NCBI RefSeq assembly: GCF_015864945.1
Contig: NZ_JADYWF010000002.1
Location: 1-64,000, forward strand
Source: Salinibacterium sp. NG253
Lineage (GTDB): Bacteria > Actinomycetota > Actinomycetes > Actinomycetales > Microbacteriaceae
Direction of reading: 5' to 3'
Length of the DNA stretch: 64,000 nt
Positions 1 through 64,000 of the stretch are shown here, in pieces (within the stretch, counting starts at the first letter, position 1; every line of letters starts with the position of its first letter). Position numbers and translations under genes: made by a program. Under the pieces are notes generated by a model, which saw only the letters and a list, made by a program, of their open reading frames with translations, searched no databases and was not told the origin of the DNA.

Positions 1-58
1 TCTCTGCGCCGATGGTACTGCAAGGGGGACCTTGTGGGAGAGTAGGACACCGCCGGAC
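1..58 (+). rRNA. rrf: 5S ribosomal RNA, 3' end (partial)
   Basis: The first ~58 bases match the conserved 3' part of bacterial 5S rRNA: GATGGTACTGC, then GTGGGAGAGTAGGACACCGC and the closing CCGGAC arm. The 5' half lies outside the window. A rho-independent terminator follows ten bases later, so this is the end of an rRNA operon. Confidence 0.93.
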
Positions 59-67
59 TTCAATTGT

Positions 68-101
68 AAAATAGCCACACCCTTCGGGGTGTGGCTATTT
101 T
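68..101 (+). terminator. Rho-independent terminator of the rRNA operon
   Basis: A perfect 15-bp stem (68-82 with 87-101) closes on a TTCG tetraloop, and its right arm ends in TTTT. It sits directly behind the 5S rRNA end. Confidence 0.95.
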
Positions 102-253
102 GCTTTAACCACCAGACAATCATGGCCTCACCAAGGCAATGCCGCGGAATACAGCTTCGCGGAGTAGCGTGATGAGTGGATGCACTCGCGGCCCTCCTGC
201 GAACCTCTCACCTCAGGGCACGCACCAGCATCCTCAACCGCCAGGAGGCGACC

Positions 254-604
254 ATGCAGGTCATCGTGAATACCGATAACAACATCACCCTCAGCGAAGA
301 CACGATTGCGTCGATCACGTCGGAGCTCGAGTCCAAGCTTGCTCACTTTAGCTCCCACCTCACGCGACTCGAAGTTCACCTGAGTGACGAGAGCGCCGGC
401 CGGAGCACAGGCGATGACATCCGGTGCCAGCTTGAAGCGCGCCCCGAAAACCGCACTCCTGAACTCGTAACCGACAATGCTTCAACCGTTGAAACTGCAA
501 TCAACGGTGCGACTCGCAAGATGCAGCATGTGCTCGAGACGACCTTCGGTCGCGCGGATCAGCACAAGGGCGCCAGCTCGATGGGCGGCGTCGAGCCGAG
601 TTGA
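254..604 (+). CDS. Short HPF/RaiA-family ribosome-associated protein
   Basis: A 116-residue protein with the beta-alpha-beta-beta-beta-alpha pattern of the ribosome hibernation factor/RaiA (sigma-54 modulation) family: VIVNTDNNITLSED, then a helix with LESKLAHFSSHLTRLEVHLSDES, and a last helix with ATRKMQHVLETTFGR. Family members bind the 30S decoding region in stress or stationary phase. It lacks the C-terminal dimerisation domain of long actinobacterial HPF, so it is a short form. The start at 254 is chosen because AGGAGG lies five bases upstream; a longer frame from 176 has no such site. It stands alone just downstream of an rRNA operon. Confidence 0.8.
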   Translation: MQVIVNTDNNITLSEDTIASITSELESKLAHFSSHLTRLEVHLSDESAGRSTGDDIRCQLEARPENRTPELVTDNASTVETAINGATRKMQHVLETTFGRADQHKGASSMGGVEPS

Positions 605-720
605 TGATGCGTTTGTGCGCCTAAGTGCTGCGCGCTCTGTATCTTAGCGAGCAGGGCGCGGCGTGCGGGGCCGCTAACTTCGCATCGACAAAGTGCGTCG
701 CCGCTGCCAGACTGAAAGGC

Positions 721-734
721 ATTGCAATTGCAAT
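721..734. promoter_or_regulatory. Palindrome, candidate operator of the GntR regulator
   Basis: ATTGCAATTGCAAT is a perfect 14-bp palindrome located 33 bases before the racemase start and next to a possible -10 (TAGTACT). GntR/FCD regulators commonly bind short palindromes in the promoter of their own operon; the assignment to the regulator encoded at 2741 is inference. Confidence 0.5.
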
Positions 735-766
735 AGTACTTAGAAGCGCGGAAAGGCTGGCCGATC

Positions 767-1783
767 GTGGTGGAACAGTACTCGACAGTGGACTATCACA
801 CGGGCGGCGAGCCGTTTCGGATCGTCTCGTCGCTGCCGGTGAGCATCGAGGGCGTTGGGGTTCCCGAGAAGCGCGTATACGCGATGCAGTCGCCGGAGCT
901 TGAGCGCATCCGCCAGATTCTCTGTTTTGAGCCCCGCGGCCATGCCGATATGTATGGCGGTTTTATCGTCGAGCCGAACGACGCCGGCGCGCACTTCGGG
1001 GTGCTGTTCTGGCACAGAGACGGGTTCTCTACTGCGTGCGGGCACGGCACGATTGCGCTCGGCGTCTGGGCAATCGAGAGCGGACTCATCGCCATAGACC
1101 CGAGTGGGATTACCGACGTTGTCATCGATGTTCCCTCCGGACGGGTTACCGCGCGCGTGCACACCGATGACGACAGCGTAACCGGCGTCGACTTCATTAA
1201 CGTCGCGAGTTACGTGCTTGCCGAACGCGTTCCCGTCGCTACGTCGCTGGGCGAGGTCGTTGTCGATGTGACTTTTGGTGGCGCCATCTACGCGCAACTG
1301 GATGCAGCATCGGTCGGACTCACTGTCACGCCCGAGGATGCGGCAGCCGTGATCGCAATCGGGCGGGAGATCAAGTGGGCTCTCAACGATTCGGAGTGTG
1401 CCGTGCATCCGTCCGACGAGCGACTAAGCGGCATCTACGGAACTATCGTCTACGAAACGCTGCCACCGCATCCGGGCGGCGCTGTTCACCAACGCAATGC
1501 CACGATCTTTGCCGACGGCGAGCTCGATAGGTCGCCGTGCGGTTCGGGCACCTGCGCGCGCCTTGCAACTCTCACGGCGAATGGCACACTCGCGGATGGC
1601 GCAACGCTGGTGCACGACTCGATTGTGGGATCGCAGTTTACCGCGCGAGTGCTCGAGCGCGTTGAGGCGGAAGGCTACGACGCGGTGATGCCGCAAGTAT
1701 CGGGCATGGCGTTCAAGACGGGCGAGCATGTCTTTACCGTCGACGCTCGCGACACCCTCACACCAGGGTTCGTGCTGCGATGA
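767..1783 (+). CDS. Proline racemase-family protein (probable hydroxyproline 2-epimerase or related)
   Basis: A 338-residue cytoplasmic enzyme of the proline racemase superfamily. Both halves of the pseudosymmetric active site are visible: TACGHGTIALG with Cys91 and DRSPCGSGTCARLA with Cys258. Two catalytic Cys residues favour a racemase or epimerase (4-hydroxyproline 2-epimerase, proline racemase) over the trans-3-hydroxy-L-proline dehydratases, where the second residue is Thr. The downstream gene is an ornithine cyclodeaminase-like reductase and the third a GntR regulator, an arrangement typical of hydroxyproline catabolic operons. The start is GTG with GAAAGG ten bases upstream. The stop overlaps the next start (ATGA). 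Exact substrate is not decided by sequence. Confidence 0.85.
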   Translation: MVEQYSTVDYHTGGEPFRIVSSLPVSIEGVGVPEKRVYAMQSPELERIRQILCFEPRGHADMYGGFIVEPNDAGAHFGVLFWHRDGFSTACGHGTIALGVWAIESGLIAIDPSGITDVVIDVPSGRVTARVHTDDDSVTGVDFINVASYVLAERVPVATSLGEVVVDVTFGGAIYAQLDAASVGLTVTPEDAAAVIAIGREIKWALNDSECAVHPSDERLSGIYGTIVYETLPPHPGGAVHQRNATIFADGELDRSPCGSGTCARLATLTANGTLADGATLVHDSIVGSQFTARVLERVEAEGYDAVMPQVSGMAFKTGEHVFTVDARDTLTPGFVLR

Positions 1784-2748
1784 GCGCGGCGCCCCGCTAC
1801 CTCGACACTGCGGCTCTGTATGCCGCGATCAGCCCGGTCGAAGCTGTTGGTGCAATTCAGGATGCACTGCTCGCCGGCTTCGATACGGGAACCGACCATG
1901 TGCGGTCAACCGAGAAGCTGACCCAGGGCGACTTTCTCCTGATGCCCTCGGAGGTCGGGCCCTACGCCGGCATCAAGATCATCACGATCAGTCCGGAGAA
2001 TCCGGGGCGAGGGCTTGCCCGCATCCAAGGCCTCTACGTATTGTTCGACAGCGAAACCCTGACGCCGCAACTGTTGATGGAAGGTGCGGCGCTCTCGAAC
2101 ATCCGCACGCCAGCAGTGTCGCTGGCGGCCACCGAGGATGCTCTGCTTCGTGCGACGGAACCACTCAACGTTGTGGTTTTTGGGGCAGGCCCACAGGGAA
2201 TCGATCACCTCGCAACGCTGAAAGCCGTGTTGGGTTCGCGGCGACACATCTCATCCGTCACCTTCGTCGTGCGCACTCCGCGGCCCATTGACGTCGCTGA
2301 AGCCGCGGTCGTGGCGGCGGGGAGCGCCGATGCCGAAGCCGCCGTTGCCGAGGCGGGGCTCATAATTTGCGCGACGACAGCCCGCACTCCGCTCTTTGAC
2401 TCTGCGGCCGTCCGAGATGACGCCGTCGTGATTGCCGTTGGCTCGCACGAACCGGATGCCCGTGAACTCGACTCCGCGCTCATGGCGCGCGCGCAAGTGA
2501 TCGTCGAAGACGTTCCCACGGCGCTGCGGGAAAGTGGCGACGTGATCCTCGCTATCGAGGAGGGGGTGCTTTCGGCCGAACGTCTACTTACAATGTCTGA
2601 CGTGATTTGCGGCCGGACCGAACTGGAGGCCGACCGTCCGGTGGTGTTCAAGAGCTCGGGGATGAGTTGGGAAGACCTTGCCGTTGCGTCCGCGATCAGC
2701 CGTGCCATGAGTCTCACGAACGATGGCGGAAGTGCTGCCAATGACTGA
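1780..2748 (+). CDS. Ornithine cyclodeaminase/mu-crystallin family protein (possible pyrroline-2-carboxylate reductase)
   Basis: A 322-residue protein with an N-terminal substrate-binding half and a Rossmann fold (VVVFGAGPQGIDHLATL near residue 130), followed by LIICATTARTPLF and VIAVGSHEPDARELD, as in the ornithine cyclodeaminase/mu-crystallin family. Members next to hydroxyproline epimerases or dehydratases usually reduce delta1-pyrroline-2-carboxylate to proline with NAD(P)H; that role fits here but true ornithine cyclodeaminase or alanine dehydrogenase activity is not excluded. It overlaps the racemase by four bases and the GntR gene by eight, so the three genes form one translationally coupled operon. 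Confidence 0.82.
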   Translation: MSAAPRYLDTAALYAAISPVEAVGAIQDALLAGFDTGTDHVRSTEKLTQGDFLLMPSEVGPYAGIKIITISPENPGRGLARIQGLYVLFDSETLTPQLLMEGAALSNIRTPAVSLAATEDALLRATEPLNVVVFGAGPQGIDHLATLKAVLGSRRHISSVTFVVRTPRPIDVAEAAVVAAGSADAEAAVAEAGLIICATTARTPLFDSAAVRDDAVVIAVGSHEPDARELDSALMARAQVIVEDVPTALRESGDVILAIEEGVLSAERLLTMSDVICGRTELEADRPVVFKSSGMSWEDLAVASAISRAMSLTNDGGSAAND

Positions 2749-3430
2749 GCCGACGTTGGCGCCGCGACCGCCGCGCGCGAGCATCCGCCAGTATGTGGCT
2801 GACACGCTGCGGGCAGCACTGATCGCGGGGGAGCTAGTGCCAGGTCAGGTCTACTCAGCTCCGGCGCTAGCCAAGCAGCTCGACGTTTCGGCAACTCCGG
2901 TTCGCGAGGCGATGCTCGACCTTGCCCGCGACGGAATGGTCGATGTAGTGCCGAATACCGGCTTTCGCATCACCGAGGTCACCCCGCGGGACCTCGACCA
3001 GATCACCGAAGTGCGGCTGCTGCTCGAAGTGCCGATCATGGGAGAAGTTGCCGCAGCATCCGGCGCTGAACGGGACACGCAGCTGAACGCGCTGCGACCC
3101 ATCGTCGACGAGATGGTGGATGCCGCCCGCCGTAAAGACCTCACGGCGTACCTCAGCGCCGATGCGTCTTTTCACACCCGCTTTCTTGCGCTGCACGGCA
3201 ACAACATCCTCGTGGCGACCGTGCGGGAGCTGCGCGATCGCACCCGCCTACACGGGCTCAAGGGGGTTGCCGATGCGGGCCACCTTGTCGAGAACACGAA
3301 CGAGCACTACGCGATGATCGATGCGGCGCTTGAGCACGATCGCACCGCGATGGAACAGATCATGCGCAACCACCTCGGTCACGTGCGCACGAATTGGGCA
3401 GCCAGCGAATCATCGCGGGACTCACGCTAG
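2741..3430 (+). CDS. GntR-family regulator with FCD ligand domain
   Basis: About 229 residues. The N-terminal winged helix (IRQYVADTLRAALIAGELVPG, then ALAKQLDVSATPVREAMLDLARDGMV) is a classic GntR domain. The rest is a helical FCD ligand-binding domain (LDQITEVRLLLEVPIMGEVAA; the helices carry metal-ligand-like His residues such as SFHTRFLALHGN). It is the last gene of the racemase operon and probably represses it in response to the imino acid. Starts at 2723 and 2741 are both possible; 2741 is preferred because GGCGGAAG precedes it at suitable distance and overlap with the upstream gene is smaller. Confidence 0.88.
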   Translation: MTEPTLAPRPPRASIRQYVADTLRAALIAGELVPGQVYSAPALAKQLDVSATPVREAMLDLARDGMVDVVPNTGFRITEVTPRDLDQITEVRLLLEVPIMGEVAAASGAERDTQLNALRPIVDEMVDAARRKDLTAYLSADASFHTRFLALHGNNILVATVRELRDRTRLHGLKGVADAGHLVENTNEHYAMIDAALEHDRTAMEQIMRNHLGHVRTNWAASESSRDSR

Positions 3431-3612
3431 AGCGCAGTCACACTGCCGTCGACGACGTCGCTCGGAGGTGCGCACGCCGTTGTACCGCTGGAGCGATCTC
3501 AATGGCGGTGAAGCTCGAAGGGCGCACTGCTCCGGTACTGCAGACTCCATCCAGAGGTGTAGCGTGCACTAGCGTGGCTGGCCGTTGGCCGGCACCAACC
3601 AAAGGATCACAC

Positions 3613-4044
3613 ATGGACGTTGAGAACGAAATTCTGCCCACCAGCAAGGAGCGTCTCGAGGAAATCGGGCAACCCGGTCCGGAAGGTCCTATCTTCATGG
3701 TCAACATGCTGAAGTTTAGAGATCACGCCGAGTACCCCGACGGCAGAGAAACCGAGCTCACGGGCCGCGAGGCCTACCACCTCTATGCCAAGGTGGCGGA
3801 AGAGTTGATCCGGGGCATCGGCGGAGAAGTGACCTTCGACGGCGACGTGACGTTCCTGAACACCGGCGAAGTCGAAGAGCTGTGGGACGAGATCATGATC
3901 GCGCGCTATGGCCAACGGTCCGATCTTGTGGACATGGTCCGCACGGACGAGTGGAAAGCCGCTGCGGTTCATCGCGTGGCAGGGCTGAAAGGCGAACTCA
4001 ATATTGAAACCGTCGCGTCAGCTACGAGCGTTCAATCGGTGTAA
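3613..4044 (+). CDS. DUF1330-like dimeric alpha/beta-barrel protein
   Basis: A 143-residue cytoplasmic protein. IFMVNMLKFRDHAEYPDGRE, AYHLYAKVAEELIRGIGGEV and a later WDEIMIARYGQRSDLVDMVRTDEWK follow the order seen in DUF1330-type ferredoxin-fold dimers. No catalytic role can be named. The start at 3613 is chosen because AAAGGA lies just upstream; an in-frame extension to 3394 overlaps the GntR gene and has poor codon usage. It is monocistronic and convergent with the sensor kinase gene. Confidence 0.7.
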   Translation: MDVENEILPTSKERLEEIGQPGPEGPIFMVNMLKFRDHAEYPDGRETELTGREAYHLYAKVAEELIRGIGGEVTFDGDVTFLNTGEVEELWDEIMIARYGQRSDLVDMVRTDEWKAAAVHRVAGLKGELNIETVASATSVQSV

Positions 4045-4110
4045 CCAGCATCGCTAGGAGCCGAGCCACATTCTGAGCTCGGTCTCCGGCGCGTGGGAGG
4101 AGTCGGCCGT

Positions 4111-5580
4111 TCAGTCCTGAATTGTCGGCTCCTCGGCGAGGGGGAGGTGCAGCTCGAAGGTTGCACCGCCTCCCGAGGTTGGCCGCAATTGCACAGAGCC
4201 GTGATGCTGGAGTGCGATCTCCAGAGTGACGGCAAGGCCGAGACCGGCGCCGTCGTGACTGCTCCGTACGCGAGACGGATCTGAGCGGTAGAAGGGCTGG
4301 AAGATTTTGTCTCGCTCGTCTTCGGCAATGCCTGGTCCGTGATCCACGATGCTGATCACAGCCTCGTTGTCAATGAGGTTCGCAACGACAGCGACGACGG
4401 TATCAGTCGGGGTATGGCGGCACGCGTTCGCGACAAGGTTAAGTAGCGCTTGGTGGAGTTGCGCCGGATTGCCGGTGAGCGGAACGTTCACTACTGCGCC
4501 GAGATCGGTCGTGATCGTGCGCGACGGGAAAGCGACCCGTAGATCGTCGACCACGTTCTCTGCCACCGTGACCAGGTCAACATCCTCCTCCACGGCCTCG
4601 AGCGGTTTTCCCTCCCGCACCAGTTGCAACATCGAGTTGACGAGCACGTTGAGGCGGATGCTTTCGTCGCCTACGCGGGACATTGCGCGATCGAGAGCGC
4701 CCGGAGTGGAAAGCATGTCTTGCGCGTAGAGGTCGCTGTAACCCTTGAGGGCGGTTAGTGGGGTGCGGATCTCGTGAGCGACATCCGCAAGCAGGCGACG
4801 CATGTCATTTCGGGCCCGCGTAGCATCGGCGGCGGACTGCTCTCGCTCGGCGAGGGCATCCCGCAGTCGGTTCACCATCCGATCGATATCGGTCGAGAGC
4901 TCCGCGATCTCGCGCGAGCCACCCGCTGGTGCAATCGGGGTGTCAAGCCCGCCATCCGCGATCTGCGTAACGCTCCGAGCAACTCCGGCGAGTGGCCGTG
5001 CGATCTGCCGGGCGAGGAACCAGGCCATCGCAGCTTCGAGCACTGCGATCGTGACCCCGCCAACCACAAGAGTGCCGCGCAGGCTTGCCAACGCTGCGTT
5101 GTAAGAATCGAGCGATAACGCGGTCACGCGAACCACACCATCCGGGGTCGGCGAGATTAACACCCGATAGTTGTCGACCGTGGCTGTAGTGCTCGTGGTC
5201 GTTGCCCCGAAGTACGCGAGATCCGCCGCAGCGAATGGGCTTGTGATCCCCAGATTGTCGAGAACAGTACCGTCGGGTGCGACGGTGAACTGGACCGGGA
5301 GGCTCTGGTCATCAATGTTCGGAGTGGGTGGCACTTGCTCCGACTCCGTGGTCGGGCCGCTATCGGGAAGAGAATCGGGGCGTGGGGCAGGGGCATCGGG
5401 GTCCGCGTCGGCGGGCGGTGGAACAGTGGTCACTTCCGCACGGGCGAGTTCGGCGTCCACTTCTGCGAGCCGACGAGCGCTTTCGCTGACGTCCACAGCA
5501 AGGGCGAAGGCGAGGAAGCCTACGACGATCGTCGCGAGAACGGGCAGCAGCAGCATCCACCGCAGAGAGAGGCGTCTCAC
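4111..5580 (-). CDS. Sensor histidine kinase (two-component system 1)
   Basis: A 489-residue membrane sensor. One span lies at residues ~8-30, then an extracytoplasmic domain of ~140 residues that starts with a Pro/Asp/Glu-rich stretch (residues 50-90), a second span at ~170-190 and a HAMP linker (~190-245). The H-box DVAHEIRTPLTALKGY carries the phospho-acceptor His269; the ATPase domain has an N-box (NLVANACRHTP), DHGPGI and GAGLGL. It is translated from GTG overlapping the response-regulator stop by four bases, so both are one operon. It is divergent from the YHYH lipoprotein genes, which are its likely targets. Confidence 0.95.
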   Translation of the reverse strand: MRRLSLRWMLLLPVLATIVVGFLAFALAVDVSESARRLAEVDAELARAEVTTVPPPADADPDAPAPRPDSLPDSGPTTESEQVPPTPNIDDQSLPVQFTVAPDGTVLDNLGITSPFAAADLAYFGATTTSTTATVDNYRVLISPTPDGVVRVTALSLDSYNAALASLRGTLVVGGVTIAVLEAAMAWFLARQIARPLAGVARSVTQIADGGLDTPIAPAGGSREIAELSTDIDRMVNRLRDALAEREQSAADATRARNDMRRLLADVAHEIRTPLTALKGYSDLYAQDMLSTPGALDRAMSRVGDESIRLNVLVNSMLQLVREGKPLEAVEEDVDLVTVAENVVDDLRVAFPSRTITTDLGAVVNVPLTGNPAQLHQALLNLVANACRHTPTDTVVAVVANLIDNEAVISIVDHGPGIAEDERDKIFQPFYRSDPSRVRSSHDGAGLGLAVTLEIALQHHGSVQLRPTSGGGATFELHLPLAEEPTIQD

Positions 5581-6281
5581 GGGGCATCCTCGCGCAGAAC
5601 ATAACCTATGCCGCGGCGGGTATGAATGAGGGTCGGATGCCCGTCATCGAGCTTGCGGCGCAGGTAGCCGATGTACAACTCGACCACATTCTCGCTGCCA
5701 GAGAAGTCGTCTTGCCACACCTCAACGAGGATCTGGGCCTTAGAGAGCACAACGCCGCGATTGGCCATGAGGTAGTGCAAGAGCCGAAACTCTGTGGCCG
5801 AAAGATCAACGAGGGCTCCGCCGCGACGAGCCTGGTGGCCGGCTAGATCAAGAGTGAGCGAGCCAACCTGCAGCATGGTTGTAGCCGTGCTCGGGCTGGT
5901 GCGACGCAGGATCGCCGCAACGCGGAACACCAGCTCGTCGACGGTGAACGGTTTGGTCAGGTAGTCGTCGCCACCGGTGGCGAATCCGCGGATGCGATCC
6001 TCGGGCTCCGCCAGCGCAGTGAGAAAGAGAATGGGGGTCGTCGACCCGGTGGCGCGCAGTCGGCGGCACACTTCGAGACCGTCAATGCCGGGGAGCATCA
6101 CATCGAGAACGATGAGATCAGTGGGCTGGGCGAGCGCCGAGCTGAGCGCCTGATGGCCATCGGCGACGCTCATGACCGCATGGCCCTGAAAGCTCAAAGC
6201 GGTGGTCACGACGTCACTAATCGCTTCGCTGTCTTCGGCTACGAGGATGCGATGGGCGGGTGACTGCGGTGCGTTCGACAC
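5577..6281 (-). CDS. OmpR/PhoB-family response regulator (two-component system 1)
   Basis: A 234-residue response regulator. The receiver domain shows the acidic pair Glu16/Asp17, phospho-acceptor Asp60 (LIVLDVMLPGIDG), Thr88 and Lys109 (YLTKPF). The C-terminal winged helix (~residues 135-230) has LSATEFRLLHYLMANRGVVLSKAQIL and YIGYLRRKL. It is the first gene of the pair with the kinase at 4111. Its promoter region (6282-6365) is shared with the divergent YHYH gene and holds four phased TGTGG/CCACA boxes, a likely binding array for this protein. Confidence 0.95.
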   Translation of the reverse strand: MSNAPQSPAHRILVAEDSEAISDVVTTALSFQGHAVMSVADGHQALSSALAQPTDLIVLDVMLPGIDGLEVCRRLRATGSTTPILFLTALAEPEDRIRGFATGGDDYLTKPFTVDELVFRVAAILRRTSPSTATTMLQVGSLTLDLAGHQARRGGALVDLSATEFRLLHYLMANRGVVLSKAQILVEVWQDDFSGSENVVELYIGYLRRKLDDGHPTLIHTRRGIGYVLREDAP

Positions 6282-6303
6282 GGCCTGAATCTAGCAAGAA
6301 AAA

Positions 6304-6343
6304 CTGTGGCACAGTTGTGGCGCATTCCACAGCGTGACCACAG
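6304..6343. promoter_or_regulatory. Phased TGTGG array, candidate response-regulator binding site
   Basis: TGTGG occurs at 6305 and 6316 and its complement CCACA at 6327 and 6338. All four start exactly 11 bases apart, giving two direct repeats facing two inverted ones. OmpR-type regulators bind direct repeats spaced 10-11 bp. The array lies between the divergent starts at 6281 and 6366 and could control both. Confidence 0.65.
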
Positions 6344-6365
6344 CAACCGCGCCGAGGGTGTCACT

Positions 6366-7421
6366 ATGAACACAACTGTACGGCGCGACATCCGCCTCAA
6401 ACGTCCCCCGCTGTTCGCGGGCGTGCTCGTCTTGTCAGCCCTCGCGCTGGCCGCGTGCGCTTCGGCCGACACCACCACCTCGACCTCAACCGACGGTTCC
6501 ACCACTGCCGTGTCGGCTGGACTCGACCTTGACCTGTTCGTTGATGGAGCGATCGTTGGGGACCCAGCGACCGTTGACTGCACGCTTAACGGCGGCACGG
6601 AAACGACCTGTTACGAGATCACGATATCCGGATACCCCACCGACCACGAGATCGGCCCGTTCTGCCCTGACACGACCTCCACTTCGGCTGACGACGCCGG
6701 TATTTGGTTCGATGGAGAAGAGGTCTACGACCTCGATGGTGAGTTCATCGCGAACCTCGCGGAGACCTACGGCGATGACGGCTGGCACATGTATGACGAA
6801 GACGGCAACGTCTACGTCACCGACACCGTCGAAGCTTTTGAAGCTGCCGCGCGACCAGATGTCGATCCCGATTACCAGAACTACTGCATCGAGGGCAGCT
6901 ATGACTTCCTCGACAACGGTGAGCCGATCGAGTCGACCGTTCTGATCCCCACCACTCCTGTTGCCGCTGACGCGTCAGCAGCATCGCAGGGCAACCAGGG
7001 CATCACTCTTGACGGTGTCGTCATCGCCGAGTCCGCTCCCGTTGACGCCATCCTCGGCGCCTACACGATCGCCTCGTTCGACGACTGCGGCGCCCACTTC
7101 AACCCGTTCGAGGGCTACCACCTGCACGGTGCGACAGGGTGCTCCGAAGTTGGCGATGCCGCCGAAGGCGAGACCCCGATCTTCGGTTACGCGATGGACG
7201 GCTTCGCCGTGCACAGCCCCTACAGCGACGAAGAGCTCGCCAACGTGGAGCTCGACGAGTGCAACGGACACACCACCGACGAACTCGGTTACCACTACCA
7301 CGCGAACTCCGCTGAAAAGAACCAGGTTATTCAGTGCCTCGTCGGCGAGACGGTAGCCAGTGACGATGAAGGCGCGGGCGGCCCGCCCGCTGGTGGCGCT
7401 CCCGCTGACCCTAACGAATAG
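6366..7421 (+). CDS. YHYH-domain lipoprotein 1
   Basis: A 351-residue secreted lipoprotein: basic N-terminus, hydrophobic segment and lipobox LAAC (ALALAACASAD), then a Thr/Ser linker. The C-terminal half carries the YHYH domain signatures GYHLHGATGC, GYAMDGFAVHSPY, LDECNGHTTDELGYHYHA and a closing Cys. The N-terminal part has a second conserved block (TVDCTLNGGTETTCYEITISGYP) shared with the next gene. The His/Cys-rich motif suggests metal or cofactor binding, but the family has no established activity. A Gly/Pro-rich tail ends the protein. The start at 6366 gives the lipoprotein signal; a frame from 6306 runs through the operator array. Confidence 0.85.
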   Translation: MNTTVRRDIRLKRPPLFAGVLVLSALALAACASADTTTSTSTDGSTTAVSAGLDLDLFVDGAIVGDPATVDCTLNGGTETTCYEITISGYPTDHEIGPFCPDTTSTSADDAGIWFDGEEVYDLDGEFIANLAETYGDDGWHMYDEDGNVYVTDTVEAFEAAARPDVDPDYQNYCIEGSYDFLDNGEPIESTVLIPTTPVAADASAASQGNQGITLDGVVIAESAPVDAILGAYTIASFDDCGAHFNPFEGYHLHGATGCSEVGDAAEGETPIFGYAMDGFAVHSPYSDEELANVELDECNGHTTDELGYHYHANSAEKNQVIQCLVGETVASDDEGAGGPPAGGAPADPNE

Positions 7422-7476
7422 CCCCAAAGGCGATTGCAACTGAACCGTTTCTGACGAAACCTTCTGGAGAATCAGT

Positions 7477-8556
7477 ATGAAAACATCCGCCCAATTTGTG
7501 TTGGTGCCCTTGGCCTGTCTCGCGCTGTTAGTGAGCGCGTGCACAGCAGCTGACGACTCGACGGACAGCACTAGCGACGCGGTATCGTCGGCGACGGATT
7601 CCGAAGTCGCAGCGCTCTTCGCCGACGGAGCGTTGACGTCAGACGCGATCACCGTCGACTGCACCCTCTCCAACGGCAGCGAGTCAACGTGCTACCAATT
7701 CGAGGTCGCGAGTCTCTCATCAGCGGTCGATACTGAGGGTCCGTTCTGCCCCGAAACCACCACGGACGAGGGTGGAATTTGGGTCTGGGATGGGGACGAA
7801 CCTGGTCTCTACGCGCTCGATGAAGACTTCTGGGCCCTCATGGAGTCGCAAGGCTTCGAGTTCGCTGACGCGGATGGCGACATCACGATCGTGGACCCTG
7901 CTGGCGGAACTCCGTCGTCATCGACGACAGAGAATTCCTGCCTGCAGGCCACGCCGGATGATAGCTATCACCTTCAGGTGCTGATCCCCACGACGCCCGA
8001 GCTTCTCGATGAAGTAACGGACCTCTCGGTGATCTCGCAGATCGGTCTCGCCTTTGATGGTGTGACAATCTTCGGCGACGCTCCCTCGGTGCTCGACACC
8101 GGCGGGCTTCCGGCGCTTGATGCCTGCGGTGGCCACATTGACCCCTCGGGGTACTACCACTGGCACTTCGGCGCCGAGTCGATTCAGTCGATCTTGGATG
8201 ACGCCGGAGCGAACGTGACCTGTGCGATCGAGCAAGATAACGAAGCTCCCGTCGCGCTCGCCTACGACGGCTACGTGATCTACGGCTCAGAAGAGGATGG
8301 CGCAGTACCTACCGACCTCGATGAGTGCGGCGGCCACGTTTCTGACACCGAAGAGTTCGGTGAGGTGTACCACTACCACCTCAGCACCGACGCATCCAAC
8401 CTGCCACTGTGCCGAGTAGGGGCAACGGCAGAGGTAACACTCTCTAGCCCTGACGGCGACAACGTCGCGTTGCCGAACGGCACCGCTGGTGGCGGAGGCG
8501 GCGCACCCGGTGACGGTGGCCCGCCCGACGGCGAAGCGCCTGACCAGGGAAACTAG
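7477..8556 (+). CDS. YHYH-domain lipoprotein 2
   Basis: A 359-residue paralogue of the preceding gene. The lipobox is LVSAC, and the shared N-terminal block reads TVDCTLSNGSESTCYQFEVASL. The YHYH part has DPSGYYHWHFGAES, LAYDGYVIYGSEEDG, LDECGGHVSDTEEFGE, VYHYHLSTDA and a final Cys; a Gly/Pro-rich tail follows. GGAGAA seven bases upstream sets the start. It is the second gene of an operon with YHYH 1 and the HupE-like gene. The two copies differ at the first His motif (GYHLHG versus GYYHWH), so they may not be redundant. Confidence 0.85.
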   Translation: MKTSAQFVLVPLACLALLVSACTAADDSTDSTSDAVSSATDSEVAALFADGALTSDAITVDCTLSNGSESTCYQFEVASLSSAVDTEGPFCPETTTDEGGIWVWDGDEPGLYALDEDFWALMESQGFEFADADGDITIVDPAGGTPSSSTTENSCLQATPDDSYHLQVLIPTTPELLDEVTDLSVISQIGLAFDGVTIFGDAPSVLDTGGLPALDACGGHIDPSGYYHWHFGAESIQSILDDAGANVTCAIEQDNEAPVALAYDGYVIYGSEEDGAVPTDLDECGGHVSDTEEFGEVYHYHLSTDASNLPLCRVGATAEVTLSSPDGDNVALPNGTAGGGGGAPGDGGPPDGEAPDQGN

Positions 8557-8559
8557 GTA

Positions 8560-9711
8560 GTGCACCACAGCACCACAGCACGATCCGCACGGCACGGTGG
8601 GTTCTCGCCTCTGGCGAGGCTCACCGTGCTGGCCGGGCTTATCGTTGCAACGCTGGCCCTCGTTATGCCGACTGCGGCATACGCTCACGACGGCACGAGT
8701 GAAGCCCTCATTCTTACCGTCGATCAGGGAAGAGTTGTCGGGACCGGACTCGTCGAATTCGCCGAACTGGGACTCGAAGACACCAGCGGTGACGGCCTCA
8801 TCGACGCCACCGAACTAAGCGAACAAGAAGCCGCGGCTGCGGCGACGCTCGTCGGTACAGTTCGCGAAAACGTGACGCTCGCCGTCAACGGCGAGGCGCT
8901 TGAGATTATTGGGGCCGGGCTCTCGTTTCAGGGATCCAGCACCGACACCGAACTCGCGGCATCCGAATATGTTGGCGTCGCTTTCGCTTCAGCAGAATTT
9001 GAAGGCGAGCTGGATGAACTCGCCGTGACGTGGACATTCCCCTCACCGAGCAACGCGATTCTGCTTTCCGACGCGGAGGGCGCCGTTCTCGGCCACCTCA
9101 GCGATGAGGGCGCAGTGTCGTTCACGCTGGGCGCCTGGGCGACCGCAAGTTCATTTCTCTTGCAGGGCTTCGAGCACATTCAGCTCGGCCCTGACCACCT
9201 CCTCTTTCTTGTTGTGCTCGCGCTCGGCGTAGTCGGCGTCAAGAAGGGTCGCGCCGTGTGGTGGCCCGCCATCAAACTCGTGACCGCGTTCACCGTCGGG
9301 CACGCGATCAGTCTTTGCCTTGCCTACTTCAGCATTGTGTCGATTCCTGCGGGCATCGTTGAACCGCTCATCGCGCTCTCCATCGTTGCCGCCGCGGTTC
9401 TCGCACTCCGACGAAAAGCCGGCGAATACCGCTGGTGGATCGCAGGCGTCGTCGGTCTGGTGCACGGCCTCGGCTTTGCATCCAGCCTCTCCGAACTCGG
9501 GCTCGTCACCTCTGACCACGTCATTGCGCTCATCTGCTTCAACCTCGGAATTGACATTGCACAGACCATCGTCGTGCTGCTCGTGCTCGCCGTTGCGGCA
9601 GTGCTGACTCGACTGGTGCCCAAACGCTTCGAAATCATTCGGGTCAGCGCGAGCATTGCGATCGGGCTCGTCGGACTCTATTGGACCGTCACGCGGGTGT
9701 GGCCGTTCTAG
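8560..9711 (+). CDS. HupE/UreJ-family membrane protein
   Basis: A 383-residue protein with a signal peptide (…MPTAAYAHDG), an extracytoplasmic domain of ~170 residues, and a C-terminal block of about six or seven spans. The membrane block starts with GFEHIQLGPDHLLFLVVLALG and has TVGHAISLCLAYF and GLVHGLGFASSLSELGL, the His-rich helices typical of HupE/UreJ proteins. Family members are linked to metal (nickel, cobalt, copper) handling, but substrates are mostly unproven. GTG start with AGGGAA upstream, three bases after the YHYH 2 stop, so co-transcribed. Its stop codon shares a CTAG with the convergent ApbE stop. Confidence 0.85.
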   Translation: MHHSTTARSARHGGFSPLARLTVLAGLIVATLALVMPTAAYAHDGTSEALILTVDQGRVVGTGLVEFAELGLEDTSGDGLIDATELSEQEAAAAATLVGTVRENVTLAVNGEALEIIGAGLSFQGSSTDTELAASEYVGVAFASAEFEGELDELAVTWTFPSPSNAILLSDAEGAVLGHLSDEGAVSFTLGAWATASSFLLQGFEHIQLGPDHLLFLVVLALGVVGVKKGRAVWWPAIKLVTAFTVGHAISLCLAYFSIVSIPAGIVEPLIALSIVAAAVLALRRKAGEYRWWIAGVVGLVHGLGFASSLSELGLVTSDHVIALICFNLGIDIAQTIVVLLVLAVAAVLTRLVPKRFEIIRVSASIAIGLVGLYWTVTRVWPF

Positions 9712-10487
9712 GAGGCTGAAGCTAAGGCACTCACGAGCCCGGGTGTCGCCCGCAAGTCTCCCGCACGATCTACCGTGATGACGTCGACATCCCAACGATC
9801 AGTAACATCGTCGAGAGCAGCCTGGCCACCCGCCACGATCGTTGTCGCCAGAACATCGGCGGTCACAATGTCATTCGCGACGACACTGACCTGCACGAAC
9901 TCGGCAGGCTCGAAACTGCCGCCGCGCCAAATGTGATCGCCGCGCTGAGCGCTGCCCGAGGTCGCGATCGCGCGGCGCGGATGCCGCAACTCCAGCGAAC
10001 ACAAGAGCTGCGTTGGGGCGGCAGGGTCGGCGATCCCGGCACGCAGAAGCGCGGGCGCGAGTTGCCCGGCCGGAGAGGTGACCGCGGTGGCTGCGCCGGT
10101 GGGGGAGACGAGGATGTCGCCACCCACGTTGATGCTCCACTGCGGGCATCCGACCGACGTGAGGTATTCGCCAGCCTGCTCAATCGCTTCGGCTTTGACA
10201 ATCCCGTTGAGGTCAATCGTGCCGTCGGGACGGTTCGGAGTGAAGTTGCCGCCGGTGGCAGCGCGCCACTCGAGCGCGCGGGCATAGCTGGCCAACAGGA
10301 CGCTACTGGCAGAGGGAAGGGTGAGCCGGCTATCGGCAACCTTGCTCAGTTCAGAGTCGGGGCGGTAGAGGCTGAAGCGGTCATCGACCGCGCGAAAGAT
10401 GCGCTCTAGCTCGGCACGCTCCGAGGCCCAGGCGCTCGGAAGTTCGATTGAAGCAACCGTGCCCATCGTTTCAAAGACGTGCCGCAT
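9708..10487 (-). CDS. apbE: ApbE-family FAD:protein FMN transferase
   Basis: About 259 residues. Family marks include FETMGTVASIELP at the N-terminus, FSLYRPDSELSKV, TPNRPDGTIDLNGIVKAEAIEQA, SINVGGDILVSP and the late metal-binding block NDIVTADVLATTIVAGG. ApbE attaches FMN covalently to a Thr/Ser in extracytoplasmic redox proteins. No obvious signal peptide is present. Its substrates are almost certainly the two FMN-binding proteins in the same operon. It is the last gene of the minus-strand operon; the start overlaps the preceding stop (TGATG at 10487; a GTG at 10490 is the alternative). Confidence 0.92.
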   Translation of the reverse strand: MRHVFETMGTVASIELPSAWASERAELERIFRAVDDRFSLYRPDSELSKVADSRLTLPSASSVLLASYARALEWRAATGGNFTPNRPDGTIDLNGIVKAEAIEQAGEYLTSVGCPQWSINVGGDILVSPTGAATAVTSPAGQLAPALLRAGIADPAAPTQLLCSLELRHPRRAIATSGSAQRGDHIWRGGSFEPAEFVQVSVVANDIVTADVLATTIVAGGQAALDDVTDRWDVDVITVDRAGDLRATPGLVSALASAS

Positions 10488-11023
10488 CACGCACCAGCCT
10501 GGTCGAGTGCGGACTGCACCGACGCGAGATAGGCCTGAGTTGTGTAGGTGGCACCACTCACATTCGAGACCTGAGCCGATTGCGATTCGAGCACCGCGGT
10601 GCGCAGAATCGGGGCTGCCCGGTTGCTTATTTGCACCGAACGACCATCGTCATCCGTCAGTTGAAGGGCCGTTATGTCGGTGATGGAACCGGAGGAAATC
10701 GTCACGGCAACCTGCACATTGCCGAAACGAGTGCTGACGCTTGAACCGGTGTATGTTCCGTCGGTCGGGCCAGTCGCGGCCGTCTCTGGAGCGGCTGCTT
10801 CTGGAGCGGTCGAGTCGGTAGTCGATCCCGAAGAAGAACCACTCGACGAATCTGTCGGTGCTGTCTCGGTCGTGGTGGCGTTCGGATCAGTGCCTGCTGC
10901 TGAGTCGACCGGCAACGTCAACGACGTGCCGTCACTCGTGGTGACGCTCACGCCTGCTTGGTAGCCGACGATGAGCACGCTCGTGGATGCGAGGATGCTT
11001 CCCAGGATCGCTCGTGTTCTCAC
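10487..11023 (-). CDS. FMN-binding domain protein A (flavinylation substrate)
   Basis: A 178-residue exported or membrane-anchored protein: an N-terminal hydrophobic segment (ILGSILASTSVLIVGYQAG), an acidic Ser/Thr/Glu linker (~35-80) and a C-terminal FMN-binding domain. The domain opens with DGTYTGSSVSTRFGNVQVAV and carries the flavinylation motif VSGATYTT, where the Thr of SGAT is the expected phosphoester site. It probably carries electrons from the ferric-reductase-like protein encoded directly upstream, whose stop overlaps this GTG start by four bases; ApbE follows with another overlap. Confidence 0.88.
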   Translation of the reverse strand: MRTRAILGSILASTSVLIVGYQAGVSVTTSDGTSLTLPVDSAAGTDPNATTTETAPTDSSSGSSSGSTTDSTAPEAAAPETAATGPTDGTYTGSSVSTRFGNVQVAVTISSGSITDITALQLTDDDGRSVQISNRAAPILRTAVLESQSAQVSNVSGATYTTQAYLASVQSALDQAGA

Positions 11024-12435
11024 CAGTCGAACCTTTCTGCGTGAATTTGATGGGAGCGGATGCCCGAAGCGCGCACGTCAACCTCGATGAGGTCGAGCCA
11101 CGCGGTGGGTCCGCACAGGTACACGTCGGAGTCTGCGAGGTCGGGGAAGGCGCTCTGAAGAGTGACTCCGCGCTCATAGTCCGCTGCGGTCATCCAGCTG
11201 TCGACACCCCGCGGGCGGTGGCCGACCATCGAATAACAGGTGGCACCTTTGGCGGCGGCGATCGCCCGAATTTCGTCCCAGTGATAGGTCTCTTCGACGG
11301 TGCTGGCCCGCAACAGGATGGTGGCTTCACCCGGAGCAAATGATGATTGTTCGAGCAGGGCACGCACCGGAGTCACTCCAATTCCGGCGGCGATGATGGT
11401 GAGCTTGGGTGACGTGCGGGCGGCATCCGAGAACAACCCGTAAGGCCCCTCGATGCTGACGCGTGTGCCTACCGGTATCACCGTGAGTTGGGCACTGCCG
11501 GTGCCCAGATTGCGGACGGTGATGCGCGCCGAGCTGGCGGTGGGCATCGCCGACAATGAGATCGGGTGCGAGTGCCACCAGGTGCGTGGTGTCCAAAACC
11601 GCCAAATGAAGAACTGGCCTCCGGATGCTCCGAGTGCCCGTAGATCGTTGCCCGCCAGTTGAATCGTGGTGACGCCCGGGGCAATCTCGGTGACTGCGGC
11701 CACGCGCATCCGATGGCGGAGGCTCGAGACGAGCGGCTCGGCGAACCGGAACGTCACGATGCTGCCGAGTGCGAGCACGTAGAGTGCGATCCAATACACG
11801 CGCTGAAGGCTGCCGTCAGCGAGTACCCCTCCGACACTCAGCTGGTGAGGCAGCGCGAAGGCCACCGACACGTAGCTGAGCAGGTGGATGAGGTGCCAGC
11901 CTTCGTAACTGAACCGTCGACGTACCGCGACCAGTGATGACACGACGACGGCGATCATGAGCCCGAGGCCGATGAAGGCGAGCGGCATGTCGGGCAGGGA
12001 AAGCATGGGTCCGATTTCGGCAATCGGGTTGATGCCCGTCGACATTCCGTAACCGATCAGGAGGAGCGCACCGTGCCCGAGAAGCAGGTAGAGCGCGGGC
12101 TTGCCGAGCGAACGGTGGAGGGCGATGGCGCGATCGTGGCCGATCGTCGCATCGATGAGGGGGATGCGGGCGGCGAGCACCAGCATCACCAGAATGAAGT
12201 CGGTGCCGATCAGCCCCGCGACGATTCCGACGCTGGTGAGGATCTCGGTGATCGAAGAGAACTGGCTGAGCCCTCCGGATGCCAAGAAGAGCGCAGCGGC
12301 GGCGGCTCCGGAAGCCCACAGCGCGATCACGAGCGCATCGGAACGACGGCCGCGACGCGCGAACGCACGCCGGTAGTCGCCGCCGGCGATGGGGGGCCGG
12401 GCGGCGACGCGTCGGGTCGCGGCGTGCGTGGTCAT
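11020..12435 (-). CDS. Ferric reductase-like transmembrane oxidoreductase A
   Basis: About 471 residues. The N-terminal half has six or so spans with the ferric-reductase heme pattern: IGHDRAIALHRSLG, LYLLLGHGALL and EGWHLIHLLSY. The C-terminal half is a ferredoxin-NADP reductase module: FAD motif HSHPISLSA, pyrophosphate site AAGIGVTPVRAL and C-terminal YLCGPTAWLD. It likely moves electrons from NAD(P)H through FAD and heme across the membrane to FMN-binding protein A. The start at 12435 is preferred over 12483 because CAGGG precedes it and it begins at a normal polar N-terminus. Paralogue of the protein at 12990. Confidence 0.88.
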   Translation of the reverse strand: MTTHAATRRVAARPPIAGGDYRRAFARRGRRSDALVIALWASGAAAAALFLASGGLSQFSSITEILTSVGIVAGLIGTDFILVMLVLAARIPLIDATIGHDRAIALHRSLGKPALYLLLGHGALLLIGYGMSTGINPIAEIGPMLSLPDMPLAFIGLGLMIAVVVSSLVAVRRRFSYEGWHLIHLLSYVSVAFALPHQLSVGGVLADGSLQRVYWIALYVLALGSIVTFRFAEPLVSSLRHRMRVAAVTEIAPGVTTIQLAGNDLRALGASGGQFFIWRFWTPRTWWHSHPISLSAMPTASSARITVRNLGTGSAQLTVIPVGTRVSIEGPYGLFSDAARTSPKLTIIAAGIGVTPVRALLEQSSFAPGEATILLRASTVEETYHWDEIRAIAAAKGATCYSMVGHRPRGVDSWMTAADYERGVTLQSAFPDLADSDVYLCGPTAWLDLIEVDVRASGIRSHQIHAERFDW

Positions 12436-12534
12436 GTGTATACCCTGCGGCTTCAAGCTATGGGATTGCCCGGAACCACCCACCTATTAGCTGAGCGAGC
12501 TCCGGGTTGGGAAGAGCGAGGTTCGCGAGCCGCC

Positions 12535-12993
12535 TCAGGAAGCAGCTTGGTCGAGTGCCGATTGCACCGACTCAAGATAGGCCTGACTCGTGTAGGTCGC
12601 ACCGCTCACGTGGGAGACCTGAGCAGACTGCGACTCGATAACTTCAGCACGCAGAATCGGTGCCGTTTTGTTGCTGGTCTGGTCAGAGCGACTGTATTTG
12701 TCGGCCAGAGTGAGAGCCGCAACCTCGGTGACGATGCCAGCTGAGACTGTCACGGCGACTTGAACGTCGCCGAAACGAGTGTTGATGCGTGATCCGGTAT
12801 ATGTCCCGTCAACGAGATCTAACACGGCCTCCTCTGGCGTGATCACCACGCTCGGAGTGATAGCTGGTGTTGGATCGATTGGAGCCGTCAACGACGTGCC
12901 GTCGCTCGTGACAACTCTCATGCCTGCTTGGTGGCTGACTATCAGCACGCTTCCTGCCGCAAGGATGCCCGCCAGCATCGTTCGTGTTCTCAC
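12535..12993 (-). CDS. FMN-binding domain protein B
   Basis: A 152-residue paralogue of protein A with a shorter linker. It begins with the same RTRxxLxxILAxxSVLIV signal segment, then DGTYTGSRINTRFGDVQVAV and the flavinylation motif VSGATYTS, and ends with QAYLESVQSALDQA. The Thr of SGAT is the probable FMN site. It overlaps reductase B by four bases. With a single ApbE in the operon, the same transferase presumably flavinylates both A and B. Confidence 0.87.
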   Translation of the reverse strand: MRTRTMLAGILAAGSVLIVSHQAGMRVVTSDGTSLTAPIDPTPAITPSVVITPEEAVLDLVDGTYTGSRINTRFGDVQVAVTVSAGIVTEVAALTLADKYSRSDQTSNKTAPILRAEVIESQSAQVSHVSGATYTSQAYLESVQSALDQAAS

Positions 12994-14417
12994 CAGTCGA
13001 ACCTTTCCGAGTGAATCTGATGAGAGCGCAGTCCGGCGGCTCGCACTTCTGCTTCAACGAGATCGAGCCACGGGGTCGGCCCACAGAGGTACACATCGGA
13101 GTCGGCCAGGTCAGGGAAGATGGTGGCGAGGGTGACACCACGATCGACATCGGCGGCAGAGATCCAGCTCGAGGTGGTGCGAGACCGATGACCGATCATT
13201 GTATAAAAAGCGGCACCTTTTGTGGCGGCGATCGCCCGAACCTCATCCCAGTGGTAGGCCTCGTCTGGAGTGCTGGCGCGCAACAATACAGTCGCATCGC
13301 CGGGATCAAAACTAGCTTGCTCGAGAAGGGCACGCACCGGTGTCACACCGATCCCGGCGGCAATGATCGCCACTTTCGGGCTGGTGCGTGCGACATTCGA
13401 GAACAGCCCGTAGGGGCCTTCGAAGCTCACGCGGGTGCCGACCGGCAAAGTTCCTAGTTGAGTGCTGCCTTCGCCGAGGGCTCGAACGGTAATGCGCGCT
13501 GACCTGTTGGTCGGCATCGCGGAGAGTGAAAAAGGGTGCGAGTGCCACCACGTGCGTCTCGTCCAGAAACGCCAGATGAAGAACTGGCCACCGGATGCGT
13601 CAAGTTCACGCAGCGCATGACCGCTGAACTGAATTGCGGTCACCCCGGGAGCGATCACGTCGACCGCTGAAATGCGAAGGCGGTGACGCACGCTGGACAC
13701 GATCGGCTCGACAAACCGAAACATCACGATGCCCCCGATCGCCGCAACGTAGAGGGCGATCCAGTAGATGCGCTGAAACGTTCCTTCAGCGAGGACCCCG
13801 CCGACGCTGAGCTGGTGCGGAAGCGCAAACACCACCGACGCATAACTGAGCAAGTGAATGAGATGCCAGCCCTCATAGCTGAAACGGCGCCGCACGGCAA
13901 CGAGCGACGACACCACGACAGCAATCATGAGCCCGAGGGAGATGAAAGCGAGCGGCATATCGGGGAGGGCAAGCATCGGACCGATTTCGGCAATCGGGTT
14001 AACTCCTGTGCACAGCCCATAACCGACAATCAACAGGACGGCATGGCCGAGCAGCAGGTAGAGCGCAGGTTTGCCGAGTGAACGGTGCATGGCGATAGCG
14101 CGGTCGTGGCCGATGGTCGCATCGATGAAGGGGATGCGGGCCGCGAGCACCAACATCACGAGAATGAAGTCAGTGCCAATCAGACCCGCAACGATGCCCA
14201 TGCTCGTGATGGTTTCACCGACCGTGAATTGACTGGCGGTTTGCGAGGCTAGGTAGAGCGCGGCAGCGGTAGGCCCGGAGGCCCAGAATGCGATGACAAG
14301 GATGTCGGAACGACGGTTGCGGCGGGCATACTTGCGTCGATATTTGGCGGCGGAATTGCGCGGTTGTGAGGCAGCGCGACGGGAAGTGGCCTGGGTATTG
14401 GCCTGGGTAGCGGGCAT
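12990..14417 (-). CDS. Ferric reductase-like transmembrane oxidoreductase B
   Basis: About 475 residues, closely related to oxidoreductase A throughout: the heme-binding spans IGHDRAIAMHRSLG, LYLLLGHAVLL and EGWHLIHLLSY, FAD motif HSHPFSLSA, AAGIGVTPVRAL and YLCGPTPWLD. It should perform the same transmembrane electron transfer, with FMN-binding protein B as its acceptor. The start is uncertain: ATG at 14417 has GGGAGG directly against it, and a TTG at 14438 lacks a ribosome binding site. The A and B modules have the same order and overlaps, so the pair arose by duplication. Confidence 0.87.
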   Translation of the reverse strand: MPATQANTQATSRRAASQPRNSAAKYRRKYARRNRRSDILVIAFWASGPTAAALYLASQTASQFTVGETITSMGIVAGLIGTDFILVMLVLAARIPFIDATIGHDRAIAMHRSLGKPALYLLLGHAVLLIVGYGLCTGVNPIAEIGPMLALPDMPLAFISLGLMIAVVVSSLVAVRRRFSYEGWHLIHLLSYASVVFALPHQLSVGGVLAEGTFQRIYWIALYVAAIGGIVMFRFVEPIVSSVRHRLRISAVDVIAPGVTAIQFSGHALRELDASGGQFFIWRFWTRRTWWHSHPFSLSAMPTNRSARITVRALGEGSTQLGTLPVGTRVSFEGPYGLFSNVARTSPKVAIIAAGIGVTPVRALLEQASFDPGDATVLLRASTPDEAYHWDEVRAIAATKGAAFYTMIGHRSRTTSSWISAADVDRGVTLATIFPDLADSDVYLCGPTPWLDLVEAEVRAAGLRSHQIHSERFDW

Positions 14418-14482
14418 CCTCCCACTCTGCTGCCGCAATCTAAGGGAACGCCAAGAAATGAGGCGCTCTTACATGAGCGAAC

Positions 14483-15832
14483 TCACATGTTTGGCAGAGC
14501 AACCGTCACGCGTAAACCGGTTTCGGTATTGTCCAACCTGGCCGTGCCCCGGGCAGCCACGGCGATCGCATGCACCAGAGCGAGTCCGAGACCGCTCCCT
14601 CCCGTGGTGGCGGTGCGCGAATTGTCGGGACGGGAGAAACGATTGAAAGCGATCGGGATGAATTCCTCGGACATGCCGGGGCCGGTGTCGTGCACTTCCA
14701 ACCGCAGTTGCGTCGCATCCTGATGCAGCGTGGCAACAACTTCACCCTTCGCGGCGATCGCGGCCACCGCATTCGACAACAGATTGTCGACGAGTCGACC
14801 GAAAGTGTGAACCCCCACGGCATATCGTGCGCTCTCATCAGCCACGTCGACCGTGAACTCTATCCGCGCCGACTTTGCCATGCCCAGAAGCCGCGCTCGG
14901 TCGATGCTGCCCATGAACTCATCGAGGAGGCCGCCGGCTGCGGTCTGCATCGTGCCAGGGTCTGTATCTAGTCGATTGAGCTCCAACAGATTCGAAGCCA
15001 ACGAGGTCAGGCGATTGACGGATGCCTTGGCCAGCGACACGTGAGCGGCAAGAGCAGCCGCATCACCCGAGTCGGAGTGCGCGAGCTCGAGTTGCGTTCT
15101 GAGCGCCGCCAGAGGGGTGCGCAACTCATGGGCCGCATCCGACACCATTTGTTTTTCGCGTTCGGTAGAGGCGCGGCTGCTGGCAAGGAAGGCGTTGAGG
15201 GTTTCAGCGAGTGCCGAGAGCTCGTCTCGGGCAGGACCAACGGGAAGGGTCGCTTCAGAATCTGCGCTGAACTCTTCGGCTTTGCGACGCATTGCGTTCA
15301 CCGGCTGGAGGGCGACAGTCGCAAGAATCCACGAGGCGAGAGCGAAGCCGACAAGCAAAACGATGGCGGCGATCACGAGAATTTCGCTGAGGCGGCGCAG
15401 GGCGAGTTCGCTGGCGGCCGTGGAACGTGCTGACCACACCATCCACTCGCCGGAGATGGTCGGAACAACAGCGCCGGAGATAACAAACGCGCTCTTTTCA
15501 TCGTCGCGAAAGTCGAAGGTTCCGGTGGACTGCTCGTGGCTATCGATGGCCTTCCTTACGTCGTACGGCAGCGAGTTGACGTGCACCGTTCCGGAAGGAT
15601 CGCGAACAAACACCAGTACGCCGGTGCCGGGATTCTCAATCGCGCCGTCGGGGTTTTCAGTGATGTCGGCGATAAGCGGGACTAGGTCGCTTGCGGCAAG
15701 AGTGTAATCGGCCTCGATCAGCATCTGCTCGACTGACGCGCGCACCACTAGAAGGGCGATCGTCAAGAGGATCGCAACGGCGGCAACACTGCCCAACGTG
15801 ATGCGGGCACGGATAGAGAGGGCCGAAAACAT
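14483..15832 (-). CDS. Sensor histidine kinase (two-component system 2)
   Basis: About 449 residues. The first span is ~residues 13-32, then an extracytoplasmic domain of ~115 residues, a second span (~150-172) and HAMP linker. The H-box SDAAHELRTPLAALRTQLEL holds the phospho-acceptor His (~residue 236); the ATPase end shows LLSNAVAAI, VHDTGPGM and GGSGLGLALV. The regulator stop and this start overlap as TGATG. The genes downstream are the reductase and flavin proteins, all on one strand with short gaps, so the sensor probably controls or reports on that redox pathway. Confidence 0.94.
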   Translation of the reverse strand: MFSALSIRARITLGSVAAVAILLTIALLVVRASVEQMLIEADYTLAASDLVPLIADITENPDGAIENPGTGVLVFVRDPSGTVHVNSLPYDVRKAIDSHEQSTGTFDFRDDEKSAFVISGAVVPTISGEWMVWSARSTAASELALRRLSEILVIAAIVLLVGFALASWILATVALQPVNAMRRKAEEFSADSEATLPVGPARDELSALAETLNAFLASSRASTEREKQMVSDAAHELRTPLAALRTQLELAHSDSGDAAALAAHVSLAKASVNRLTSLASNLLELNRLDTDPGTMQTAAGGLLDEFMGSIDRARLLGMAKSARIEFTVDVADESARYAVGVHTFGRLVDNLLSNAVAAIAAKGEVVATLHQDATQLRLEVHDTGPGMSEEFIPIAFNRFSRPDNSRTATTGGSGLGLALVHAIAVAARGTARLDNTETGLRVTVALPNM

Positions 15833-16509
15833 CACGCCTTCGCCGATAGCGCGTAGCCGACACCGCGCACTGTGCGGATGGAAAGTGCCGACTGAGTTGG
15901 CTGCAGCTTACGGCGCAGATAGCTCACGTACTGATCCACCACGTTGGCATCAATGTGGGCGGTCGTGCCCCAGACCTCCTCCAAGATCACCGAACGGGTG
16001 AGCGGTTCACCTTCGTGTGAGGCGAGCATCCAGAGCAGCGCAAACTCTTTAGAACTCATGGGCAGGGGAGTGCCGCCAACGGTAGCGCGCACGGTAGCGG
16101 CATCGAGCGTGAGGTTGCCGATGATGAGGGTCGCTCTGCTGATCGCCAGATCTCGACGAACGAGAGCGCGGATGCGGGCCGAGAATTCGACGAAAGCGAA
16201 CGGTTTCGTGAGGTAGTCATCCGCCCCCGAATCGAGGCCGACCACGCGGTCTTCGACAGCATCCCTGGCGGTCAGTAGGAGCACGGGAAGCAGGTTGCCT
16301 TGCTCGCGCAGGTGACGGCAGATTTCGAATCCGGTCATTTCGGGCAACATGACGTCGATCGCGGCGGCCGAGTAGGTGTCGTGGGCGATGGCGATCAGGG
16401 CATCGACACCGTTGGTGACGAGCGTGACTTCGTGGCCGTCATCCTCGAGTCCATGTTGGACAAGAGCCCCCATGGTCGCGTCGTCTTCCACGACAAGGAT
16501 CTTGGTCAT
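15832..16509 (-). CDS. OmpR-family response regulator (two-component system 2)
   Basis: A 225-residue response regulator: acidic residues Glu8/Asp9/Asp10, phospho-acceptor Asp52 (AIDVMLPEMTG), Thr80 and Lys102 (YLTKPF), followed by a winged helix with MSSKEFALLWMLASHEGEPLTRS, NVVDQYVSYLRRKL and TVRGVGYAL. It heads the minus-strand operon that runs through the kinase, both reductase/FMN modules and apbE down to 9708. A 7-bp inverted repeat (CGCGAGC, GG spacer, at 16523-16538) lies just upstream and could be an operator. Confidence 0.95.
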   Translation of the reverse strand: MTKILVVEDDATMGALVQHGLEDDGHEVTLVTNGVDALIAIAHDTYSAAAIDVMLPEMTGFEICRHLREQGNLLPVLLLTARDAVEDRVVGLDSGADDYLTKPFAFVEFSARIRALVRRDLAISRATLIIGNLTLDAATVRATVGGTPLPMSSKEFALLWMLASHEGEPLTRSVILEEVWGTTAHIDANVVDQYVSYLRRKLQPTQSALSIRTVRGVGYALSAKA

Positions 16510-16522
16510 GGCGGTCAGACTA

Positions 16523-16538
16523 CGCGAGCGGGCTCGCG
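16523..16538. promoter_or_regulatory. Inverted repeat upstream of response regulator 2
   Basis: CGCGAGC and GCTCGCG are separated by GG, 14 bases before the regulator's ATG. Position suits an operator or the 5' leader of the redox operon. No promoter hexamers are clear. Confidence 0.35.
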
Positions 16539-16731
16539 CGCAACGGCAGCGAGGGCGCGCCTGTGGACAAGAGCACCCTCACGCTAGTTACTCGCGTCTG
16601 AGCGCGCTGGCGGCGCAGACCGATCCCAGGCCGAATTACGTGGCACTATCGGGCGCTGCAGCGCTGATACCGTGGCGGTGCAGCCAGTTCTCACCCGACT
16701 GGTGACACCAACACTTCGCTCAAAGGAAACC

Positions 16732-18204
16732 ATGTCGCCGGAATCCGTTCCCATGCCCGATGCCCACCAGCACACCGCTCCCTCAGCGTCAGTGCCGCAT
16801 CCCGATCGTGGCGACCCGCGCTTGCCGCACCTGCGCAACGCGACCGGGTTCATTGAGTACATGGAAACGGGGTGGGCTACTCCCGACCGCACGCCCGACA
16901 CCGTGCCGGGCATCGCAGCGGCAACGGCAGCGCACCGCGCACGGCTGAGCCCCGCCTTTGCTGGACGCACGATTGTGGTGGCCGGCGGCACGGCTCCAGT
17001 GCGCGTGAACGACAACTACTACGGGTTCCGCCCCGACAGCAATTTCTTCTGGTTGAGCGGATGCTCGGCCGAAGACGCCGTGCTCGTCATGAGCCCCACG
17101 GCCGGTGGCCACGACGCAACACTGTTTATTCCTGCTCCGGCATATCCCGGTGAGGCAGATTTCTTTGCGGATGCCGCCCACGGTGAACTCTGGGTCGGCT
17201 CCGCCCCCGGGATGCCCGAGTGGACGGCCGCGCTGCAGATTGAGACGCGTCCACTCTCGGAACTCGATGCAGCTTTGGTGCGTGCGAGCGACATCGCGCT
17301 GACCGGATCACTGCACGGCGCCCGCCCGCTGTTGCGCGACATCCCGGTCTCGCAGGATCTTGGTCGCGTGCTTTCGGAGATCCGCATGATCAAAGACGAG
17401 TGGGAAATCGCCGAACTGCGCGGTGCTGTGAACCACACGATCGAAGGCTTCAAGGCCGTCGCGCGCGAAATTCCGCAGGCCATCGAGTTCGGCGGCGAAC
17501 GCTGGTTGCAGGGAACTTTTGATCGCTACGCCCGCACCGTTGGCAATGGCACCGGCTACACCACGATCGTCGGCAGCGGAAAGAATGCTCCCGTGCTGCA
17601 CTGGGTGCGCTGCGACGGCCCCGTGAATCCCGACGCCGCCGTGCTGCTCGACATGGGAGTGGAAGCCCGCTCCTTATATACGGCGGATGTCACGCGCACG
17701 CTTCCGGCATCCGGAACGTTCTCTGCCGCCCAGCGTCAAGCGCACGACCTCGTCGAGAAGGCACACCGTGCGGGCCTCGCGGCGGTTGGCCCCGGCAAGA
17801 TCTTCAGCGACTTTCATCTCGCTGCGCTCGAAGTAATCGCATCAGGTCTGCACGACTGGGGCATGCTTCCGGTCTCGGTCGATGAGGCACTGAGCCCGCA
17901 GGGTCAGCACCACCGTCGCTACATTGTCTGCGGCATCGGTCATCACCTCGGTCTCGACGTGCACGACTGCGCACAGTCGAGCTACTCCGCCTACCAGAGC
18001 GGCGAACTCGTGCCCGGAATGGTCATGGCGGTCGAGCCCGGACTGTACTTTCACGAGTGGGATAACACGGTGCCACCCGAGCTGCGCGGCCTCGGCGTGC
18101 GCATCGAAGACAACGTGATGGTCACCCCAACAGGCCACGAAGTTCTCTCCGAAGCGCTGCCCATTACGGCAACCGGCATCGAAGAGTGGATGCGCAGCCT
18201 CTAA
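16732..18204 (+). CDS. Xaa-Pro aminopeptidase (aminopeptidase P, M24B)
   Basis: A 490-residue metallopeptidase removing N-terminal residues before proline. The N-terminal aminopeptidase-P domain has NDNYYGFRPDSNFFWLSG. The pita-bread catalytic domain (~residues 220-480) shows the metal ligands in order: VLLDMGVEA, YTADVTRTLPASG, GIGHHLGLDVHD, VMAVEPGLYF and GVRIEDNVMVT. The ATG at 16732 follows AAAGGA; an upstream in-frame GTG at 16672 would add 20 residues without family support. Monocistronic, cytoplasmic. Confidence 0.93.
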   Translation: MSPESVPMPDAHQHTAPSASVPHPDRGDPRLPHLRNATGFIEYMETGWATPDRTPDTVPGIAAATAAHRARLSPAFAGRTIVVAGGTAPVRVNDNYYGFRPDSNFFWLSGCSAEDAVLVMSPTAGGHDATLFIPAPAYPGEADFFADAAHGELWVGSAPGMPEWTAALQIETRPLSELDAALVRASDIALTGSLHGARPLLRDIPVSQDLGRVLSEIRMIKDEWEIAELRGAVNHTIEGFKAVAREIPQAIEFGGERWLQGTFDRYARTVGNGTGYTTIVGSGKNAPVLHWVRCDGPVNPDAAVLLDMGVEARSLYTADVTRTLPASGTFSAAQRQAHDLVEKAHRAGLAAVGPGKIFSDFHLAALEVIASGLHDWGMLPVSVDEALSPQGQHHRRYIVCGIGHHLGLDVHDCAQSSYSAYQSGELVPGMVMAVEPGLYFHEWDNTVPPELRGLGVRIEDNVMVTPTGHEVLSEALPITATGIEEWMRSL

Positions 18205-18250
18205 CCAAGGACAATGGGTGCAGATCGCTCATTTTTTGAAAGGTGCATAC

Positions 18251-19717
18251 ATGGAAATCTTCGCCACTGGCGGACTCGTCCTCCTCATCGGAATCGGGGT
18301 GGTCATCCTTGTTGTACTTTTCCTGGTCATGTTGCTGATCGCTCGCGCCTGGTTCAAGGTCGCTCGCGCCGACGAGGCTCTCGTCGTTTCGGGTCGTTCG
18401 CAGAAGGACGGCCTAGGCAACGATTCCGCCGTCACCGTTATCGTCAACGGCAAGGCTTTGGTCAACCCGATCACGCAGCGCCACGAGACGATTTCGCTGC
18501 GTTCGCGCCAGGTGTCAATGACTGCAGAGGCGCAGTCAGCTGACAACGTGACCCTTCAGGTCGAAGCAGTCGCGATCGTGAAGATCGGTTCGGACCCTGC
18601 GTTGGTTCGCCGCGCTGCCGAGCGTTTCGCTTCGCAGGATGCCGCCATCGAGCAGTTCACGACTGAGCAGCTTGAAGGTGCTCTTCGTGGTGTTGTCGCA
18701 ACCCTCTCGGTTGTTGAACTCATGCGTGAGCGCAAGAAGTTCTCTGACCAGATCGCGACGGATGTCTCGACCGAACTGTCGGAGCAGGGACTGATTCTCG
18801 ACTCCTTCCAGATCAAGGGCATCGGCGACAAGGTTGGCTACATCCAGTCGCTCGGAACCCCGCAGATCGAGTCGAAGCGTCGTGAAGCAGAACTCGCCAC
18901 GGCTGACGCTAACCGCGAGATCTCGAAGCGCAACATCACTGTTGCCGAGGCAAACCTGATCGAGCAGACCGCGCTCGACAAGAACACCGCAGACTCCAAG
19001 GCTGAGGTCGGTAAGGCCAACGCTGAAGCTGAGCAGGCTGAAGCGCTCGCTCGCGCCACGGCCGAGCAGGGCGTTCTGCAGCAGCGTGCCGAGAACCGTC
19101 AGGCTGAGCTCGACGCTGACGTGAAGCGCGTCGCTGACGCCAACCTGTACAAGGCGCAGAAGGATGCCGACTCCGACGCCTACCGTCTCGTCAAGGGTGC
19201 AGAAGCTCAGGCACAGATCGCGGCTGTTGAAGCAGAGGCAGTGCGCGTTCGCGCCGCCGCTGACGCGGATGCCGTTCGCCTTTCTGGTGAGGCGCGAGCA
19301 GCAAGCATCGAGGCAGAAGCTGCGGCTCTCGCCAAGCACCAAGATGCGCTGCTCGCTCAGCGTGCCCTCGAATCCCTGCCGCTCGTTATGGAACAGTGGG
19401 CAAAGGGTTACGGTCAGATCGGTTCCGTCACCGTTATCGGCGGCAGCGGATCAAGCGCAGCCGACACCATCGGCAACGAAAGCTCAATCGCTTTGCGTAG
19501 CTCCTTCGAATCGATCAAGGCTGCAACGGGTCTCGACCTCGCCTCGATCATCCAGGGCCGTGCCGTTGGTCAGGCTGTTGGTGAAGGTGCTCGCGGCAGC
19601 GCCGCCAGCAGCTCACCCACCAACTCGGTTGATGACTCGCTCGCAGCAAAGCTTGCAGAAGTAGCACTCAGCGAGACTTCCGCCGGCGCTACCGAGGGCA
19701 GCGACAGCTCGGAATAA
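18251..19717 (+). CDS. Flotillin/SPFH-domain membrane scaffold protein
   Basis: About 488 residues. One N-terminal membrane segment (LVLLIGIGVVILVVLFLVML) is followed by an SPFH/Band 7 domain (DEALVVSGRSQKDGLG to ~residue 190, with LRGVVATLSVVELMRERKKF) and a long Ala/Glu-rich coiled coil (~200-390) full of AEA repeats typical of flotillins. The tail after ~400 is Gly/Ser-rich and low complexity. Flotillins organise membrane microdomains as oligomers. The start at 18251 fits the family N-terminus; an upstream GTG at 18218 also has a ribosome binding site. No NfeD partner gene is adjacent. Confidence 0.92.
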   Translation: MEIFATGGLVLLIGIGVVILVVLFLVMLLIARAWFKVARADEALVVSGRSQKDGLGNDSAVTVIVNGKALVNPITQRHETISLRSRQVSMTAEAQSADNVTLQVEAVAIVKIGSDPALVRRAAERFASQDAAIEQFTTEQLEGALRGVVATLSVVELMRERKKFSDQIATDVSTELSEQGLILDSFQIKGIGDKVGYIQSLGTPQIESKRREAELATADANREISKRNITVAEANLIEQTALDKNTADSKAEVGKANAEAEQAEALARATAEQGVLQQRAENRQAELDADVKRVADANLYKAQKDADSDAYRLVKGAEAQAQIAAVEAEAVRVRAAADADAVRLSGEARAASIEAEAAALAKHQDALLAQRALESLPLVMEQWAKGYGQIGSVTVIGGSGSSAADTIGNESSIALRSSFESIKAATGLDLASIIQGRAVGQAVGEGARGSAASSSPTNSVDDSLAAKLAEVALSETSAGATEGSDSSE

Positions 19718-19730
19718 TCGCATAAAGGCG

Positions 19731-19770
19731 AAGGGCGGGCATCCAGATCATCGGATGCCCGCCCTTTCGT
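19731..19770 (+). terminator. Terminator between flotillin and carboxyltransferase genes
   Basis: A perfect 14-bp stem (19731-19744 with 19753-19766) with an 8-base loop and a T-rich run after it. It lies between two convergent genes and is symmetrical enough to serve both. Confidence 0.85.
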
Positions 19771-19787
19771 TCGTTGCGACGTGAACG

Positions 19788-21314
19788 CTAGTCGTGGTCG
19801 CCGATCTGGTCGGGGCGCGCTGCACCGCTGTCTGCGATGCCGAGACCGAGGTAGTTGGCCGTGCGCGCGGCCCGGCGCTGATCGTTGTCTTGGCGCTCCA
19901 AGTCGGCTAGCTGGCGCACGATCGCGTGGCCGACTCTTCGGCAAAACTCAGCGGGTTCGACGTCAGCAGAGGGCCATTCTTCGACGATTTCATGAACGAT
20001 TCCGTCGTCGAGCAGATCCTGAGAACGCACGCGCTGGTCGACGGTCATGCTCGCGGCGTGCGTGGTGTCGCCGAACATGATCACGCTGGCTCCTTCGGGC
20101 GGCAGCGGCGCGAGCCACCCGTTCCTGGCTGCAATAACGCGGTCGGCGGGCATGAGCGCGAGTGCGCCGCCTCCGGTACCTTCACCCAAAATTACGGCGA
20201 CGGTCGGTACGGAAAGATCCAACATCTCGGCTAAGCAGCGTGCGATCTCTCCGCCGAGACCGCCCTCCTCCGCCTCGCGAGAAAGGGCTGCTCCGGGAGT
20301 ATCAACGACGGTGATGAGCGGCAGCCCTAGTTCCGCGGCGAGAGCCATTCCGCGACGGGCTTGGCGCAGAGCATCCGGACCCAGCTCGGCTTCGCCCTGT
20401 GCTCGCCGATCAAGCCCGACAACAACAGTTCCTCGTCCGCCGATGGTGGCCAAGGACACCACGGCCGACTTGTTCGATTCGCCTTGACCGGTTCCGCTCA
20501 GGGGAACGATGGAGGTCGCGGCGTAGCGCAGAAGCGAACGCAGGCCGGGGCGCCCGCTGCGGCGCGAAATCTGAATCGACTCCCACGACGATGGAATCTG
20601 CGTCGCGGGTTCCTCCGCCGGCGGGGGAGCGGAATCATCAGCGGCAGCGATGATTGCCAGAGCCTCGCCGGCCATGGTGCGCAAATGCTTGGCATCGAGC
20701 ACGGCGTCGACAATGCCGTGGGCGAAGAGGTTCTCGGCGGTTTGAACACCTTCCGGAAAGTCGGCACCATAGAGCGCCTTGTAGACCTTGGGGCCGAGGA
20801 AGCCAACCAAAGCGCCCGTTTGAGCGACTGTGATGTGGCCTAGCGAACCCCACGAAGCGAAAACTCCGCCGGTCGTGGGATGCCGGAGGTAGACAAGGTA
20901 GGGAAGTTTCGCTGCTTTGTGCGCCACGACTGCTTCGGTGATCTTGACCATCTGCAAGAACGCCCGGGTGCCTTCCTGCATGCGCGTTCCGCCCGAGACG
21001 GGGGCGGCAAGCACCGGCAGGCCCTCTCTGGTTGCGCGTTGGATGGACTCCACCATCCGGGTCGCGGCGTTGACGCCGATGGAGCCACCGAGAAAACGGA
21101 ACTCACCCACGACGACAGCGACGCGCGCCCCATTGAGTAGGCCTTCGCCGGTGACGAGTGATTCGTCTTCACCGGTCTTGGCGCGGGCCGCCTCCAGTTC
21201 GCTGCGGTAGTTCTCCTCGATGGGCAACGGAGCCAGCGGCGAGTTCCAGCTGACAAAGGTGTCATCGTCGAGCGTCATGGCGATGAGCTCGCGAGCACTG
21301 GGACGGATGTTCAT
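19788..21314 (-). CDS. Acyl-CoA carboxylase carboxyltransferase, fused beta/alpha (AccD-AccA type)
   Basis: A 508-residue carboxyltransferase with both halves in one chain. The N-terminal half resembles AccD (VAVVVGEFRFLGGSIGVNAATRMV, PVSGGTRMQEGTRAFLQM, TTGGVFASWGSLGHI). The C-terminal half resembles AccA (IPLSGTG, LGLPLITVVDTPGAAL, ILGEGTGGGALALMPADRVI). It lacks the AccD zinc finger. It transfers carboxyl from biotin to an acyl-CoA; the biotin carboxylase and carrier must be encoded elsewhere. It is last in an operon with the CaiB transferase (four-base overlap) and the FAD hydroxylase, so it may act on a pathway CoA-thioester rather than in general lipid synthesis. Confidence 0.85.
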   Translation of the reverse strand: MNIRPSARELIAMTLDDDTFVSWNSPLAPLPIEENYRSELEAARAKTGEDESLVTGEGLLNGARVAVVVGEFRFLGGSIGVNAATRMVESIQRATREGLPVLAAPVSGGTRMQEGTRAFLQMVKITEAVVAHKAAKLPYLVYLRHPTTGGVFASWGSLGHITVAQTGALVGFLGPKVYKALYGADFPEGVQTAENLFAHGIVDAVLDAKHLRTMAGEALAIIAAADDSAPPPAEEPATQIPSSWESIQISRRSGRPGLRSLLRYAATSIVPLSGTGQGESNKSAVVSLATIGGRGTVVVGLDRRAQGEAELGPDALRQARRGMALAAELGLPLITVVDTPGAALSREAEEGGLGGEIARCLAEMLDLSVPTVAVILGEGTGGGALALMPADRVIAARNGWLAPLPPEGASVIMFGDTTHAASMTVDQRVRSQDLLDDGIVHEIVEEWPSADVEPAEFCRRVGHAIVRQLADLERQDNDQRRAARTANYLGLGIADSGAARPDQIGDHD

Positions 21315-22483
21315 TGGTTAAGCCAATCACGCACAGAGTCGTTGTGTTGTCCGAGGGTCGGCGGCGCGCTGTGTGCCGTGCGCGTGTGCTCTTCGCCGTC
21401 GGCGCTGAAAAAACGCAATGGCGGGCCAGGCAGGCTGATCTCGCCGAGGGTCGCGTGGTCGACATCCACGATGAGTCCCTGCGACTGGGTTTGGTCCCAC
21501 TCGTACACCTGCTGCAAGTTGCGCACTCGCCCGGCGGGGATGCCTGCCTCCTCGAGAGCGATCAGCAGGGCATCCGCATTCCAATCCGAGAATACTTCTT
21601 CTAAGGCGGCGATGAGGGAGTCACGATTGTCTACACGCTGACCATTGGATGCCCAGCGCTCGTCATCGACTGCGATCCCGGTCATGGCGCACAACCGCGC
21701 CCAGAGACTCTCCGACCCCACCGCAATTTGCACCGCTCCAGATCCCGTGTGAAAGAGCCCGTAGGGAGCGATGGATGGATGATGATTGCCATTCGCCAGC
21801 CCGACTTCGCCGGCGACCGTCCACCGCGTGCCTTGGAAGGCGTGCACTCCGACGACGGAGGCGAGAAGCGACGTGCGAACGACTTGCCCTTTTCCTGTGC
21901 GCTCTCTCTCGAGCAGCGCCGCGAGCACGCCATAGGCGCCGTACATGCCGGCGAGCAAGTCGCCGATCGGCACACCAACGCGCTGGGGATCGTCTGGCTT
22001 GCTGCCCGTGATCGACATGAGCCCGGCTTCGCCTTGAGCGATCTGGTCGTAGCCTGCCCGTCCGCCCTCGGGACCGTCGTGGCCAAAGCCACTGATCGAC
22101 AACAACACGAGGCGCGGGTTGAGCTCCTCTAAGCGTGCGGGGGAGAATCCCAAGCGATCGAGCGTTCCTGGTCGAAAATTCTCGAGCAGCACATCAGCCC
22201 GCGCAATGAGGTCTGCCAGCAGAGCCGAGTCTGCTGCATCCTTCAGGTTGAGGGTGATCGATTCTTTGTTCCGATTGGTGGAGAGAAAGTAGGTCGACTC
22301 CTGAGCTCCGTCGTCGCCGACAAAGGGCGGGCCCCACCCGCGAGTGTCGTCGCCGGTGCCGGGGGTCTCCACTTTGATGACTCGCGCGCCTAAGTCGCCC
22401 AGCATCATTCCGGCGTGAGGGCCTGCCAACGCGCGAGTGAGGTCGAGCACGAGATAGCCGCTGAGCGAACCGGTGTCGTTCAT
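21311..22483 (-). CDS. CaiB/BaiF-family CoA-transferase
   Basis: A 390-residue family III CoA-transferase. Family marks are LSGYLVLDLTRALAGPHAGMMLGDLGARVIKVETP, the FLSTNRNKESITLNL block, DVLLENFRPGTLDRLG and SISGFGHDGPEGGRAGYDQIAQGEAGLMSITG. The catalytic Asp is expected in the GYDQIAQ region. It likely activates the acid substrate or an intermediate of the locus as a CoA-thioester. It overlaps both its neighbours by four bases. Confidence 0.9.
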   Translation of the reverse strand: MNDTGSLSGYLVLDLTRALAGPHAGMMLGDLGARVIKVETPGTGDDTRGWGPPFVGDDGAQESTYFLSTNRNKESITLNLKDAADSALLADLIARADVLLENFRPGTLDRLGFSPARLEELNPRLVLLSISGFGHDGPEGGRAGYDQIAQGEAGLMSITGSKPDDPQRVGVPIGDLLAGMYGAYGVLAALLERERTGKGQVVRTSLLASVVGVHAFQGTRWTVAGEVGLANGNHHPSIAPYGLFHTGSGAVQIAVGSESLWARLCAMTGIAVDDERWASNGQRVDNRDSLIAALEEVFSDWNADALLIALEEAGIPAGRVRNLQQVYEWDQTQSQGLIVDVDHATLGEISLPGPPLRFFSADGEEHTRTAHSAPPTLGQHNDSVRDWLNQ

Positions 22484-24066
22484 GCTCGTGCCTCCAGCGT
22501 GGAGACACCGAGCTGGTCGCTGAAGGCGAGGATCATGGCGCTGGTCTCGACCCCAGCGGCGGCGCCAAAGGTATAGAAGTCAGGGCGGATGAGCACGCTC
22601 TCGGCGTTGAGCTGGTCGAGCCAGGCAGCGTACGTGCCGTCGACTTCGTCAATCGTGATGACGGCGGGATGCTCACCGGAGAGCGCCACGACGGTGATGC
22701 CCCGATCGCGGATCGCAGCGGCGGCCTCAGGGGAGAGAAGCGTGTAGAGCTCTGCCTGCGCCATCATCAGTACCGCCCCTGAATACAGGTCGTCAAAGCG
22801 GGCAGCGGAACCGTCGAAGTGAATAGTCGCTTGGGGCGAAAGCTGTCCGCCGTTGGAGAGATGAAGTCCGGGGCCCAGTAGCGGAGCGGGAGGCGCAGGG
22901 GGAGCGTGTCCCTTGGCGAGTTCGGCGATCATCCGTTCGTCTCGTTCTGCTGCTTCTGCGGGATCCGTGATGCAGATCACGCGCCCCAATGAGATCGAGA
23001 AGTCGATGAACTCGCGAATGTGAGTGAGGCGTTCGGTCTCGTAAGTGTCGAGAACACTCTCGGCGGCGCGACCGTCAAGCACAGCCCCGAGTTTCCAGAA
23101 CAGGTTCATGACATCGCGCAGACCGGCGCCCAAACCCTGGCCGGCGAAAGGAGGCATGAGGTGGGCGGCGTCTCCCGCCAACAACACGTGGCCCTGACGC
23201 CAGCTGGTGGCCCAACCGGCCTGGAAGGTGTACACCGAGTGTCGTTCGAGCTCTGAGTTGTCGGGGCGAATTCCGAACGGTTCGAGCAACTCCCACGCTC
23301 GTTCGGTCTTGTTGAGCGACTCGATGGTCTCGTGAGGCAAGCGCATGAACTCCCAACGGCGACGACCGGGCCCGCCCGGAACCATCGTGGCGGGACGAGC
23401 GATATCGCAGGTTTGGATCGCGACGTGAGGAAATTCGAGAGAGGGATCGGGGATGACATCGACGACAAGCCAGTCGTAGAAGAAGCCCATGTCGTGCCAG
23501 TCGATACCGGCCCACCGGCGAACAGTGCTGTTTGCGCCGTCAGCGCCCACGAGGTAGCGGGATTCAACGATGAGTTCCTCTGCTGTGGCGAGGTTGCTCA
23601 GTCGGGTCGAGACAACGTCGTCGTCGGCGATGACCTCTGCCGACCATCCGCGAAGCACGGTCACCGTCGGCAAGGAGAGGAGCACCGCCTCCATGCGGTC
23701 TTCAAGCGCAGGTTGGCTGAAGAAGTAAGTGTTGTACCAACCGGATGATCCGATTCCGCTCCAGTCGACTTCGAGAAGGCTTTGGCGCTCGGCATTGCGC
23801 CAGACATACATATCGTCGTACGGCTCGGTGATCTCCGGAATCGTGTCCGGGGCCAGACCGATGGATTGCAAGATGCGCGCGAACTCAAAATCATGAGTCA
23901 CCGCACGGGGCAGGGGATAGCCCTCGGTCTTGCGATCGGCGATGAGGACGCGATGACCGGCACGGCCAAGTTGGATCGCCAGTAGCTTTCCTACGGGACC
24001 AAGTCCCACGATCATCACGTCATAGTTGTCGGTTGCCGCTGTTGGCGGCGTAGCTTCATTGCTCAC
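22480..24066 (-). CDS. FAD-dependent aromatic hydroxylase (MhpA-like)
   Basis: About 528 residues. The N-terminal dinucleotide fold is VMIVGLGPVGKLLAIQLGRAGHRVLIADR; YLVGADGANSTVRRWAGI carries the DG motif and LLAGDAAHLMPPFAGQGLGAGLRDVMNLFWKL the GD motif, all as in class A flavoprotein hydroxylases such as 3-(3-hydroxyphenyl)propionate hydroxylase. A thioredoxin-like C-terminal domain is also present. It probably hydroxylates a phenolic or related ring with NAD(P)H and O2. The GTG at 24066 is chosen from the fold start; a frame to 24210 would run into the promoter region. First gene of the minus-strand operon, divergent from the Liv importer. Confidence 0.87.
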   Translation of the reverse strand: MSNEATPPTAATDNYDVMIVGLGPVGKLLAIQLGRAGHRVLIADRKTEGYPLPRAVTHDFEFARILQSIGLAPDTIPEITEPYDDMYVWRNAERQSLLEVDWSGIGSSGWYNTYFFSQPALEDRMEAVLLSLPTVTVLRGWSAEVIADDDVVSTRLSNLATAEELIVESRYLVGADGANSTVRRWAGIDWHDMGFFYDWLVVDVIPDPSLEFPHVAIQTCDIARPATMVPGGPGRRRWEFMRLPHETIESLNKTERAWELLEPFGIRPDNSELERHSVYTFQAGWATSWRQGHVLLAGDAAHLMPPFAGQGLGAGLRDVMNLFWKLGAVLDGRAAESVLDTYETERLTHIREFIDFSISLGRVICITDPAEAAERDERMIAELAKGHAPPAPPAPLLGPGLHLSNGGQLSPQATIHFDGSAARFDDLYSGAVLMMAQAELYTLLSPEAAAAIRDRGITVVALSGEHPAVITIDEVDGTYAAWLDQLNAESVLIRPDFYTFGAAAGVETSAMILAFSDQLGVSTLEARA

Positions 24067-24109
24067 GTCGCCGAGCCTAGAAGTAGCGAAAGCGGGCGCC
24101 GAAGTTCTG

Positions 24110-24124
24110 TCCCGAAATACGGGA
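24110..24124. promoter_or_regulatory. Inverted repeat in the hydroxylase/Liv divergent promoter
   Basis: TCCCG-AAATA-CGGGA is a perfect 5-bp inverted repeat with 5-base spacer in the 138-bp region between divergent starts. It is a candidate operator for the IclR regulator at 28903; that link is inference. Confidence 0.45.
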
Positions 24125-24167
24125 TGGAAAGTTGTTTGCTTGCCGACAGGGTTTGAGTATGGGGTAT

Positions 24168-24182
24168 CCCGTGCACCACGGG
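24168..24182. promoter_or_regulatory. Second inverted repeat in the divergent promoter
   Basis: CCCGTG-CAC-CACGGG is a perfect 15-bp palindromic element 22 bases before the substrate-binding-protein start. It may be a second operator or a leader stem-loop. Confidence 0.4.
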
Positions 24183-24204
24183 CCGCAATCAAAGGAGATT
24201 CGCG

Positions 24205-25434
24205 ATGCACCTCAGTACCCGACGTAGGCGCTTGGCTGGCGGCCTCGCGTTCATCACGGCAACAGCACTTGCCCTGACTGGTTGTTCCCCCATAGGGGCG
24301 GATGGAGGAACCTCTGATTCCTCAGAACCCATCCGCATCGGAGCAACAATTCCCCTCAGCGGAGCGCTCGCAGGCTTCGGCAGCTTCCTTCAATGGGGCT
24401 ACCAGCACGCCGTCGACGAAGTGAATGCTGCTGGCGGCATCATGATCGATGGAACCGCTCGCGAAGTTGAGCTCACTCTCGTCGACGATAAGTCCGACCC
24501 CAACGAGGTCACGTCATCGATCAAGACCCTCATCTCTTCCACCAAGGTGGATGCGTTGCTTGGCTCGTGCACCCCTGACTTAGTCAACCCGGGAGCGGTC
24601 GTTGCCGATTCTCAGGGCGTTCCGTTCGTCGCGGAGTGCACCCCCATCGAGGTATTCAAGTCCGTGAAGGAGTGGACTTACGCCTGGGACATCTTCTTCT
24701 CGGTCGCCGACCAGGCTGTCGCCCCGTTCGAAGCGCTTGAGGCGAATGGGATCGAAACCAACAAGCAAGTGTTCATCCTTCACGACAACGGCCCTGACGG
24801 GCAAGCAATCGGTAATGAAATCTGGCCAGCCGTTGCTGCCGACCAGGGGTACACGATCGCGGGAAATATCGAATTCCCCGCCGACAACACCGACTTCTCG
24901 GCCGCCATTCAGAAGGCCAAAGAGTCAGGCGCTGACATCGTCTTCATTTCGTCGATCACACCAGCGGCGATCTCCATCCGCAAGCAGATGGCAGCCATCG
25001 GGTGGACCCCGAAGGTCATCGTGGCCGAAAAGGGCGCCGAGCCAGTGCAGTTCGCTGAAGCGCTCGGAGACCTCGCCGACGGCATCATCGTCGGAGCCTA
25101 CTGGGATCCGTCCTTCGGTTACCCCGGCGCAGAAGAGCTGAAAGACGCGTTCGAATCCGAGACCGGCCTGACCTCGAGCCAGCACATCGCTGATAGCTAC
25201 ACGGCAGCAATGGTGCTGATGGATGCCATCGCAGCAGCAGGGTCGCTCGACAAAGACGAAATCAACGACGCCATCGGCGAAACCGACGGCATCTACGCCG
25301 TCGGTCCGGTGAAGTTTGATGACGAGCACGCGGCAAAGATCCCCGTCGTGTCGTCGCAGTGGCAAGACGGCGTTCCGATCATCGTGTGGCCGACGGAACA
25401 GGCGACAGGGGACTTCCTCTTTCCCGTTCCCTAA
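24205..25434 (+). CDS. Liv-type ABC transporter substrate-binding lipoprotein
   Basis: A 409-residue lipoprotein with lipobox LTGC (ATALALTGCSPIG). The mature part is a periplasmic-binding-protein type I fold: IRIGATIPLSGALAGFGSFLQWGYQHAVDEVNAAGGI, LIDDKSDPNE-like ELTLVDDKSDPNE, LLGSCTPDLVNPGAVVADSQGVPFV and VIVAEKGAEPVQFAEALG. Such proteins bind branched-chain amino acids, amides or aromatic acids; the neighbouring hydroxylase, CoA-transferase and hydrolase point to an aromatic or other organic acid here. AAGGAG precedes the ATG. Confidence 0.9.
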   Translation: MHLSTRRRRLAGGLAFITATALALTGCSPIGADGGTSDSSEPIRIGATIPLSGALAGFGSFLQWGYQHAVDEVNAAGGIMIDGTAREVELTLVDDKSDPNEVTSSIKTLISSTKVDALLGSCTPDLVNPGAVVADSQGVPFVAECTPIEVFKSVKEWTYAWDIFFSVADQAVAPFEALEANGIETNKQVFILHDNGPDGQAIGNEIWPAVAADQGYTIAGNIEFPADNTDFSAAIQKAKESGADIVFISSITPAAISIRKQMAAIGWTPKVIVAEKGAEPVQFAEALGDLADGIIVGAYWDPSFGYPGAEELKDAFESETGLTSSQHIADSYTAAMVLMDAIAAAGSLDKDEINDAIGETDGIYAVGPVKFDDEHAAKIPVVSSQWQDGVPIIVWPTEQATGDFLFPVP

Positions 25435-25446
25435 TCCCGGTGACAC

Positions 25447-25474
25447 AGGGGCCGGCACTGCGGTGTCGGCCCCT
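25447..25474 (+). promoter_or_regulatory. Stem-loop between binding-protein and permease genes
   Basis: A 12-bp stem (25447-25458 with 25463-25474, one G-U pair) with a TGCG loop lies directly after the binding-protein stop and lacks a T-run. Such hairpins often stabilise the upstream message or attenuate the downstream genes, giving more binding protein than permease. Confidence 0.55.
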
Positions 25475-25512
25475 CACCCCACCGCCCCTACAACGATGTG
25501 GATGACTCTCGG

Positions 25513-26397
25513 ATGAACTCGATTGACCCTGTAGGACTGGCTAACACAGTCCTCGGCGGAGCCCTTCTCGGTGGGCTCATCGCCCTCAGTGCGGTAGGGC
25601 TCTCCCTCGTGTTGGGAGTGATGAAACTCGTCAACCTCATGCACGGCCAGATTGTCGTGCTTGGTGCTTACGCCGCCTTCTACTTGGCCGCGTTCTGGGG
25701 CATCAGCCCTCTGCTCGCGTTGCCTATAGTCTTTGTGCTTGGCTTCGCCTTCACCGCGCCCGTGCAGCACTTCATCCTCGCTCCCGTCGCCAAGCACGGC
25801 GAAGAAGCGGGATTGCTCACCACGTTCGCCCTCGCGATCATTCTCGAGAACCTCTTCATTCGGTTCTTCTCCGGCGACAGCCGATCGCTCGACACGGCCT
25901 TCAGCCGCGAAACGCTCGCTATCGGCCCCATCAACCTCCCGACGATTTACCTCATCGGGTTCGCCATTTCGTTGACCGTCTGTCTGGCCGTCTGGATGTT
26001 GGTGACCCGCACCTCGTTCGGTCGATCGCTGCGGGCCAGTTCTGAAGACCCGATCTCGGCGGCCATTGTCGGCATCCACGTGAGCCGCGTGCGCTGGGGC
26101 ACCTTCGCCCTCAACGGAGGGTTGGCATCGATGGGTGGAGTGCTCATCGCACTGTGCTTCTCGTTCACCCCGTCATCCGGTTCCGAATATTTGCTCACCG
26201 CGTTCGCAATCATCGTGCTCGGCGGTCTCGGCAACATCATGGGCACCTTTGTGGGCGGAATCGCCCTCGGCGTCATCCAATCACTCGGCGCCTACTTCTT
26301 CGGCGACGGTTACCGCACTTTTGTTGGACTCGTCATGCTCATCATTCTTCTGGCCATCGCGCCTAACGGAATCCTCAAACGGAGGCGCTCACTGTGA
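25513..26397 (+). CDS. livH: Liv-type ABC transporter permease (LivH family)
   Basis: About 294 residues, eight or so membrane segments. LGGALLGGLIALSAVGLSLVLGVMKLVNLMHGQIVVLGAYAAF at the N-terminus and GLGNIMGTFVGGIALGVIQSLGAYFF near the end are LivH marks; RASSEDPISAAIVGIHVSRV is the cytoplasmic coupling loop. ATG at 25513 is chosen; a GTG at 25498 is also in frame. Overlaps the next gene by four bases. Confidence 0.92.
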   Translation: MNSIDPVGLANTVLGGALLGGLIALSAVGLSLVLGVMKLVNLMHGQIVVLGAYAAFYLAAFWGISPLLALPIVFVLGFAFTAPVQHFILAPVAKHGEEAGLLTTFALAIILENLFIRFFSGDSRSLDTAFSRETLAIGPINLPTIYLIGFAISLTVCLAVWMLVTRTSFGRSLRASSEDPISAAIVGIHVSRVRWGTFALNGGLASMGGVLIALCFSFTPSSGSEYLLTAFAIIVLGGLGNIMGTFVGGIALGVIQSLGAYFFGDGYRTFVGLVMLIILLAIAPNGILKRRRSL

Positions 26398-27362
26398 AGA
26401 ACGGAATTTCTATCCTGCTCAGTCGCATCGCGACCCCCACTCGTGTGGGCCCGAGAGACTTCATCATCGTCGCCGTGCTGGCCGCAGTCGCCTTCGCCGT
26501 GCCGTACTTTGCAGGAACGTATCAGCAAGAGGTCGGCTTTCGCATCCTGCAACTGGGAGCGCTTGCCGCCGCCTGGAATATTGCCGCTGGGTACACGGGG
26601 CTAGTGTCGCTCGGCTCGGCCGCGTTCTTCGGAATCGGCGTCTACACGATGGCGATAGCCAGCAACGCGGGCTTGCCGATTGCGCTGTGTGTTGTTCTCG
26701 CAGCGCTAGTCGCGGGGCTGTTCGCGCTCATCGTGAGCCCGGCGTTGTTCCGCCTTCGCGGCCTGTACTTCACCGTGGGCACTCTCGCGCTCGCCGAAGC
26801 GATGCGCATCTTCGTCGTCAATAGTCCGTGGTTCGGCGGCCAAGCAGGTATCTATCTGACCGCCAGAGCGCCCAAGGCCTATGACCTGTATTGGATCGCG
26901 CTGCTGATTGCCGTGTTCGTCGTGGTCTGCGTGCTGCTCTTACTGCGCAGTCGGTGGTCGTACCGGATGCAAGCGGTGCGCGACGATGAAGATGTCGCAA
27001 GCCAGCTGGGGGTGCGCACCTATCGCACCAAGCTGTGGGCGTTCGGACTCTCTGGTGCACTCATCGCCATCGTCGGCTCGATTCAGGCGCTCAACCAGGG
27101 CATCGTTCAGCCCAACGGTGGGTTCGGGATGAGCTGGACGATCGACATCGTTTCTGTTGCCATCATCGGCGGCATGGGCACCAAGGTCGGCCCGTGGGTC
27201 GGTGCCGTATTTATCGTGTTGCTTGGCGAGTTTCTCATCCAGTTCCCCGAGATCCACTTGGCCGTCGTCGGTGTGGTTCTCGTGCTGGTCATCCGCTTTA
27301 TGCCCAATGGGATCTGGGGCACGCTCACGCTCGCTCTGCAGAAGAACAGGAACTTCTCATGA
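26394..27362 (+). CDS. livM: Liv-type ABC transporter permease (LivM family)
   Basis: A 322-residue membrane protein with about nine segments. LQLGALAAAWNIAAGYTGLVSLGSAAFFGIGVY is the typical LivM N-terminal block, and MQAVRDDEDVASQLGVRTYRTKLWAFGLSGALIAIVGSIQA is the conserved cytoplasmic loop that contacts the ATPase. It partners LivH. GTG start within the LivH stop; the next gene overlaps its stop by four bases. Confidence 0.92.
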   Translation: MKNGISILLSRIATPTRVGPRDFIIVAVLAAVAFAVPYFAGTYQQEVGFRILQLGALAAAWNIAAGYTGLVSLGSAAFFGIGVYTMAIASNAGLPIALCVVLAALVAGLFALIVSPALFRLRGLYFTVGTLALAEAMRIFVVNSPWFGGQAGIYLTARAPKAYDLYWIALLIAVFVVVCVLLLLRSRWSYRMQAVRDDEDVASQLGVRTYRTKLWAFGLSGALIAIVGSIQALNQGIVQPNGGFGMSWTIDIVSVAIIGGMGTKVGPWVGAVFIVLLGEFLIQFPEIHLAVVGVVLVLVIRFMPNGIWGTLTLALQKNRNFS

Positions 27363-28882
27363 CCGCCGTATTGCAGCTCGAGTCGATTACCAAGTCGTAT
27401 GGCGGGGTTCGTGCGCTCGATAGCCTTTCGCTCGAAGTAGCGCCCGGCGAAGTTTTGGGTGTCATTGGTCCCAACGGTGCGGGCAAAAGCACTCTCATCG
27501 GGGTCATTGGGGGAGCGCTCACGCCGAACTCGGGCACCGTCACGTTCGACGGCCGCGACATCAGCAAACTCAGCTCCGCCGATCGGGCGCGCTTGGGCAT
27601 CGGTCGCACGTACCAAATTCCACGACCATTCACTCGGATGACCGTGGCCGACAATGTGCGCCTCGCCGCGACAAACTCGGGCCACCACATTTCGCAGCGC
27701 GAGCTCGAGCCCTTCGTTGCCGGCATCCTGGAGCGCCTGGGGCTCACCCCTTTTGCCGAAGAGGTTGCGGGCAAGCTGCCCCTGCTGCGCCGCAAGCGGT
27801 TGGAACTCGCCCGAGCGTTGGCTCTCAAGCCCCGCGTGCTGCTGCTCGACGAAATCGGAGCCGGCCTGGTTCGCGCGGAGACCGAAGAGCTGATTGCGAT
27901 CATCCAGAGCCTGCGCACCGAGGTCGAGTCGATGGTGCTCATTGAGCACGTGATGGATGTCATTTCGCAGTGCTGCGATCGCACCGCTGTTCTCGACTTC
28001 GGCAAGATGGTCACGATTGATGAGACGCCCAAGGTGCTCGCTGATCCCGTGGTCGCATCGCTTTATCTTGGCTCGGTTGCGGAGAGCGCCGACACTGTCG
28101 TGGTTGACGAGGAGAAGCGGGCGGGCATCCGTGCCTCGCTCACGTCGCTTGTGAGCGTAGCGACGTCAGTGCCCGGCACACCTCTGCTCACCGTCGACGA
28201 CATTTGGGTGCGTTATGGCGGCCTGAATGCGCTCAAGGGCGTCTCGCTCTCGGTGAATGCCGGGGAATGTATCGCCCTCTTAGGGGCGAATGGCGCGGGC
28301 AAGACGACGATGGCTCGCTCGCTCGCCGGCGCTGTTCCGTTGACCTCAGGAACGATCTCGTTCGCCGGCAAATCTATTGCGGGCCTCCGCCCGGATGAGG
28401 TGACGGCACTGGGGATCGCCCAGTGCATGGAGGGTCGCAAAATCTTCGGAACGCTCTCGATCGAGGAGAACCTGATCGCTGGTGGATTGGATGCGCGCAA
28501 GCACGTGAAAGCTGAACGGCTCGAGGCCGTCTACTCGATCTTCCCGATTCTCAAGCAGCGCCGCAAAAACTCGGGAACGGCCCTGTCGGGCGGGCAACAG
28601 CAGATGCTCGCTATCGGACGAGCACTCATGTCTGCGCCCACGCTCCTCGTCTTTGATGAGATCTCTCTCGGTCTCTCGCCGATCGCGGTCGACGAAGTGT
28701 ACGAAGCGCTCGGAGCGATTCGAGATTCTGGCGTCGCGATGATCGTTGTGGAACAGAGCGTGGACCGTGCGCTGGGGCTGGCTGACCGCGCGATGGTGCT
28801 CGGCCAGGGCGAGATCACTCTGGAGGGCAAGCCTGCAGAGTTGCTCGCTGATGCCCGGCTGTTGTCGAGTTACCTCGGCTGA
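27359..28882 (+). CDS. Fused LivG-LivF ABC transporter ATPase
   Basis: A 507-residue protein made of two ATPase domains normally encoded separately. The LivG-like half (1-~240) has Walker A VIGPNGAGKSTLIG, LGIGRTYQIPRPFTRMTVADN and Walker B VLLLDEIGAGL, but the usual LSxGQ signature is replaced by LPLLRRKRLELARAL. The LivF-like half (~275-507) has LLGANGAGKTTMARSLAG, a canonical ALSGGQQQMLAIGRAL and LLVFDEISLGLSP. Both Walker B motifs read DEI rather than DEP. It powers uptake of the ligand of the 24205 binding protein. The 5' in-frame extension into livM is not part of it: the ATG at 27359 overlaps the livM stop. Confidence 0.92.
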   Translation: MTAVLQLESITKSYGGVRALDSLSLEVAPGEVLGVIGPNGAGKSTLIGVIGGALTPNSGTVTFDGRDISKLSSADRARLGIGRTYQIPRPFTRMTVADNVRLAATNSGHHISQRELEPFVAGILERLGLTPFAEEVAGKLPLLRRKRLELARALALKPRVLLLDEIGAGLVRAETEELIAIIQSLRTEVESMVLIEHVMDVISQCCDRTAVLDFGKMVTIDETPKVLADPVVASLYLGSVAESADTVVVDEEKRAGIRASLTSLVSVATSVPGTPLLTVDDIWVRYGGLNALKGVSLSVNAGECIALLGANGAGKTTMARSLAGAVPLTSGTISFAGKSIAGLRPDEVTALGIAQCMEGRKIFGTLSIEENLIAGGLDARKHVKAERLEAVYSIFPILKQRRKNSGTALSGGQQQMLAIGRALMSAPTLLVFDEISLGLSPIAVDEVYEALGAIRDSGVAMIVVEQSVDRALGLADRAMVLGQGEITLEGKPAELLADARLLSSYLG

Positions 28883-28902
28883 CCTGCGGGCGGGGTGGCT
28901 AG

Positions 28903-29661
28903 CTAGCTGGCCGAGGGAATGTTGCGAGAGTCGAACAGCAGGTTTCGGGTATCGATGCTTCCCTGCAATTTCATGAGCCGTTCCACGAAGAGCGCCTGCA
29001 AGACGTCAAACCGTTCGGTGGGGGCCACGATGGCGACAGCCTGATTGACGCCAGCCGAGTTTTGGATGCACGTGGCGACCGCCGAGATGCCGACGTCGCG
29101 TTCCTCGTGGTCGAACGCCAGATTGTTGGCGCGCACTTCATCGAGTTCGGCGATGAACTTGTCGACGTCGGTAATGGTCTTGTTGGTGTGTCCGACGAGT
29201 ACGTCAGGCAGCACTTCACGCACTTTTTGGTCGGGCAATTGTGCCAGCAGCACTTTGCCAATGCAGCTTCCGTGCAAAGAAAAACTCTTGCCCACTTGAG
29301 TGACGGCATGAAGGCGCGCGGTCGAGGCAACCTGGTCGACGACAACGACTTCTCGGCCGCTAAAGATGGCGAGTTCGACATTCTCGTTCACCGCCCGCGC
29401 GAGCGAGGTGAGCACGGGGCGCATGCCAGCGACGAGTTGCAAGTGGCTGTTCATCCCGAACTTCAAGACACCGGGACCAAGCGAGTAGCCGCCGGCCGAT
29501 GACGCTCGAATGACGAAGCATTCACGTTCGAGTTCTTGAATGATGCGGTGCACGCTCGAGCGGGGCAGGCCGCTGCGCTGAGAAAGATCGGTCAGGGAGA
29601 GCTGCCCGCGGCCCTCAGCGACAATATTGAGGATCGTTGTGGCGCGGCCGAAGATGGACAT
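28903..29661 (-). CDS. IclR-family transcriptional regulator
   Basis: About 252 residues. The N-terminal helix-turn-helix reads TTILNIVAEGRGQLSLTDLSQRSGLPRSSVHRIIQELERE, and the effector domain has AIFSGREVVVVDQVAS, SLHGSCIGKVLLAQLPD and AVATCIQNSAGVNQAVAIVAP, as in IclR regulators of aromatic and organic-acid catabolism. The start at 29661 overlaps the stop of the NTF2-like gene (TGATG), so both are co-translated; a longer frame to 29784 lies inside that gene. It likely controls this locus. Confidence 0.92.
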   Translation of the reverse strand: MSIFGRATTILNIVAEGRGQLSLTDLSQRSGLPRSSVHRIIQELERECFVIRASSAGGYSLGPGVLKFGMNSHLQLVAGMRPVLTSLARAVNENVELAIFSGREVVVVDQVASTARLHAVTQVGKSFSLHGSCIGKVLLAQLPDQKVREVLPDVLVGHTNKTITDVDKFIAELDEVRANNLAFDHEERDVGISAVATCIQNSAGVNQAVAIVAPTERFDVLQALFVERLMKLQGSIDTRNLLFDSRNIPSAS

Positions 29662-30047
29662 CAGCTCACCGGCCACGTTCGAGTGACGATGAGGGAATCG
29701 ATACCCCAGGTGTGCCCGTCGCGCGAGAATGACATCTCGTACTCTCCCATCGTCGTCAAGAGTGGGGCAGGAGTGAACTCCCACCGGGTATATAAAGCTA
29801 CGGCTGAGTATCCCAGTTCTGACTCAACAAGGCGAACATTGGTGATGATGTGGCGGTGGTTGTTGGGTTTGCCCCACAGCTCGGAGTAGAGCTCGGTGAG
29901 TTGATCGTCACCCGCTACGGTGCGCTGAGGAAACGTGACGGTGGCGCGACGAAAGAGCTCCAGCGCCGCGGGGATGTCTTTGGCGTCGGCGATCGCTCCG
30001 TAGCGATAGAGGAGCTGCTGGGCTGCCGAATATGCATCCTCAGTCAT
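29661..30047 (-). CDS. NTF2-like (SnoaL-type) small protein
   Basis: A 128-residue protein with the cone fold pattern of the nuclear transport factor 2 superfamily: AQQLLYRYGAIADAKDIPAALELF, NNHRHIITNVRLV, LGYSAVALYTRWEF and a last strand WGIDSLIVTRTWPVS. The family includes steroid isomerases, SnoaL cyclases, dehydratases and the small subunit of ring-hydroxylating dioxygenases; no large dioxygenase subunit is nearby. Start overlaps the DUF3500 stop and end overlaps the IclR start, forming a three-gene operon. Confidence 0.75.
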   Translation of the reverse strand: MTEDAYSAAQQLLYRYGAIADAKDIPAALELFRRATVTFPQRTVAGDDQLTELYSELWGKPNNHRHIITNVRLVESELGYSAVALYTRWEFTPAPLLTTMGEYEMSFSRDGHTWGIDSLIVTRTWPVS

Positions 30048-31266
30048 GAGTCGCCTCGTACCGTCGCAACAGTGCTCTGCCGTAGTCGTTGCCATTGGGG
30101 GTGCGCACGATGGTGTGAATGTGGAACCCCGCAGGCTCGGTGTTGCTGAGGAAGACACCGCAGTGGTGATCGAGTTCGAGGATGACGACGGGGCTCTGTA
30201 CGCGGATGTAGAACACATCCTCGGGGCCGGTTCCGCCAATCCACGAGATCCAGGTGTCGTCGAAGTGCGCTTCGATTTCTTGTTGCCGGGCTCGGGCCGG
30301 GCCCTCGGGCAAGTAATCGATGAACTCGCGCACGAGCTCACGGAGTCGATCGCGCGCATCCGCTTCGAGCTCCGACGCGCGAACTCCCTCGTAAGGAATC
30401 ACGCGGTTGTCTTGAAACGCGCCGGCAAGGTGGCGCTCATCGCCGGGATGGATGCGGCCCGCCGGCATAGCGGGATCCACCATCGATTCAAAGAGCACGG
30501 CGGTGTTCCTCTGAGCCGGAGTCAGCGCAGCCAGCAGTGCGCGAGCCTTCGTCACGCGCGGGGTCAGCGCGGGGTCGTCGTCATCGTGAAGTTTGTCGGG
30601 TTCGGCGCCAAAGAAGATCGGCGAGATCACGAGTTGGTCGGCGACGACCGCGCAGTTCAGTGCGAGGTGGTGCCCGAAGATTTGCCAGCCCCACGGTTCG
30701 GTGAGCGAAGGGGTTCCGTAGAGAGAAGCGTTGTAGCTGAGGTCGTTCATGATCGGCTCAAGGCCGGTAAGCCAGCCCAGGTAGCCGTTGATGTGCATGA
30801 GCTTGCGAGCGAGCGTGGCGCCTTGGGGGCTCAGCGTTGCATCGAGGAGACCGAGGAGCGCTTCGCGAGCGTCGGCGTTGAGAAACTCGAGCCGGAGACC
30901 GGTGTCGTGCTGCATGAATTCGGGGTTCGCCCACGATTGCCACTCCACGGCATCCACGGGGTACTGCAGCGTCTCGCGTTGCTCAGGAGTGAGCGCCGCC
31001 AGCGCTGCCGTTGCCGCGCTCACCATCGCTGCGACGGGTGCACCGTTGGGGGCTGCTTCGAAGAGGTCGGGGATGATCGTGCCATCAGAAGTGACGCCGA
31101 CGAACTCTGCGGGGTAGAGCGGCTGCCACCCCCGAATCAGGTCTCCCGTGAAGGCGTCGTGTTTTGCGGCCTCCCGATAGGAGTACGCGTCGAGGCCCCG
31201 GAGGCCCACGATCCGTTCATCGTCCGATGGGTATAGGTAGTGCCGGAAACCAGCGTCGTCGCTCAT
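30040..31266 (-). CDS. DUF3500-family protein
   Basis: A 408-residue protein matching the DUF3500 family in layout: FVGVTSDGTIIPDLFEAAPNGAPVAAMV, ALTPEQRETLQYPVDAVEWQSWAN, EPWGWQIFGHHLALNCAVVADQLVISPIFFGAEP, and a C-terminal RVQSPVVILELDHHCGVFLS followed by HIHTIVRTPNGNDYGRALL. The conserved His pairs (GHHLALN, LDHHCG, HIHT) resemble a metal centre, but no activity is established. Cytoplasmic, no signal peptide. First gene of the DUF3500/NTF2/IclR operon and therefore probably an enzyme of the same pathway. Confidence 0.8.
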   Translation of the reverse strand: MSDDAGFRHYLYPSDDERIVGLRGLDAYSYREAAKHDAFTGDLIRGWQPLYPAEFVGVTSDGTIIPDLFEAAPNGAPVAAMVSAATAALAALTPEQRETLQYPVDAVEWQSWANPEFMQHDTGLRLEFLNADAREALLGLLDATLSPQGATLARKLMHINGYLGWLTGLEPIMNDLSYNASLYGTPSLTEPWGWQIFGHHLALNCAVVADQLVISPIFFGAEPDKLHDDDDPALTPRVTKARALLAALTPAQRNTAVLFESMVDPAMPAGRIHPGDERHLAGAFQDNRVIPYEGVRASELEADARDRLRELVREFIDYLPEGPARARQQEIEAHFDDTWISWIGGTGPEDVFYIRVQSPVVILELDHHCGVFLSNTEPAGFHIHTIVRTPNGNDYGRALLRRYEATHD

Positions 31267-31422
31267 CACGTCGCTATTGAAGCACAGCAGTTGTGCGCTC
31301 CCGTAGGAGGTGTCCCGTGAAGTGAGACAGGCAGTTGACCGCGGTCGCTGGCGGGCTGAGGATCGAACTCAAGCAGGGTCGCTTAGCGCTACGCCTGCAT
31401 CCATCGCTTAGAAAGGCGCGGC

Positions 31423-32289
31423 ATGAGGCTTGTCGGAGCACGACTCTCCCCGGGGAGCGATACGTTCATCGCAGAATTGACGATGAAGGGTGGCGTGGAG
31501 GCCGCCCGCATCCTCACGGATCTTGAAACTTTCTGGGCCTCACCGGCCGCAGCCTTGGCAAGCTACTCGTCCGAGGGCGGAACGGTTGTTCCGCTCGACC
31601 AATTGCAGTTGGTGCCTCCCGTGTTGCCGGGTGCCCGTGTCATTTGCATCGGGCTCAATTACCTCGATCACGTACTCGAAGGAAGCTATGCCGATGCAGG
31701 CTTGCCGGAGTACCCGACGCTTTTCGCACGCTGGACTTCGTCGCTCACCGTGAGCGGTGCACCCATCCCCGTGCCGTCTAATGAGGACGGAATCGACTGG
31801 GAGGGCGAGATTGCCGCCTACATCGGTGTGCCTCTGATTGATGCGGATGCGGATAAGGCTCGCGCGGCAGTGATGGGATATTCGGCGTTCAACGACGTCA
31901 CCTCACGGCGGGCCCAGAAGCTCACCTCGCAGTGGATCTTGGGCAAGAATGGCGACAACAGCGGCCCTCTTGGCGCCCTCGTCACGGCTGACGAAGTCGG
32001 AGATTTGCGCGACGGCTTGCGGGTGCAGACTCGCGTGAACGGCGAGCAAGTTCAAGACGGCAATACCAAGAACATGATTTACGAACTGGGCGAAGTTCTC
32101 TCGCTCGTGTCGCACAGCTTCACGCTGAAGCCCGGCGACATTATCTGCACCGGTACTCCCTCGGGCGTCGGCTACTCGCGCACCCCAGCCTGGTTACTGC
32201 ACCCGGGCGACGTGGTCGAGGTCGAGATCGAACGCATCGGAACGATCACCAACCCGATCGTGTCGAACTCACTGCGCAGCGAAAGCTAG
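31423..32289 (+). CDS. Fumarylacetoacetate hydrolase-family protein
   Basis: A 288-residue hydrolase/decarboxylase of the FAH superfamily. The C-terminal catalytic domain starts at VICIGLNYLDHV and shows DWEGEIAAYIGVPL (metal-ligand acidic residues), MGYSAFNDVTSRRAQ, DNSGPLGALVTADEV, TRVNGEQVQDGNTKNMIY and GTPSGVGYSRTPAWLLHPGDVVEVEIERIG. Members cleave ring-fission products or decarboxylate oxo-acids. AGAAAGG precedes the ATG. It faces away from the DUF3500 operon and shares its CTAG stop site with the convergent metS-like gene. Confidence 0.9.
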   Translation: MRLVGARLSPGSDTFIAELTMKGGVEAARILTDLETFWASPAAALASYSSEGGTVVPLDQLQLVPPVLPGARVICIGLNYLDHVLEGSYADAGLPEYPTLFARWTSSLTVSGAPIPVPSNEDGIDWEGEIAAYIGVPLIDADADKARAAVMGYSAFNDVTSRRAQKLTSQWILGKNGDNSGPLGALVTADEVGDLRDGLRVQTRVNGEQVQDGNTKNMIYELGEVLSLVSHSFTLKPGDIICTGTPSGVGYSRTPAWLLHPGDVVEVEIERIGTITNPIVSNSLRSES

Positions 32290-32429
32290 TCGTCGTCGCT
32301 GACCAGTTCCGAGCCTTCGGGATACACGTCGAGCTGGGGTTTGCGGGCGAGGAAGATGATGCTCGCGATGAGGCCGCCCCACACGAGCACGGCGGCGATG
32401 ACGAAGAACGTGATGGCGATGCCGCTCAT
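32286..32429 (-). CDS. MetS-type small subunit of an NSS transporter
   Basis: A 47-residue single-span protein: SGIAITFFVIAAVLVWGGLIASIIFLARKPQLDVYP and an acidic tail ELVSDDD. This size and layout match the MetS family subunit that accompanies MetP-like sodium symporters in actinobacteria. Its ATG overlaps the transporter stop by four bases (ATGA). Its stop is read from the same CTAG as the stop of the convergent FAH-family gene. Confidence 0.85.
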   Translation of the reverse strand: MSGIAITFFVIAAVLVWGGLIASIIFLARKPQLDVYPEGSELVSDDD

Positions 32430-34009
32430 TTGCTGAGTTCCTTCAGTGCTTGGGCGCTGGGCCACGGGGTGAAATCATCCGGATCGTGCTTCCAGCGCAG
32501 AGCGGTCATGGTGATCGCGCCGATCAGGATCACCGCGATGGTGCCCCAACCTGCAATCGCGAGGTACCAGAGGGGGTAGCCCTCGTACCCTTCCGTGACG
32601 AGCACGATGATTCGCTGGATGAGCATGTAGAGCAGAACGGCCGGCGCCAGAACTCCGACGAGCAGTTGCCACAGGCGCCCCACTTTGAAGGTGGAGACCG
32701 AGTTCAAATGTGCCGCCAGCTCTGGTCCTTTGCGGAAGACCCAGATCACCAGGATGGTAGAGGCGATAGCCGCCCCCACGATTCCGATATTGTTCGCCCA
32801 CTGATCGACGGTGTCGAGAGTGATCACTCCGGTGGTGGTCGAGAACAGCAACACCGAGACGGTCGCTAGCGCGACGCCCACGCGAATCGATGCCTGACGG
32901 GCGGTGATCCCGAACTTGTCTTGGAACGCGGATGACACGACCTGCAGCACTGACAACAGCGACGTGAAGCCGGCCATGACGAGCGAGCCGAAGAAGAGGA
33001 TGCCGAAGAAGGGGCCGCCCGGCATTTGCGAGACGATCGCGGGGAAGGTGACGAATGAGAGGCTCACCCCAGTGATACCTTCGAGCTCATTGACGCCAAC
33101 GCCCTGCTGGAACGCGAAGAAGCCGAGCGTCGCGAACACTCCGATGCCAGCGATGATCTCGAACGACGAGTTTGCAAAGGCGACGACGAGCGCGGGCGCG
33201 GTGACATTAGCTTTGCGGTTGCGGTACGACGAATACGTGATCATGATGCCGAAGGCGATCGACAGTGAGAAGAAGATCTGACTGTAGGCCGCGATCCACA
33301 CGCTCGGGTCACTCAGGGCGGAGAAATCGGGGGTGAAGAGGGCATCCAACCCGGTCATAGCGCCGTCGAGGAAGAGAGCGCGAACCACAAGGATGAGGAA
33401 GGCAACCACCAGCAGCGGCAAGAAGATCACGTTGGCGCGCTGCACTCCCTTGGCGATACCGGAGCCGAGAACCGCGAGCACCGCGACCCACACGAGCACG
33501 AGCGGGATGAGCACGGCGGGCACGAACTGCGAGCTGAAGCCGGGGTCAGAGGTTTGAAGGAATTCTCCGAAGAAGAAGCCAGCAGTGTCGTCACCCCAGC
33601 GCAGGTCGAAGCTGAACGTGAAGTAGCTGGCTGCCCACGCAACAACGGCGGCGTAGTAGACGGCGATGATGATGCAAATCCAGACCTGGAACCAGCCAAG
33701 CGACTCGAGCCACTTGCCGGCCTTGCCGCCGAGACGACGGAATGCGGTCGGCGAGGACCCACGAAAGCGGTGCCCGATCGCATAGTCAAGAAAGAGAATC
33801 GGGATGCCGGCCGTGACCAATGCGATCAGGTACGGAATCAGGAATGCCCCGCCACCGTTCTCGTAGGCGACACCGGGGAAGCGCCAAATGTTGCCGAGAC
33901 CCACGGCGGAGCCGATGGCCGACAGGATGAAACCCCACTGGCCCGACCACTGCTCACGTGGTCGCGAGGCGACGGATCCGTGTTCGCCCGATTGTTGCTG
34001 CACCGACAC
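32426..34009 (-). CDS. Neurotransmitter:sodium symporter family transporter (MetP-like)
   Basis: A 527-residue membrane protein with 12 predicted spans of the LeuT fold. The first helix has the family signature GQWGFILSAIGSAVGLGNIWRFPGVAYENGGGAFLIPYLIAL with the unwound Na+/substrate site; ITYSSYRNRKANV and FTSLLSVLQVVSSAF are helix 6 and 8 region marks. In Corynebacterium the MetPS pair imports methionine and alanine; the substrate here is inferred only. GTG start with GAGGAG upstream. Confidence 0.92.
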   Translation of the reverse strand: MSVQQQSGEHGSVASRPREQWSGQWGFILSAIGSAVGLGNIWRFPGVAYENGGGAFLIPYLIALVTAGIPILFLDYAIGHRFRGSSPTAFRRLGGKAGKWLESLGWFQVWICIIIAVYYAAVVAWAASYFTFSFDLRWGDDTAGFFFGEFLQTSDPGFSSQFVPAVLIPLVLVWVAVLAVLGSGIAKGVQRANVIFLPLLVVAFLILVVRALFLDGAMTGLDALFTPDFSALSDPSVWIAAYSQIFFSLSIAFGIMITYSSYRNRKANVTAPALVVAFANSSFEIIAGIGVFATLGFFAFQQGVGVNELEGITGVSLSFVTFPAIVSQMPGGPFFGILFFGSLVMAGFTSLLSVLQVVSSAFQDKFGITARQASIRVGVALATVSVLLFSTTTGVITLDTVDQWANNIGIVGAAIASTILVIWVFRKGPELAAHLNSVSTFKVGRLWQLLVGVLAPAVLLYMLIQRIIVLVTEGYEGYPLWYLAIAGWGTIAVILIGAITMTALRWKHDPDDFTPWPSAQALKELSK

Positions 34010-34168
34010 AGTTGCTCCTCTGCGTAATGGCCACCCGAATGGCCGTCGCTGGGGCCACCCCGAAATTGCGGCCCGCTACCCCCGAAGGGGTGTTCTCACG
34101 TTAACACTCGGGGGTGCTGCGTTGCGACATGTGACGGTGCGAAGCGGTCAGCGGTCAGCGTGCGGCGA

Positions 34169-35239
34169 TCAGCGTGTAGCGACCAATCGGATGGTTGTTT
34201 CGGCAGTGGCGTCTTTGGGCGAACCGGGGGAGACAGTGATTGCTCGTGCCGCGGCATCCAAAGTAATGGTGGCTAATGTTGCCCAGCGGTCACCGAACAC
34301 TGCGCCGATTGCGGGAACGCAGCAGAGTTGGGCGGCGTCACCCGGTTCGGAGAAGAGGTAGGGGATGAGGGCGCTCGCCGCGGCGGGCAGCGGTGCGGCG
34401 GCGGCTCGTTCGGTAAGAACGTCGTAGCGTGCTTGGGTGTCTGGATCGTAGAGCCCCAGTTTTTCGCCCTTGCTCAGTTCGGGGTCAACAAAGTGGTTGG
34501 TGTGGATGAGCACGCCATCGGTTGGCTCAAGCACGGCGGCGCCGTCGGGGTTCAGCTCGACGGTGACGGAACCTTCGGGGCTCACGACGGTGATGGCGCT
34601 GGACGTGCTCACGGGTGCAGTTCGCAGAATTTCGACCGCTTCGGCCAGGGTCGACGCTTCGGCGAGAACGCGGGCGGCAACAAGGTGCACGGGCACGCCG
34701 TCTGGCCGGTCTGCTTGGTGGCCGAGGATGTTGAGCATGATGCCCACTCCGGCGTCATTGATTCCGATTTTTCCGAGGATGCCGTGCTCAGTCAGGCCGA
34801 CAAAGGTGCGGGGAGTGCCGCTGACTTCGTGCAGGTGCCAGCAGTCGGCGAGGTCGTCGTGCCAGTCCCACGTTTGGGCTCCGACCGGGCTCTCGCGGGC
34901 GTTGACGATGGTGGAGCATTCGCCCGGTTTGGTGCCGATCGCTTGAGAGAGAATCTCGGTGCGAGCGTTCACGGCGGCGATCTTCCAGAGCGGCAGGTCG
35001 CTTCCTTCGGCTACTCCGCGCATTTCGGCGGCGAGGTCGGCGCTCCAGCGTTCGGTGACGAGCACGGCGTTGTCGGCATGCTTCTGTACATCGCCGAGGC
35101 TGATTCCGGATGTCTCGAAGAGGTCGAGATAGATCGCAACGCCGCGTTTCAGAGTCTCAGCAATCGCGACGCCGCGGCTCAGACCGCGGTGGAAGGCATC
35201 CGCTGAATTGATCTGAATAAAGGGAGGGGTGGTGCTCAT
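34169..35239 (-). CDS. C45-family acyltransferase/hydrolase (penicillin acyltransferase-like)
   Basis: A 356-residue Ntn-hydrolase-like protein. MRGVAEGSDLPLWKIAAVNARTEIL, then GECSTIV with the expected nucleophilic Cys, TWDWHDDL, GLTEHGILGKIGINDAGVGIMLNIL and LIHTNHFVDPEL follow the acyl-CoA:6-aminopenicillanic-acid acyltransferase/C45 pattern. Autoprocessing before the Cys is expected. No signal peptide, so it acts in the cytoplasm, probably hydrolysing the amide or peptide-like ligand imported by the ABC system of the same operon; it overlaps the last ABC gene by four bases. Confidence 0.85.
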   Translation of the reverse strand: MSTTPPFIQINSADAFHRGLSRGVAIAETLKRGVAIYLDLFETSGISLGDVQKHADNAVLVTERWSADLAAEMRGVAEGSDLPLWKIAAVNARTEILSQAIGTKPGECSTIVNARESPVGAQTWDWHDDLADCWHLHEVSGTPRTFVGLTEHGILGKIGINDAGVGIMLNILGHQADRPDGVPVHLVAARVLAEASTLAEAVEILRTAPVSTSSAITVVSPEGSVTVELNPDGAAVLEPTDGVLIHTNHFVDPELSKGEKLGLYDPDTQARYDVLTERAAAAPLPAAASALIPYLFSEPGDAAQLCCVPAIGAVFGDRWATLATITLDAAARAITVSPGSPKDATAETTIRLVATR

Positions 35240-36063
35240 GATGCGATCTCTTCCCGAAGCTTGCGGATCATTCCTCGCTCGGGCTTCCAGCCGGGGCGGG
35301 GCGCGCAGGCGAGGAGAAGTTGAGTGTACGGATGCTGCGGGTTGGTGAGTACTTCGGCGGTCGTTCCCCGCTCCACGATGCGGCCCTGGCGCATCACCAC
35401 AACCTGGTCGGCGATCATCTGCACGACAGAGAGGTCGTGCGTGATGAAGAGGTAGGTGAGGCCGTATGTGGCGCGGAGACTCGCGAGAAGCTCGAGAATC
35501 TGGGCTTGGACAGTGACGTCGAGTGCCGCGACAGATTCGTCGAGCACGATGACGGCAGGGTCCGCGGCCAGCGCGCGGGCGATCGCAACCCGCTGTTTCT
35601 GGCCGCCCGAAAGCTCGCTCGGCAGAGCGTCAAGGAAACGCGTTTCTAAGCCGACGAGCGTAAAGAGCTCGCTGCAGCGCGCCTCTCGTTCGGCTCGGCT
35701 GAGACGCGAATGGGCTCTCAACACTTCGTCGACCGCAACCCGAACGGGGAGCCGACGGTTGAGAGAGCTTTGCGGGTCCTGAAATACCATTTGGATGTCA
35801 CGCGCCCGACGACGCAGTTCGCGTCGGTTGGCGTGCGCGGCGACGGGCTTGCCGCTGACGGTAACGCTGCCCGAGTCTGGCGTTTCAAGGCCGACGATAA
35901 TGCGCGCGAGAGTCGTCTTTCCCGAGCCGGATTCTCCGACGACGGCTAGGCACGAACCTTTGTCGACGCTCAGCGTGACCTCGTCGAGCGCCTTTACTTT
36001 CTGCTTCGCTCCGGTGTGGAAGGTCTTGTTCAGCGCTTCGACGGTGATAGCTGGGGTAGTCAT
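35236..36063 (-). CDS. Oligopeptide/dipeptide ABC transporter ATPase (DppF-like)
   Basis: A 275-residue ATPase: Walker A VVGESGSGKTTLARI, IQMVFQDPQSSLNRRLPV, signature ELSGGQKQRVAIARALA and Walker B VIVLDESVAALDV (DES instead of DEP). TAEVLTNPQHPYTQLLLACAP is the Opp/Dpp C-terminal motif. It pairs with the DppD-like ATPase encoded just upstream (four-base overlap). Confidence 0.93.
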   Translation of the reverse strand: MTTPAITVEALNKTFHTGAKQKVKALDEVTLSVDKGSCLAVVGESGSGKTTLARIIVGLETPDSGSVTVSGKPVAAHANRRELRRRARDIQMVFQDPQSSLNRRLPVRVAVDEVLRAHSRLSRAEREARCSELFTLVGLETRFLDALPSELSGGQKQRVAIARALAADPAVIVLDESVAALDVTVQAQILELLASLRATYGLTYLFITHDLSVVQMIADQVVVMRQGRIVERGTTAEVLTNPQHPYTQLLLACAPRPGWKPERGMIRKLREEIAS

Positions 36064-36857
36064 GAGGTTGGTCCGCCTTCCGGGGTCCAGGTGAGTCCGG
36101 CGGGGCGCGATTCCATGAGGGCTCGGGTGTACGGATGCTGCGGGTTGTCGCGAAGCTGTTCAGGAAGGCCGATTTCCACGATTTCTCCCTCTTTCATCAC
36201 GGCGATCCTGTCGCAGACTGCTGCGGCAAGGTCGAGGTCGTGCGTAACGAACAGCATCGCCATCCCGAGTTCGTGTCGGCACTCGTCGAGGATGGCCATC
36301 ACCTCTGCTTGGGTGGTGACATCCAGTGCAGTGGTTGGCTCATCGGCGAGCATCAGGCGTGGCTTTCCCGCTATCGCGCCGGCGATGACGACGCGCTGAA
36401 GCATGCCGCCGGAAAGCTGGTGGGGGTAGGAACGCAGCACGCGGTCAACGGCATCGATACCGACCTGTTCGAGCAGTTCGCCAGCCCGAAGTTTGGCGGT
36501 CTTCGTGGGTTGCCCTTGAGCGTCATGCATTCCCTCAATGAGGTAGCGCTCGACAGGAAGCACGGGGTTGAGCACGGCGTGCGGGTTCTGGGCGATCATC
36601 GAGACATCGTTGGCCCGCATCTGGCGGAGAGCTTCTCCGGTGAGACCGCGAACGTCCACACCATCGAAAGTGATCGTGCCGGTGACCCGCGATCCTTCCG
36701 GTTCAATGTGCAGGATTGATCGCAGGGTCATGGACTTGCCACTGCCTGATTCGCCAACAAGGCCGACTGCTTCGCCCGCAGCGACAGCGAGCGACACTTC
36801 GCGCAGAATCTGCAGATCGGGGCCAATGGTGAGCGAGAGGTTGTCAATGGTGAGCAT
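36060..36857 (-). CDS. Oligopeptide/dipeptide ABC transporter ATPase (DppD-like)
   Basis: A 265-residue ATPase: LVGESGSGKSMTLRSIL, MIAQNPHAVLNPVLPV, signature QLSGGMLQRVVIAGAIA, LMLADEPTTALDV and LRDNPQHPYTRALMESRP. It follows the DppC-like permease with a one-base overlap. The protein ends shortly after the HPYT motif, slightly short for DppD and possibly without the C-terminal Fe-S Cys cluster seen in some family members. Confidence 0.92.
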   Translation of the reverse strand: MLTIDNLSLTIGPDLQILREVSLAVAAGEAVGLVGESGSGKSMTLRSILHIEPEGSRVTGTITFDGVDVRGLTGEALRQMRANDVSMIAQNPHAVLNPVLPVERYLIEGMHDAQGQPTKTAKLRAGELLEQVGIDAVDRVLRSYPHQLSGGMLQRVVIAGAIAGKPRLMLADEPTTALDVTTQAEVMAILDECRHELGMAMLFVTHDLDLAAAVCDRIAVMKEGEIVEIGLPEQLRDNPQHPYTRALMESRPAGLTWTPEGGPTS

Positions 36858-37684
36858 CAGGCTTTCCTCCCTGCGGCGGCACGGCCACCGAGTCGTTCTC
36901 CGACGTAACCGAAGGCGGCCACGGTGATGACGATGCTGAGTCCCGCAAGAACACTTTCTGCGGGGTAGCCGTTCAAGAGTGACTGCTGCCCGCTCGACAC
37001 CATGAGTCCCCAGTCGGCTGCCGGCGGTTGCACGCCGAGGCCAAGGAACGAGAGTGCCGCGAGCTCGATCATCGCGAACCCGAAGTTGATGGTGGCACCG
37101 GTCACGATGAGGGGTGCGACGTTCGGTAGCAAGTGCCGCGCGGTGATCACAATTCCCGGGATACCCTGCAGTTCAGGAGAGCGGATGTAGGGCAGGTTGC
37201 GCTCCCGCATCGCCATGCTGCGAACCACCCGCGCGGAATACGGAATGTACGCCACCGATAGAGCCAGTGCCGCGGTGGTGAGGCTGGGGCCGAAGACCGC
37301 GATAGCGAGCATGGCGAGCAACAGGTTGGGGAAGGCGAAGAGCAGGTCAAGTACGCGACTGAGGAACGAGTCGACGATGCCACCCCACCAGACGGCGGTG
37401 AGAGCAATCAGGGTTCCGAATACTGCCGTAATTGCTACGACGATGAGCGGCCCGGTGAGGCTTGATCGTGCTCCCCAGAGCAGGCGCGAGAAGATGTCGC
37501 GGCCCGCCTGGTCTGTTCCGAACAGGTGCTCGAAAGACATCCCTTGGTAGCGCTGGGTGACAGATCCGATGGTCGGGTCGTAAGGAGCGATCAGCGGAGC
37601 AAAGAGCGCACCGAGAACGACAACGGCGATGATTCCACACGCAATGAGGCCTAGCGTGCCCATCCGTTCAGCGAATTGTTTCAT
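36857..37684 (-). CDS. Oligopeptide/dipeptide ABC transporter permease (DppC-like)
   Basis: A 275-residue permease with about six spans. LFGTDQAGRDIFSRLLWGARSSL is the DppC N-terminal mark, and MRERNLPYIRSPELQGIPGIVITARHLLPNVAPLIV is the cytoplasmic EAA coupling loop. QPPAADWGLMVSSGQQSLLNGY is the conserved final periplasmic loop. Confidence 0.93.
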   Translation of the reverse strand: MKQFAERMGTLGLIACGIIAVVVLGALFAPLIAPYDPTIGSVTQRYQGMSFEHLFGTDQAGRDIFSRLLWGARSSLTGPLIVVAITAVFGTLIALTAVWWGGIVDSFLSRVLDLLFAFPNLLLAMLAIAVFGPSLTTAALALSVAYIPYSARVVRSMAMRERNLPYIRSPELQGIPGIVITARHLLPNVAPLIVTGATINFGFAMIELAALSFLGLGVQPPAADWGLMVSSGQQSLLNGYPAESVLAGLSIVITVAAFGYVGERLGGRAAAGRKA

Positions 37685-38622
37685 CGGTTTGTCTCCACTT
37701 TCACTCGCGGGTCGATGGAGGCATAGAAGAGGTCAACGAGAAGGTTGATGATGCCGAACGCCGCGACCAGCACGATCGCGATGGCCTGCACGACGGCGAA
37801 GTCTTTTCGCTGCACGGCATGAACCAGCAGCGTGCCGATTCCGTCGAGGGTGAAGGCGTACTCGACAACGAATGACCCGGCAATCAGCCCGGCGATGTGA
37901 ACGCCGACGATGGTGCTCACGGGAAGCATCGAGTTGCGGATGACGTGGCGTCTCATGACGAGACGTTCGGCTACTCCGCGGGCCCGCGCCATCACCGAGT
38001 GCTCGGAGTCACGCTCTTCACGAATGGACGTGCGTGTGATGCGCGCCACGACGGCAGACGAGGGGAGGGCGAGTGCGAGCGCGGGCAAAGTGAGATGCCA
38101 GACGCGGTCGATGAAGCCGTCGCCCGACCCGAAGACTGGGAACCAGCCGAGGCCGACGCTGAAGATGCTCATGAGGATGAGGGCGGCGAAGAAGGTCGGA
38201 ACGGCGAAGCCCAAGTTGGAGCCGAGGAGGATGATCTTGTCGACGACGCCACCGCGGGTTCCCGCCAGAATGCCGAAGCCGACGCCGAGAACGATGATGA
38301 TGAGGGCGGCCATCGTGACCAGCATCAGTGTGGTGGGGAGGCGAGCGGCCAACAGGTCACCGACATCCTGCTGGTTGGCGAGCGATCGACCGAAGTCGCC
38401 GTGCAGCACGTTGGTGAGCCAGTTCCAGAAGCGCACTAGGAACGGGTCATCGAGGGAGTACTGCGCTCGAATAGCTTCGAGCACCTCTGGGCTTACCGTT
38501 CGTCCTTGAACGAGAAAGTTTTCGGGGCTTCCCGGTGCCGCATACATGGCGGCGAACACGAGGAAGCTGGATGCGATGAGGACGCCGATGAGCGCCGCCA
38601 GTCGTCGAAGTATGAAGGTCAC
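37681..38622 (-). CDS. Oligopeptide/dipeptide ABC transporter permease (DppB-like)
   Basis: About 313 residues with six spans. ILRRLAALIGVLIASSFLVFAAMYAAPG is the typical first helix, LHGDFGRSLANQQDV follows, and MARARGVAERLVMRRHVIRNSMLPVSTIVG is the coupling loop. GTG at 38622 is chosen because the family begins at this point and AAAGG lies upstream; a longer frame to 38778 would cover the hairpin region and the end of the binding-protein gene. Confidence 0.92.
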   Translation of the reverse strand: MTFILRRLAALIGVLIASSFLVFAAMYAAPGSPENFLVQGRTVSPEVLEAIRAQYSLDDPFLVRFWNWLTNVLHGDFGRSLANQQDVGDLLAARLPTTLMLVTMAALIIIVLGVGFGILAGTRGGVVDKIILLGSNLGFAVPTFFAALILMSIFSVGLGWFPVFGSGDGFIDRVWHLTLPALALALPSSAVVARITRTSIREERDSEHSVMARARGVAERLVMRRHVIRNSMLPVSTIVGVHIAGLIAGSFVVEYAFTLDGIGTLLVHAVQRKDFAVVQAIAIVLVAAFGIINLLVDLFYASIDPRVKVETNR

Positions 38623-38650
38623 GGAATGAGCCTTTTCGTTGGAGCCGAAC

Positions 38651-38687
38651 CCCGGGGGCCGCGGGCGTGAGCCACGCGACCCCCGGG
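38651..38687 (-). promoter_or_regulatory. Stem-loop between binding-protein and permease genes
   Basis: A 13-bp GC-only stem (38651-38663 with 38675-38687, one mismatch) sits in the 73-base gap after the binding-protein stop, with no T-run. It parallels the hairpin after the Liv binding protein and probably sets differential expression. Confidence 0.6.
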
Positions 38688-38695
38688 CGTGTGAA

Positions 38696-40330
38696 CTATT
38701 CGCCCGAAGCGCCGAGGTCGGCAGCCCAGGGGTAGTACAGGTAAACGAAGGATGCGGGAGCACCCGTGACGCGGTCATTCATGAACAGTCGAACGGCAGG
38801 GTCGACGATCGGGATCCAGGTCAGATCCTCCATCACGAGCACTTGCGCTTCGTTCACGAGTTCAGCGCGCGCACTGTCATCGGCGGTTGCAGCGGCCTCG
38901 TCCAGCAACGCGTCGATGGAGGAGTTGCTGTAGTCGTTGTAGTTCTGCGATCCACCGGTTCCGGCGATTGCGCGGAGGAACGCGAGCGGGTCAGGAACGT
39001 CCATGTAGTTGTAGGTCACGAACGCGTCGTGGCCTTCGCGCGCTGCGGGGTCAGAGAAGAATGCACCGAACTGGGCGCTGGGCACCCCTTCCGGCTCAAC
39101 AGTCAGGCCAATGGCGCGGGCGCCGTTGGAGATCTCGGAGATGATGTCGGCGTAGTAGGTGCGCTCTGACGGGTACACGATCTTGATCGGCTCGGTGAGG
39201 TCGACCTCGGCGTCCTTCAGAACTTCCTTGGCACCTTCGATGTCGATTTCTGCCGAGGCGAGTTCGTCGCGGCCTGCCGTGAATTCGGCGTCGCCATATG
39301 ACCAGCCGTTGTCGGGAACGAGAGACTGTGACGCGCTCGCCGTGCCTTCAAAGACGGTCGCGGCAATGGCATCCCGGTCGGTCGCCATCATGAGTGCCTG
39401 GCGAACGGCGGGGTCGGCGAAGATGCCGTTTCCGGTGCCGATGATGCCGACGATCTGCAACGAGTTGCCGAGGTAAAGGGATCCCTCGGTCGAGCTTTGC
39501 AGCGACTTGAGCGCACCGAGCGGCACGTCGTACGAACCATCGATCGCGCCCGTGTCGAGTGCGGTGGCGATAGCGGCTGCGTCAACGATGAAGTTGATGT
39601 CGACCTGAGCCGTCTGAGCCTGCTTGTCACTGTTCCAGTAGTTGTCGTTCTTGATCAGCGAGATCGACTGGCCCTGGTCCCAGTCTCCAACGGAGAAGGG
39701 GCCGGTGCACATGACCTTGCCGGTCGGGTTGCCGAAGGTGTCGCCAGCTGCTTCGCGGAAGTCTTGCTCCACGATCGTGCCGACGGGGGTCACCATGTAG
39801 GAGTTGAAGGCGGCATCCGGCTTCGTGAGGGTAACGGTGACTTCCCAGTCCGCGGTCTTCTCAATGGAAGCGATGTTGCCTACGAGCCCGCCGGCCCAGT
39901 AGCTTCCTTCGTCGGCATCCTGATGGCGGCCGAGGCTGTACACGACGTCATCGGCGGTCATTTCCTGGCCATCCCAGAATTCGACGCCCTCGCGAATTGT
40001 GTAGATGTAGGTGAGATCGTCGGGGGTTTCGACCTTTTCGGCCAACCCGGGTTCGATCGTGAAGTCGGGCTGCAACTGCATGAGTCCTTCACACAGGTTG
40101 GCCACAACGGTGTTCTCGGCGTAGTTGAACGACTTGATCGGGTCGAGCGATGCTGGCTCGCCGAAGGGAAGGTTCCACGTCACCAAATCGAGCTCGCCGG
40201 TGGCGGCAGGAGTGAGGGTGAGGAGGTCGTTGTTGTCAACGCTGGATGAGGTGTCGCTGCTGGTGCCTGCTGCGCACCCGGTCAGGGCGAGGGCAAGAAT
40301 GCTGCCGATCGCTATTGCTTTTTTCTTCAT
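38696..40330 (-). CDS. ABC transporter substrate-binding lipoprotein, family 5 (peptide type)
   Basis: A 544-residue lipoprotein: KKKAIAIGSILALALTGCAAG is the signal with lipobox LTGC. The mature protein shows the Opp/Dpp layout: NLCEGLMQLQPDFTIEPGLAEKVE, YTIREGVEFWDGQEMTADDVVYSL, FADPAVRQALMMATDRDAI, and a late AELVNEAQVLVMEDLTWIPI. AGGAGC eight bases upstream sets the ATG at 40330. First gene of the operon that ends with the C45 hydrolase; its promoter holds two LacI-type operators shared with the divergent regulator. Confidence 0.92.
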   Translation of the reverse strand: MKKKAIAIGSILALALTGCAAGTSSDTSSSVDNNDLLTLTPAATGELDLVTWNLPFGEPASLDPIKSFNYAENTVVANLCEGLMQLQPDFTIEPGLAEKVETPDDLTYIYTIREGVEFWDGQEMTADDVVYSLGRHQDADEGSYWAGGLVGNIASIEKTADWEVTVTLTKPDAAFNSYMVTPVGTIVEQDFREAAGDTFGNPTGKVMCTGPFSVGDWDQGQSISLIKNDNYWNSDKQAQTAQVDINFIVDAAAIATALDTGAIDGSYDVPLGALKSLQSSTEGSLYLGNSLQIVGIIGTGNGIFADPAVRQALMMATDRDAIAATVFEGTASASQSLVPDNGWSYGDAEFTAGRDELASAEIDIEGAKEVLKDAEVDLTEPIKIVYPSERTYYADIISEISNGARAIGLTVEPEGVPSAQFGAFFSDPAAREGHDAFVTYNYMDVPDPLAFLRAIAGTGGSQNYNDYSNSSIDALLDEAAATADDSARAELVNEAQVLVMEDLTWIPIVDPAVRLFMNDRVTGAPASFVYLYYPWAADLGASGE

Positions 40331-40396
40331 TGAATTGCTCCTAGGTAGATCGAACCTGAACGCTAAGACGCTTGATGTGTGTGAAAACCTAGTTGA

Positions 40397-40410
40397 CCAA
40401 AACGTTTTGG
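40397..40410. promoter_or_regulatory. LacI-family operator 1
   Basis: CCAAAACGTTTTGG is a perfect 14-bp palindrome with the central CG typical of LacI/GalR-family sites. It lies between the divergent binding-protein and LacI genes. Confidence 0.85.
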
Positions 40411-40421
40411 GGGAAAAATAC

Positions 40422-40434
40422 CCAAAACGTTTTA
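40422..40434. promoter_or_regulatory. LacI-family operator 2
   Basis: The core AAAACGTTTT (40424-40433) repeats 25 bp centre-to-centre from operator 1, with CC at its left edge. Two sites allow cooperative control of both divergent transcripts. Confidence 0.8.
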
Positions 40435-40463
40435 CATGCCGGAAACTCAGGTAGCCTGCCAGA

Positions 40464-41540
40464 GTGACCACTAACCCGCCACGCAGACGAGCGACAATCC
40501 ATGACGTCGCCAAGCGGGCCGGGGTCTCGATCACCACCGTTTCTCACGCCCTCAATGGCAAGGGAGTCATTGCGGATGCCACCAGGAAGCGAGTCGTCGA
40601 AACCGCCGCTGATCTGGGATATAGCCCAGATGCGATCGCTCGCGGACTCCGCAGCCGGCGCCTCGGAATCCTGGGACTCGTCATCCGCCCGCTCGACACT
40701 CTGGGCTCCTACCAGCCGGAGGGTGTCGACTACTTTTTGCGGTTTGCGGGAGCCGCCGCAGTCGAAGCGTTGGATCGCGGTTACGGGCTTGCGTTAATGC
40801 GGGACCCCACCGTCGGCAATGCCCCCGGCATCGCTCTGGCCGCCGATGGCTTCATCATTTCTGACCCGGTGGCCAGCGATCCGGTCATCGAATTGCTCAC
40901 GCGAAACGGCATCGCTGTCGTGGCAGTGGGGCGCGATATCGAGCGACCGGAATTCACCGCCTGGCTTGGCGCCGGCACTCACACCAACACGGATGCAGTT
41001 ATCCAGCACTTTCTCGAACGCGGCGCCACGCGCATCGCGATTGTCACCGGAGAAGACAACAACTCGTGGAACGCCGATAGCGAATTGACGTACCGGGCCT
41101 GGGCTGCAGAACGCGGGCAAACCCCGCTCGTGTACCACCAAGATGAGGGCTTGGGTGAGGCGGGTGGTCGCGCACTGGCCGAACAGCTGCTGGCCTCAGG
41201 CGAGCCGCTTCCGGATGCCATCTATTGCCTGACCGGGCGGCACGCTGCGGGCATGCAAGCTGGGCTGCAAGCGGCCGGCTATCTGATTCCTGACGACATC
41301 ATGATCGCCTCAGGGTCTGACTCGGAGCAGACCAGAAACAGCGCTCCGCCCATAACTTCGATCGATTTGGCGCCCGAGGCAACAGCGAAGGCTGCGGTCA
41401 CGTTCTTGGTCGAATTGCTCGATGGCGTGCCCGATGCCGATCCGGATGCCGACCCTGACGGCGACGGCGCTGGCGATCCGGTTCCTCCGGAGGTCGAGTA
41501 CCGGATCAGAGATCGCGCGTCGACTCGCTCAATGCGCTGA
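40464..41540 (+). CDS. LacI-family transcriptional regulator
   Basis: A 358-residue repressor. The N-terminal headpiece TIHDVAKRAGVSITTVSHALNGKGVIADATRKRVVETAADLGY and hinge helix GLRSRR are canonical; the rest is a periplasmic-binding-like effector domain with GFIISDPVASDPVI, GATRIAIVTGED and MIASGSDSEQTRN. A repetitive Asp/Pro/Gly-rich stretch (~residues 320-340, DADPDADPDGDG) interrupts the C-terminal region and looks like a small repeat expansion. GTG start. It is divergent from the peptide-type ABC operon and likely represses it and itself. Its 3' end overlaps the convergent amine oxidase gene by 35 bases. Confidence 0.93.
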   Translation: MTTNPPRRRATIHDVAKRAGVSITTVSHALNGKGVIADATRKRVVETAADLGYSPDAIARGLRSRRLGILGLVIRPLDTLGSYQPEGVDYFLRFAGAAAVEALDRGYGLALMRDPTVGNAPGIALAADGFIISDPVASDPVIELLTRNGIAVVAVGRDIERPEFTAWLGAGTHTNTDAVIQHFLERGATRIAIVTGEDNNSWNADSELTYRAWAAERGQTPLVYHQDEGLGEAGGRALAEQLLASGEPLPDAIYCLTGRHAAGMQAGLQAAGYLIPDDIMIASGSDSEQTRNSAPPITSIDLAPEATAKAAVTFLVELLDGVPDADPDADPDGDGAGDPVPPEVEYRIRDRASTRSMR

Positions 41541-42882
41541 ATGACAGTGCGACCCCGAGGATGTTCTCGGCGGCGCGATGACCGGAGCGTAGTGCCGCGG
41601 TGACGGTGGCTGGGTCAGCCGTCCACGTTGCTTCGCCCGCAAAGTGCAGCACGTTCTCGACCGGGGTGGCCAGCAGGTCGTGGTCGTCGGGCGTGGACCC
41701 CGGGCGCATGTACGCGTACGACCCGTACGAGTAAGGATCGTCTTGCCAGCGCGTCACGAGCACTTCGTCGGGGTGCTCGACGCGCTCGCCGTAGAGCCCG
41801 CGCAGAGCATCGAGAACGGACGAGCTGATCTGTTCGTCGCTCCAGTCGCGCGCTTCGATGGCGCTGGGGCCGGCAGCGAACGTGAGCAGGGTGGGAACGC
41901 CGTGCAGATCGGTGAGGTCGTACCAGGAATGCCACCACTTGCCCGCCTCGCCCTGCTGGCGAATCGCGTAGACGCTCTCATCCCAGAAGCGAGTGGGGAA
42001 GCGCAGAAAGACCTTCTCGAAGTTGTTCATCTCGAAGCCGTCAATGGCGTGGGTGAGCCATTCGGGCAGCGCCGGCTCGAACGCGAGATCGCCGCTCTTG
42101 AGCACCCCAATCGGCACCGTTACGACCACGCGATCCGCGGTGAAATCGCCCTGCGCGGTGGCGACCGTTGCGCCCTGCTTTGACCAACGGATGCCGGTGA
42201 CCACATGCTCGAGGCGAACGTCGAGTCCCTGTGCGAGATTCGTTGCCAGCTCGTCATAGCCGTCGGGGAACACCACCTCGTCGCCCTCGACCGTGTCATC
42301 GTCGAGACCGTGCGCATCGAGCAGCCCGGCGTGCACGCCGTACTGCTCCTCGGAGCGGTGCAGCACGAACTCGCGCACGCGCTCCGCCCGATCGGGGTTC
42401 CAGCCGAGCGTGGAAAGCGCGACGCCCATCGTCTGCTCATAGCTTGTGCCGAGAGTGGAAGCCTGCACCGCCGTCGCAAGGTGCGCGTCGAACGTGCGTA
42501 CGTCATCCGCGAACTGGGCGACAGCGTCGTCGCTGAGGCGCTCGCCGGTGGGGCTGTAATAGGCGATGGGGCGGCCGGTGGGCTGGTAGCTGCCAACCGT
42601 GAACTCGACCGTGCGCATGCCGAAGGCGTTGACGATATCGGTGAGGGGGTTGTCGTCGACGCCGTGGATCCAGGATGCTCCGCGGTCGGTGGCAACGTCG
42701 CCGGAGCGTTCGGTGTGCGTGCGGCCACCCGTGCGGTCGCGGGCTTCGAGCACGAGCACTCGTTGGCCGGACTGGGCGAGAAAGCGTGCCGCGGTGAGCC
42801 CGGAGACTCCGGCGCCGACGACGATCGTGTCGAAGGCTGTCGCAGCCGGGTCTGCGGTAGGCGCGCTAGCGATGTCGGTCAT
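41506..42882 (-). CDS. FAD-dependent amine oxidase
   Basis: About 458 residues. The N-terminal dinucleotide motif is TIVVGAGVSGLTAARFLAQSGQRVLVLEARDRTGGRTHT; GASWIHGVDDNPL, VVVTVPIGVLKSGDLAF and the late GSYAYMRPGS, HFAGEATW, and TVTAALRSGHRAAENIL match flavin-containing monoamine/polyamine oxidases. The covalent-FAD Cys of animal MAO is not evident. Cytoplasmic. The ATG at 42882 lies just after a TGAGGTCACAGTAG element that recurs at 44921. No ribosome binding site is obvious, so the transcript may be leaderless. Confidence 0.9.
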   Translation of the reverse strand: MTDIASAPTADPAATAFDTIVVGAGVSGLTAARFLAQSGQRVLVLEARDRTGGRTHTERSGDVATDRGASWIHGVDDNPLTDIVNAFGMRTVEFTVGSYQPTGRPIAYYSPTGERLSDDAVAQFADDVRTFDAHLATAVQASTLGTSYEQTMGVALSTLGWNPDRAERVREFVLHRSEEQYGVHAGLLDAHGLDDDTVEGDEVVFPDGYDELATNLAQGLDVRLEHVVTGIRWSKQGATVATAQGDFTADRVVVTVPIGVLKSGDLAFEPALPEWLTHAIDGFEMNNFEKVFLRFPTRFWDESVYAIRQQGEAGKWWHSWYDLTDLHGVPTLLTFAAGPSAIEARDWSDEQISSSVLDALRGLYGERVEHPDEVLVTRWQDDPYSYGSYAYMRPGSTPDDHDLLATPVENVLHFAGEATWTADPATVTAALRSGHRAAENILGVALSFSALSESTRDL

Positions 42883-42989
42883 GAGGTCACAGTAGCAACG
42901 TGGTGCTGGGTTCGGCTGACCTTGACGTCGGTTTAGGGCGAACCCCACGTGGACGGCTCGCGACCGCGAACGTCCGTAACGGGAACCTA

Positions 42990-43139
42990 TTACGGGCGGT
43001 AGTCTTCGCGGTCTTCGTAGAGTGAGCGAGCGCTGGGATCTGCGCTTCGGCCACCGTTGGCCGCCCCGCCTAACTGGGTAAACACGAATGCCAGGCGCTT
43101 AGCGGCCCGACCCATCAAACTGAGAAACCGTGTGAACAT
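42990..43139 (-). CDS. Small protein of 49 residues
   Basis: A short frame starting FTRFLSLMGRAAKRLAFVFTQ, an amphipathic basic helix, then a Gly/Ala linker and an acidic-aromatic tail SARSLYEDREDYRP. GAAGGG nine bases upstream supports the ATG at 43139. It is not a recognised family; the compact structure and good ribosome binding site make it more likely real than not. Confidence 0.5.
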   Translation of the reverse strand: MFTRFLSLMGRAAKRLAFVFTQLGGAANGGRSADPSARSLYEDREDYRP

Positions 43140-43332
43140 CGTTGGTCCCTTCTCGGTTAGAACAACTATATTCAGCATCGCAGTTCGACTGCAATGCTCG
43201 CCTCCGCATCCCGGAGTTCGAACGGCGCCACTGGCGGAGTGCCGAATCCGCGCACCATGTTTCGGCGTGAGATCGTCATGTGGCAGACGCTAGCGTTGGT
43301 TTGGGATGAACCCCAATTAGGCAGCCAGTTGG

Positions 43333-43866
43333 TTAAGTCGCTGCTTCGAGCTCGGCGATATTGGTCAGGATGTACTCCGAGTCCACGAGAAAGATTGCTG
43401 GGCTGCATGTCTCGTCAGTGATGTTTACATCGCTGCCAGTCTGGATGTCGAGTGATAACGACCAGCACAAGCTCCTAATGTGACGTGCAGCTACTAGCCC
43501 TGAATCGAATCGTGCTAGCCCGGTTGTATATGCAGTAAGCGTCAGACGCTGTTCAGCCGTGTGGCCAGAGACGAGCCAAGTACCGTCCCCTGCAGGGCGA
43601 AACTCCGACAAGATCTCTTCATCGGTGAGGTCAAGTATCTGCAAGCTGAATCCACATTGGTCGAGTTTCGATTCGAATAGCTCAACGTCCTCGATAGGTG
43701 CTTCCTCCTCGGCTTGGATCTGAATGCAGGCCGAGGCGTCAGCGAATAGGAAGGCGGTGCGCTCTAGCGCCTTTACTTCGAGGTCGGCACCGATCTCATT
43801 GGCAGGGACCCCTACGCAGCTTCCAAGCAGACTTGTGCTGGCTAACAAGACGATTACTGATTTCAC
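43333..43866 (-). CDS. Hypothetical lipoprotein
   Basis: About 177 residues from a GTG giving a textbook lipoprotein signal, KSVIVLLASTSLLGSC. The mature part has three or four more Cys (SACIQIQAEEE, LDQCGFSLQILDL, LCWSLSL, ETCSPAIFLV), so disulfides are likely. No family is recognised. The start could also be the TTG at 43905. It sits in a stretch with lower GC than its surroundings and follows a weak 85-residue frame by four bases. Confidence 0.6.
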   Translation of the reverse strand: MKSVIVLLASTSLLGSCVGVPANEIGADLEVKALERTAFLFADASACIQIQAEEEAPIEDVELFESKLDQCGFSLQILDLTDEEILSEFRPAGDGTWLVSGHTAEQRLTLTAYTTGLARFDSGLVAARHIRSLCWSLSLDIQTGSDVNITDETCSPAIFLVDSEYILTNIAELEAAT

Positions 43867-43870
43867 AGGC

Positions 43871-44128
43871 CTAGAGGGGCGCAAGTTCTGCCTCCAGGGC
43901 GTCAAAATGCAAGTTCGTGTCTACTGCGAAGGCCGGGATGGATGCAGCGGGAGTCCAGATATAAGCCCCGCTTCGGGGATTGCTGATAACGCTAAGCCAC
44001 TCCTGGCCTAGCTTTTCGAGATGAATTACCTCATCGTTGGTGATCGCACCGCTGAGCTCAGCGAACGATCCAACAGCCGCAACGCCCGCAATGAGTTTTT
44101 GGGGCGCACCGTCAGCAGAGCAAAGCAA
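43871..44128 (-). CDS. Uncertain 85-residue frame upstream of the lipoprotein
   Basis: A TTG-started frame with GAGGG about seven bases upstream, ending four bases before the lipoprotein start. The sequence (LIAGVAAVGSFAELSGAITNDEVIHLEKLGQEWLSVIS) is protein-like but has no known domain. It could be a small gene coupled to the lipoprotein or the remnant of a longer one. Low certainty. Confidence 0.35.
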   Translation of the reverse strand: MLCSADGAPQKLIAGVAAVGSFAELSGAITNDEVIHLEKLGQEWLSVISNPRSGAYIWTPAASIPAFAVDTNLHFDALEAELAPL

Positions 44129-44420
44129 GTATGACCCTCACTGTCGAAATACGAACATTTTTCGATTTAGGGCGATGCTATCGCTTGTATTACTCCCTGG
44201 GCAATAGCGCAGCCGCGTTCGCGAAGGCCTGCTGTGCGGCCGCCAGACGCTCGCTCTGCTGCGCTTCACGGTCGAAATGTCGAGCAGGTAGACAGGTCGG
44301 CAAATGTGAGACATTATTGATTTCACATAGTTGAGACCGGAAAATTGGTGTGTGCGAAGACGCGTCGCACACAGCCCCACTTGCGCGGTTCGCTGGAACC
44401 GCAACCTGCTAAGGAGCCTA

Positions 44421-44870
44421 ATGAGACGTTTGCTAACCGCGGCCGTATGCGCCGGAATGCTGATCTCTGTTTCTGCATGCACCCAAGTCGAGCCGCCACC
44501 GCCCACCGAACCTTCGTCAAGCGCAGCCGCGACTTCGTTGGAGGAGGGCAACGTTGGGCTGTGCCATTCGCTCTCGATCGAACTCATGACGGTGAACGGC
44601 GTGGTCTCGGGGTATGAGGCCGGCGAGTTGAATAGGGAATCGTTCGATTACATGATTGCCACTATTGCCGACGGCTTCCCGATCCTTGGAATCTTGCACA
44701 AGGACGCGCTTTTGAGCAGCCAAGTCGACGACCTACGTTCGGCAATCACGGAGCTAGGCGCCGACGGTGCCGAACCGGCCGTAGGGGACGCGTCAGCGTT
44801 GGGAGAAGCGACGACGGCGCTCGCTGTCGAATGCGATGCAGTCGGCGCACCTTTGAGCTTTTACCAGTAG
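44421..44870 (+). CDS. Hypothetical lipoprotein
   Basis: A 149-residue lipoprotein: RRLLTAAVCAGMLISVSACTQ with lipobox SVSAC, then a Pro/Ser/Ala-rich linker and a helical domain (LCHSLSIELMTVNGVVSGYEAGELNRESFDYMIATIADGF … TTALAVECDAVG) with two Cys that may pair. AAGGAG upstream sets the ATG at 44421. No family recognised. Confidence 0.72.
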   Translation: MRRLLTAAVCAGMLISVSACTQVEPPPPTEPSSSAAATSLEEGNVGLCHSLSIELMTVNGVVSGYEAGELNRESFDYMIATIADGFPILGILHKDALLSSQVDDLRSAITELGADGAEPAVGDASALGEATTALAVECDAVGAPLSFYQ

Positions 44871-44984
44871 CCACAGGCGAGTCGCCCTCTCGATGCCGAT
44901 GACGATGCCGATGCCAGGTGTGAGGTCACAGTAGTAATGCGCCCCCGCATTCGGCTGACCCGCTCGCGATAAAGTGGCGATCAC

Positions 44985-45716
44985 ATGAAGAGCTCAGTGA
45001 GTCAGTTGCGCGGTCGTGGATTCTTGCGCGACGAAGACCTCGATGCGTCCCGTCATCTGTCGGCGGCCGAACTGACGCGACAGTTGGACTCCACTGACGC
45101 TGTCGAGCGATCAGCCGCAGTCCGGTTGCTCTCGCGTGCTGCGGGACCGGATGCTTCGTTGGATCAGCTTTTCGTGGAGCGACTCACACGAGAGACCAAG
45201 CTCTATACCAAGCTCGAACTGTGCGAAGCGCTCCAAGCGGGCGGCCAAGAAACCGCCCAGCGGCTCATTCCGCTGCTCGGTGCTATTGGGCGGAATCAGC
45301 ACGAACAGCCATCCACTGAAGCGTTCAAGAAGACTAGCTACCCGCTTCCGCGAGACATCGTGGCGCGAGTTCTCGCCCGGATGGATCCTGTGGTGTTGCC
45401 GCCGTTAATCGCGGCCGTTGTCGACGGGCCACGGACGCGGGCAGTCGAGGCGATCGATGCCGTCGGCTTCCTATGTTTCTACTCAGCGGTGACAACGCCG
45501 GATCGGCTGGCAGCGCTGAACGCGCTCACCGAGAAGCTTCGGGGCAACCCTGATGACGAGCTCATGCAGTGGAAGATTGTGCGTGCGCTCGAGAGTTTCA
45601 ATCATCCCAACGCCAAGCTCCTCCTCGAACGACTCGTCGCGGGAAGTACCAATCCGGTGATAGTCCAGGAGGCTCAGCGATCGCTCGCATTAGTGGTCGA
45701 GCAGCCTGCGCTGTAG
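44985..45716 (+). CDS. HEAT-repeat protein
   Basis: A 243-residue, mostly helical cytoplasmic protein. Repeating units such as LTRQLDSTDAVERSAAVRLLSRAAG, LPPLIAAVVDGPRTRAVEAIDAVG and LLLERLVAGSTNPVIVQEAQRSLAL fit PBS-lyase/HEAT-like repeats. Such proteins act as scaffolds or as helper proteins; no catalytic residues are seen. Monocistronic, with GATAAAGT upstream as a possible -10. Confidence 0.7.
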   Translation: MKSSVSQLRGRGFLRDEDLDASRHLSAAELTRQLDSTDAVERSAAVRLLSRAAGPDASLDQLFVERLTRETKLYTKLELCEALQAGGQETAQRLIPLLGAIGRNQHEQPSTEAFKKTSYPLPRDIVARVLARMDPVVLPPLIAAVVDGPRTRAVEAIDAVGFLCFYSAVTTPDRLAALNALTEKLRGNPDDELMQWKIVRALESFNHPNAKLLLERLVAGSTNPVIVQEAQRSLALVVEQPAL

Positions 45717-45794
45717 AGGGTTTTGTGGCGTTCTCCTGCGCCAATCATGCGCAGTAGAAAGATTCGCAACTTTTGCTGGTTCGCCGCATTTTCG

Positions 45795-45820
45795 AGAAAC
45801 TACGTCTAGGCGTAGTTTCT
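45795..45820. promoter_or_regulatory. MntR/DtxR-type operator before the Mn importer
   Basis: AGAAACTACG and CGTAGTTTCT form a perfect 10-bp inverted repeat around TCTAGG, 31 bases before the binding-protein start. A matching site lies before the DtxR-family gene (49240-49259). Confidence 0.82.
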
Positions 45821-45851
45821 TAAAGAGGCTCTCCCAACTTAGGATCAGAAC

Positions 45852-46814
45852 ATGGGAATCAGAGCCGCAACAGGTCGCACGCGCACCGCACGCGCGATGC
45901 TGATTGCCGCTGCAGCATCCGCCCTTCTGCTCGGTCTCGCTGGCTGCACGGCGGCTTCGGATGCTGGCGCCACGACTGACCCGAACGACGACCGCCCTGT
46001 CGTGCTCACGACCTTTACGGTGCTCGCCGATATCGCCGAGAACGTGGCCGGCGACAACCTGCGGGTGGAATCCATCACCAAGGTGGGGGCCGAGATTCAC
46101 GGCTACGAGCCCACGCCCGGCGACATTGCCAAGGCGGCCGAAGCCGACCTGATTCTCGACAACGGGCTCAACCTTGAGGCGTGGTTCGCTCAGTTCGTCG
46201 ATGGTCTCGACGTGCCGCACGTGGTTGTTTCTGACGGCGTCGACACGATCAACATTGCCGAGGATGCCTATGAAGGGCTGCCCAATCCGCACGCATGGAT
46301 GAGCCCCCTCAACGCACAGATTTACGTCGACAATATGGAAGCCGCGTTCGCTGAACTCGACCCCGAAAACGCCGCCGACTACGCCGCCAATGCCGAAGCG
46401 TACAAGGCTGAGCTGCAACTTGTGAACGACGAGCTCACGGCCGAACTCGCCGAGTTGCCGGCGTCGCAGCGGGCTCTCGTCTCGTGCGAAGGAGCGTTCT
46501 CGTACCTGGCGCGCGACGCTGGACTGAGCGAGCATTACCTGTGGGCGGTCAACGCCGAGCAGCAGTCGACGCCCCGCCAGATCGCGTCGGTGATCGAGTT
46601 CGTGCGAGACAACGACGTGCCCGCCGTGTTCTGCGAATCCACAGTCTCCGATCGCGCGATGCAGCAAGTGGTCGAGGCCACTGACACGACCTTCGGCGGA
46701 ACCCTCTACGTCGACTCGCTGTCGGAGGACGGTGGCCCGGTGCCGACCTACCTCGAGTTGCTGCGCCACGACGCCGAAACCATCATCGCCGGATTGACCG
46801 GCGCCACGGAATGA
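45852..46814 (+). CDS. Manganese-type ABC transporter substrate-binding lipoprotein
   Basis: A 320-residue cluster A-I metal-binding lipoprotein with lipobox LAGC. Expected metal ligands are in EIHGYEPTP (His), NPHAWMSPLNAQIYV (His), SCEGAFSYLARDAGL (Glu) and the Asp of CESTVSD. A Glu in the third position and absence of the His-rich zinc loop favour Mn/Fe over Zn. First of a three-gene operon with overlapping ATPase and permease genes, under a DtxR-type operator. Confidence 0.9.
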   Translation: MGIRAATGRTRTARAMLIAAAASALLLGLAGCTAASDAGATTDPNDDRPVVLTTFTVLADIAENVAGDNLRVESITKVGAEIHGYEPTPGDIAKAAEADLILDNGLNLEAWFAQFVDGLDVPHVVVSDGVDTINIAEDAYEGLPNPHAWMSPLNAQIYVDNMEAAFAELDPENAADYAANAEAYKAELQLVNDELTAELAELPASQRALVSCEGAFSYLARDAGLSEHYLWAVNAEQQSTPRQIASVIEFVRDNDVPAVFCESTVSDRAMQQVVEATDTTFGGTLYVDSLSEDGGPVPTYLELLRHDAETIIAGLTGATE

Positions 46815-47551
46815 GTGTGCCCGCCATCGACGTGCGCAACGTCACCGTTCACTACGGCGACGTGCTCGCGCTCGACAACGTGAGCCTCAGCCTCGCGCCG
46901 GGCCGCATCTACGGCCTCATCGGCATGAATGGCTCGGGCAAGTCGACCCTCTTCAAGACCATTACCGGGATGCTGCGCCCCGACCACGGAACAGTCACGT
47001 TGGCAGGTCAGCAGCCTGCACTCGCTCGCAAGGCCGGAGCGGTCGGCTACGTTCCGCAGAGCGAAGACGTCGACTGGGCGTTCCCGCTCTCGGTTCGCGA
47101 TGTGGTGATGATGGGCCGCTACGGGCACATGGGTTTTTCGCGTCGACCCAAGGCTGCCGATAAGGCTGCCGTCGCCGAGGCTCTCGAACGTGTAGAACTG
47201 ACGGACCTCGCCGACCGCCAAATTGGCCAACTCTCGGGCGGCCAAAAGAAGCGGGCGTTCGTGGCGCGCGGCATCGCCCAGGGCGCGACGATCCTGCTTC
47301 TCGACGAGCCCTTTGCCGGGGTCGACAAACGCTCCGAGGGAACGATCACGAAACTCTTGCGCGAGCTCGCCGCCGAGGGTGCCACGGTTCTCGTCTCGAC
47401 CCACGACCTCAATGCGCTGCCGAAACTGGCAGACGAGGCAATCTTGCTGATGCGCACGGTGCTGCTGCAATCCACTCCCGCCGAGGTGCTGAAGCCCGAA
47501 AACCTTGCGCGCGCCTTCGGCCTCGATGTCACGGCGGGAGACGCCGCGTGA
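46811..47551 (+). CDS. Metal ABC transporter ATPase
   Basis: A 246-residue ATPase: Walker A LIGMNGSGKSTLFKTI, signature QLSGGQKKRAFVARGIA, Walker B ILLLDEPFAGVD and STHDLNALPKLAD. VPQSEDVDWAFPLSVRDVVMMGRYGHMGFSRRP is typical of Mn/Zn/Fe importers (MntB/PsaB/SitB). It overlaps both neighbours by four bases. Confidence 0.94.
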   Translation: MSVPAIDVRNVTVHYGDVLALDNVSLSLAPGRIYGLIGMNGSGKSTLFKTITGMLRPDHGTVTLAGQQPALARKAGAVGYVPQSEDVDWAFPLSVRDVVMMGRYGHMGFSRRPKAADKAAVAEALERVELTDLADRQIGQLSGGQKKRAFVARGIAQGATILLLDEPFAGVDKRSEGTITKLLRELAAEGATVLVSTHDLNALPKLADEAILLMRTVLLQSTPAEVLKPENLARAFGLDVTAGDAA

Positions 47552-48420
47552 ACCCTCTCGACTTCCTTCTCGAACCCCTGAGCTACGACTTCATGGTGCG
47601 GGCCCTCGCCACGAGTGTGACCGCGGCTATCGTGTGCGCCGTGCTCTCGTGCTGGCTCGTCCTCATCGGCTGGTCGCTCATGGGTGATGCTGTTTCGCAC
47701 GCCGTGCTCCCGGGTGTGGTGCTCGCCTACGTCGTCGGCGCCCCCTTTGCCCTTGGTGCGGTCATCTTTGGTTTCCTTGCCGTCGCCCTCATCGGCATCG
47801 TGAGAAACACGAGCCGCATCAAAGAGGATGCCGCGATCGGCATTGTCTTCACGACACTGTTCGCCCTGGGAATCGTGCTCATCTCGGTGACCCCGTCGCA
47901 GACCGACCTCAACCACATCATCTTCGGCAACCTCCTCGGAGTCTCCTGGGCCGACCTCACCCAAGTGCTCATCCTCGGCGCGATCACACTCACGATCCTG
48001 CTCGTGAAGCGCCGCGACTTCACCCTCTACGCCTTCGACGCCACCCACGCCCACGCGATCGGCCTTAACCCCAAGGTGCTCGGCGCTGCGCTTCTCGGGC
48101 TCCTCGCCCTTACCGCTGTCGTCGCGCTTCAGGCCGTCGGCGTCGTTCTCGTCGTGGCACTGCTCATCATCCCCGGCGCCACCGCGTACCTGCTCACCGA
48201 TCGCTTCTCGCGCATGCTCGTGATCGCCCCAGTGATGTCGGCGCTCGCGGCCGTCACCGGGCTGTACCTCAGCTACTACTTAGACACGGCATCCGGCGGC
48301 ATGATCGTGCTCGTCGAAGGCTGCATCTTCGCGCTCGTTTACCTGTTCAGCCCCACGCAGGGCGTGATCGGCAAGCGACTCGGTGCGATGAAGCGGCAGC
48401 GGATGCTCGCCGCCCAGTAG
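47548..48420 (+). CDS. Metal ABC transporter permease
   Basis: A 290-residue permease with eight or nine spans of the MntC/PsaC/ZnuB family: SCWLVLIGWSLMGDAVSHAVLPGVVLAYVVGAPFALGA, ISVTPSQTDLNHIIFGNLLGV, THAHAIGLNPKVLGAALLGLLALTAVVALQAVGVVLVVALLIIPGATAYLLTDRF. Last gene of the Mn-type operon. Confidence 0.94.
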   Translation: MNPLDFLLEPLSYDFMVRALATSVTAAIVCAVLSCWLVLIGWSLMGDAVSHAVLPGVVLAYVVGAPFALGAVIFGFLAVALIGIVRNTSRIKEDAAIGIVFTTLFALGIVLISVTPSQTDLNHIIFGNLLGVSWADLTQVLILGAITLTILLVKRRDFTLYAFDATHAHAIGLNPKVLGAALLGLLALTAVVALQAVGVVLVVALLIIPGATAYLLTDRFSRMLVIAPVMSALAAVTGLYLSYYLDTASGGMIVLVEGCIFALVYLFSPTQGVIGKRLGAMKRQRMLAAQ

Positions 48421-48467
48421 CTCGGAAGACACCGCCAGCGCACCGAACCCGCGCGGTGCGCCTCAAG

Positions 48468-49214
48468 TCATTCGGCGAGGGTGCCGCCCGATACGTAGAG
48501 TGCGTCGGTCGCGCTCCGGCCCAGGCTAATCGGCACAGCGGATTGGCGCACTGCACCACCCGGCGCCTCGCCGCTCGCCCCACCGGTTTCTCCGCCGACG
48601 CCACCGAGCACCACCACCTCGAGCGCATCCGAATACGGTGCCCCGGCATTCACGCTGAGGGTCGCTTCGAACCCGATGCCGCGCTCTTCGAAGAACTTGA
48701 GCAGCTCGGGGTCGTCGTCGGAGATGCGTTCGACGACCACGGTGCTGCCGGGGGCGACGCGGCTGAGCTGCACGGCATCCGGAATCGTGATCACGCCGTC
48801 GGCGCTGGGGATGGGATCGCCGTGCGGGTCACGGGTGGGGTGCTCGAGAAACTCGTCGATGCGTTCGACCATGAAGTCAGAGACGGCGTGCTCAAGGTTT
48901 TCGGCTTCGTCGTGCACTTGGTCCCAGGTGTAACCGAGCACGCTCACGAGAAACGATTCGATGAGGCGGTGGCGGCGAACCATCGCGACGGCGTGAGCAC
49001 TACCCACCGCGGTGAGAGCGATGGAACCGTAGCGGGCATGATCAAGGAAGCCCTGATCGGTGAGGCGACGCACGGCATCCGAGACGCTCGACAGCGTATA
49101 GCCGGTGCGCTCGGCGATCACGGTGGCGGTGACGGGCGCATCGGACCATTCGGAAAGGCTCCACACAGTCTTCAGGTAGTTCTGGGTGCTGACCGAGAGC
49201 TCTGTGACCGACAT
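48468..49214 (-). CDS. mntR: DtxR/MntR-family metal-dependent repressor
   Basis: A 248-residue regulator. The winged helix is TQNYLKTVWSLSEWSDAPVTATVIAERTGYTLSSVSDAVRRL, and the dimerisation/metal domain has MVRRHRLIESFLVSVLGYTWDQVHDEAENLEHAVSDFMVERIDEFL with the His/Glu ligands of DtxR proteins. A C-terminal FeoA/SH3-like domain follows, with a Gly-rich insertion (GGVGGETGGASGEAPGG) in it. Convergent with the importer operon it most likely represses; a site matching the importer operator is in its own promoter. Confidence 0.88.
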   Translation of the reverse strand: MSVTELSVSTQNYLKTVWSLSEWSDAPVTATVIAERTGYTLSSVSDAVRRLTDQGFLDHARYGSIALTAVGSAHAVAMVRRHRLIESFLVSVLGYTWDQVHDEAENLEHAVSDFMVERIDEFLEHPTRDPHGDPIPSADGVITIPDAVQLSRVAPGSTVVVERISDDDPELLKFFEERGIGFEATLSVNAGAPYSDALEVVVLGGVGGETGGASGEAPGGAVRQSAVPISLGRSATDALYVSGGTLAE

Positions 49215-49239
49215 GCGCCCAGTCTAAAGCCGAAGATTG

Positions 49240-49259
49240 AAGTACGGGCAGACGTAGTT
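49240..49259. promoter_or_regulatory. MntR/DtxR-type operator before mntR
   Basis: AAGTACG-GGCAGA-CGTAGTT on the plus strand; read on the minus strand AACTACGTCT is identical to the first ten bases of the core at 45798. It lies 25 bases before the mntR ATG, implying autoregulation. Confidence 0.72.
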
Positions 49260-49266
49260 AACGAAA

Positions 49267-49302
49267 CTTGCCCCCGCCCGGAGAACATCGGGCGAGGGCA
49301 AG
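49267..49302 (-). terminator. Stem-loop terminator after the Asp/Val-rich secreted protein gene
   Basis: A 14-bp stem (49267-49280 with 49289-49302, one mismatch) with an 8-base loop, 13 bases beyond the stop at 49316. On the minus strand it is followed by GTTTCGTT, a weak T-tract. Confidence 0.65.
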
Positions 49303-49315
49303 CGGGTGAAGAAAG

Positions 49316-49858
49316 TTAGTTGAAGATTCCATTCAGACCGAGGTCACCGGTGATGTCACCGACGATGTCGTCTGCGTCAACAACATCGTCGAGGATGTCG
49401 TCGACATCAACAATGTCAGTGACGTCGGTCACTACGTCAGTGGCGTTGTCGACAACGTCGGTTACCTGAGTGGCGTTGTCGACGACGTCAGAGACGTTGG
49501 CGTCGTTCGCTACGTCAGAAACGTTCGCGGAGTCGCTCACGTTGCCAACAGCGGTGTCGTTGCCCGAAGCTACGGGAGCGTTGACCTCGTTGCCTGAAGC
49601 AACAGCGTTGCCGTTGAGGAGGTCACCGTTGAGGATGCCGCCGCCGAGAACGTCGCCACCGAGAAGGTCAACGTCGCCGACCTCGGGTGCTACGACGACG
49701 GGGATGTCGGTCTGCTTGGGGGAGGAGTAGGAGTATGACTTCGTCGAGGTGTAGCTATCACCGGTTGCTGCCATGGCGGGAGCTGCTGCTCCGACTGCGA
49801 TGAGGGCTACTGCGGTAGCGGTTGCGCCGAGCGTTGTCTTCTTCGTAAATGCGTTCAT
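49316..49858 (-). CDS. Secreted Asp/Val-rich repeat protein
   Basis: A 180-residue exported protein. The signal peptide is KKTTLGATATAVALIAVGAAAPAMA with cleavage before ATGDS. The mature chain has a Ser/Tyr/Lys opening, then LLGGDVLGGGILNGDLLNGN, ASGNEVNAPVASGNDTAVGN, and a C-terminal half of imperfect repeats (NVSDVANDANVSDVVDNATQ, VTDVVDNATDVV, DVDDILDDVVDADD). It has no Cys and is strongly acidic, so it may bind cations or assemble at the surface. The SGN/GN pattern recalls rodlin or chaplin-like surface proteins only loosely. AAGGAG sets the start at 49858. Confidence 0.72.
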   Translation of the reverse strand: MNAFTKKTTLGATATAVALIAVGAAAPAMAATGDSYTSTKSYSYSSPKQTDIPVVVAPEVGDVDLLGGDVLGGGILNGDLLNGNAVASGNEVNAPVASGNDTAVGNVSDSANVSDVANDANVSDVVDNATQVTDVVDNATDVVTDVTDIVDVDDILDDVVDADDIVGDITGDLGLNGIFN

Positions 49859-50169
49859 GACTGAACTCCTTCTTACGTGGTCGGCCTCCGTAGAGGCTCT
49901 GCGTCTCGAGGCTTTCCCGAGGCGCAATGAGTACTCCGGAGTGCGGCCGTAACCGGTTTGGGGGTCATTTCAAAAAAGTTGAAATTCGAGCAATCTGGGG
50001 TGCGGATGCGGGCAACTCTCGCCCGCAGATCCGCATGTTTCCGGGGCTGTTGGGCTAGCTGGCAGTCAACTGAGTGGAGTCTGACGAAGTGCCCAGTGCT
50101 GCATCCAACGGCTGATTCCAGCTCGCCGGGCGCGCCAAGAACTAACGCCGCGTAGGCCGCGGGGAGTCC
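49859..50169. other. 311-bp intergenic region between secreted protein and photolyase
   Basis: No gene seen. It contains the secreted protein's leader, a hairpin (GCGTCTCG/CGAGGCGC, about 49900-49924), a short palindrome ACTCCGGAGT and ATTTCAA-AAAA-GTTGAAAT-like symmetry near 49970-49988. These could be regulatory for the minus-strand secreted protein gene. Downstream of photolyase no clear terminator is seen. Confidence 0.5.
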
Positions 50170-51633
50170 TTATTCGGCCGCTGCGGCTTTCACGGCCGTG
50201 TACGCCTCGAGGGCTTCGCGGCGGGTTTCGGCAAGATCCACGATCGGTTCGGGATACGCGTCGGTGCCGAGTTCGGGGATCCAGTACGAGACGTAGTCAC
50301 CCGTGGGGTCGAACTTTTTCTGCTGCAAGACGGGGTTGAACACACGGAAGTAGGGGGCGGCATCCGCACCGGATCCGGCAACCCACTGCCAGTTGGCGGG
50401 GTTGCTGGCTTCGTCGGCGTCGACGAGGGTGTCCCAGAACCACTGTTCGCCGGCCCGCCAGTCGATGAGCAAGTTCTTGATGAGGAAGCTCGCGACGACC
50501 ATGCGTACGCGGTTGTGCATCGTGCCGGTGTGCCAGAGCTCGCGCATCCCAGCGTCGACGAGGGGGATGCCGGTGCGGCCGCGGCGCCACGCGTCGACTT
50601 CAGCTACGCCGGCTGGTTCATCAACGTCGCCGAGCTGGTCGACGGTGTAACCCCAAGGGAAGGCGTTGTAGGCGGGGCGGTAGCTGTCGGTCGCGAGGCG
50701 CGGGTTGTCGAAGAGCAGGGCGGTGGAGAATTCGCGCCAGCCGATTTCGCTCAAGAACTTGGCGACGTTCTTGCGGGCCGCGGTAGGCACGTCGGCCGAG
50801 CCGCTGCCGGAGTCGTTGTCGTTGCCGGCACCGCTACCGTCGCCACGCAGCCGCTGCCAGACCTGGGTGGGGCTGATCTCGCCGAACCGCAGGTGCGGGC
50901 TGAGGCCGCTCGTGGCATCCACGGCAGGTTCATCGCGGCAGTGATAGTCGGCGAGACGTTCGGTGACGAAACTCTCGAGGCGATCGTGGGCGCCATCTTC
51001 GCCGGGAGTCCAGGTCTCGCGCAGTCCCTCGGCCCAGTCGGGGCGGGTGGGCAGCAGATCCCAGTCGGCGAGGTCGTCGCTCGCGGGGGAGTCGGCAGGC
51101 CAACTCAGCTCGGCTGCGGTCGGCGCCGGCAGTGCATCCCGCACCGGACGATCTTGCGCCGCACGCCAATACGGAGTGAAAACCTTGTACGGCTCGCCCT
51201 GCCCATTGCGGATATGCCACGGCTCGTTCAACAGGTTGCCCTGATGGCTTTCGACCGTGAGCCCCTGCTCACGCAGTTTCGTTTTGAGGCCAGCGTCAAT
51301 ATCGCGGGCGGCCGTGTAGCGACGGTTCCAGTGCACCGAGGCGGCGCCGAGCTCGTCCACGAGCGCCGGCAGCACGTGCGCGGCAGGGCCGTGACGCAGC
51401 GTCAGCTGGCCGCCTAGATTCTGCAGGGCGGCATCCAGAGCAGTCAGGCTGTGATGCAGCCACCACTTACTTGCCGCACCCAGCGGACGGATGCCATCGC
51501 CGGTCTCATCATGAATGTAGACGACAACAAGCGGTCGGCCTTCGCTCGCGGCCGCCGTTAGCGCAGGGTTATCGGCTAGTCGCAGGTCGTTGCGCAGCCA
51601 CACGATGGAGGGCTGATTCTGGTTTCCGCTCAC
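50170..51633 (-). CDS. phrB: Deoxyribodipyrimidine photolyase (class I cryptochrome/photolyase family)
   Basis: A 487-residue light-driven DNA repair enzyme. The N-terminal antenna domain begins SIVWLRNDLRLADNPALTAA; the FAD domain shows LSPHLRFGEISPTQVWQRL, FLSEIGWREFSTALLF, WRRGRTGIPLVDAGMRELWHTGTMHNRVRMVVASFLIKNLLIDWRAGEQWF and NPANWQWVAGSGADAAPYFRVFNPV, all hallmark motifs. It is 3'-adjacent to a MepB-like gene on the same strand. A Gly/Ser/Asp-rich insert (DGSGAGNDNDSGSGS) separates two parts of the FAD domain. Confidence 0.96.
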   Translation of the reverse strand: MSGNQNQPSIVWLRNDLRLADNPALTAAASEGRPLVVVYIHDETGDGIRPLGAASKWWLHHSLTALDAALQNLGGQLTLRHGPAAHVLPALVDELGAASVHWNRRYTAARDIDAGLKTKLREQGLTVESHQGNLLNEPWHIRNGQGEPYKVFTPYWRAAQDRPVRDALPAPTAAELSWPADSPASDDLADWDLLPTRPDWAEGLRETWTPGEDGAHDRLESFVTERLADYHCRDEPAVDATSGLSPHLRFGEISPTQVWQRLRGDGSGAGNDNDSGSGSADVPTAARKNVAKFLSEIGWREFSTALLFDNPRLATDSYRPAYNAFPWGYTVDQLGDVDEPAGVAEVDAWRRGRTGIPLVDAGMRELWHTGTMHNRVRMVVASFLIKNLLIDWRAGEQWFWDTLVDADEASNPANWQWVAGSGADAAPYFRVFNPVLQQKKFDPTGDYVSYWIPELGTDAYPEPIVDLAETRREALEAYTAVKAAAAE

Positions 51634-51663
51634 GACTCAACTCTAGGGTCGGCGGCTGACTAT

Positions 51664-52125
51664 TTAGCTGAGCAGGTGAAAGTGCTCACATTGCCACTGC
51701 TGAGTGTTCTGGGCTTGGTGGTTGCGGGTGTCGGCCCAGGGTGGGTACACGCGAAATCCGCGCTTGCCGCCGTGGCCGTCGACCGAGACGATGCCGCGGG
51801 CGATCAGCACGCTGAGCGGAAAGACGAAGGCGCCGAAGCCGTTGTCGTCGCGGGCGACAACGACGAGCCGCTGAGTGCCGTCGTCGCTGCGGAGGGGTTG
51901 CGTCGTGCCGTCAGTGTCTCGCCGCCAGACAGTGACGAAGAAACCGGGCTTAGTCGGGGTGAGCTTCGCGACCCGAATCCGGGTTGCTGCGGGGAGCGTG
52001 TTGGCAGCACCGTATTCGGCGTTGTCGGGCTCGACCACGAGTTGATCGTGCTCGGGCAGTGCGTCACCGAGGATGCGGATGGCGTGAGCAACGTCCGGAT
52101 GCAGCGGGGCAGTGGTCACGGTCAT
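51664..52125 (-). CDS. MepB-family protein
   Basis: A 153-residue protein. The core GAANTLPAATRIRVAKLTPTKPGFFVTVWRRD, then RLVVVARDDNGFGAFVFPLSVLIARGIVS and KRGFRVYPPWADTRNHQA with a QQWQCEHF end match the MepB-like family, whose function is unknown. The start at 52125 is the first ATG giving a family-like N-terminus. It lies 30 bases upstream of the photolyase gene and may be co-transcribed. Confidence 0.75.
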   Translation of the reverse strand: MTVTTAPLHPDVAHAIRILGDALPEHDQLVVEPDNAEYGAANTLPAATRIRVAKLTPTKPGFFVTVWRRDTDGTTQPLRSDDGTQRLVVVARDDNGFGAFVFPLSVLIARGIVSVDGHGGKRGFRVYPPWADTRNHQAQNTQQWQCEHFHLLS

Positions 52126-52223
52126 CCGTTCGATTCGGCAGTCGTGCCAGCGTAGGCCGAAGCGAGGGGGATCGCGTGCGGCGCGTGCTGGTAACGCTAT
52201 GCGTTCTGGGGAATACTCAAGGA

Positions 52224-52562
52224 ATGACCATTCGCACGCCAAGCCCGCTGAATGAACGACATGAGGTGCTTGGCGTTCTGCTGTTCGTCTTCGCGGGATG
52301 TGGATTTGTGGTGCTGAGCGCTCTGGCGGGCACTGCGGCCATCATGGCGACTGGGGTGCCCGCGGTGGTTCCGGTGGCCTGGAACGTTGATGCGTTGCAC
52401 GTTGCTAGCGCAGCATGGTGGCTAGGGCTGCTAGTCGCGCTGGCGGGGTTGGTTATCTGGATTATCCGAGCACAGACGAAAAGGACCTTGCTGCCGTGGG
52501 CGATTGTCGACTTCGCCGTGATGGTTTCGCTTGTCGCGACCGTGTGGCTCTGGGCTTTCTAA
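52224..52562 (+). CDS. Small three-span membrane protein related to the 57.7-60.7 kb array
   Basis: A 112-residue membrane protein. LLFVFAGCGFVVLSALAGTAAIM, AAWWLGLLVALAGLVIWIIRAQ and LPWAIVDFAVMVSLVATVWL align with the C-terminal halves of the four proteins encoded at 57757-60667 (for example VIWWPGLLIAVAGLVTWIIR). It corresponds to half of those proteins. Function unknown. AAGGA abuts the ATG. A terminator follows. Confidence 0.75.
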   Translation: MTIRTPSPLNERHEVLGVLLFVFAGCGFVVLSALAGTAAIMATGVPAVVPVAWNVDALHVASAAWWLGLLVALAGLVIWIIRAQTKRTLLPWAIVDFAVMVSLVATVWLWAF

Positions 52563-52582
52563 CATCACCCGTTAAATAGTTC

Positions 52583-52616
52583 GAGGGCCGGTTTCAGAGG
52601 CATGAAACCGACCCTC
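52583..52616 (+). terminator. Terminator after the small membrane protein gene
   Basis: A 14-bp stem (52583-52596 with 52603-52616, one mismatch) with GAGGCA loop, then TCCCTTTG. It is 20 bases downstream of the stop and may also block the convergent transcript. Confidence 0.75.
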
Positions 52617-52782
52617 TCCCTTTGCACCAAGAGTGTCCTGCAATCACATTCCGCAGTAGCTGCCACAGCAAACAACTTCTGCTCTATGAATGTATAACGG
52701 AAACATAACGCTGTCTAGTTATCATTCTGTTATTTTCAGAAAATTCCTAGAAAACTTTGTCTACCCCCGCGATTGTGGGCGA

Positions 52783-53802
52783 CTACGGGCGGGTAATGAA
52801 GCCTTCTTCGACCATCCAGTCGAAAGCAACATCCGCTGGCTGTTCCCCGTCAACATCGACGAGCCCGTTGAGGCGGCGCATCACATCGTTGCTGATGGCG
52901 GCCGTGATCGGGGCGAAAACATCCGCAATTTCGGGGTACTGCTCGATGATTTCGGTGCGCACGTTGACGGATGCGCTGTAGGACGGGAAGTAGTTCTTGT
53001 CGTCTTCGAGCACGGTCAGATCAAGAGCTTCGATGCGTCCGTCTGTTGCGAAGACTTCACCGAAGTTGCATTCGCCGCGATCGGTTGCAGCATAGACGGC
53101 ACCGGTGTCGTAGATGCCAATGTTGTTGTCTGCAACGCCGTCAGCAGCGCCACGTTCGATTCCGTAGGTGGTGAGCATGCCATCCAAGCCGTCCTGGCGG
53201 GAGTTGAACTCGGGCTCGACGCAGAACGTGAGGTCTTCGGATGCCAGATCTGCAAGTTCAGAGAGAGTGGAGATGTTCTGAAGGTCGGGGAGGGCTTCGG
53301 TGCGCACTGCCATGGCATAGGTGTTGTTCATCTCTGCTTGTGGCAGCCACGTGACGCCGTTTGCGAGGTCGGCGTCGTGAACAGCCTGCCATTGCTCTTG
53401 AGGGTCGTCGAGGCCCTCCTCTTGAGCCATGTAGACGAGCCAGGCGGTGCCGGTGTAGTCCCATGCGATGTCGGCCTCGCCGGAGAGCATGAGGTTGCGC
53501 ACCGGTTGGCTGCCGGGCACATTGGCGAGGTCGGTGACGTCGAACCCTGCCGCCTGCATCGCCAAGACGGCGATCTTTTCGAGCACAAGCGCTTCGGTGT
53601 AGTTCTTTCCGATGACCGTGATGGGTTGCCCAACCGCATCAGGGATCTCTTGGATCGAACCTGGTCCGGCGGCAGGAACGAATGAGGTCGCTGGCTTGAG
53701 CCCACACCCGGTGAGGGCGACGGCGACTGTTGCGAACACTGCGGTGGTCAGCGCCACGCGTGTGCGCAGGCGCTTCCCGCGCTGCGTAGTTGTCGTGATC
53801 AT
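52783..53802 (-). CDS. Osmoprotectant ABC transporter substrate-binding lipoprotein (OpuCC/ProX-like)
   Basis: A 339-residue lipoprotein with lipobox LTGC. The mature part begins ITVIGKNYTEALVLEKIAVLAMQAAGFDV and has LMLSGEADIAWDYTGTAWLVYM, DLTFCVEPEFNSRQDGLDGMLTTYG and DTGAVYAATDRGECNFGEVFATDGRI, as in OpuAC/OpuCC-type glycine betaine, choline or carnitine binders. Last gene of a four-gene operon, four-base overlap with the permease. The region downstream (52680-52770) is unusually AT-rich. Confidence 0.9.
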   Translation of the reverse strand: MITTTTQRGKRLRTRVALTTAVFATVAVALTGCGLKPATSFVPAAGPGSIQEIPDAVGQPITVIGKNYTEALVLEKIAVLAMQAAGFDVTDLANVPGSQPVRNLMLSGEADIAWDYTGTAWLVYMAQEEGLDDPQEQWQAVHDADLANGVTWLPQAEMNNTYAMAVRTEALPDLQNISTLSELADLASEDLTFCVEPEFNSRQDGLDGMLTTYGIERGAADGVADNNIGIYDTGAVYAATDRGECNFGEVFATDGRIEALDLTVLEDDKNYFPSYSASVNVRTEIIEQYPEIADVFAPITAAISNDVMRRLNGLVDVDGEQPADVAFDWMVEEGFITRP

Positions 53803-54593
53803 GCGAGGCCCTTCGGTTGCGCGAGCTGCTCGACGACCCGGCCGAGCAAATCGATGAGAAGAGCGAGAAGTGCGACGATCAGCGCGCCGGTTATGAGCAC
53901 ACTGCTGAGGTCAAGATTCACTCCGGTTGTGATGAGCAGCCCGAGCCCTCCACCATCGATGAACGTTGCCAGAGCAGCGGTGCCGACGAGCAGCACCAGG
54001 GCGGTGCGGATGCCGGAGAGCATGATCGGCACAGCAAGCGGCAGCTCTACTTTGAGGAGCACCGCCGTGGAGCTCATCCCCATGCCGCGTCCGGCTTCGA
54101 TGAGCCGTTCGTCGACCTGGTCGATTCCGATCATGGTGTTGCGCAGTACCGGGAGCATTGCATAGAGCACGAGCGCGACGACGGCGGCCGTGAATCCGAA
54201 TCCGAGCCAGAACGCGAGAAGCACGACCAGTCCGATGGAGGGGGCCGATTGTCCGATATTGGCGACGACCAGCACGGGTCTCGTGAGAAAACGCAACGGC
54301 TTTCTCGTCAGCAGGATTCCGAGAGGAAGTCCGATGGCCAGCACGATCACTGCAGACACGAAGGTCAACAGAAGGTGTTCACCGATGTAACCGAAGAGGC
54401 GTTCGGGGGCAAGCGTGGTGCGTTCGGTCTCAGAGAGATCGGCGGTCGCAAGCCAGATGATGAGCCCAGCGGTCACCACTGTGATGCCCACCAGCTGAAA
54501 AATTATTTGTCGCCAGGCACGCCAGCGGGGGTCCTTGGCGAGGGGAGTCGCCACCACATCGGCGACGCTAGGGGCGAGAATCTCGGCAGTCAT
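53799..54593 (-). CDS. Osmoprotectant ABC transporter permease (OpuCB-like)
   Basis: A 264-residue permease: six spans, with GYIGEHLLLTFVSAVIVLAIGLPLGILLTR, GQSAPSIGLVVLLAFWLGFG and IEAGRGMGMSSTAVLLKVELPLAVPIMLSGIRTALVLLVGTAALATFIDGGGLG containing the EAA-type coupling loop. It overlaps the ATPase stop by one base. Confidence 0.92.
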   Translation of the reverse strand: MTAEILAPSVADVVATPLAKDPRWRAWRQIIFQLVGITVVTAGLIIWLATADLSETERTTLAPERLFGYIGEHLLLTFVSAVIVLAIGLPLGILLTRKPLRFLTRPVLVVANIGQSAPSIGLVVLLAFWLGFGFTAAVVALVLYAMLPVLRNTMIGIDQVDERLIEAGRGMGMSSTAVLLKVELPLAVPIMLSGIRTALVLLVGTAALATFIDGGGLGLLITTGVNLDLSSVLITGALIVALLALLIDLLGRVVEQLAQPKGLA

Positions 54594-55876
54594 CAGCGCC
54601 CGCCATCGCCGATCGGTTCGGCATCGCTGTCGTCGGTGGTCGCCGGCACGATGTCGAAAGTGTCGGTATTGGTACCGAGCGGGGTGTCTTCTGCGGGGGC
54701 TTCAGCCGCAGCGTTGCGTGCGGCGCTGATCGCGTCGGTAACGACGGACACGTCGACGATGCCGATCAGGTTTTGCCGGCTTCCGACCACAATGGCGGCG
54801 CCGACATCCGATTCCAGCATCGAGTCGAGCGCGTCATGCAGCGTTGCCTTCAGCCCAACCGTGGGCAGGTTTTCGTTCTTCTGCGTGCCGATGACGTCGA
54901 TGCGTTTCAGCTGGCGGCGGCTAAGCCATTGCAGTGGCCGCTCCCGCTCGTCAACGATGACGACGTTGTCGTGGCCGGCGCCTTCGAGGCGGGCCAGAAC
55001 ATCCGCAGATCGTTCACCGGGGTGGCCAGTCGTGACTTCGCCCAGCGTGACTTCGCCAACCCTGGTGAGCGTGAGCTGTTTGAGGCCGGCACCAGCGCCA
55101 ATGAAGTCTTCAACGAATTCGTTAGCGGGGTCAGCCAGGATGCGCTCAGGGGTGTCGTATTGCACCAGGTGCGCGCCCTCAGAGAAGATCGCGATGTAGT
55201 CGCCCAATTTCACGGCCTCATCGAAATCGTGGGTGACGAACACAATGGTTTTTTGCACATCTTCTTGAATGTGCAGCAGTTCGTCTTGCAGTCGCTGGCG
55301 AGTGATCGGGTCGACTGCACCAAAAGGCTCATCCATCAGCAACACGGGTGGGTCTGCGGCGAGAGCGCGAGCGACACCGACGCGCTGTTGCTGGCCGCCC
55401 GAAAGTTGCTTCGGGTAGCGACCACGGTAGAGCGCGGGGTCAAGCGACACCAGTTCGAGCAGTTCCTCTACTCGCTGAGAGATGCGCTCTTTGTCCCAGC
55501 CGAGCATTTTGGGAACCATCGCAATGTTCGCTTCAACGGTCATGTGGGGAAAGAGGCCACCGGCTTGGATGACATAGCCGATACGTCGTCGCAGTTGGTC
55601 GCCATCGATGTCGGTGACGTCTTCATCACCGATCATGATGCGACCGGATGTCGGTTCGATCAGGCGGTTGATCATCTTGAGGGTGGTCGTTTTTCCACAA
55701 CCGGATGGCCCGACGAGGGCAACCATTTTGCCGGCGGGAATCTCAAGGGTGAGCCCGTTGACGGCCGGGGCTGCTTGACCGCGGTAGGTCTTGCCGACAG
55801 CGTCGAGGAGAAGCCGAACCCCGTAGGAGCCGCCAGTGGCAGAGGATTCGTTGGATGTTTGCAGAATGTTAGACAC
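54593..55876 (-). CDS. Osmoprotectant ABC transporter ATPase with CBS domains (OpuCA-like)
   Basis: A 427-residue ATPase: LVGPSGCGKTTTLKMINRLIEPTSG, signature QLSGGQQQRVGVARALA, LLMDEPFGAVDPITRQRLQ and VFVTHDFDEAVKLGDYIAIF. A C-terminal CBS region (~residues 275-390, NVVIVDERERPLQWLS and DALDSMLESDVGAAIVVGSRQNLIGIVD) is the ionic-strength/nucleotide sensing module of OpuA/OpuC ATPases, followed by an acidic tail. GTG start overlapping the upstream permease stop by eight bases. Confidence 0.93.
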   Translation of the reverse strand: MSNILQTSNESSATGGSYGVRLLLDAVGKTYRGQAAPAVNGLTLEIPAGKMVALVGPSGCGKTTTLKMINRLIEPTSGRIMIGDEDVTDIDGDQLRRRIGYVIQAGGLFPHMTVEANIAMVPKMLGWDKERISQRVEELLELVSLDPALYRGRYPKQLSGGQQQRVGVARALAADPPVLLMDEPFGAVDPITRQRLQDELLHIQEDVQKTIVFVTHDFDEAVKLGDYIAIFSEGAHLVQYDTPERILADPANEFVEDFIGAGAGLKQLTLTRVGEVTLGEVTTGHPGERSADVLARLEGAGHDNVVIVDERERPLQWLSRRQLKRIDVIGTQKNENLPTVGLKATLHDALDSMLESDVGAAIVVGSRQNLIGIVDVSVVTDAISAARNAAAEAPAEDTPLGTNTDTFDIVPATTDDSDAEPIGDGGR

Positions 55877-56516
55877 GGATACCTCGCGAAATGGTGAGGC
55901 GGCCGAGGCCGCTGAGCAGTTGGTCCAAAATTATGGCCAAGATCACCACGGCGACTACGCCCGTGACGACAGAGTTGAGAGAGTTAGCGCCGCCGAGGCG
56001 GGAGAGTCCGGAGAAGATGAATCCTCCGAGGCCCGGGCCGAGCGCGTAAGCGGTAATGGCGGCGATGCCCATCACCATTTGCGCCGAGATGCGCACACCA
56101 GTGAGGATCACCGGCCAGGCAAGCGGTAGTTCTACCTTGGTAAGGATCCCGAGCCGACTCATGCCGAGGCCTTTAGCGGATTCGATCAGCGATGCATCGA
56201 CGCTCGCCAACCCGACAACAGCATTGCGCAAGATCGGGAGAGTGGCGAAGAACGTGATCACGATCACGGCCGGGGTGACCCCAAAACCGAAGGGCACGAT
56301 CAGGATGCCGATCAGTGCAAATGACGGAATCGTGAGCCCGATTGCGGTCACTCCGTCGGCGATGCCTCGCAACCAATCAGTGCGGTAAACCAGCACGGCA
56401 AGGAGCACCGCAAGGATGGTCGCGATGATCAAACATTGCACTACTAACGAGAAGTGCTGCCAGCTCGAGAATAGAATCCTCGGAAAGGAATCAGCAATAA
56501 AATCGCCCATAAACAC
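55869..56516 (-). CDS. Osmoprotectant ABC transporter permease (OpuCD-like)
   Basis: A 215-residue permease: LVVQCLIIATILAVLLAVLVYRTDWLRGIADGVTAIGLTIPSFALIGILIVPFGFG and LIESAKGLGMSRLGILTKVELPLAWPVILTGVRISAQMVMGIAAITAY. It is the first gene of the operon (order: permease, ATPase, permease, binding protein). Upstream 56517-56662 contains its promoter region, AT-rich next to the start. Confidence 0.92.
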   Translation of the reverse strand: MFMGDFIADSFPRILFSSWQHFSLVVQCLIIATILAVLLAVLVYRTDWLRGIADGVTAIGLTIPSFALIGILIVPFGFGVTPAVIVITFFATLPILRNAVVGLASVDASLIESAKGLGMSRLGILTKVELPLAWPVILTGVRISAQMVMGIAAITAYALGPGLGGFIFSGLSRLGGANSLNSVVTGVVAVVILAIILDQLLSGLGRLTISRGIRV

Positions 56517-56662
56517 CCCAAATAAACGTTAGCTACGTTGCGTTGCACGATGCGGTTGGGTGCAAGTACGGCCCTGCCCGAATGGGCGGACTCTGTTGTC
56601 TACTGTATCCACAAAGCCTTGCGCGTCAAGCGGTGGACAGCTATCCCGCTCTGTATCCGGCG

Positions 56663-57502
56663 CTAGTTCAGTGCCACGATCTGGCCGACCGCGGTGTCGA
56701 GCTGCACCATGCTGCCAAAGGTTGCACCCTTGAGCGTCATGACGTAATTGGAGCCATCTGCTGAGGGGGCATAGTTGACCACGGTGCCTTCGGGCAAGAT
56801 CGTGAGCGCGTGCCCGTCCGGTGTCGAGAGGGTGCCGCCGGGGGTGGCAAGGCTGAGGCTGGCGGGCTTGCTCTGCGGCGCGATCTGCTTCAGCACGAAC
56901 TGCACGGTGCCAAGATGTTGAATGAGTGCCATCCGTTCTTCTTCGGCGGATGCGAACGACGCAGGCGCGGCGACCGGTGCTGGCGTGATGATCTCGGTGG
57001 TCTGACCGGTCCCGCCCGTAGCCGCGCTTTCGGCGGGCGTCGACAGGGCTAAGCCTTCCGAATCAAAAGTGAATTCTGTCTGCGCAACTTGGAAGGTGAT
57101 CGGGGAGTTGAGCGCGGCACCGTTGAGATAGAAGTTGGCGACAAGTGCGGTCATCAGAAGCGTTCCGAAAGCTCCCAGAAGGATGCCAATGATTGGACTT
57201 AGTCGGGCGGTAGCCTCCCGGTAGTGGCGAAGTCTGAGGGCATAGAAGCCGTAGGCGATCGCGGTGATTCCCACCGTGGAGGCAATGTATCCGTTCCCTG
57301 CTCCCGCCGAAGCGATGGGGAATAGGGCAAGCCCGGCAGCGATGATGCCGAAGAGCAGCGAGAGTCGTCCGGGCCCATTGCGCACCAACTTTCGCGGGGT
57401 GAAAGTGTTCGTCGATTGACTCGATGGGTAACGGTAGCTATCTGCCGGGCGATAGTTGTTGTTTTCGGGCGGCGACCAATCCCGTGGTCCAGCTTGCTTC
57501 AT
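56663..57502 (-). CDS. Hypothetical membrane protein with C-terminal extracytoplasmic domain
   Basis: A 279-residue protein. A polar Asn/Tyr/Ser-rich N-terminus (1-43) precedes three spans (LSLLFGIIAAGLALFPIASAG, GYIASTVGITAIAYGFYALRL, LSPIIGILLGAFGTLLMTALVANFYL), then a soluble domain of ~150 residues with VVNYAPSADGSNYVMTLKGATFGSMVQLDTAVGQI. No enzyme motif. Divergent from the membrane-protein array. Confidence 0.72.
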   Translation of the reverse strand: MKQAGPRDWSPPENNNYRPADSYRYPSSQSTNTFTPRKLVRNGPGRLSLLFGIIAAGLALFPIASAGAGNGYIASTVGITAIAYGFYALRLRHYREATARLSPIIGILLGAFGTLLMTALVANFYLNGAALNSPITFQVAQTEFTFDSEGLALSTPAESAATGGTGQTTEIITPAPVAAPASFASAEEERMALIQHLGTVQFVLKQIAPQSKPASLSLATPGGTLSTPDGHALTILPEGTVVNYAPSADGSNYVMTLKGATFGSMVQLDTAVGQIVALN

Positions 57503-57705
57503 CGATTCCCCTCGACCCGCACCCCCGCGCGAGCATCACTCAATTCTGGCAGCCTAGTGTCAGGCGGGGACAACCCCAGAAGGGGTGGGCGACTCGGCCG
57601 GTTGCGACGGCCGACAGGTGTTCCTTGCCCCACGTTTCCTGCGCAAAGCGGGGAGGCGGCTGACCCCGACCGCGGGTCAATACCGCGAACGCTTCAGAAC
57701 GCCAG

Positions 57706-57746
57706 CCCGCCAGCCCGCGACCCACCCTCATTCGCGGGCTGGCGGG
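57706..57746 (+). promoter_or_regulatory. 14-bp perfect inverted repeat covering a ribosome binding site
   Basis: CCCGCCAGCCCGCG (57706-57719) pairs with CGCGGGCTGGCGGG (57733-57746) around a 13-base loop. The right arm runs into the GGGAG that serves the GTG start at 57757, so folding would hide the ribosome binding site. The loop and right arm (57722-57746) recur at 58496-58520. Confidence 0.65.
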
Positions 57747-57756
57747 AGCGCGCAAA

Positions 57757-58449
57757 GTGACGCATGCTCGACAGATGATCCTCGGCGCTGGCACTGATAA
57801 GTACGCGGCGTTATTCGCTTACGTGGGTGCCACTGCGGTCATGCTCTCCGGTGCCTATCTCAGCTCGCCCGCCGGCGACGAATTCGTTGTGTTCTTTGGC
57901 TTAGCCATCTTCTTTGTGTTGGGCCCTCTCGGCGTTATTACGTTTTCCACGCTCGCGCTTCCGATCGTCTTCGTCCTCTGGAACGCCGCGTTACCTTCTG
58001 TGCTGGGTCTCGCCATTGTCATCCCGCTATCCGTGGGCACCGCACTGCTCAATGTTGTTGTTGTCTTCGGCTGGATTGCCCGCCTGCGCAGCGGGGTGCG
58101 AGTCGCCGACCAGCGTGCCGGTGACACCGTGTTGGGTCGAGTAGCCGCGGCAGTCTTGTTTGTCGTCGCGGGGTTTGTGTTCATCGTGCTGTGTGTAGTG
58201 GCGGGATACCTGGCTCTGAGCTCTGGCCAGGGAACAGCCCAACCCGGTGCCGGACCTTACCTGGCATCGTTCTTGTTCGCTGTCTGGTTGGTGGGGCTCG
58301 CCGCAGCGCTCGGCGGTCTTGTGCTGTGGGTGCTGAACGAGGTCCGAGGGAGGGGCAGCCTGTCTTGGGCGCTTGCCGACGCCCTTCTCCAACTCGCACT
58401 CCTGGCGACGCTGTTGTTCGGGTCGGCTGGAGTCTCGCATCTCGGATAG
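57757..58449 (+). CDS. Membrane-protein array, paralogue 1
   Basis: A 230-residue protein with six or seven hydrophobic segments. Shared family blocks are LGPLGV, TALLNVVVVFGWIARLRSG, VLFVVAGFVFIVLCVVAGY, WLVGLAAALGGLVLWVLNEV and LSWALADALLQLALLATLL. It is cytoplasmic-membrane located with no catalytic motif and no recognised family. The GTG at 57757 has GGGAG upstream; an ATG at 57775 is an alternative. Its leader contains a strong inverted repeat. Confidence 0.72.
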   Translation: MTHARQMILGAGTDKYAALFAYVGATAVMLSGAYLSSPAGDEFVVFFGLAIFFVLGPLGVITFSTLALPIVFVLWNAALPSVLGLAIVIPLSVGTALLNVVVVFGWIARLRSGVRVADQRAGDTVLGRVAAAVLFVVAGFVFIVLCVVAGYLALSSGQGTAQPGAGPYLASFLFAVWLVGLAAALGGLVLWVLNEVRGRGSLSWALADALLQLALLATLLFGSAGVSHLG

Positions 58450-58495
58450 GAGAAACCGCTCAAGCCGTCGTGAGCTACCCACGGCGCGACATGAG

Positions 58496-58520
58496 CCACC
58501 CTCATTCGCGGGCTGGTGGG
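58496..58520 (+). repeat. Second copy of the 25-bp array leader repeat
   Basis: Matches 57722-57746 at 24 of 25 bases (CCACCCTCATTCGCGGGCTGG then T instead of C, then GGG). It lies before paralogue 2 as the first copy does before paralogue 1, and lacks the long left arm of the first copy's hairpin. Confidence 0.85.
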
Positions 58521-58548
58521 GTGCGGCCGTGTGCCCCATGATCAACTA

Positions 58549-59217
58549 ATGACTCTGATCGACAATGCCACGCGCACACCGAAGAAGCGCAAATACATTG
58601 TTGGCGCCGGGGTGATGACCGTGGTGGCATTCTCGCTAGCAGGGCCAGGCGTTGTGTTCTCGCCGATCGCCGAGTTGGCCCTAGCCATCTATTTGGGTCC
58701 TCTAGGACTTGTCGCGCTCTTCTTGGGAGCGCTCCGACTTCCCGAGGTGTACGGGATTTATGAGTGGATCGCTGCTCTGTTTACCCTAGTAATGGCGGTC
58801 GGCATTGCGTTCGTCAATGTCGAAATTCTTGCGCGGTGGCGCAGGCCTGCACCTCCGCTGGAGAGGCCGTTTGAAGCGGAGGAGCGTCGGCATGGTTGGC
58901 GCCAGCAGCTCGCCGCCGTTCTGTTCGTGGCGGCTGGGCTCGCGTTTATCTTTCTCTGTTTCTTCGCCGGGGGTACGGCGGGAACCACTGCCGGTATTGC
59001 GGTTCGCGAGTCGGCCGAGCGGGCGAACCATCTGATCTTCCTGTCGGCGATCGTGTGGGTGCCGGGTCTTGTCGCCGCGATTGCAGGCCTGCGGCTGTGG
59101 ATTGTGAATACCCGTCGCGGGGAGCCCGTGCTGCGGTGGGCGATCGCGGACCTCGCGATCATGCTGACGCTCATCGGCATTCTGTGGGCCGACGTCACGC
59201 AGGGCGCTGCGCCCTAA
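58549..59217 (+). CDS. Membrane-protein array, paralogue 2
   Basis: A 222-residue paralogue: YIVGAGVMTVVAFSLAGPGVV, LGPLGLVALFLGAL, AVGIAFVNVEILARWRRP, AAVLFVAAGLAFIFLCFFAGGTAG, IVWVPGLVAAIAGLRLWIVN and LRWAIADLAIMLTLIGILW. About six spans with a basic/acidic cytoplasmic loop in the middle (RPAPPLERPFEAEERRHG). Function unknown. No strong ribosome binding site is seen before the ATG at 58549. Confidence 0.72.
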   Translation: MTLIDNATRTPKKRKYIVGAGVMTVVAFSLAGPGVVFSPIAELALAIYLGPLGLVALFLGALRLPEVYGIYEWIAALFTLVMAVGIAFVNVEILARWRRPAPPLERPFEAEERRHGWRQQLAAVLFVAAGLAFIFLCFFAGGTAGTTAGIAVRESAERANHLIFLSAIVWVPGLVAAIAGLRLWIVNTRRGEPVLRWAIADLAIMLTLIGILWADVTQGAAP

Positions 59218-59303
59218 TCCTGCGCCCTCGGTGCACACTGCGCGCCGCGAGGGGCCGATCGGGCTGAGCCTGCCGCAAGGGCATGTTGGGTTACGCTCAC
59301 TAT

Positions 59304-60005
59304 ATGACTCTCAGTGCCGTCGTCGATCGCTGGGCTATTCAGCTTGAGAGATGGCCTGTCACGGTCGGCTACATCGCCGGGGCCGGGGTGCTGAGTGCAC
59401 TGCTCATCTGGATCTCTCAATTCGACCTGCGAACCCTTCCGCTGCTGATGATCCTCTACCTTGGACCGCTGGGGCTTGCGGCCGCTGCCCTTCTGGCATT
59501 CCCCGTCACCGCGGTGTTTGCTCTAGCGAACTCTGCCTCAGACGTGGCGATCGCGGTTGCGATGGGAGCCGCGGTCGCGATGGCTACCGCGTCACTCAAC
59601 GTGATCATCGTGAAGGGCAGACGTCGCCGACGAATCGCCGCTGCGACGCCTTCCTCTGAGGGGCTGAGTGGGGACGAGCCGGACGTGGCGCGGAGGTATG
59701 GGCTAGCGTTCAGCAAGCTGCTCTTCGCGCTTGCCGGTTGGGCCTTCATCGCGCTCTCCGTGATCGCGGGAGGCGTCATCCTGCTGGCGGATGGAATGTC
59801 GTCCGGCGTCTCGGTAGACGAGGCCGACCCGGTGAAATGTGCAGCTGCCGTCATCTGGTGGCCGGGCTTACTGATTGCTGTCGCCGGTCTTGTGACGTGG
59901 ATTATTCGCGTCGATAAAGGAAGACCCGCTACCGCGTTGGCAGCGATCGATCTCGTGGCAATGCTCGTGCTCATCAGCGTTCTCTTAGACGTCAGTTCCC
60001 GCTAG
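59304..60005 (+). CDS. Membrane-protein array, paralogue 3
   Basis: A 233-residue paralogue: VGYIAGAGVLSALLIW, LYLGPLGLAAAALLAF, ATASLNVIIVKGRRRRR, LLFALAGWAFIALSVIAGG, VIWWPGLLIAVAGLVTWIIRVDKG and LAAIDLVAMLVLISVLL. Same order of spans and charged middle loop as its neighbours. Its stop overlaps the GTG of paralogue 4 by one base (TAGTG), so the two are co-translated. Confidence 0.73.
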   Translation: MTLSAVVDRWAIQLERWPVTVGYIAGAGVLSALLIWISQFDLRTLPLLMILYLGPLGLAAAALLAFPVTAVFALANSASDVAIAVAMGAAVAMATASLNVIIVKGRRRRRIAAATPSSEGLSGDEPDVARRYGLAFSKLLFALAGWAFIALSVIAGGVILLADGMSSGVSVDEADPVKCAAAVIWWPGLLIAVAGLVTWIIRVDKGRPATALAAIDLVAMLVLISVLLDVSSR

Positions 60006-60667
60006 TGAGCGGCGATTCGCGGCACATTATTGATCGTCGGCCCGCGCAGATCGGCTACATCGTCAGCGTGGGTGTCATCGCAGTGGTTGCTTCATCCCTC
60101 GGCCTCGCCGGCATCCTTCAAGGATGGATGCTCGTTCTTCTCGTGGTCGTCTGCCTGGGGCCGCTCGGTCTCGCTGTTTTTATCGTGGCCAGTTCGATCG
60201 CTCTTTTTGTGACGGCGGTTCCCGCTTGGGCGATTATTGGTCTCGCCGCTGTCGTTTCCCTCGGCGTCGCATCCGTCAATGTCGTCAGCACCCGCCAATG
60301 GAGGGCCAGGCGGCTAATCGAACCCGATGCCCTCGCTCCCCGAGACTTTCCGCGTGGCTGGGACCAACTCTATGGAGGCATCCTCTTTGTGTTGGCGGGC
60401 GGCGCGTTCATCGTGCTCTCCATCGTCGCAGGCTACGCGGCAGGTACCGCGGGTTATAACGTCCTCGCGTCCAATCTTGCGGATCGTGCTGACGAAGTGA
60501 AGTTTGTTGCCTCGGTCACGTGGTGGCCCGGACTGCTCATCGCAGTAGTGGGTCTCTTGTGGTGGAGAATGCGCGTAGGGCAACGGCGGCGAATCTTCTC
60601 GTGGGGTGCCCTCGACTTGGCCGCAATGCTGGGGTTAATCGCCGCGGTCGTGCACGTCTCGCGATAG
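60005..60667 (+). CDS. Membrane-protein array, paralogue 4
   Basis: A 220-residue paralogue: IGYIVSVGVIAVVASSLGLAG, CLGPLGLAVFIVA, GVASVNVVSTRQWRARR, ILFVLAGGAFIVLSIVAGYAAG, VTWWPGLLIAVVGLLWWRMRVG and FSWGALDLAAMLGLIAAVVHV. GTG start inside the preceding stop. Last member of the array, convergent with the gdx gene. Confidence 0.73.
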   Translation: MSGDSRHIIDRRPAQIGYIVSVGVIAVVASSLGLAGILQGWMLVLLVVVCLGPLGLAVFIVASSIALFVTAVPAWAIIGLAAVVSLGVASVNVVSTRQWRARRLIEPDALAPRDFPRGWDQLYGGILFVLAGGAFIVLSIVAGYAAGTAGYNVLASNLADRADEVKFVASVTWWPGLLIAVVGLLWWRMRVGQRRRIFSWGALDLAAMLGLIAAVVHVSR

Positions 60668-60703
60668 CCCCTGCACTGTGCCAGAGCCGTGGCCGTCGAA
60701 AAG

Positions 60704-61027
60704 CTAGTGCGCCGTGTCGACGAGTTTGAGTCCGACGATGCAGCCGATCAACCCGGTGATGAGCAGCACCTTGATCCACGAGATGGGTTCCCCGCCGAAC
60801 ACCATGGCGTAGGTCACCGTGAGCGCTGCACCAATACCCACCCAGATGGCGTAGGCGGTGCCGATAGGAATCTCGCGCATGGCGTAGCCGAGACCGCCCA
60901 TGCTTACGAGAATGGCGACACCGAAAATCACGGTTGGCCAGAGCTTTGTGAAGCCCTCCGATTTGCCCAGAGCGGTAGCCCAGACGGCTTCGAGCACGCC
61001 AGAAAGAATCAAAACAAGCCAATACAC
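60704..61027 (-). CDS. gdx: Small multidrug resistance family protein, Gdx/SugE subtype (guanidinium exporter)
   Basis: A 107-residue four-span transporter. YWLVLILSGVLEAVWATALGKSEGFTKLWPTVI carries the essential Glu13 of SMR proteins and the SugE-like WATxLxxSxGFTxLxP pattern; LGYAMREIPIGTAYAIWVGIGA and GLKLVDTAH are SugE/Gdx features distinguishing it from EmrE-type drug pumps. It should export guanidinium against protons. A guanidine-III-like riboswitch precedes it directly. GTG start six bases after AAGGAG. Confidence 0.9.
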   Translation of the reverse strand: MYWLVLILSGVLEAVWATALGKSEGFTKLWPTVIFGVAILVSMGGLGYAMREIPIGTAYAIWVGIGAALTVTYAMVFGGEPISWIKVLLITGLIGCIVGLKLVDTAH

Positions 61028-61039
61028 AAGAGTCTCCTT

Positions 61040-61080
61040 GGCCAGTCTTTTCGCGTACCCGGTACTGATCCGTCGTCGGG
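61040..61080 (-). promoter_or_regulatory. Guanidine-III (ykkC-III) riboswitch
   Basis: Read on the minus strand the 41 bases begin CCCGACGACGG, continue CAGTACCGGG and end CGAAAAGACTGGCC. This is the layout of the guanidine-III pseudoknot: P1 CCCG/CGGG, conserved ACGA after it, GTACC before the second P1 strand, and AAGAC leading into P2 (GATCAGT with ACTGGCC, one mismatch, one G-U). AAGGAG follows P2 immediately, which fits control of translation of the guanidinium exporter. Confidence 0.85.
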
Positions 61081-61164
61081 AGCCGTCGTTGCGGCTACCC
61101 GTTTAGAGTATCAAAGCGGGGGTGAATTGGCAGAGCGGCGGTGTTTGCCGCTAGCGGACATCCG

Positions 61165-61791
61165 CTACTCGAACGCCCGAACAGACTCAGGCACGCGGAT
61201 GCCGGAGCGCAGGTCAGGCGTGGCAACAACCTCCACGGCTCGAGCTCCCCACCGCACCTGCCCGCCCCACGCGTCACCAGCGATATCGGCGTCGGTGTCA
61301 TCGGGCCAGTCGTCGGAGGTGCGCAACGACCACTCCGCGATCGGCAGCGCGAGCACGAGCGTTGCTGCGAGTTCTTTCTTGCTGTTGGGGCGTACTTCGG
61401 CCAGGCGGCCGGGGATCAGCTTCTCGGTGATGGCGTTGACGGCGGCAGCTTTCTCCTCGCCCTCCAGCACCCTGAACGATCCGAACAACGCTGCGCTGCT
61501 GTAGATGAGCGACGACTCGAAGGCGGAACGGGCCACCACGATGCCACCAACAGCGGTCACCGAGACTGCGACGGGCGCACCAGAAACGAGTCGCATCCAG
61601 CGTGAACCGCTCGAGCCGTGCACGATCAACTCATCGCCGAGGCGGGCGACCGCGGTCGGCAGCACCCCGGGGGTTCCGTCGTCATGAACGTAGGCGACGT
61701 TCCCGACGATCTCCGAGTCGAGGAGGGCGTCGAGGGCTTCCCGATCGCGCGACATCTTCTCGGGCATCCGGGTGGCATCAGTCGTTGTCAT
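61165..61791 (-). CDS. PPOX-fold (pyridoxamine 5'-phosphate oxidase family) flavin-binding protein
   Basis: A 208-residue cytoplasmic protein: LLDSEIVGNVAYVHDDGTPGVLPTAVARLGDELIVHGSSGSRWMRLV, PVAVSVTAVGGIVVARSAFESSLIYSSAALFGSFRVLEGEEKAAAVNAITEKLIPGR and VLALPIAEWSLR follow the flavin-nucleotide-binding split-barrel family. Such proteins bind FMN or F420; activity not assignable. The gene lies 84 bases after the winged-helix regulator on the same strand. Confidence 0.85.
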   Translation of the reverse strand: MTTTDATRMPEKMSRDREALDALLDSEIVGNVAYVHDDGTPGVLPTAVARLGDELIVHGSSGSRWMRLVSGAPVAVSVTAVGGIVVARSAFESSLIYSSAALFGSFRVLEGEEKAAAVNAITEKLIPGRLAEVRPNSKKELAATLVLALPIAEWSLRTSDDWPDDTDADIAGDAWGGQVRWGARAVEVVATPDLRSGIRVPESVRAFE

Positions 61792-61875
61792 CCGGTCAGT
61801 GTGACACGCGCCAGCGTTGAACCTCTACGCCGAGCGAGAGTGGTTCCCTGCGCACGCGAGGGCCGCGCGAGCTGC

Positions 61876-62670
61876 CTAGATGAAGTCGGGGCTGGGGGTC
61901 GAGGCGAAGCGCACCGAGACATCCGGATGACGGTCGTAGCGGTACCCGATGCCACGAACGGTACGAACAACATCTTCGTACGCGCCGAGCTTGGAGCGCA
62001 GGCGACGGATGTGCACGTCGATGGTGCGTTCGTTGGGAGCTTCGTCGTCTTCCGCTGACCACAGCGTGGAGATGAGCTGCGCGCGGTCGATGGTCTGTGA
62101 TTCGCGCAGGATGAGGAACTGCAGTAGTTCGAACTCTTTGTAGGTGAGGGCTGCGGGCGCGTCATCGATGAGCACGCGCTTGCGGGAGAGGTCAACGACC
62201 ACACCGCTCGCGGGCTTCTCTTCTGGCTCTTCAACCTGGCGGTGCTTGGCGAGAGCAGAAGGGTCCTGCAGGGCGAGGCGCACGACGTCGACGTCGCGTC
62301 CACCAGCGCCCACGGGGGCGAGGGCAACGGCGGCGTGAGTTTCGGCGTTCGGTACGAGCTGCTGCGTGAGGAGCTTGAGCTGTTCGACGATCGCGCTGAG
62401 GTCGGTGCCAGCGGCGGCAGCCTTGAGCTCGTCGATGCCGACGTAGAGCACGAAGCCACGAGCTTCGGTTCCCTGCGGAACAGCGCGCAAGTGCGGTGCG
62501 TCAGCGGCTGGCGCGGCGGGTGCCGGTGTCGGCGTAGCGGGGCGCACGGTGCGAGCGGGCTGCACGGCAATCGACAGGTCGCGGGCCGGCGGAGTGTAGG
62601 TCGGTGCCAACGCGGGAGCCGCGGAAGCGAAAGAGGTGCGAGTGGTGCGTTCGATTGTTGCAAGTGACAT
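61876..62670 (-). CDS. Orphan winged-helix regulator (OmpR-type DNA-binding domain, no receiver)
   Basis: A 264-residue protein. Residues 1-70 are Ala/Pro/Thr-rich and likely disordered. Residues ~70-150 form a small alpha/beta unit (GFVLYVGIDELKAAAAGTDLSAIVEQLKLLTQQLV … HAAVALAPVG) without a phospho-acceptor Asp arrangement, so it is not a receiver. Residues ~160-255 are a transcriptional-regulator C-terminal domain: VVVDLSRKRVLIDDAPAALTYKEFELLQFLI, RTIDVHIRRLRSKLGAY and TVRGIGYRYD. It has no adjacent kinase, so it must be controlled otherwise. Confidence 0.85.
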   Translation of the reverse strand: MSLATIERTTRTSFASAAPALAPTYTPPARDLSIAVQPARTVRPATPTPAPAAPAADAPHLRAVPQGTEARGFVLYVGIDELKAAAAGTDLSAIVEQLKLLTQQLVPNAETHAAVALAPVGAGGRDVDVVRLALQDPSALAKHRQVEEPEEKPASGVVVDLSRKRVLIDDAPAALTYKEFELLQFLILRESQTIDRAQLISTLWSAEDDEAPNERTIDVHIRRLRSKLGAYEDVVRTVRGIGYRYDRHPDVSVRFASTPSPDFI

Positions 62671-63000
62671 GGGTCCAGAAATCCTTGGAGAAGGGGTGAA
62701 GGGCCTCTGATGATGAGGGTGTGATCCTTCGGAAAAAAATAGTGTGTCGAGCTAGATAGTCGCCGTTATGAGGACGAAGATCTGGGGGCATCCCATCTGG
62801 TGAGAATGCCCGGCGCAGGTAGGCCGACTAGGCACACATTCGACAACACGAAACGTCGCTAGCCACCGCGGTGCTCGTAAGCATCGCGCTAGCGGTCCTG
62901 GAAGCCACGAGGGCGGTCAGGTCGCGAGTTTGTACAGTCATGGTTGCAATGATGTTTCATGCAGCGCGCCCCTGTCAAGTTGCGCGCGACAATTGTGCTG
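62671..63000. other. 330-bp intergenic region between upp and the orphan regulator
   Basis: No gene supported. It contains the regulator's leader (GGAG about 14 bases before the ATG, preceded by AAAAAAAT), and a stem-loop at 62858-62893: outer GCTAG arms and an inner 9-bp stem (62867-62875 with 62880-62888, one G-U) with CGTA loop. The stem-loop is ~110 bases past the upp stop and may end that transcript, though no T-run follows. Confidence 0.5.
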
Positions 63001-63633
63001 CTAGACGAGACCGTACAGTCGGTCGCCAGCATCGCCGAGGCCGGGCACGATGTAGCCGTTCTCGTTGAGGCGTTCGTCGAGTGCGCCGAGCACGATCGTG
63101 ACGTTTTGGCCTTCCATGGCCTTTTCAACAGCGGCGAGACCTTCGGGGGCTCCTAGGATGCAGACGGCCGTGACATCCGTAGCACCGCGGTCGAGCAGGT
63201 ATTGGATGGCCGCAATGAGCGAGCCACCGGTGGCCAGCATGGGGTCGAGAACGAAGCACTGGCGGTTCGACAGGTCGTCGGGCAGGCGTTCAGCGTAGGT
63301 GTCGGGCTTCAGCGTTTCTTCGTTGCGCACCATGCCCAAGAATCCGACTTCAGCGGTCGGAACGAGTTTGACCATTCCTTCAAGCATTCCGAGCCCGGCG
63401 CGAAGAATCGGCACCACGAGCGGCTTGGGCGAGCTAATTGCCACACCCTTCGTCGCGGTAACGGGGGTCTCAATGTCGACCTCTTCAACGCGCACCGAAC
63501 GGGTCGCTTCGTACGCCAAAAGCGTGACTAGCTCTTCCGTCAACGCCCGAAAAGTGGGGGCGGCGGTGTTCTTGTCGCGCAGCACGGTGAGCTTGTGCGT
63601 GATGAGCGGGTGGTCGGCAACGTGAACTCGCAT
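63001..63633 (-). CDS. upp: Uracil phosphoribosyltransferase
   Basis: A 210-residue pyrimidine salvage enzyme making UMP from uracil and [26 protein letters not shown] at the N-terminus, [19 protein letters not shown], the PRPP loop [17 protein letters not shown] and the C-terminal uracil-binding [15 protein letters not shown] are all present at family length. Monocistronic, divergent from tadA. Confidence 0.97.
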
Positions 63634-63676
63634 AGGCTAAATCTACTTGAGGTACGGACCACTTGGAGAACCGATC

Positions 63677-64000
63677 GTGACAAAGTTCGATCAATGGATG
63701 ACGCGGGCCATCGCTGAGGCCAAGCTCACGGCTGATTCTGCTGACGTTCCTGTCGCTGCTCTCGTCATTGATCAGAATGACAATCTCGTCTCCGTTGGGC
63801 GCAATGAGCGGGAGCTCACGGGCGACCCCACGGCGCACGCCGAGGTTGTGGCAATCCGAGCAGCGGCCGCGGCCACCGGTTCGTGGCGCCTCGACGAGAT
63901 GACTCTCGTGGTCACCCTTGAGCCGTGCACGATGTGTGCTGGCGCGATTCTTCAGGCCCGCATCCCGCGCGTGGTGTTTGGGGCGTGGGACGAAAAAGCC
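63677..64000 (+). CDS. tadA: tRNA-specific adenosine deaminase (partial, 5' part)
   Basis: The first 108 codons of a zinc deaminase making inosine at tRNA-Arg position 34. The zinc/catalytic motifs are complete: TAHAEVVAIRAAA (His and Glu) and EPCTMCAGAILQARI (two Cys), followed by VVFGAWDEKA at the window edge. GTG start with GGAGAA six bases upstream. The remaining C-terminus lies beyond 64000. Confidence 0.93.
   Translation, partial: MTKFDQWMTRAIAEAKLTADSADVPVAALVIDQNDNLVSVGRNERELTGDPTAHAEVVAIRAAAAATGSWRLDEMTLVVTLEPCTMCAGAILQARIPRVVFGAWDEKA

Follow-up and report, generated by a model that had tools for sequence, protein, structure and literature searches.

A YHYH lipoprotein–HupE/UreJ-2 cassette with a dedicated two-component system next to a flavinylation operon in Salinibacterium sp. 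NG253: probably two independent units

We analysed a stretch of 64,000 nt of Salinibacterium sp. NG253 DNA (the window), in which two convergent gene sets are found at 4111-16509. The two sets, a putative metal-capture cassette (4111-9711) and a flavinylation operon (9708-16509), are probably independent of each other and occupy the same variable site of the chromosome. The initial annotation had combined them into a single extracytoplasmic redox and metal pathway. Its gene identities were confirmed and its suggestion that the YHYH and HupE proteins handle metals is reasonable, but the single pathway is not supported in view of the dissociation of the two units, the linkage data, the separate regulators, and the absence of the cassette's DNA box from the flavin promoter.

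Gene content of the locus

Pfam profile searches identified all of the previously named genes within 4111-16509. HK1, the sensor histidine kinase of the YHYH cassette (4111-5580, minus strand; HAMP, HisKA, and HATPase_c), and RR1, an OmpR-type response regulator (5577-6281, minus strand), are divergent from the YHYH genes. The latter encode the lipoproteins YHYHa (6363-7421, plus strand; the likely start is the ATG at 6363) and YHYHb (7477-8556, plus strand), and they are followed by a gene for a HupE/UreJ-2 permease, the N-terminal domain of which is extracytoplasmic (8560-9711, plus strand; PF13795, HupE_UreJ_2, 126 bits). The kinase/regulator pair, the YHYH genes, and HupE form a real unit. 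This set is convergent to the flavin set, with an overlap of four bases (9708-9711). The flavin set is an operon of seven minus-strand genes, which in the order of transcription are RR2 (15832-16509), HK2 (14483-15835), FREb (12990-14438), FMN-binding protein b (12535-12993), FREa (11020-12483), FMN-binding protein a (10487-11023), and ApbE (9708-10490). The arrangement described earlier, two YHYH lipoproteins and HupE facing a seven-gene flavin operon, with a second regulator/kinase pair divergent from the YHYH genes, is thus present in full, and the doubling of the ferric-reductase/FMN-binding module is real.

Linkage and dissociation of the two units

A survey of the co-occurrence of YHYH/HupE and flavin genes had been proposed as a check of the single pathway. 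It revealed dissociation in both directions within the genus at one chromosomal locus, no linkage in the other loci examined, and no association in the family sample; at the level of sequence, this is the outcome that had been named as refuting the single pathway. Four members of the genus were sampled, i.e. NG253 itself (G000), G082, G197 (Salinibacterium amurskyense), and G145, and both units are adjacent in two of them (G000 and G082). G197 contains the kinase/regulator pair, two YHYH genes, and HupE without the flavin operon, and its cassette is directly followed by aminopeptidase-P-like and SPFH-like genes, which in the window come after the flavin operon. In G145, neither YHYH nor HupE is present, and the flavin operon, including a regulator and a kinase of its own, is located between HPF-like and SPFH-like flanking genes. 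Because close relatives carry either unit without the other, the two probably do not form one pathway; joint action is possible where both are present (G000 and G082).

Outside these loci, none of the 782 genes in 52 other YHYH loci was a flavin gene, and neither YHYH nor HupE was found near the flavin genes of 20 chosen flavin loci. In the family sample, FMN_bind was not associated with YHYH (8/13 versus 93/186, p = 0.57) or with HupE (15/26 versus 86/173, p = 0.53), and the genome co-occurrence of YHYH and HupE was not significant (3 shared, 1.7 expected). In the order to which the distant genome G489 belongs, YHYH and HupE co-occurred in 10 cases versus 2.0 expected (p = 1e-6); two families account for 8 of these cases, so that shared ancestry may be the explanation. 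The full YHYHa-YHYHb-HupE triad was found only in the genus itself and in G489, where no regulator is adjacent.

Regulators and a conserved DNA box

Regulator/kinase pairs of the RR1/HK1 type adjoin YHYHa-type genes in four distant actinobacteria (G802, G799, G611, and G675). The regulators are 57-63% identical to RR1, with a similar recognition region, while RR1 and RR2 are 41% identical. Kinases similar to HK1 adjoin YHYH genes in these four genomes as well as in G082 and G197. In the 52 YHYH loci, 8 of 179 near neighbours were regulator genes, versus 0 of 145 distant ones.

A candidate RR1 box (6304-6343, not assigned to a strand) is made up of a pair of 11-bp direct repeats in facing orientation, CTGTGG-N5-tTGTGG and CCACAG-N5-CCACAG. 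The exact pattern YCACAG-N5-YCACAG has a single site in the whole NG253 genome, at 6327, upstream of YHYHa. Both G082 and G197 keep the right half of the box, while the left half is kept only in part in G197 and is not conserved in G082. In eight genomes, 9 of the 18 exact sites are located just upstream of YHYH genes, the total being little higher than the 16 sites of a reversed control pattern. The conserved box is absent from the flavin-operon promoter, and none was found in G633, which has a YHYHb protein (71% identity) and a regulator pair, with HupE genes on other contigs. The box of G611 and G802 also occurs at another gene pair, which we take to be DUF4956/VTC-like.

The scores of all four regulatory proteins were below the cutoffs of the heavy-metal two-component models TIGR01386/TIGR01387 (regulators, cutoff 279: RR1 192, RR2 202; kinases, cutoff 293: HK1 159, HK2 140). 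Inspection by eye of the sensor regions of ten aligned kinases revealed no conserved His/Cys/Met pattern, so that HK1 need not sense metal. The Synechocystis copMRS copper locus (PMC4335983) resembles the YHYH cassette in that the gene of an extracytoplasmic protein adjoins its own two-component system. In contrast, CopM, which binds copper and acts in copper resistance, is a DUF305 rather than a YHYH protein, and RR1 and HK1 stay below the heavy-metal cutoffs.

YHYH proteins

YHYHa and YHYHb matched PF14240 with 45.4 and 43.1 bits, respectively (gathering cutoff 25), over the profile positions 4-115 and 4-110 of 193. Both have lipobox-like N-termini, LAAC and VSAC, as read from the sequence. 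They share the above-cutoff match and conserved Asp/His residues with the Pfam YHYH proteins, including phage-tail proteins (PMC7824862), and they differ from these as lipoproteins with an additional Cys-containing N-terminal domain, the genes of which form an a/b tandem and have a two-component system dedicated to them. Proteins with a YHYH domain are found in bacteria, phages, and diatoms. For phage YHYH proteins, a Zn site and a role as Zn-dependent hydrolase (PMC7824862) as well as carbohydrate binding or host recognition (PMC7029224) have been suggested; a tested function was not found in the literature searched.

YHYHa has a close relative in G489 and further ones in the loci linked to two-component systems. 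YHYHb is 67% identical to its relative in G489, and proteins with 47% and 43% identity are encoded on two alphaproteobacterial plasmids. An AxA-His N-terminus is present in all five extended YHYH proteins of Alphaproteobacteria, which come from four plasmids. Other YHYH genes adjoin DUF305, multicopper oxidase, and NicO genes, cytochrome genes adjoin some of the alphaproteobacterial ones, and P-type ATPase and RND genes are found near some YHYH genes. A scan of viral contigs for YHYH yielded no confirmed relative, and a sequence search of the PDB at E values up to 1 yielded none for YHYHb or HupE. AlphaFold2 models were too poor to be used, with mean pLDDT values of 30 for YHYHb (alignment of four sequences) and 38 for HupE (alignment of two sequences).

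The HupE/UreJ-2 permease

Copper-binding HupE/UreJ-2 permeases (“anglerases”) were described in 2025; the Kd for Cu2+ of their His1-bearing outer domains is 62-74 nM, and the authors favour capture and uptake (PMC12537917). The HupE of the window shares with Ang-1 and Ang-2 a PF13795 permease domain following a secreted domain as well as the N-terminal His of the mature protein, predicted from the sequence pattern as His43 (AYA|HDGTSE). His follows an AxA-type site in 33 of the 33 HupE proteins examined. Unlike both types, the window protein has an EF-hand-like loop (DTSGDGLIDATE) in its extracytoplasmic domain, and a profile of seven HupE N-terminal domains matches calmodulin EF-hand loops (E about 1e-3). 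By sequence, the outer domain is like neither type. With hhalign it could be aligned neither to Ang-2-type domains (probability 0.2) nor to a Leisingera domain (probability 0.7), both with small profiles, so that a shared fold is possible; the Leisingera domain itself matches the Ang-1 structure 9GCE at 3.5e-11. The outer-domain comparison does not support a plain Ang-2 protein, the type to which the majority of HupE proteins in the family sample seem to belong. The reported neighbours of Ang-1 and Ang-2 are metallophosphatase/DUF916 or DUF4198 genes, whereas those of the window HupE are YHYH genes and a two-component system. A HupE search of the genome contigs yielded two loci only.

Proposed function and alternative explanations

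In the explanation that we favour, HK1 and RR1 would respond to an envelope signal, and RR1 would bind the facing repeats and turn on the divergent YHYHa-YHYHb-HupE operon. Both lipoproteins probably bind metal at the cell surface, most likely copper, with nickel as the next candidate, and may pass it to the permease, the outer domain of which would begin with a metal-chelating His, or buffer it for the permease. A more far-reaching proposal, which we put forward tentatively, regards the extended YHYH proteins as a novel family of metal carriers that are secreted, with an N-terminal His in Alphaproteobacteria and a lipid anchor in Actinobacteria. They would deliver copper or nickel to histidine-tipped HupE/UreJ-2 permeases of a third type, and control would be exerted by a dedicated two-component system, the box of which is kept across distant actinobacteria. 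The conserved regulator, the specific box, and the histidine-tipped permease partner turn an “unknown lipoprotein” into a testable regulon, which can be studied in culture in S. amurskyense DSM 16400.

The YHYH proteins could instead be surface metal-dependent hydrolases acting on the cell wall or another polymer, with HupE supplying the metal and HK1/RR1 as an envelope-stress system. The Zn site and hydrolase role predicted for YHYH in phage tails (PMC7824862), the absence of a metal-type pattern among the residues of the HK1 sensor, and the second box-bearing gene pair in G611 and G802 are compatible with this. However, YHYH genes adjoin DUF305, multicopper oxidase, and NicO genes, and a pure hydrolase role leaves the N-terminal His of the alphaproteobacterial homologues unexplained, and we regard this option as unlikely. 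Protection against excess metal by sequestration or efflux, without acquisition, would overlap with metal capture as regards the genes involved, the difference being one of direction. The role of CopM in copper resistance (PMC4335983) and the proximity of P-type ATPase and RND genes to certain YHYH genes point to protection, for which we nevertheless see a low probability, as the window cassette has no efflux gene and capture and uptake are favoured in the HupE/UreJ-2 publication (PMC12537917).

A single pathway, in which the flavin chain reduces a surface metal, e.g. Cu(II) or Fe(III), which in its reduced form is then bound and taken up by YHYH/HupE, would fit the side-by-side position of both units in two of the four genus members sampled, the cytochrome genes next to some alphaproteobacterial YHYH genes, and the reductase-before-permease logic proposed for MsrQ-like clusters linked to VIT1 (PMC8238504). 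The double dissociation within the genus, the lack of linkage in the other loci examined, and separate regulators with a box-free flavin promoter make it highly improbable. Neighbouring operons should not be taken as one pathway unless close relatives have been checked.

The flavinylation operon

The flavin half corresponds to a type of gene cluster that has been described before, the “MsrQ-like” flavinylation clusters (Meheust et al. 2021, PMC8238504). It shares with these actinobacterial clusters PF01794 together with PF00175, FMN_bind, and ApbE in one operon; a C-terminal NAD-binding domain is present in 1437 of 1797 MsrQ-like clusters. The ferric-reductase-like transmembrane proteins FREa and FREb matched the profile PF01794 of six-helix heme proteins with 53 and 51 bits (cutoff 28) and the NAD-binding profile PF00175 with 22.2 and 26.4 bits (cutoff 22). 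Both FMN-binding proteins (PF04205, 35 bits each) contain SGAT, in agreement with the [S/T]GA[S/T] site, and the ApbE flavin transferase (PF02424, 82 bits) is encoded in the operon. The window operon differs from the published clusters by two tandem reductase/FMN modules and a leading regulator/kinase pair, and from the VIT1-linked ones by the lack of VIT1, which is encoded elsewhere in the genome; a VIT1-like gene is nearby in 9 of 20 family flavin loci. NAD(P)H-fed heme proteins would transfer electrons to FMN that ApbE has attached covalently, resulting in an extracytoplasmic reductase that possibly acts on ferric iron.

RR2 is 78% identical to its counterpart in G145 and 80% to that in G082, and kinases similar to HK2 adjoin flavin genes in 5 of the 20 loci (L111, L114, L122, L124, and L129). 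G082 and G145 have a single FRE each, with which FREa shares 88% and 81% identity, respectively, whereas FREb shares 74-76% identity with FREa as well as with these two proteins. FREb is more distant from FREa than FREa is from the G082 and G145 proteins, which does not support a recent duplication of the module, and FREb is apparently an old duplicate. The genome has a second ApbE gene at C1:1154723.

Gene inventory of the window genome

The genome (G000) comprises 2.97 Mb, and the closest named relative found is Salinibacterium amurskyense (G197), of the same genus. Every gene named in the initial annotation was found at 4111-16509, i.e. in the YHYH cassette (4111-9711) and the flavin operon (9708-16509). 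The genome contains five YHYH genes (six matches, one gene holding two), one HupE_UreJ_2 gene, and two ApbE genes. The second ApbE belongs to another flavinylation operon (locus L013, 6258-9056) with an FMN-binding lipoprotein and a membrane protein with a FAD/NAD-type C-terminus, which we read from its sequence as resembling NQR/RNF-like systems. Outside the window, genes were called with a simple codon-usage caller, and their starts are uncertain; signal peptides were assessed by pattern. Both AlphaFold2 models (HupE and YHYHb) were unusable.

Distribution of the two units in the genus and the family

For comparison, we analyzed four genus members from a family sample of 199 genomes. The window genome and G082 have both units, with two and one reductase/FMN modules, respectively. 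S. amurskyense carries HK1, RR1, YHYHa, YHYHb, and HupE at 78-94% identity, directly followed by an aminopeptidase-P-like gene (97%) and an SPFH-like gene (90%), both of which follow the flavin unit in the window. No ApbE, FMN, or FRE (ferric-reductase-like) relative is present in this 20-kb stretch, and the sole FMN_bind match of S. amurskyense lies elsewhere, in an NQR/RNF-like operon. G145 carries RR2, HK2, FRE, FMN, and ApbE at 60-80% identity, flanked by an HPF-like gene (83%) on one side and the SPFH-like gene (95%) on the other; its genome has no YHYH or HupE_UreJ_2 Pfam match. The names of the flank genes are our reading of the sequences.

The chromosomal site of the two units looks variable among the genus members. 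By eye, its left end has sulfatase-like and transporter-like genes in G082 and other metabolic genes in the window. The interval separating HK1 from the HPF-like flank gene (767-4044 in the window) differs in gene content within the genus, and this site looks like an insertion hotspot.

The fractions of family genomes with HupE_UreJ_2, YHYH, and FMN_bind are 26/199, 13/199, and 101/199, respectively, and YHYH and HupE occur together in three genomes, each of the window's genus. FMN_bind is found in 8 of the 13 YHYH genomes versus 93 of the 186 genomes without YHYH (p 0.57), and in 15 of the 26 HupE genomes versus 86 of the 173 without HupE (p 0.53). We also analyzed 52 YHYH loci, a set without the window cassette and its copies in the other genus members; it includes three further loci of the window genome (L010-L012). 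Left out were near-duplicates (L075, L077, L178), genus orthologues (L071, L072), the short L164, and L187, where no YHYH was found; L134 had no YHYH call with the profile used and hence contributed no neighbours. Not one of the 782 called genes in these loci matched FRE, FMN-binding, or ApbE proteins at E 1e-5. Among 20 FMN_bind loci chosen from the family (for the most part those with the highest scores, and with G145 included), all have FRE and FMN genes and 18 have ApbE (phmmer), while YHYH and HupE are found in none. At the genome level, YHYH/HupE and flavin genes, taken in the initial annotation as a single extracytoplasmic redox and metal pathway, show no association in the family sample, and neither locus set links them.

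A VIT1-like gene is present in the fetched stretch of 9 of the 20 flavin loci (about 6 kb away in L113); the only one scanned, that of L122, was confirmed with Pfam. The family flavin loci fit the published MsrQ-like class, for which 1797 clusters, 153 of them with VIT1, and broad conservation in Actinobacteria are reported (PMC8238504).

Regulators and a candidate box at YHYH genes

In several lineages, the YHYH unit is accompanied by a regulator of its own. An RR1/HK1-type pair adjoins YHYHa in G802, G799, G611, and G675, with RR1 identities of 57-63% and an HK1 alignment covering three of the four. A less similar pair (42%) adjoins YHYHb in G633, and the two-component genes that adjoin YHYH in the Antarctobacter and Acaryochloris plasmid loci belong to other types (identities of 39% and 21%). 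Regulators represent 8 of 179 genes at most two places from YHYH versus 0 of 145 far genes (p 0.0095), the latter sampled from 224 genes at a distance of five to eight genes. Counting Pfam families in the near set likewise yielded 8 response regulators (2 and 6 in two batches); the corresponding count for the far set covers the 25 families listed of 211. For 18 extended YHYH proteins, i.e. those with an N-terminal domain, a regulator lies within two genes in 6 and none in 12. In G289 (L093, 8150-15258), an RR-HK pair is oriented divergently to consecutive genes for YHYH, multicopper oxidase, PEBP, YHYH, and lipoprotein products.

In the window, two 11-bp direct repeats face each other between RR1 and YHYHa (6304-6343). 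The exact pattern YCACAG-N5-YCACAG has 18 sites in eight genomes versus 16 for a reversed control pattern, so that the total number is not above chance; the signal of the candidate box is its placement, not its total count. Nine of the 18 sites, two of which overlap, lie at most 100 bp upstream of YHYH genes, at eight operons (one each in G000, G082, G197, G611, G799, and G675, and two in G802), and in G000 and G197 this is the single exact site. The window, the other genus members, G802, and G611 supplied the sequences from which the pattern was derived, so sites there are not independent tests; the independent sites are those of G799 and of the second operons of G802 and G675. For the relaxed form, CACAG-N6-CACAG, 11 of 14 sites in 1.48 Mb of loci of at least 8 kb are at YHYH operons (one is a duplicate record). 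Such sites precede a lipoprotein-YHYHa-YHYHb-HupE run in the distant actinobacterium G489 (L091, 15141) and YHYHa in G784 (L175, 8940). G289 and G649 have only sites with two mismatches, and no good site was found in G633, G791, G621, Acaryochloris, and Antarctobacter. At the flavin promoter, there is no exact box, and allowing at most two mismatches to the stricter pattern yields none either.

The YCACAG box is likewise present at divergent gene pairs, presumably DUF4956-like/VTC-like by sequence, in G611 (L208, 1501; shared with YHYHa) and G802 (L212, 1501), hinting at a wider regulon.

HupE, YHYH proteins, and metals

The YHYHa-YHYHb-HupE triad recurs in G489, a member of the same phylum but of another family, with phmmer E-values of 1e-152, 6e-145, and 6e-107. 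HupE_UreJ_2 is found in only two of 16 other YHYH genomes in a 396-genome phylum sample. In the order of G489, YHYHb relatives and HupE relatives each occur in 22 of 248 genomes, and only the HupE of G489 is close to that of the window (52%, E 4.5e-105).

According to a 2025 study, the mature N-terminus of HupE/UreJ-2 secreted domains is a copper-binding histidine, with Kd values of 74 nM (Cu2+) and 220 nM (Ni2+) for RbAng-1a (crystal structure 9GCE) and 62 nM (Cu2+) for MmAng-2a of Microbacterium (PMC12537917). By pattern only, a histidine directly follows an AxA-type site in all 33 HupE proteins examined, i.e. 26 from the family sample, that of G489, and six plasmid ones (two nearly identical). 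The outer domain of the window HupE is unlike Ang-2-type domains (probability 0.2) and unlike the Leisingera domain that matches Ang-1 structure 9GCE (probability 0.7). The window-type profile comprises four sequences and several of the others one to three; with profiles this small, a common fold is possible. His1 and an EF-hand-like loop are common to the window's outer domain and to domains of Roseovarius and Pseudoalteromonas (probability 2.5, E 0.018).

The evidence for a metal role of YHYH proteins is circumstantial. In an alignment of 25 YHYH proteins, three His, two Asp, and two Tyr in the two motif blocks are among the invariant positions. By pattern, a lipobox-like start is present in 12 of 13 actinobacterial extended YHYH proteins and an AxA-His start in 5 of 5 alphaproteobacterial ones (four plasmids). 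DUF305, the domain of copper-binding CopM (PMC4335983), is found in 5 of 179 near versus 1 of 145 far genes. Most of the evidence applies to metal capture and to sequestration alike, so that the confidences in the preferred explanation and in the competing ones overlap. For YHYH in phage tails, a Zn-dependent hydrolase has been suggested (PMC7824862); carbohydrate binding or host recognition has also been suggested for YHYH (PMC7029224). In the open-licence papers searched, no study of YHYH function in bacteria was found.

DUF305 (CopM-type) genes lie at most two genes from YHYH in several actinobacteria (L010, 6012-7546; L094, L095, L096, L183). A NicO nickel/cobalt transporter gene (Pfam) adjoins a third-type YHYH gene in the window genome (L012, 6567-8641; C1 near 540000), another YHYH-metal-transporter neighbourhood there. 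The Paracoccus seriniphilus plasmid (L133, 6010-7861) encodes a tandem pair of extended YHYH proteins, both AxA-His and the first annotated only as hypothetical; the next genes encode cytochrome b and a P-type ATPase of the heavy-metal type.

A recurrent YHYH-linked family ('EVWADNW...TTERSFNAET', mostly lipoproteins) represents 6 of 179 near versus 0 of 145 far genes (L091, 14286-15059; L092, 8611-9330; L093, 8150-8887; L172, 10940-11665; L184, 10061-10711; L136, 4839-5486). No Pfam match was obtained for either of the two members scanned; the annotation of the Loktanella member (L136) places it in the PEBP family, and in L093 multicopper oxidase and PEBP genes (Pfam) neighbour YHYH.
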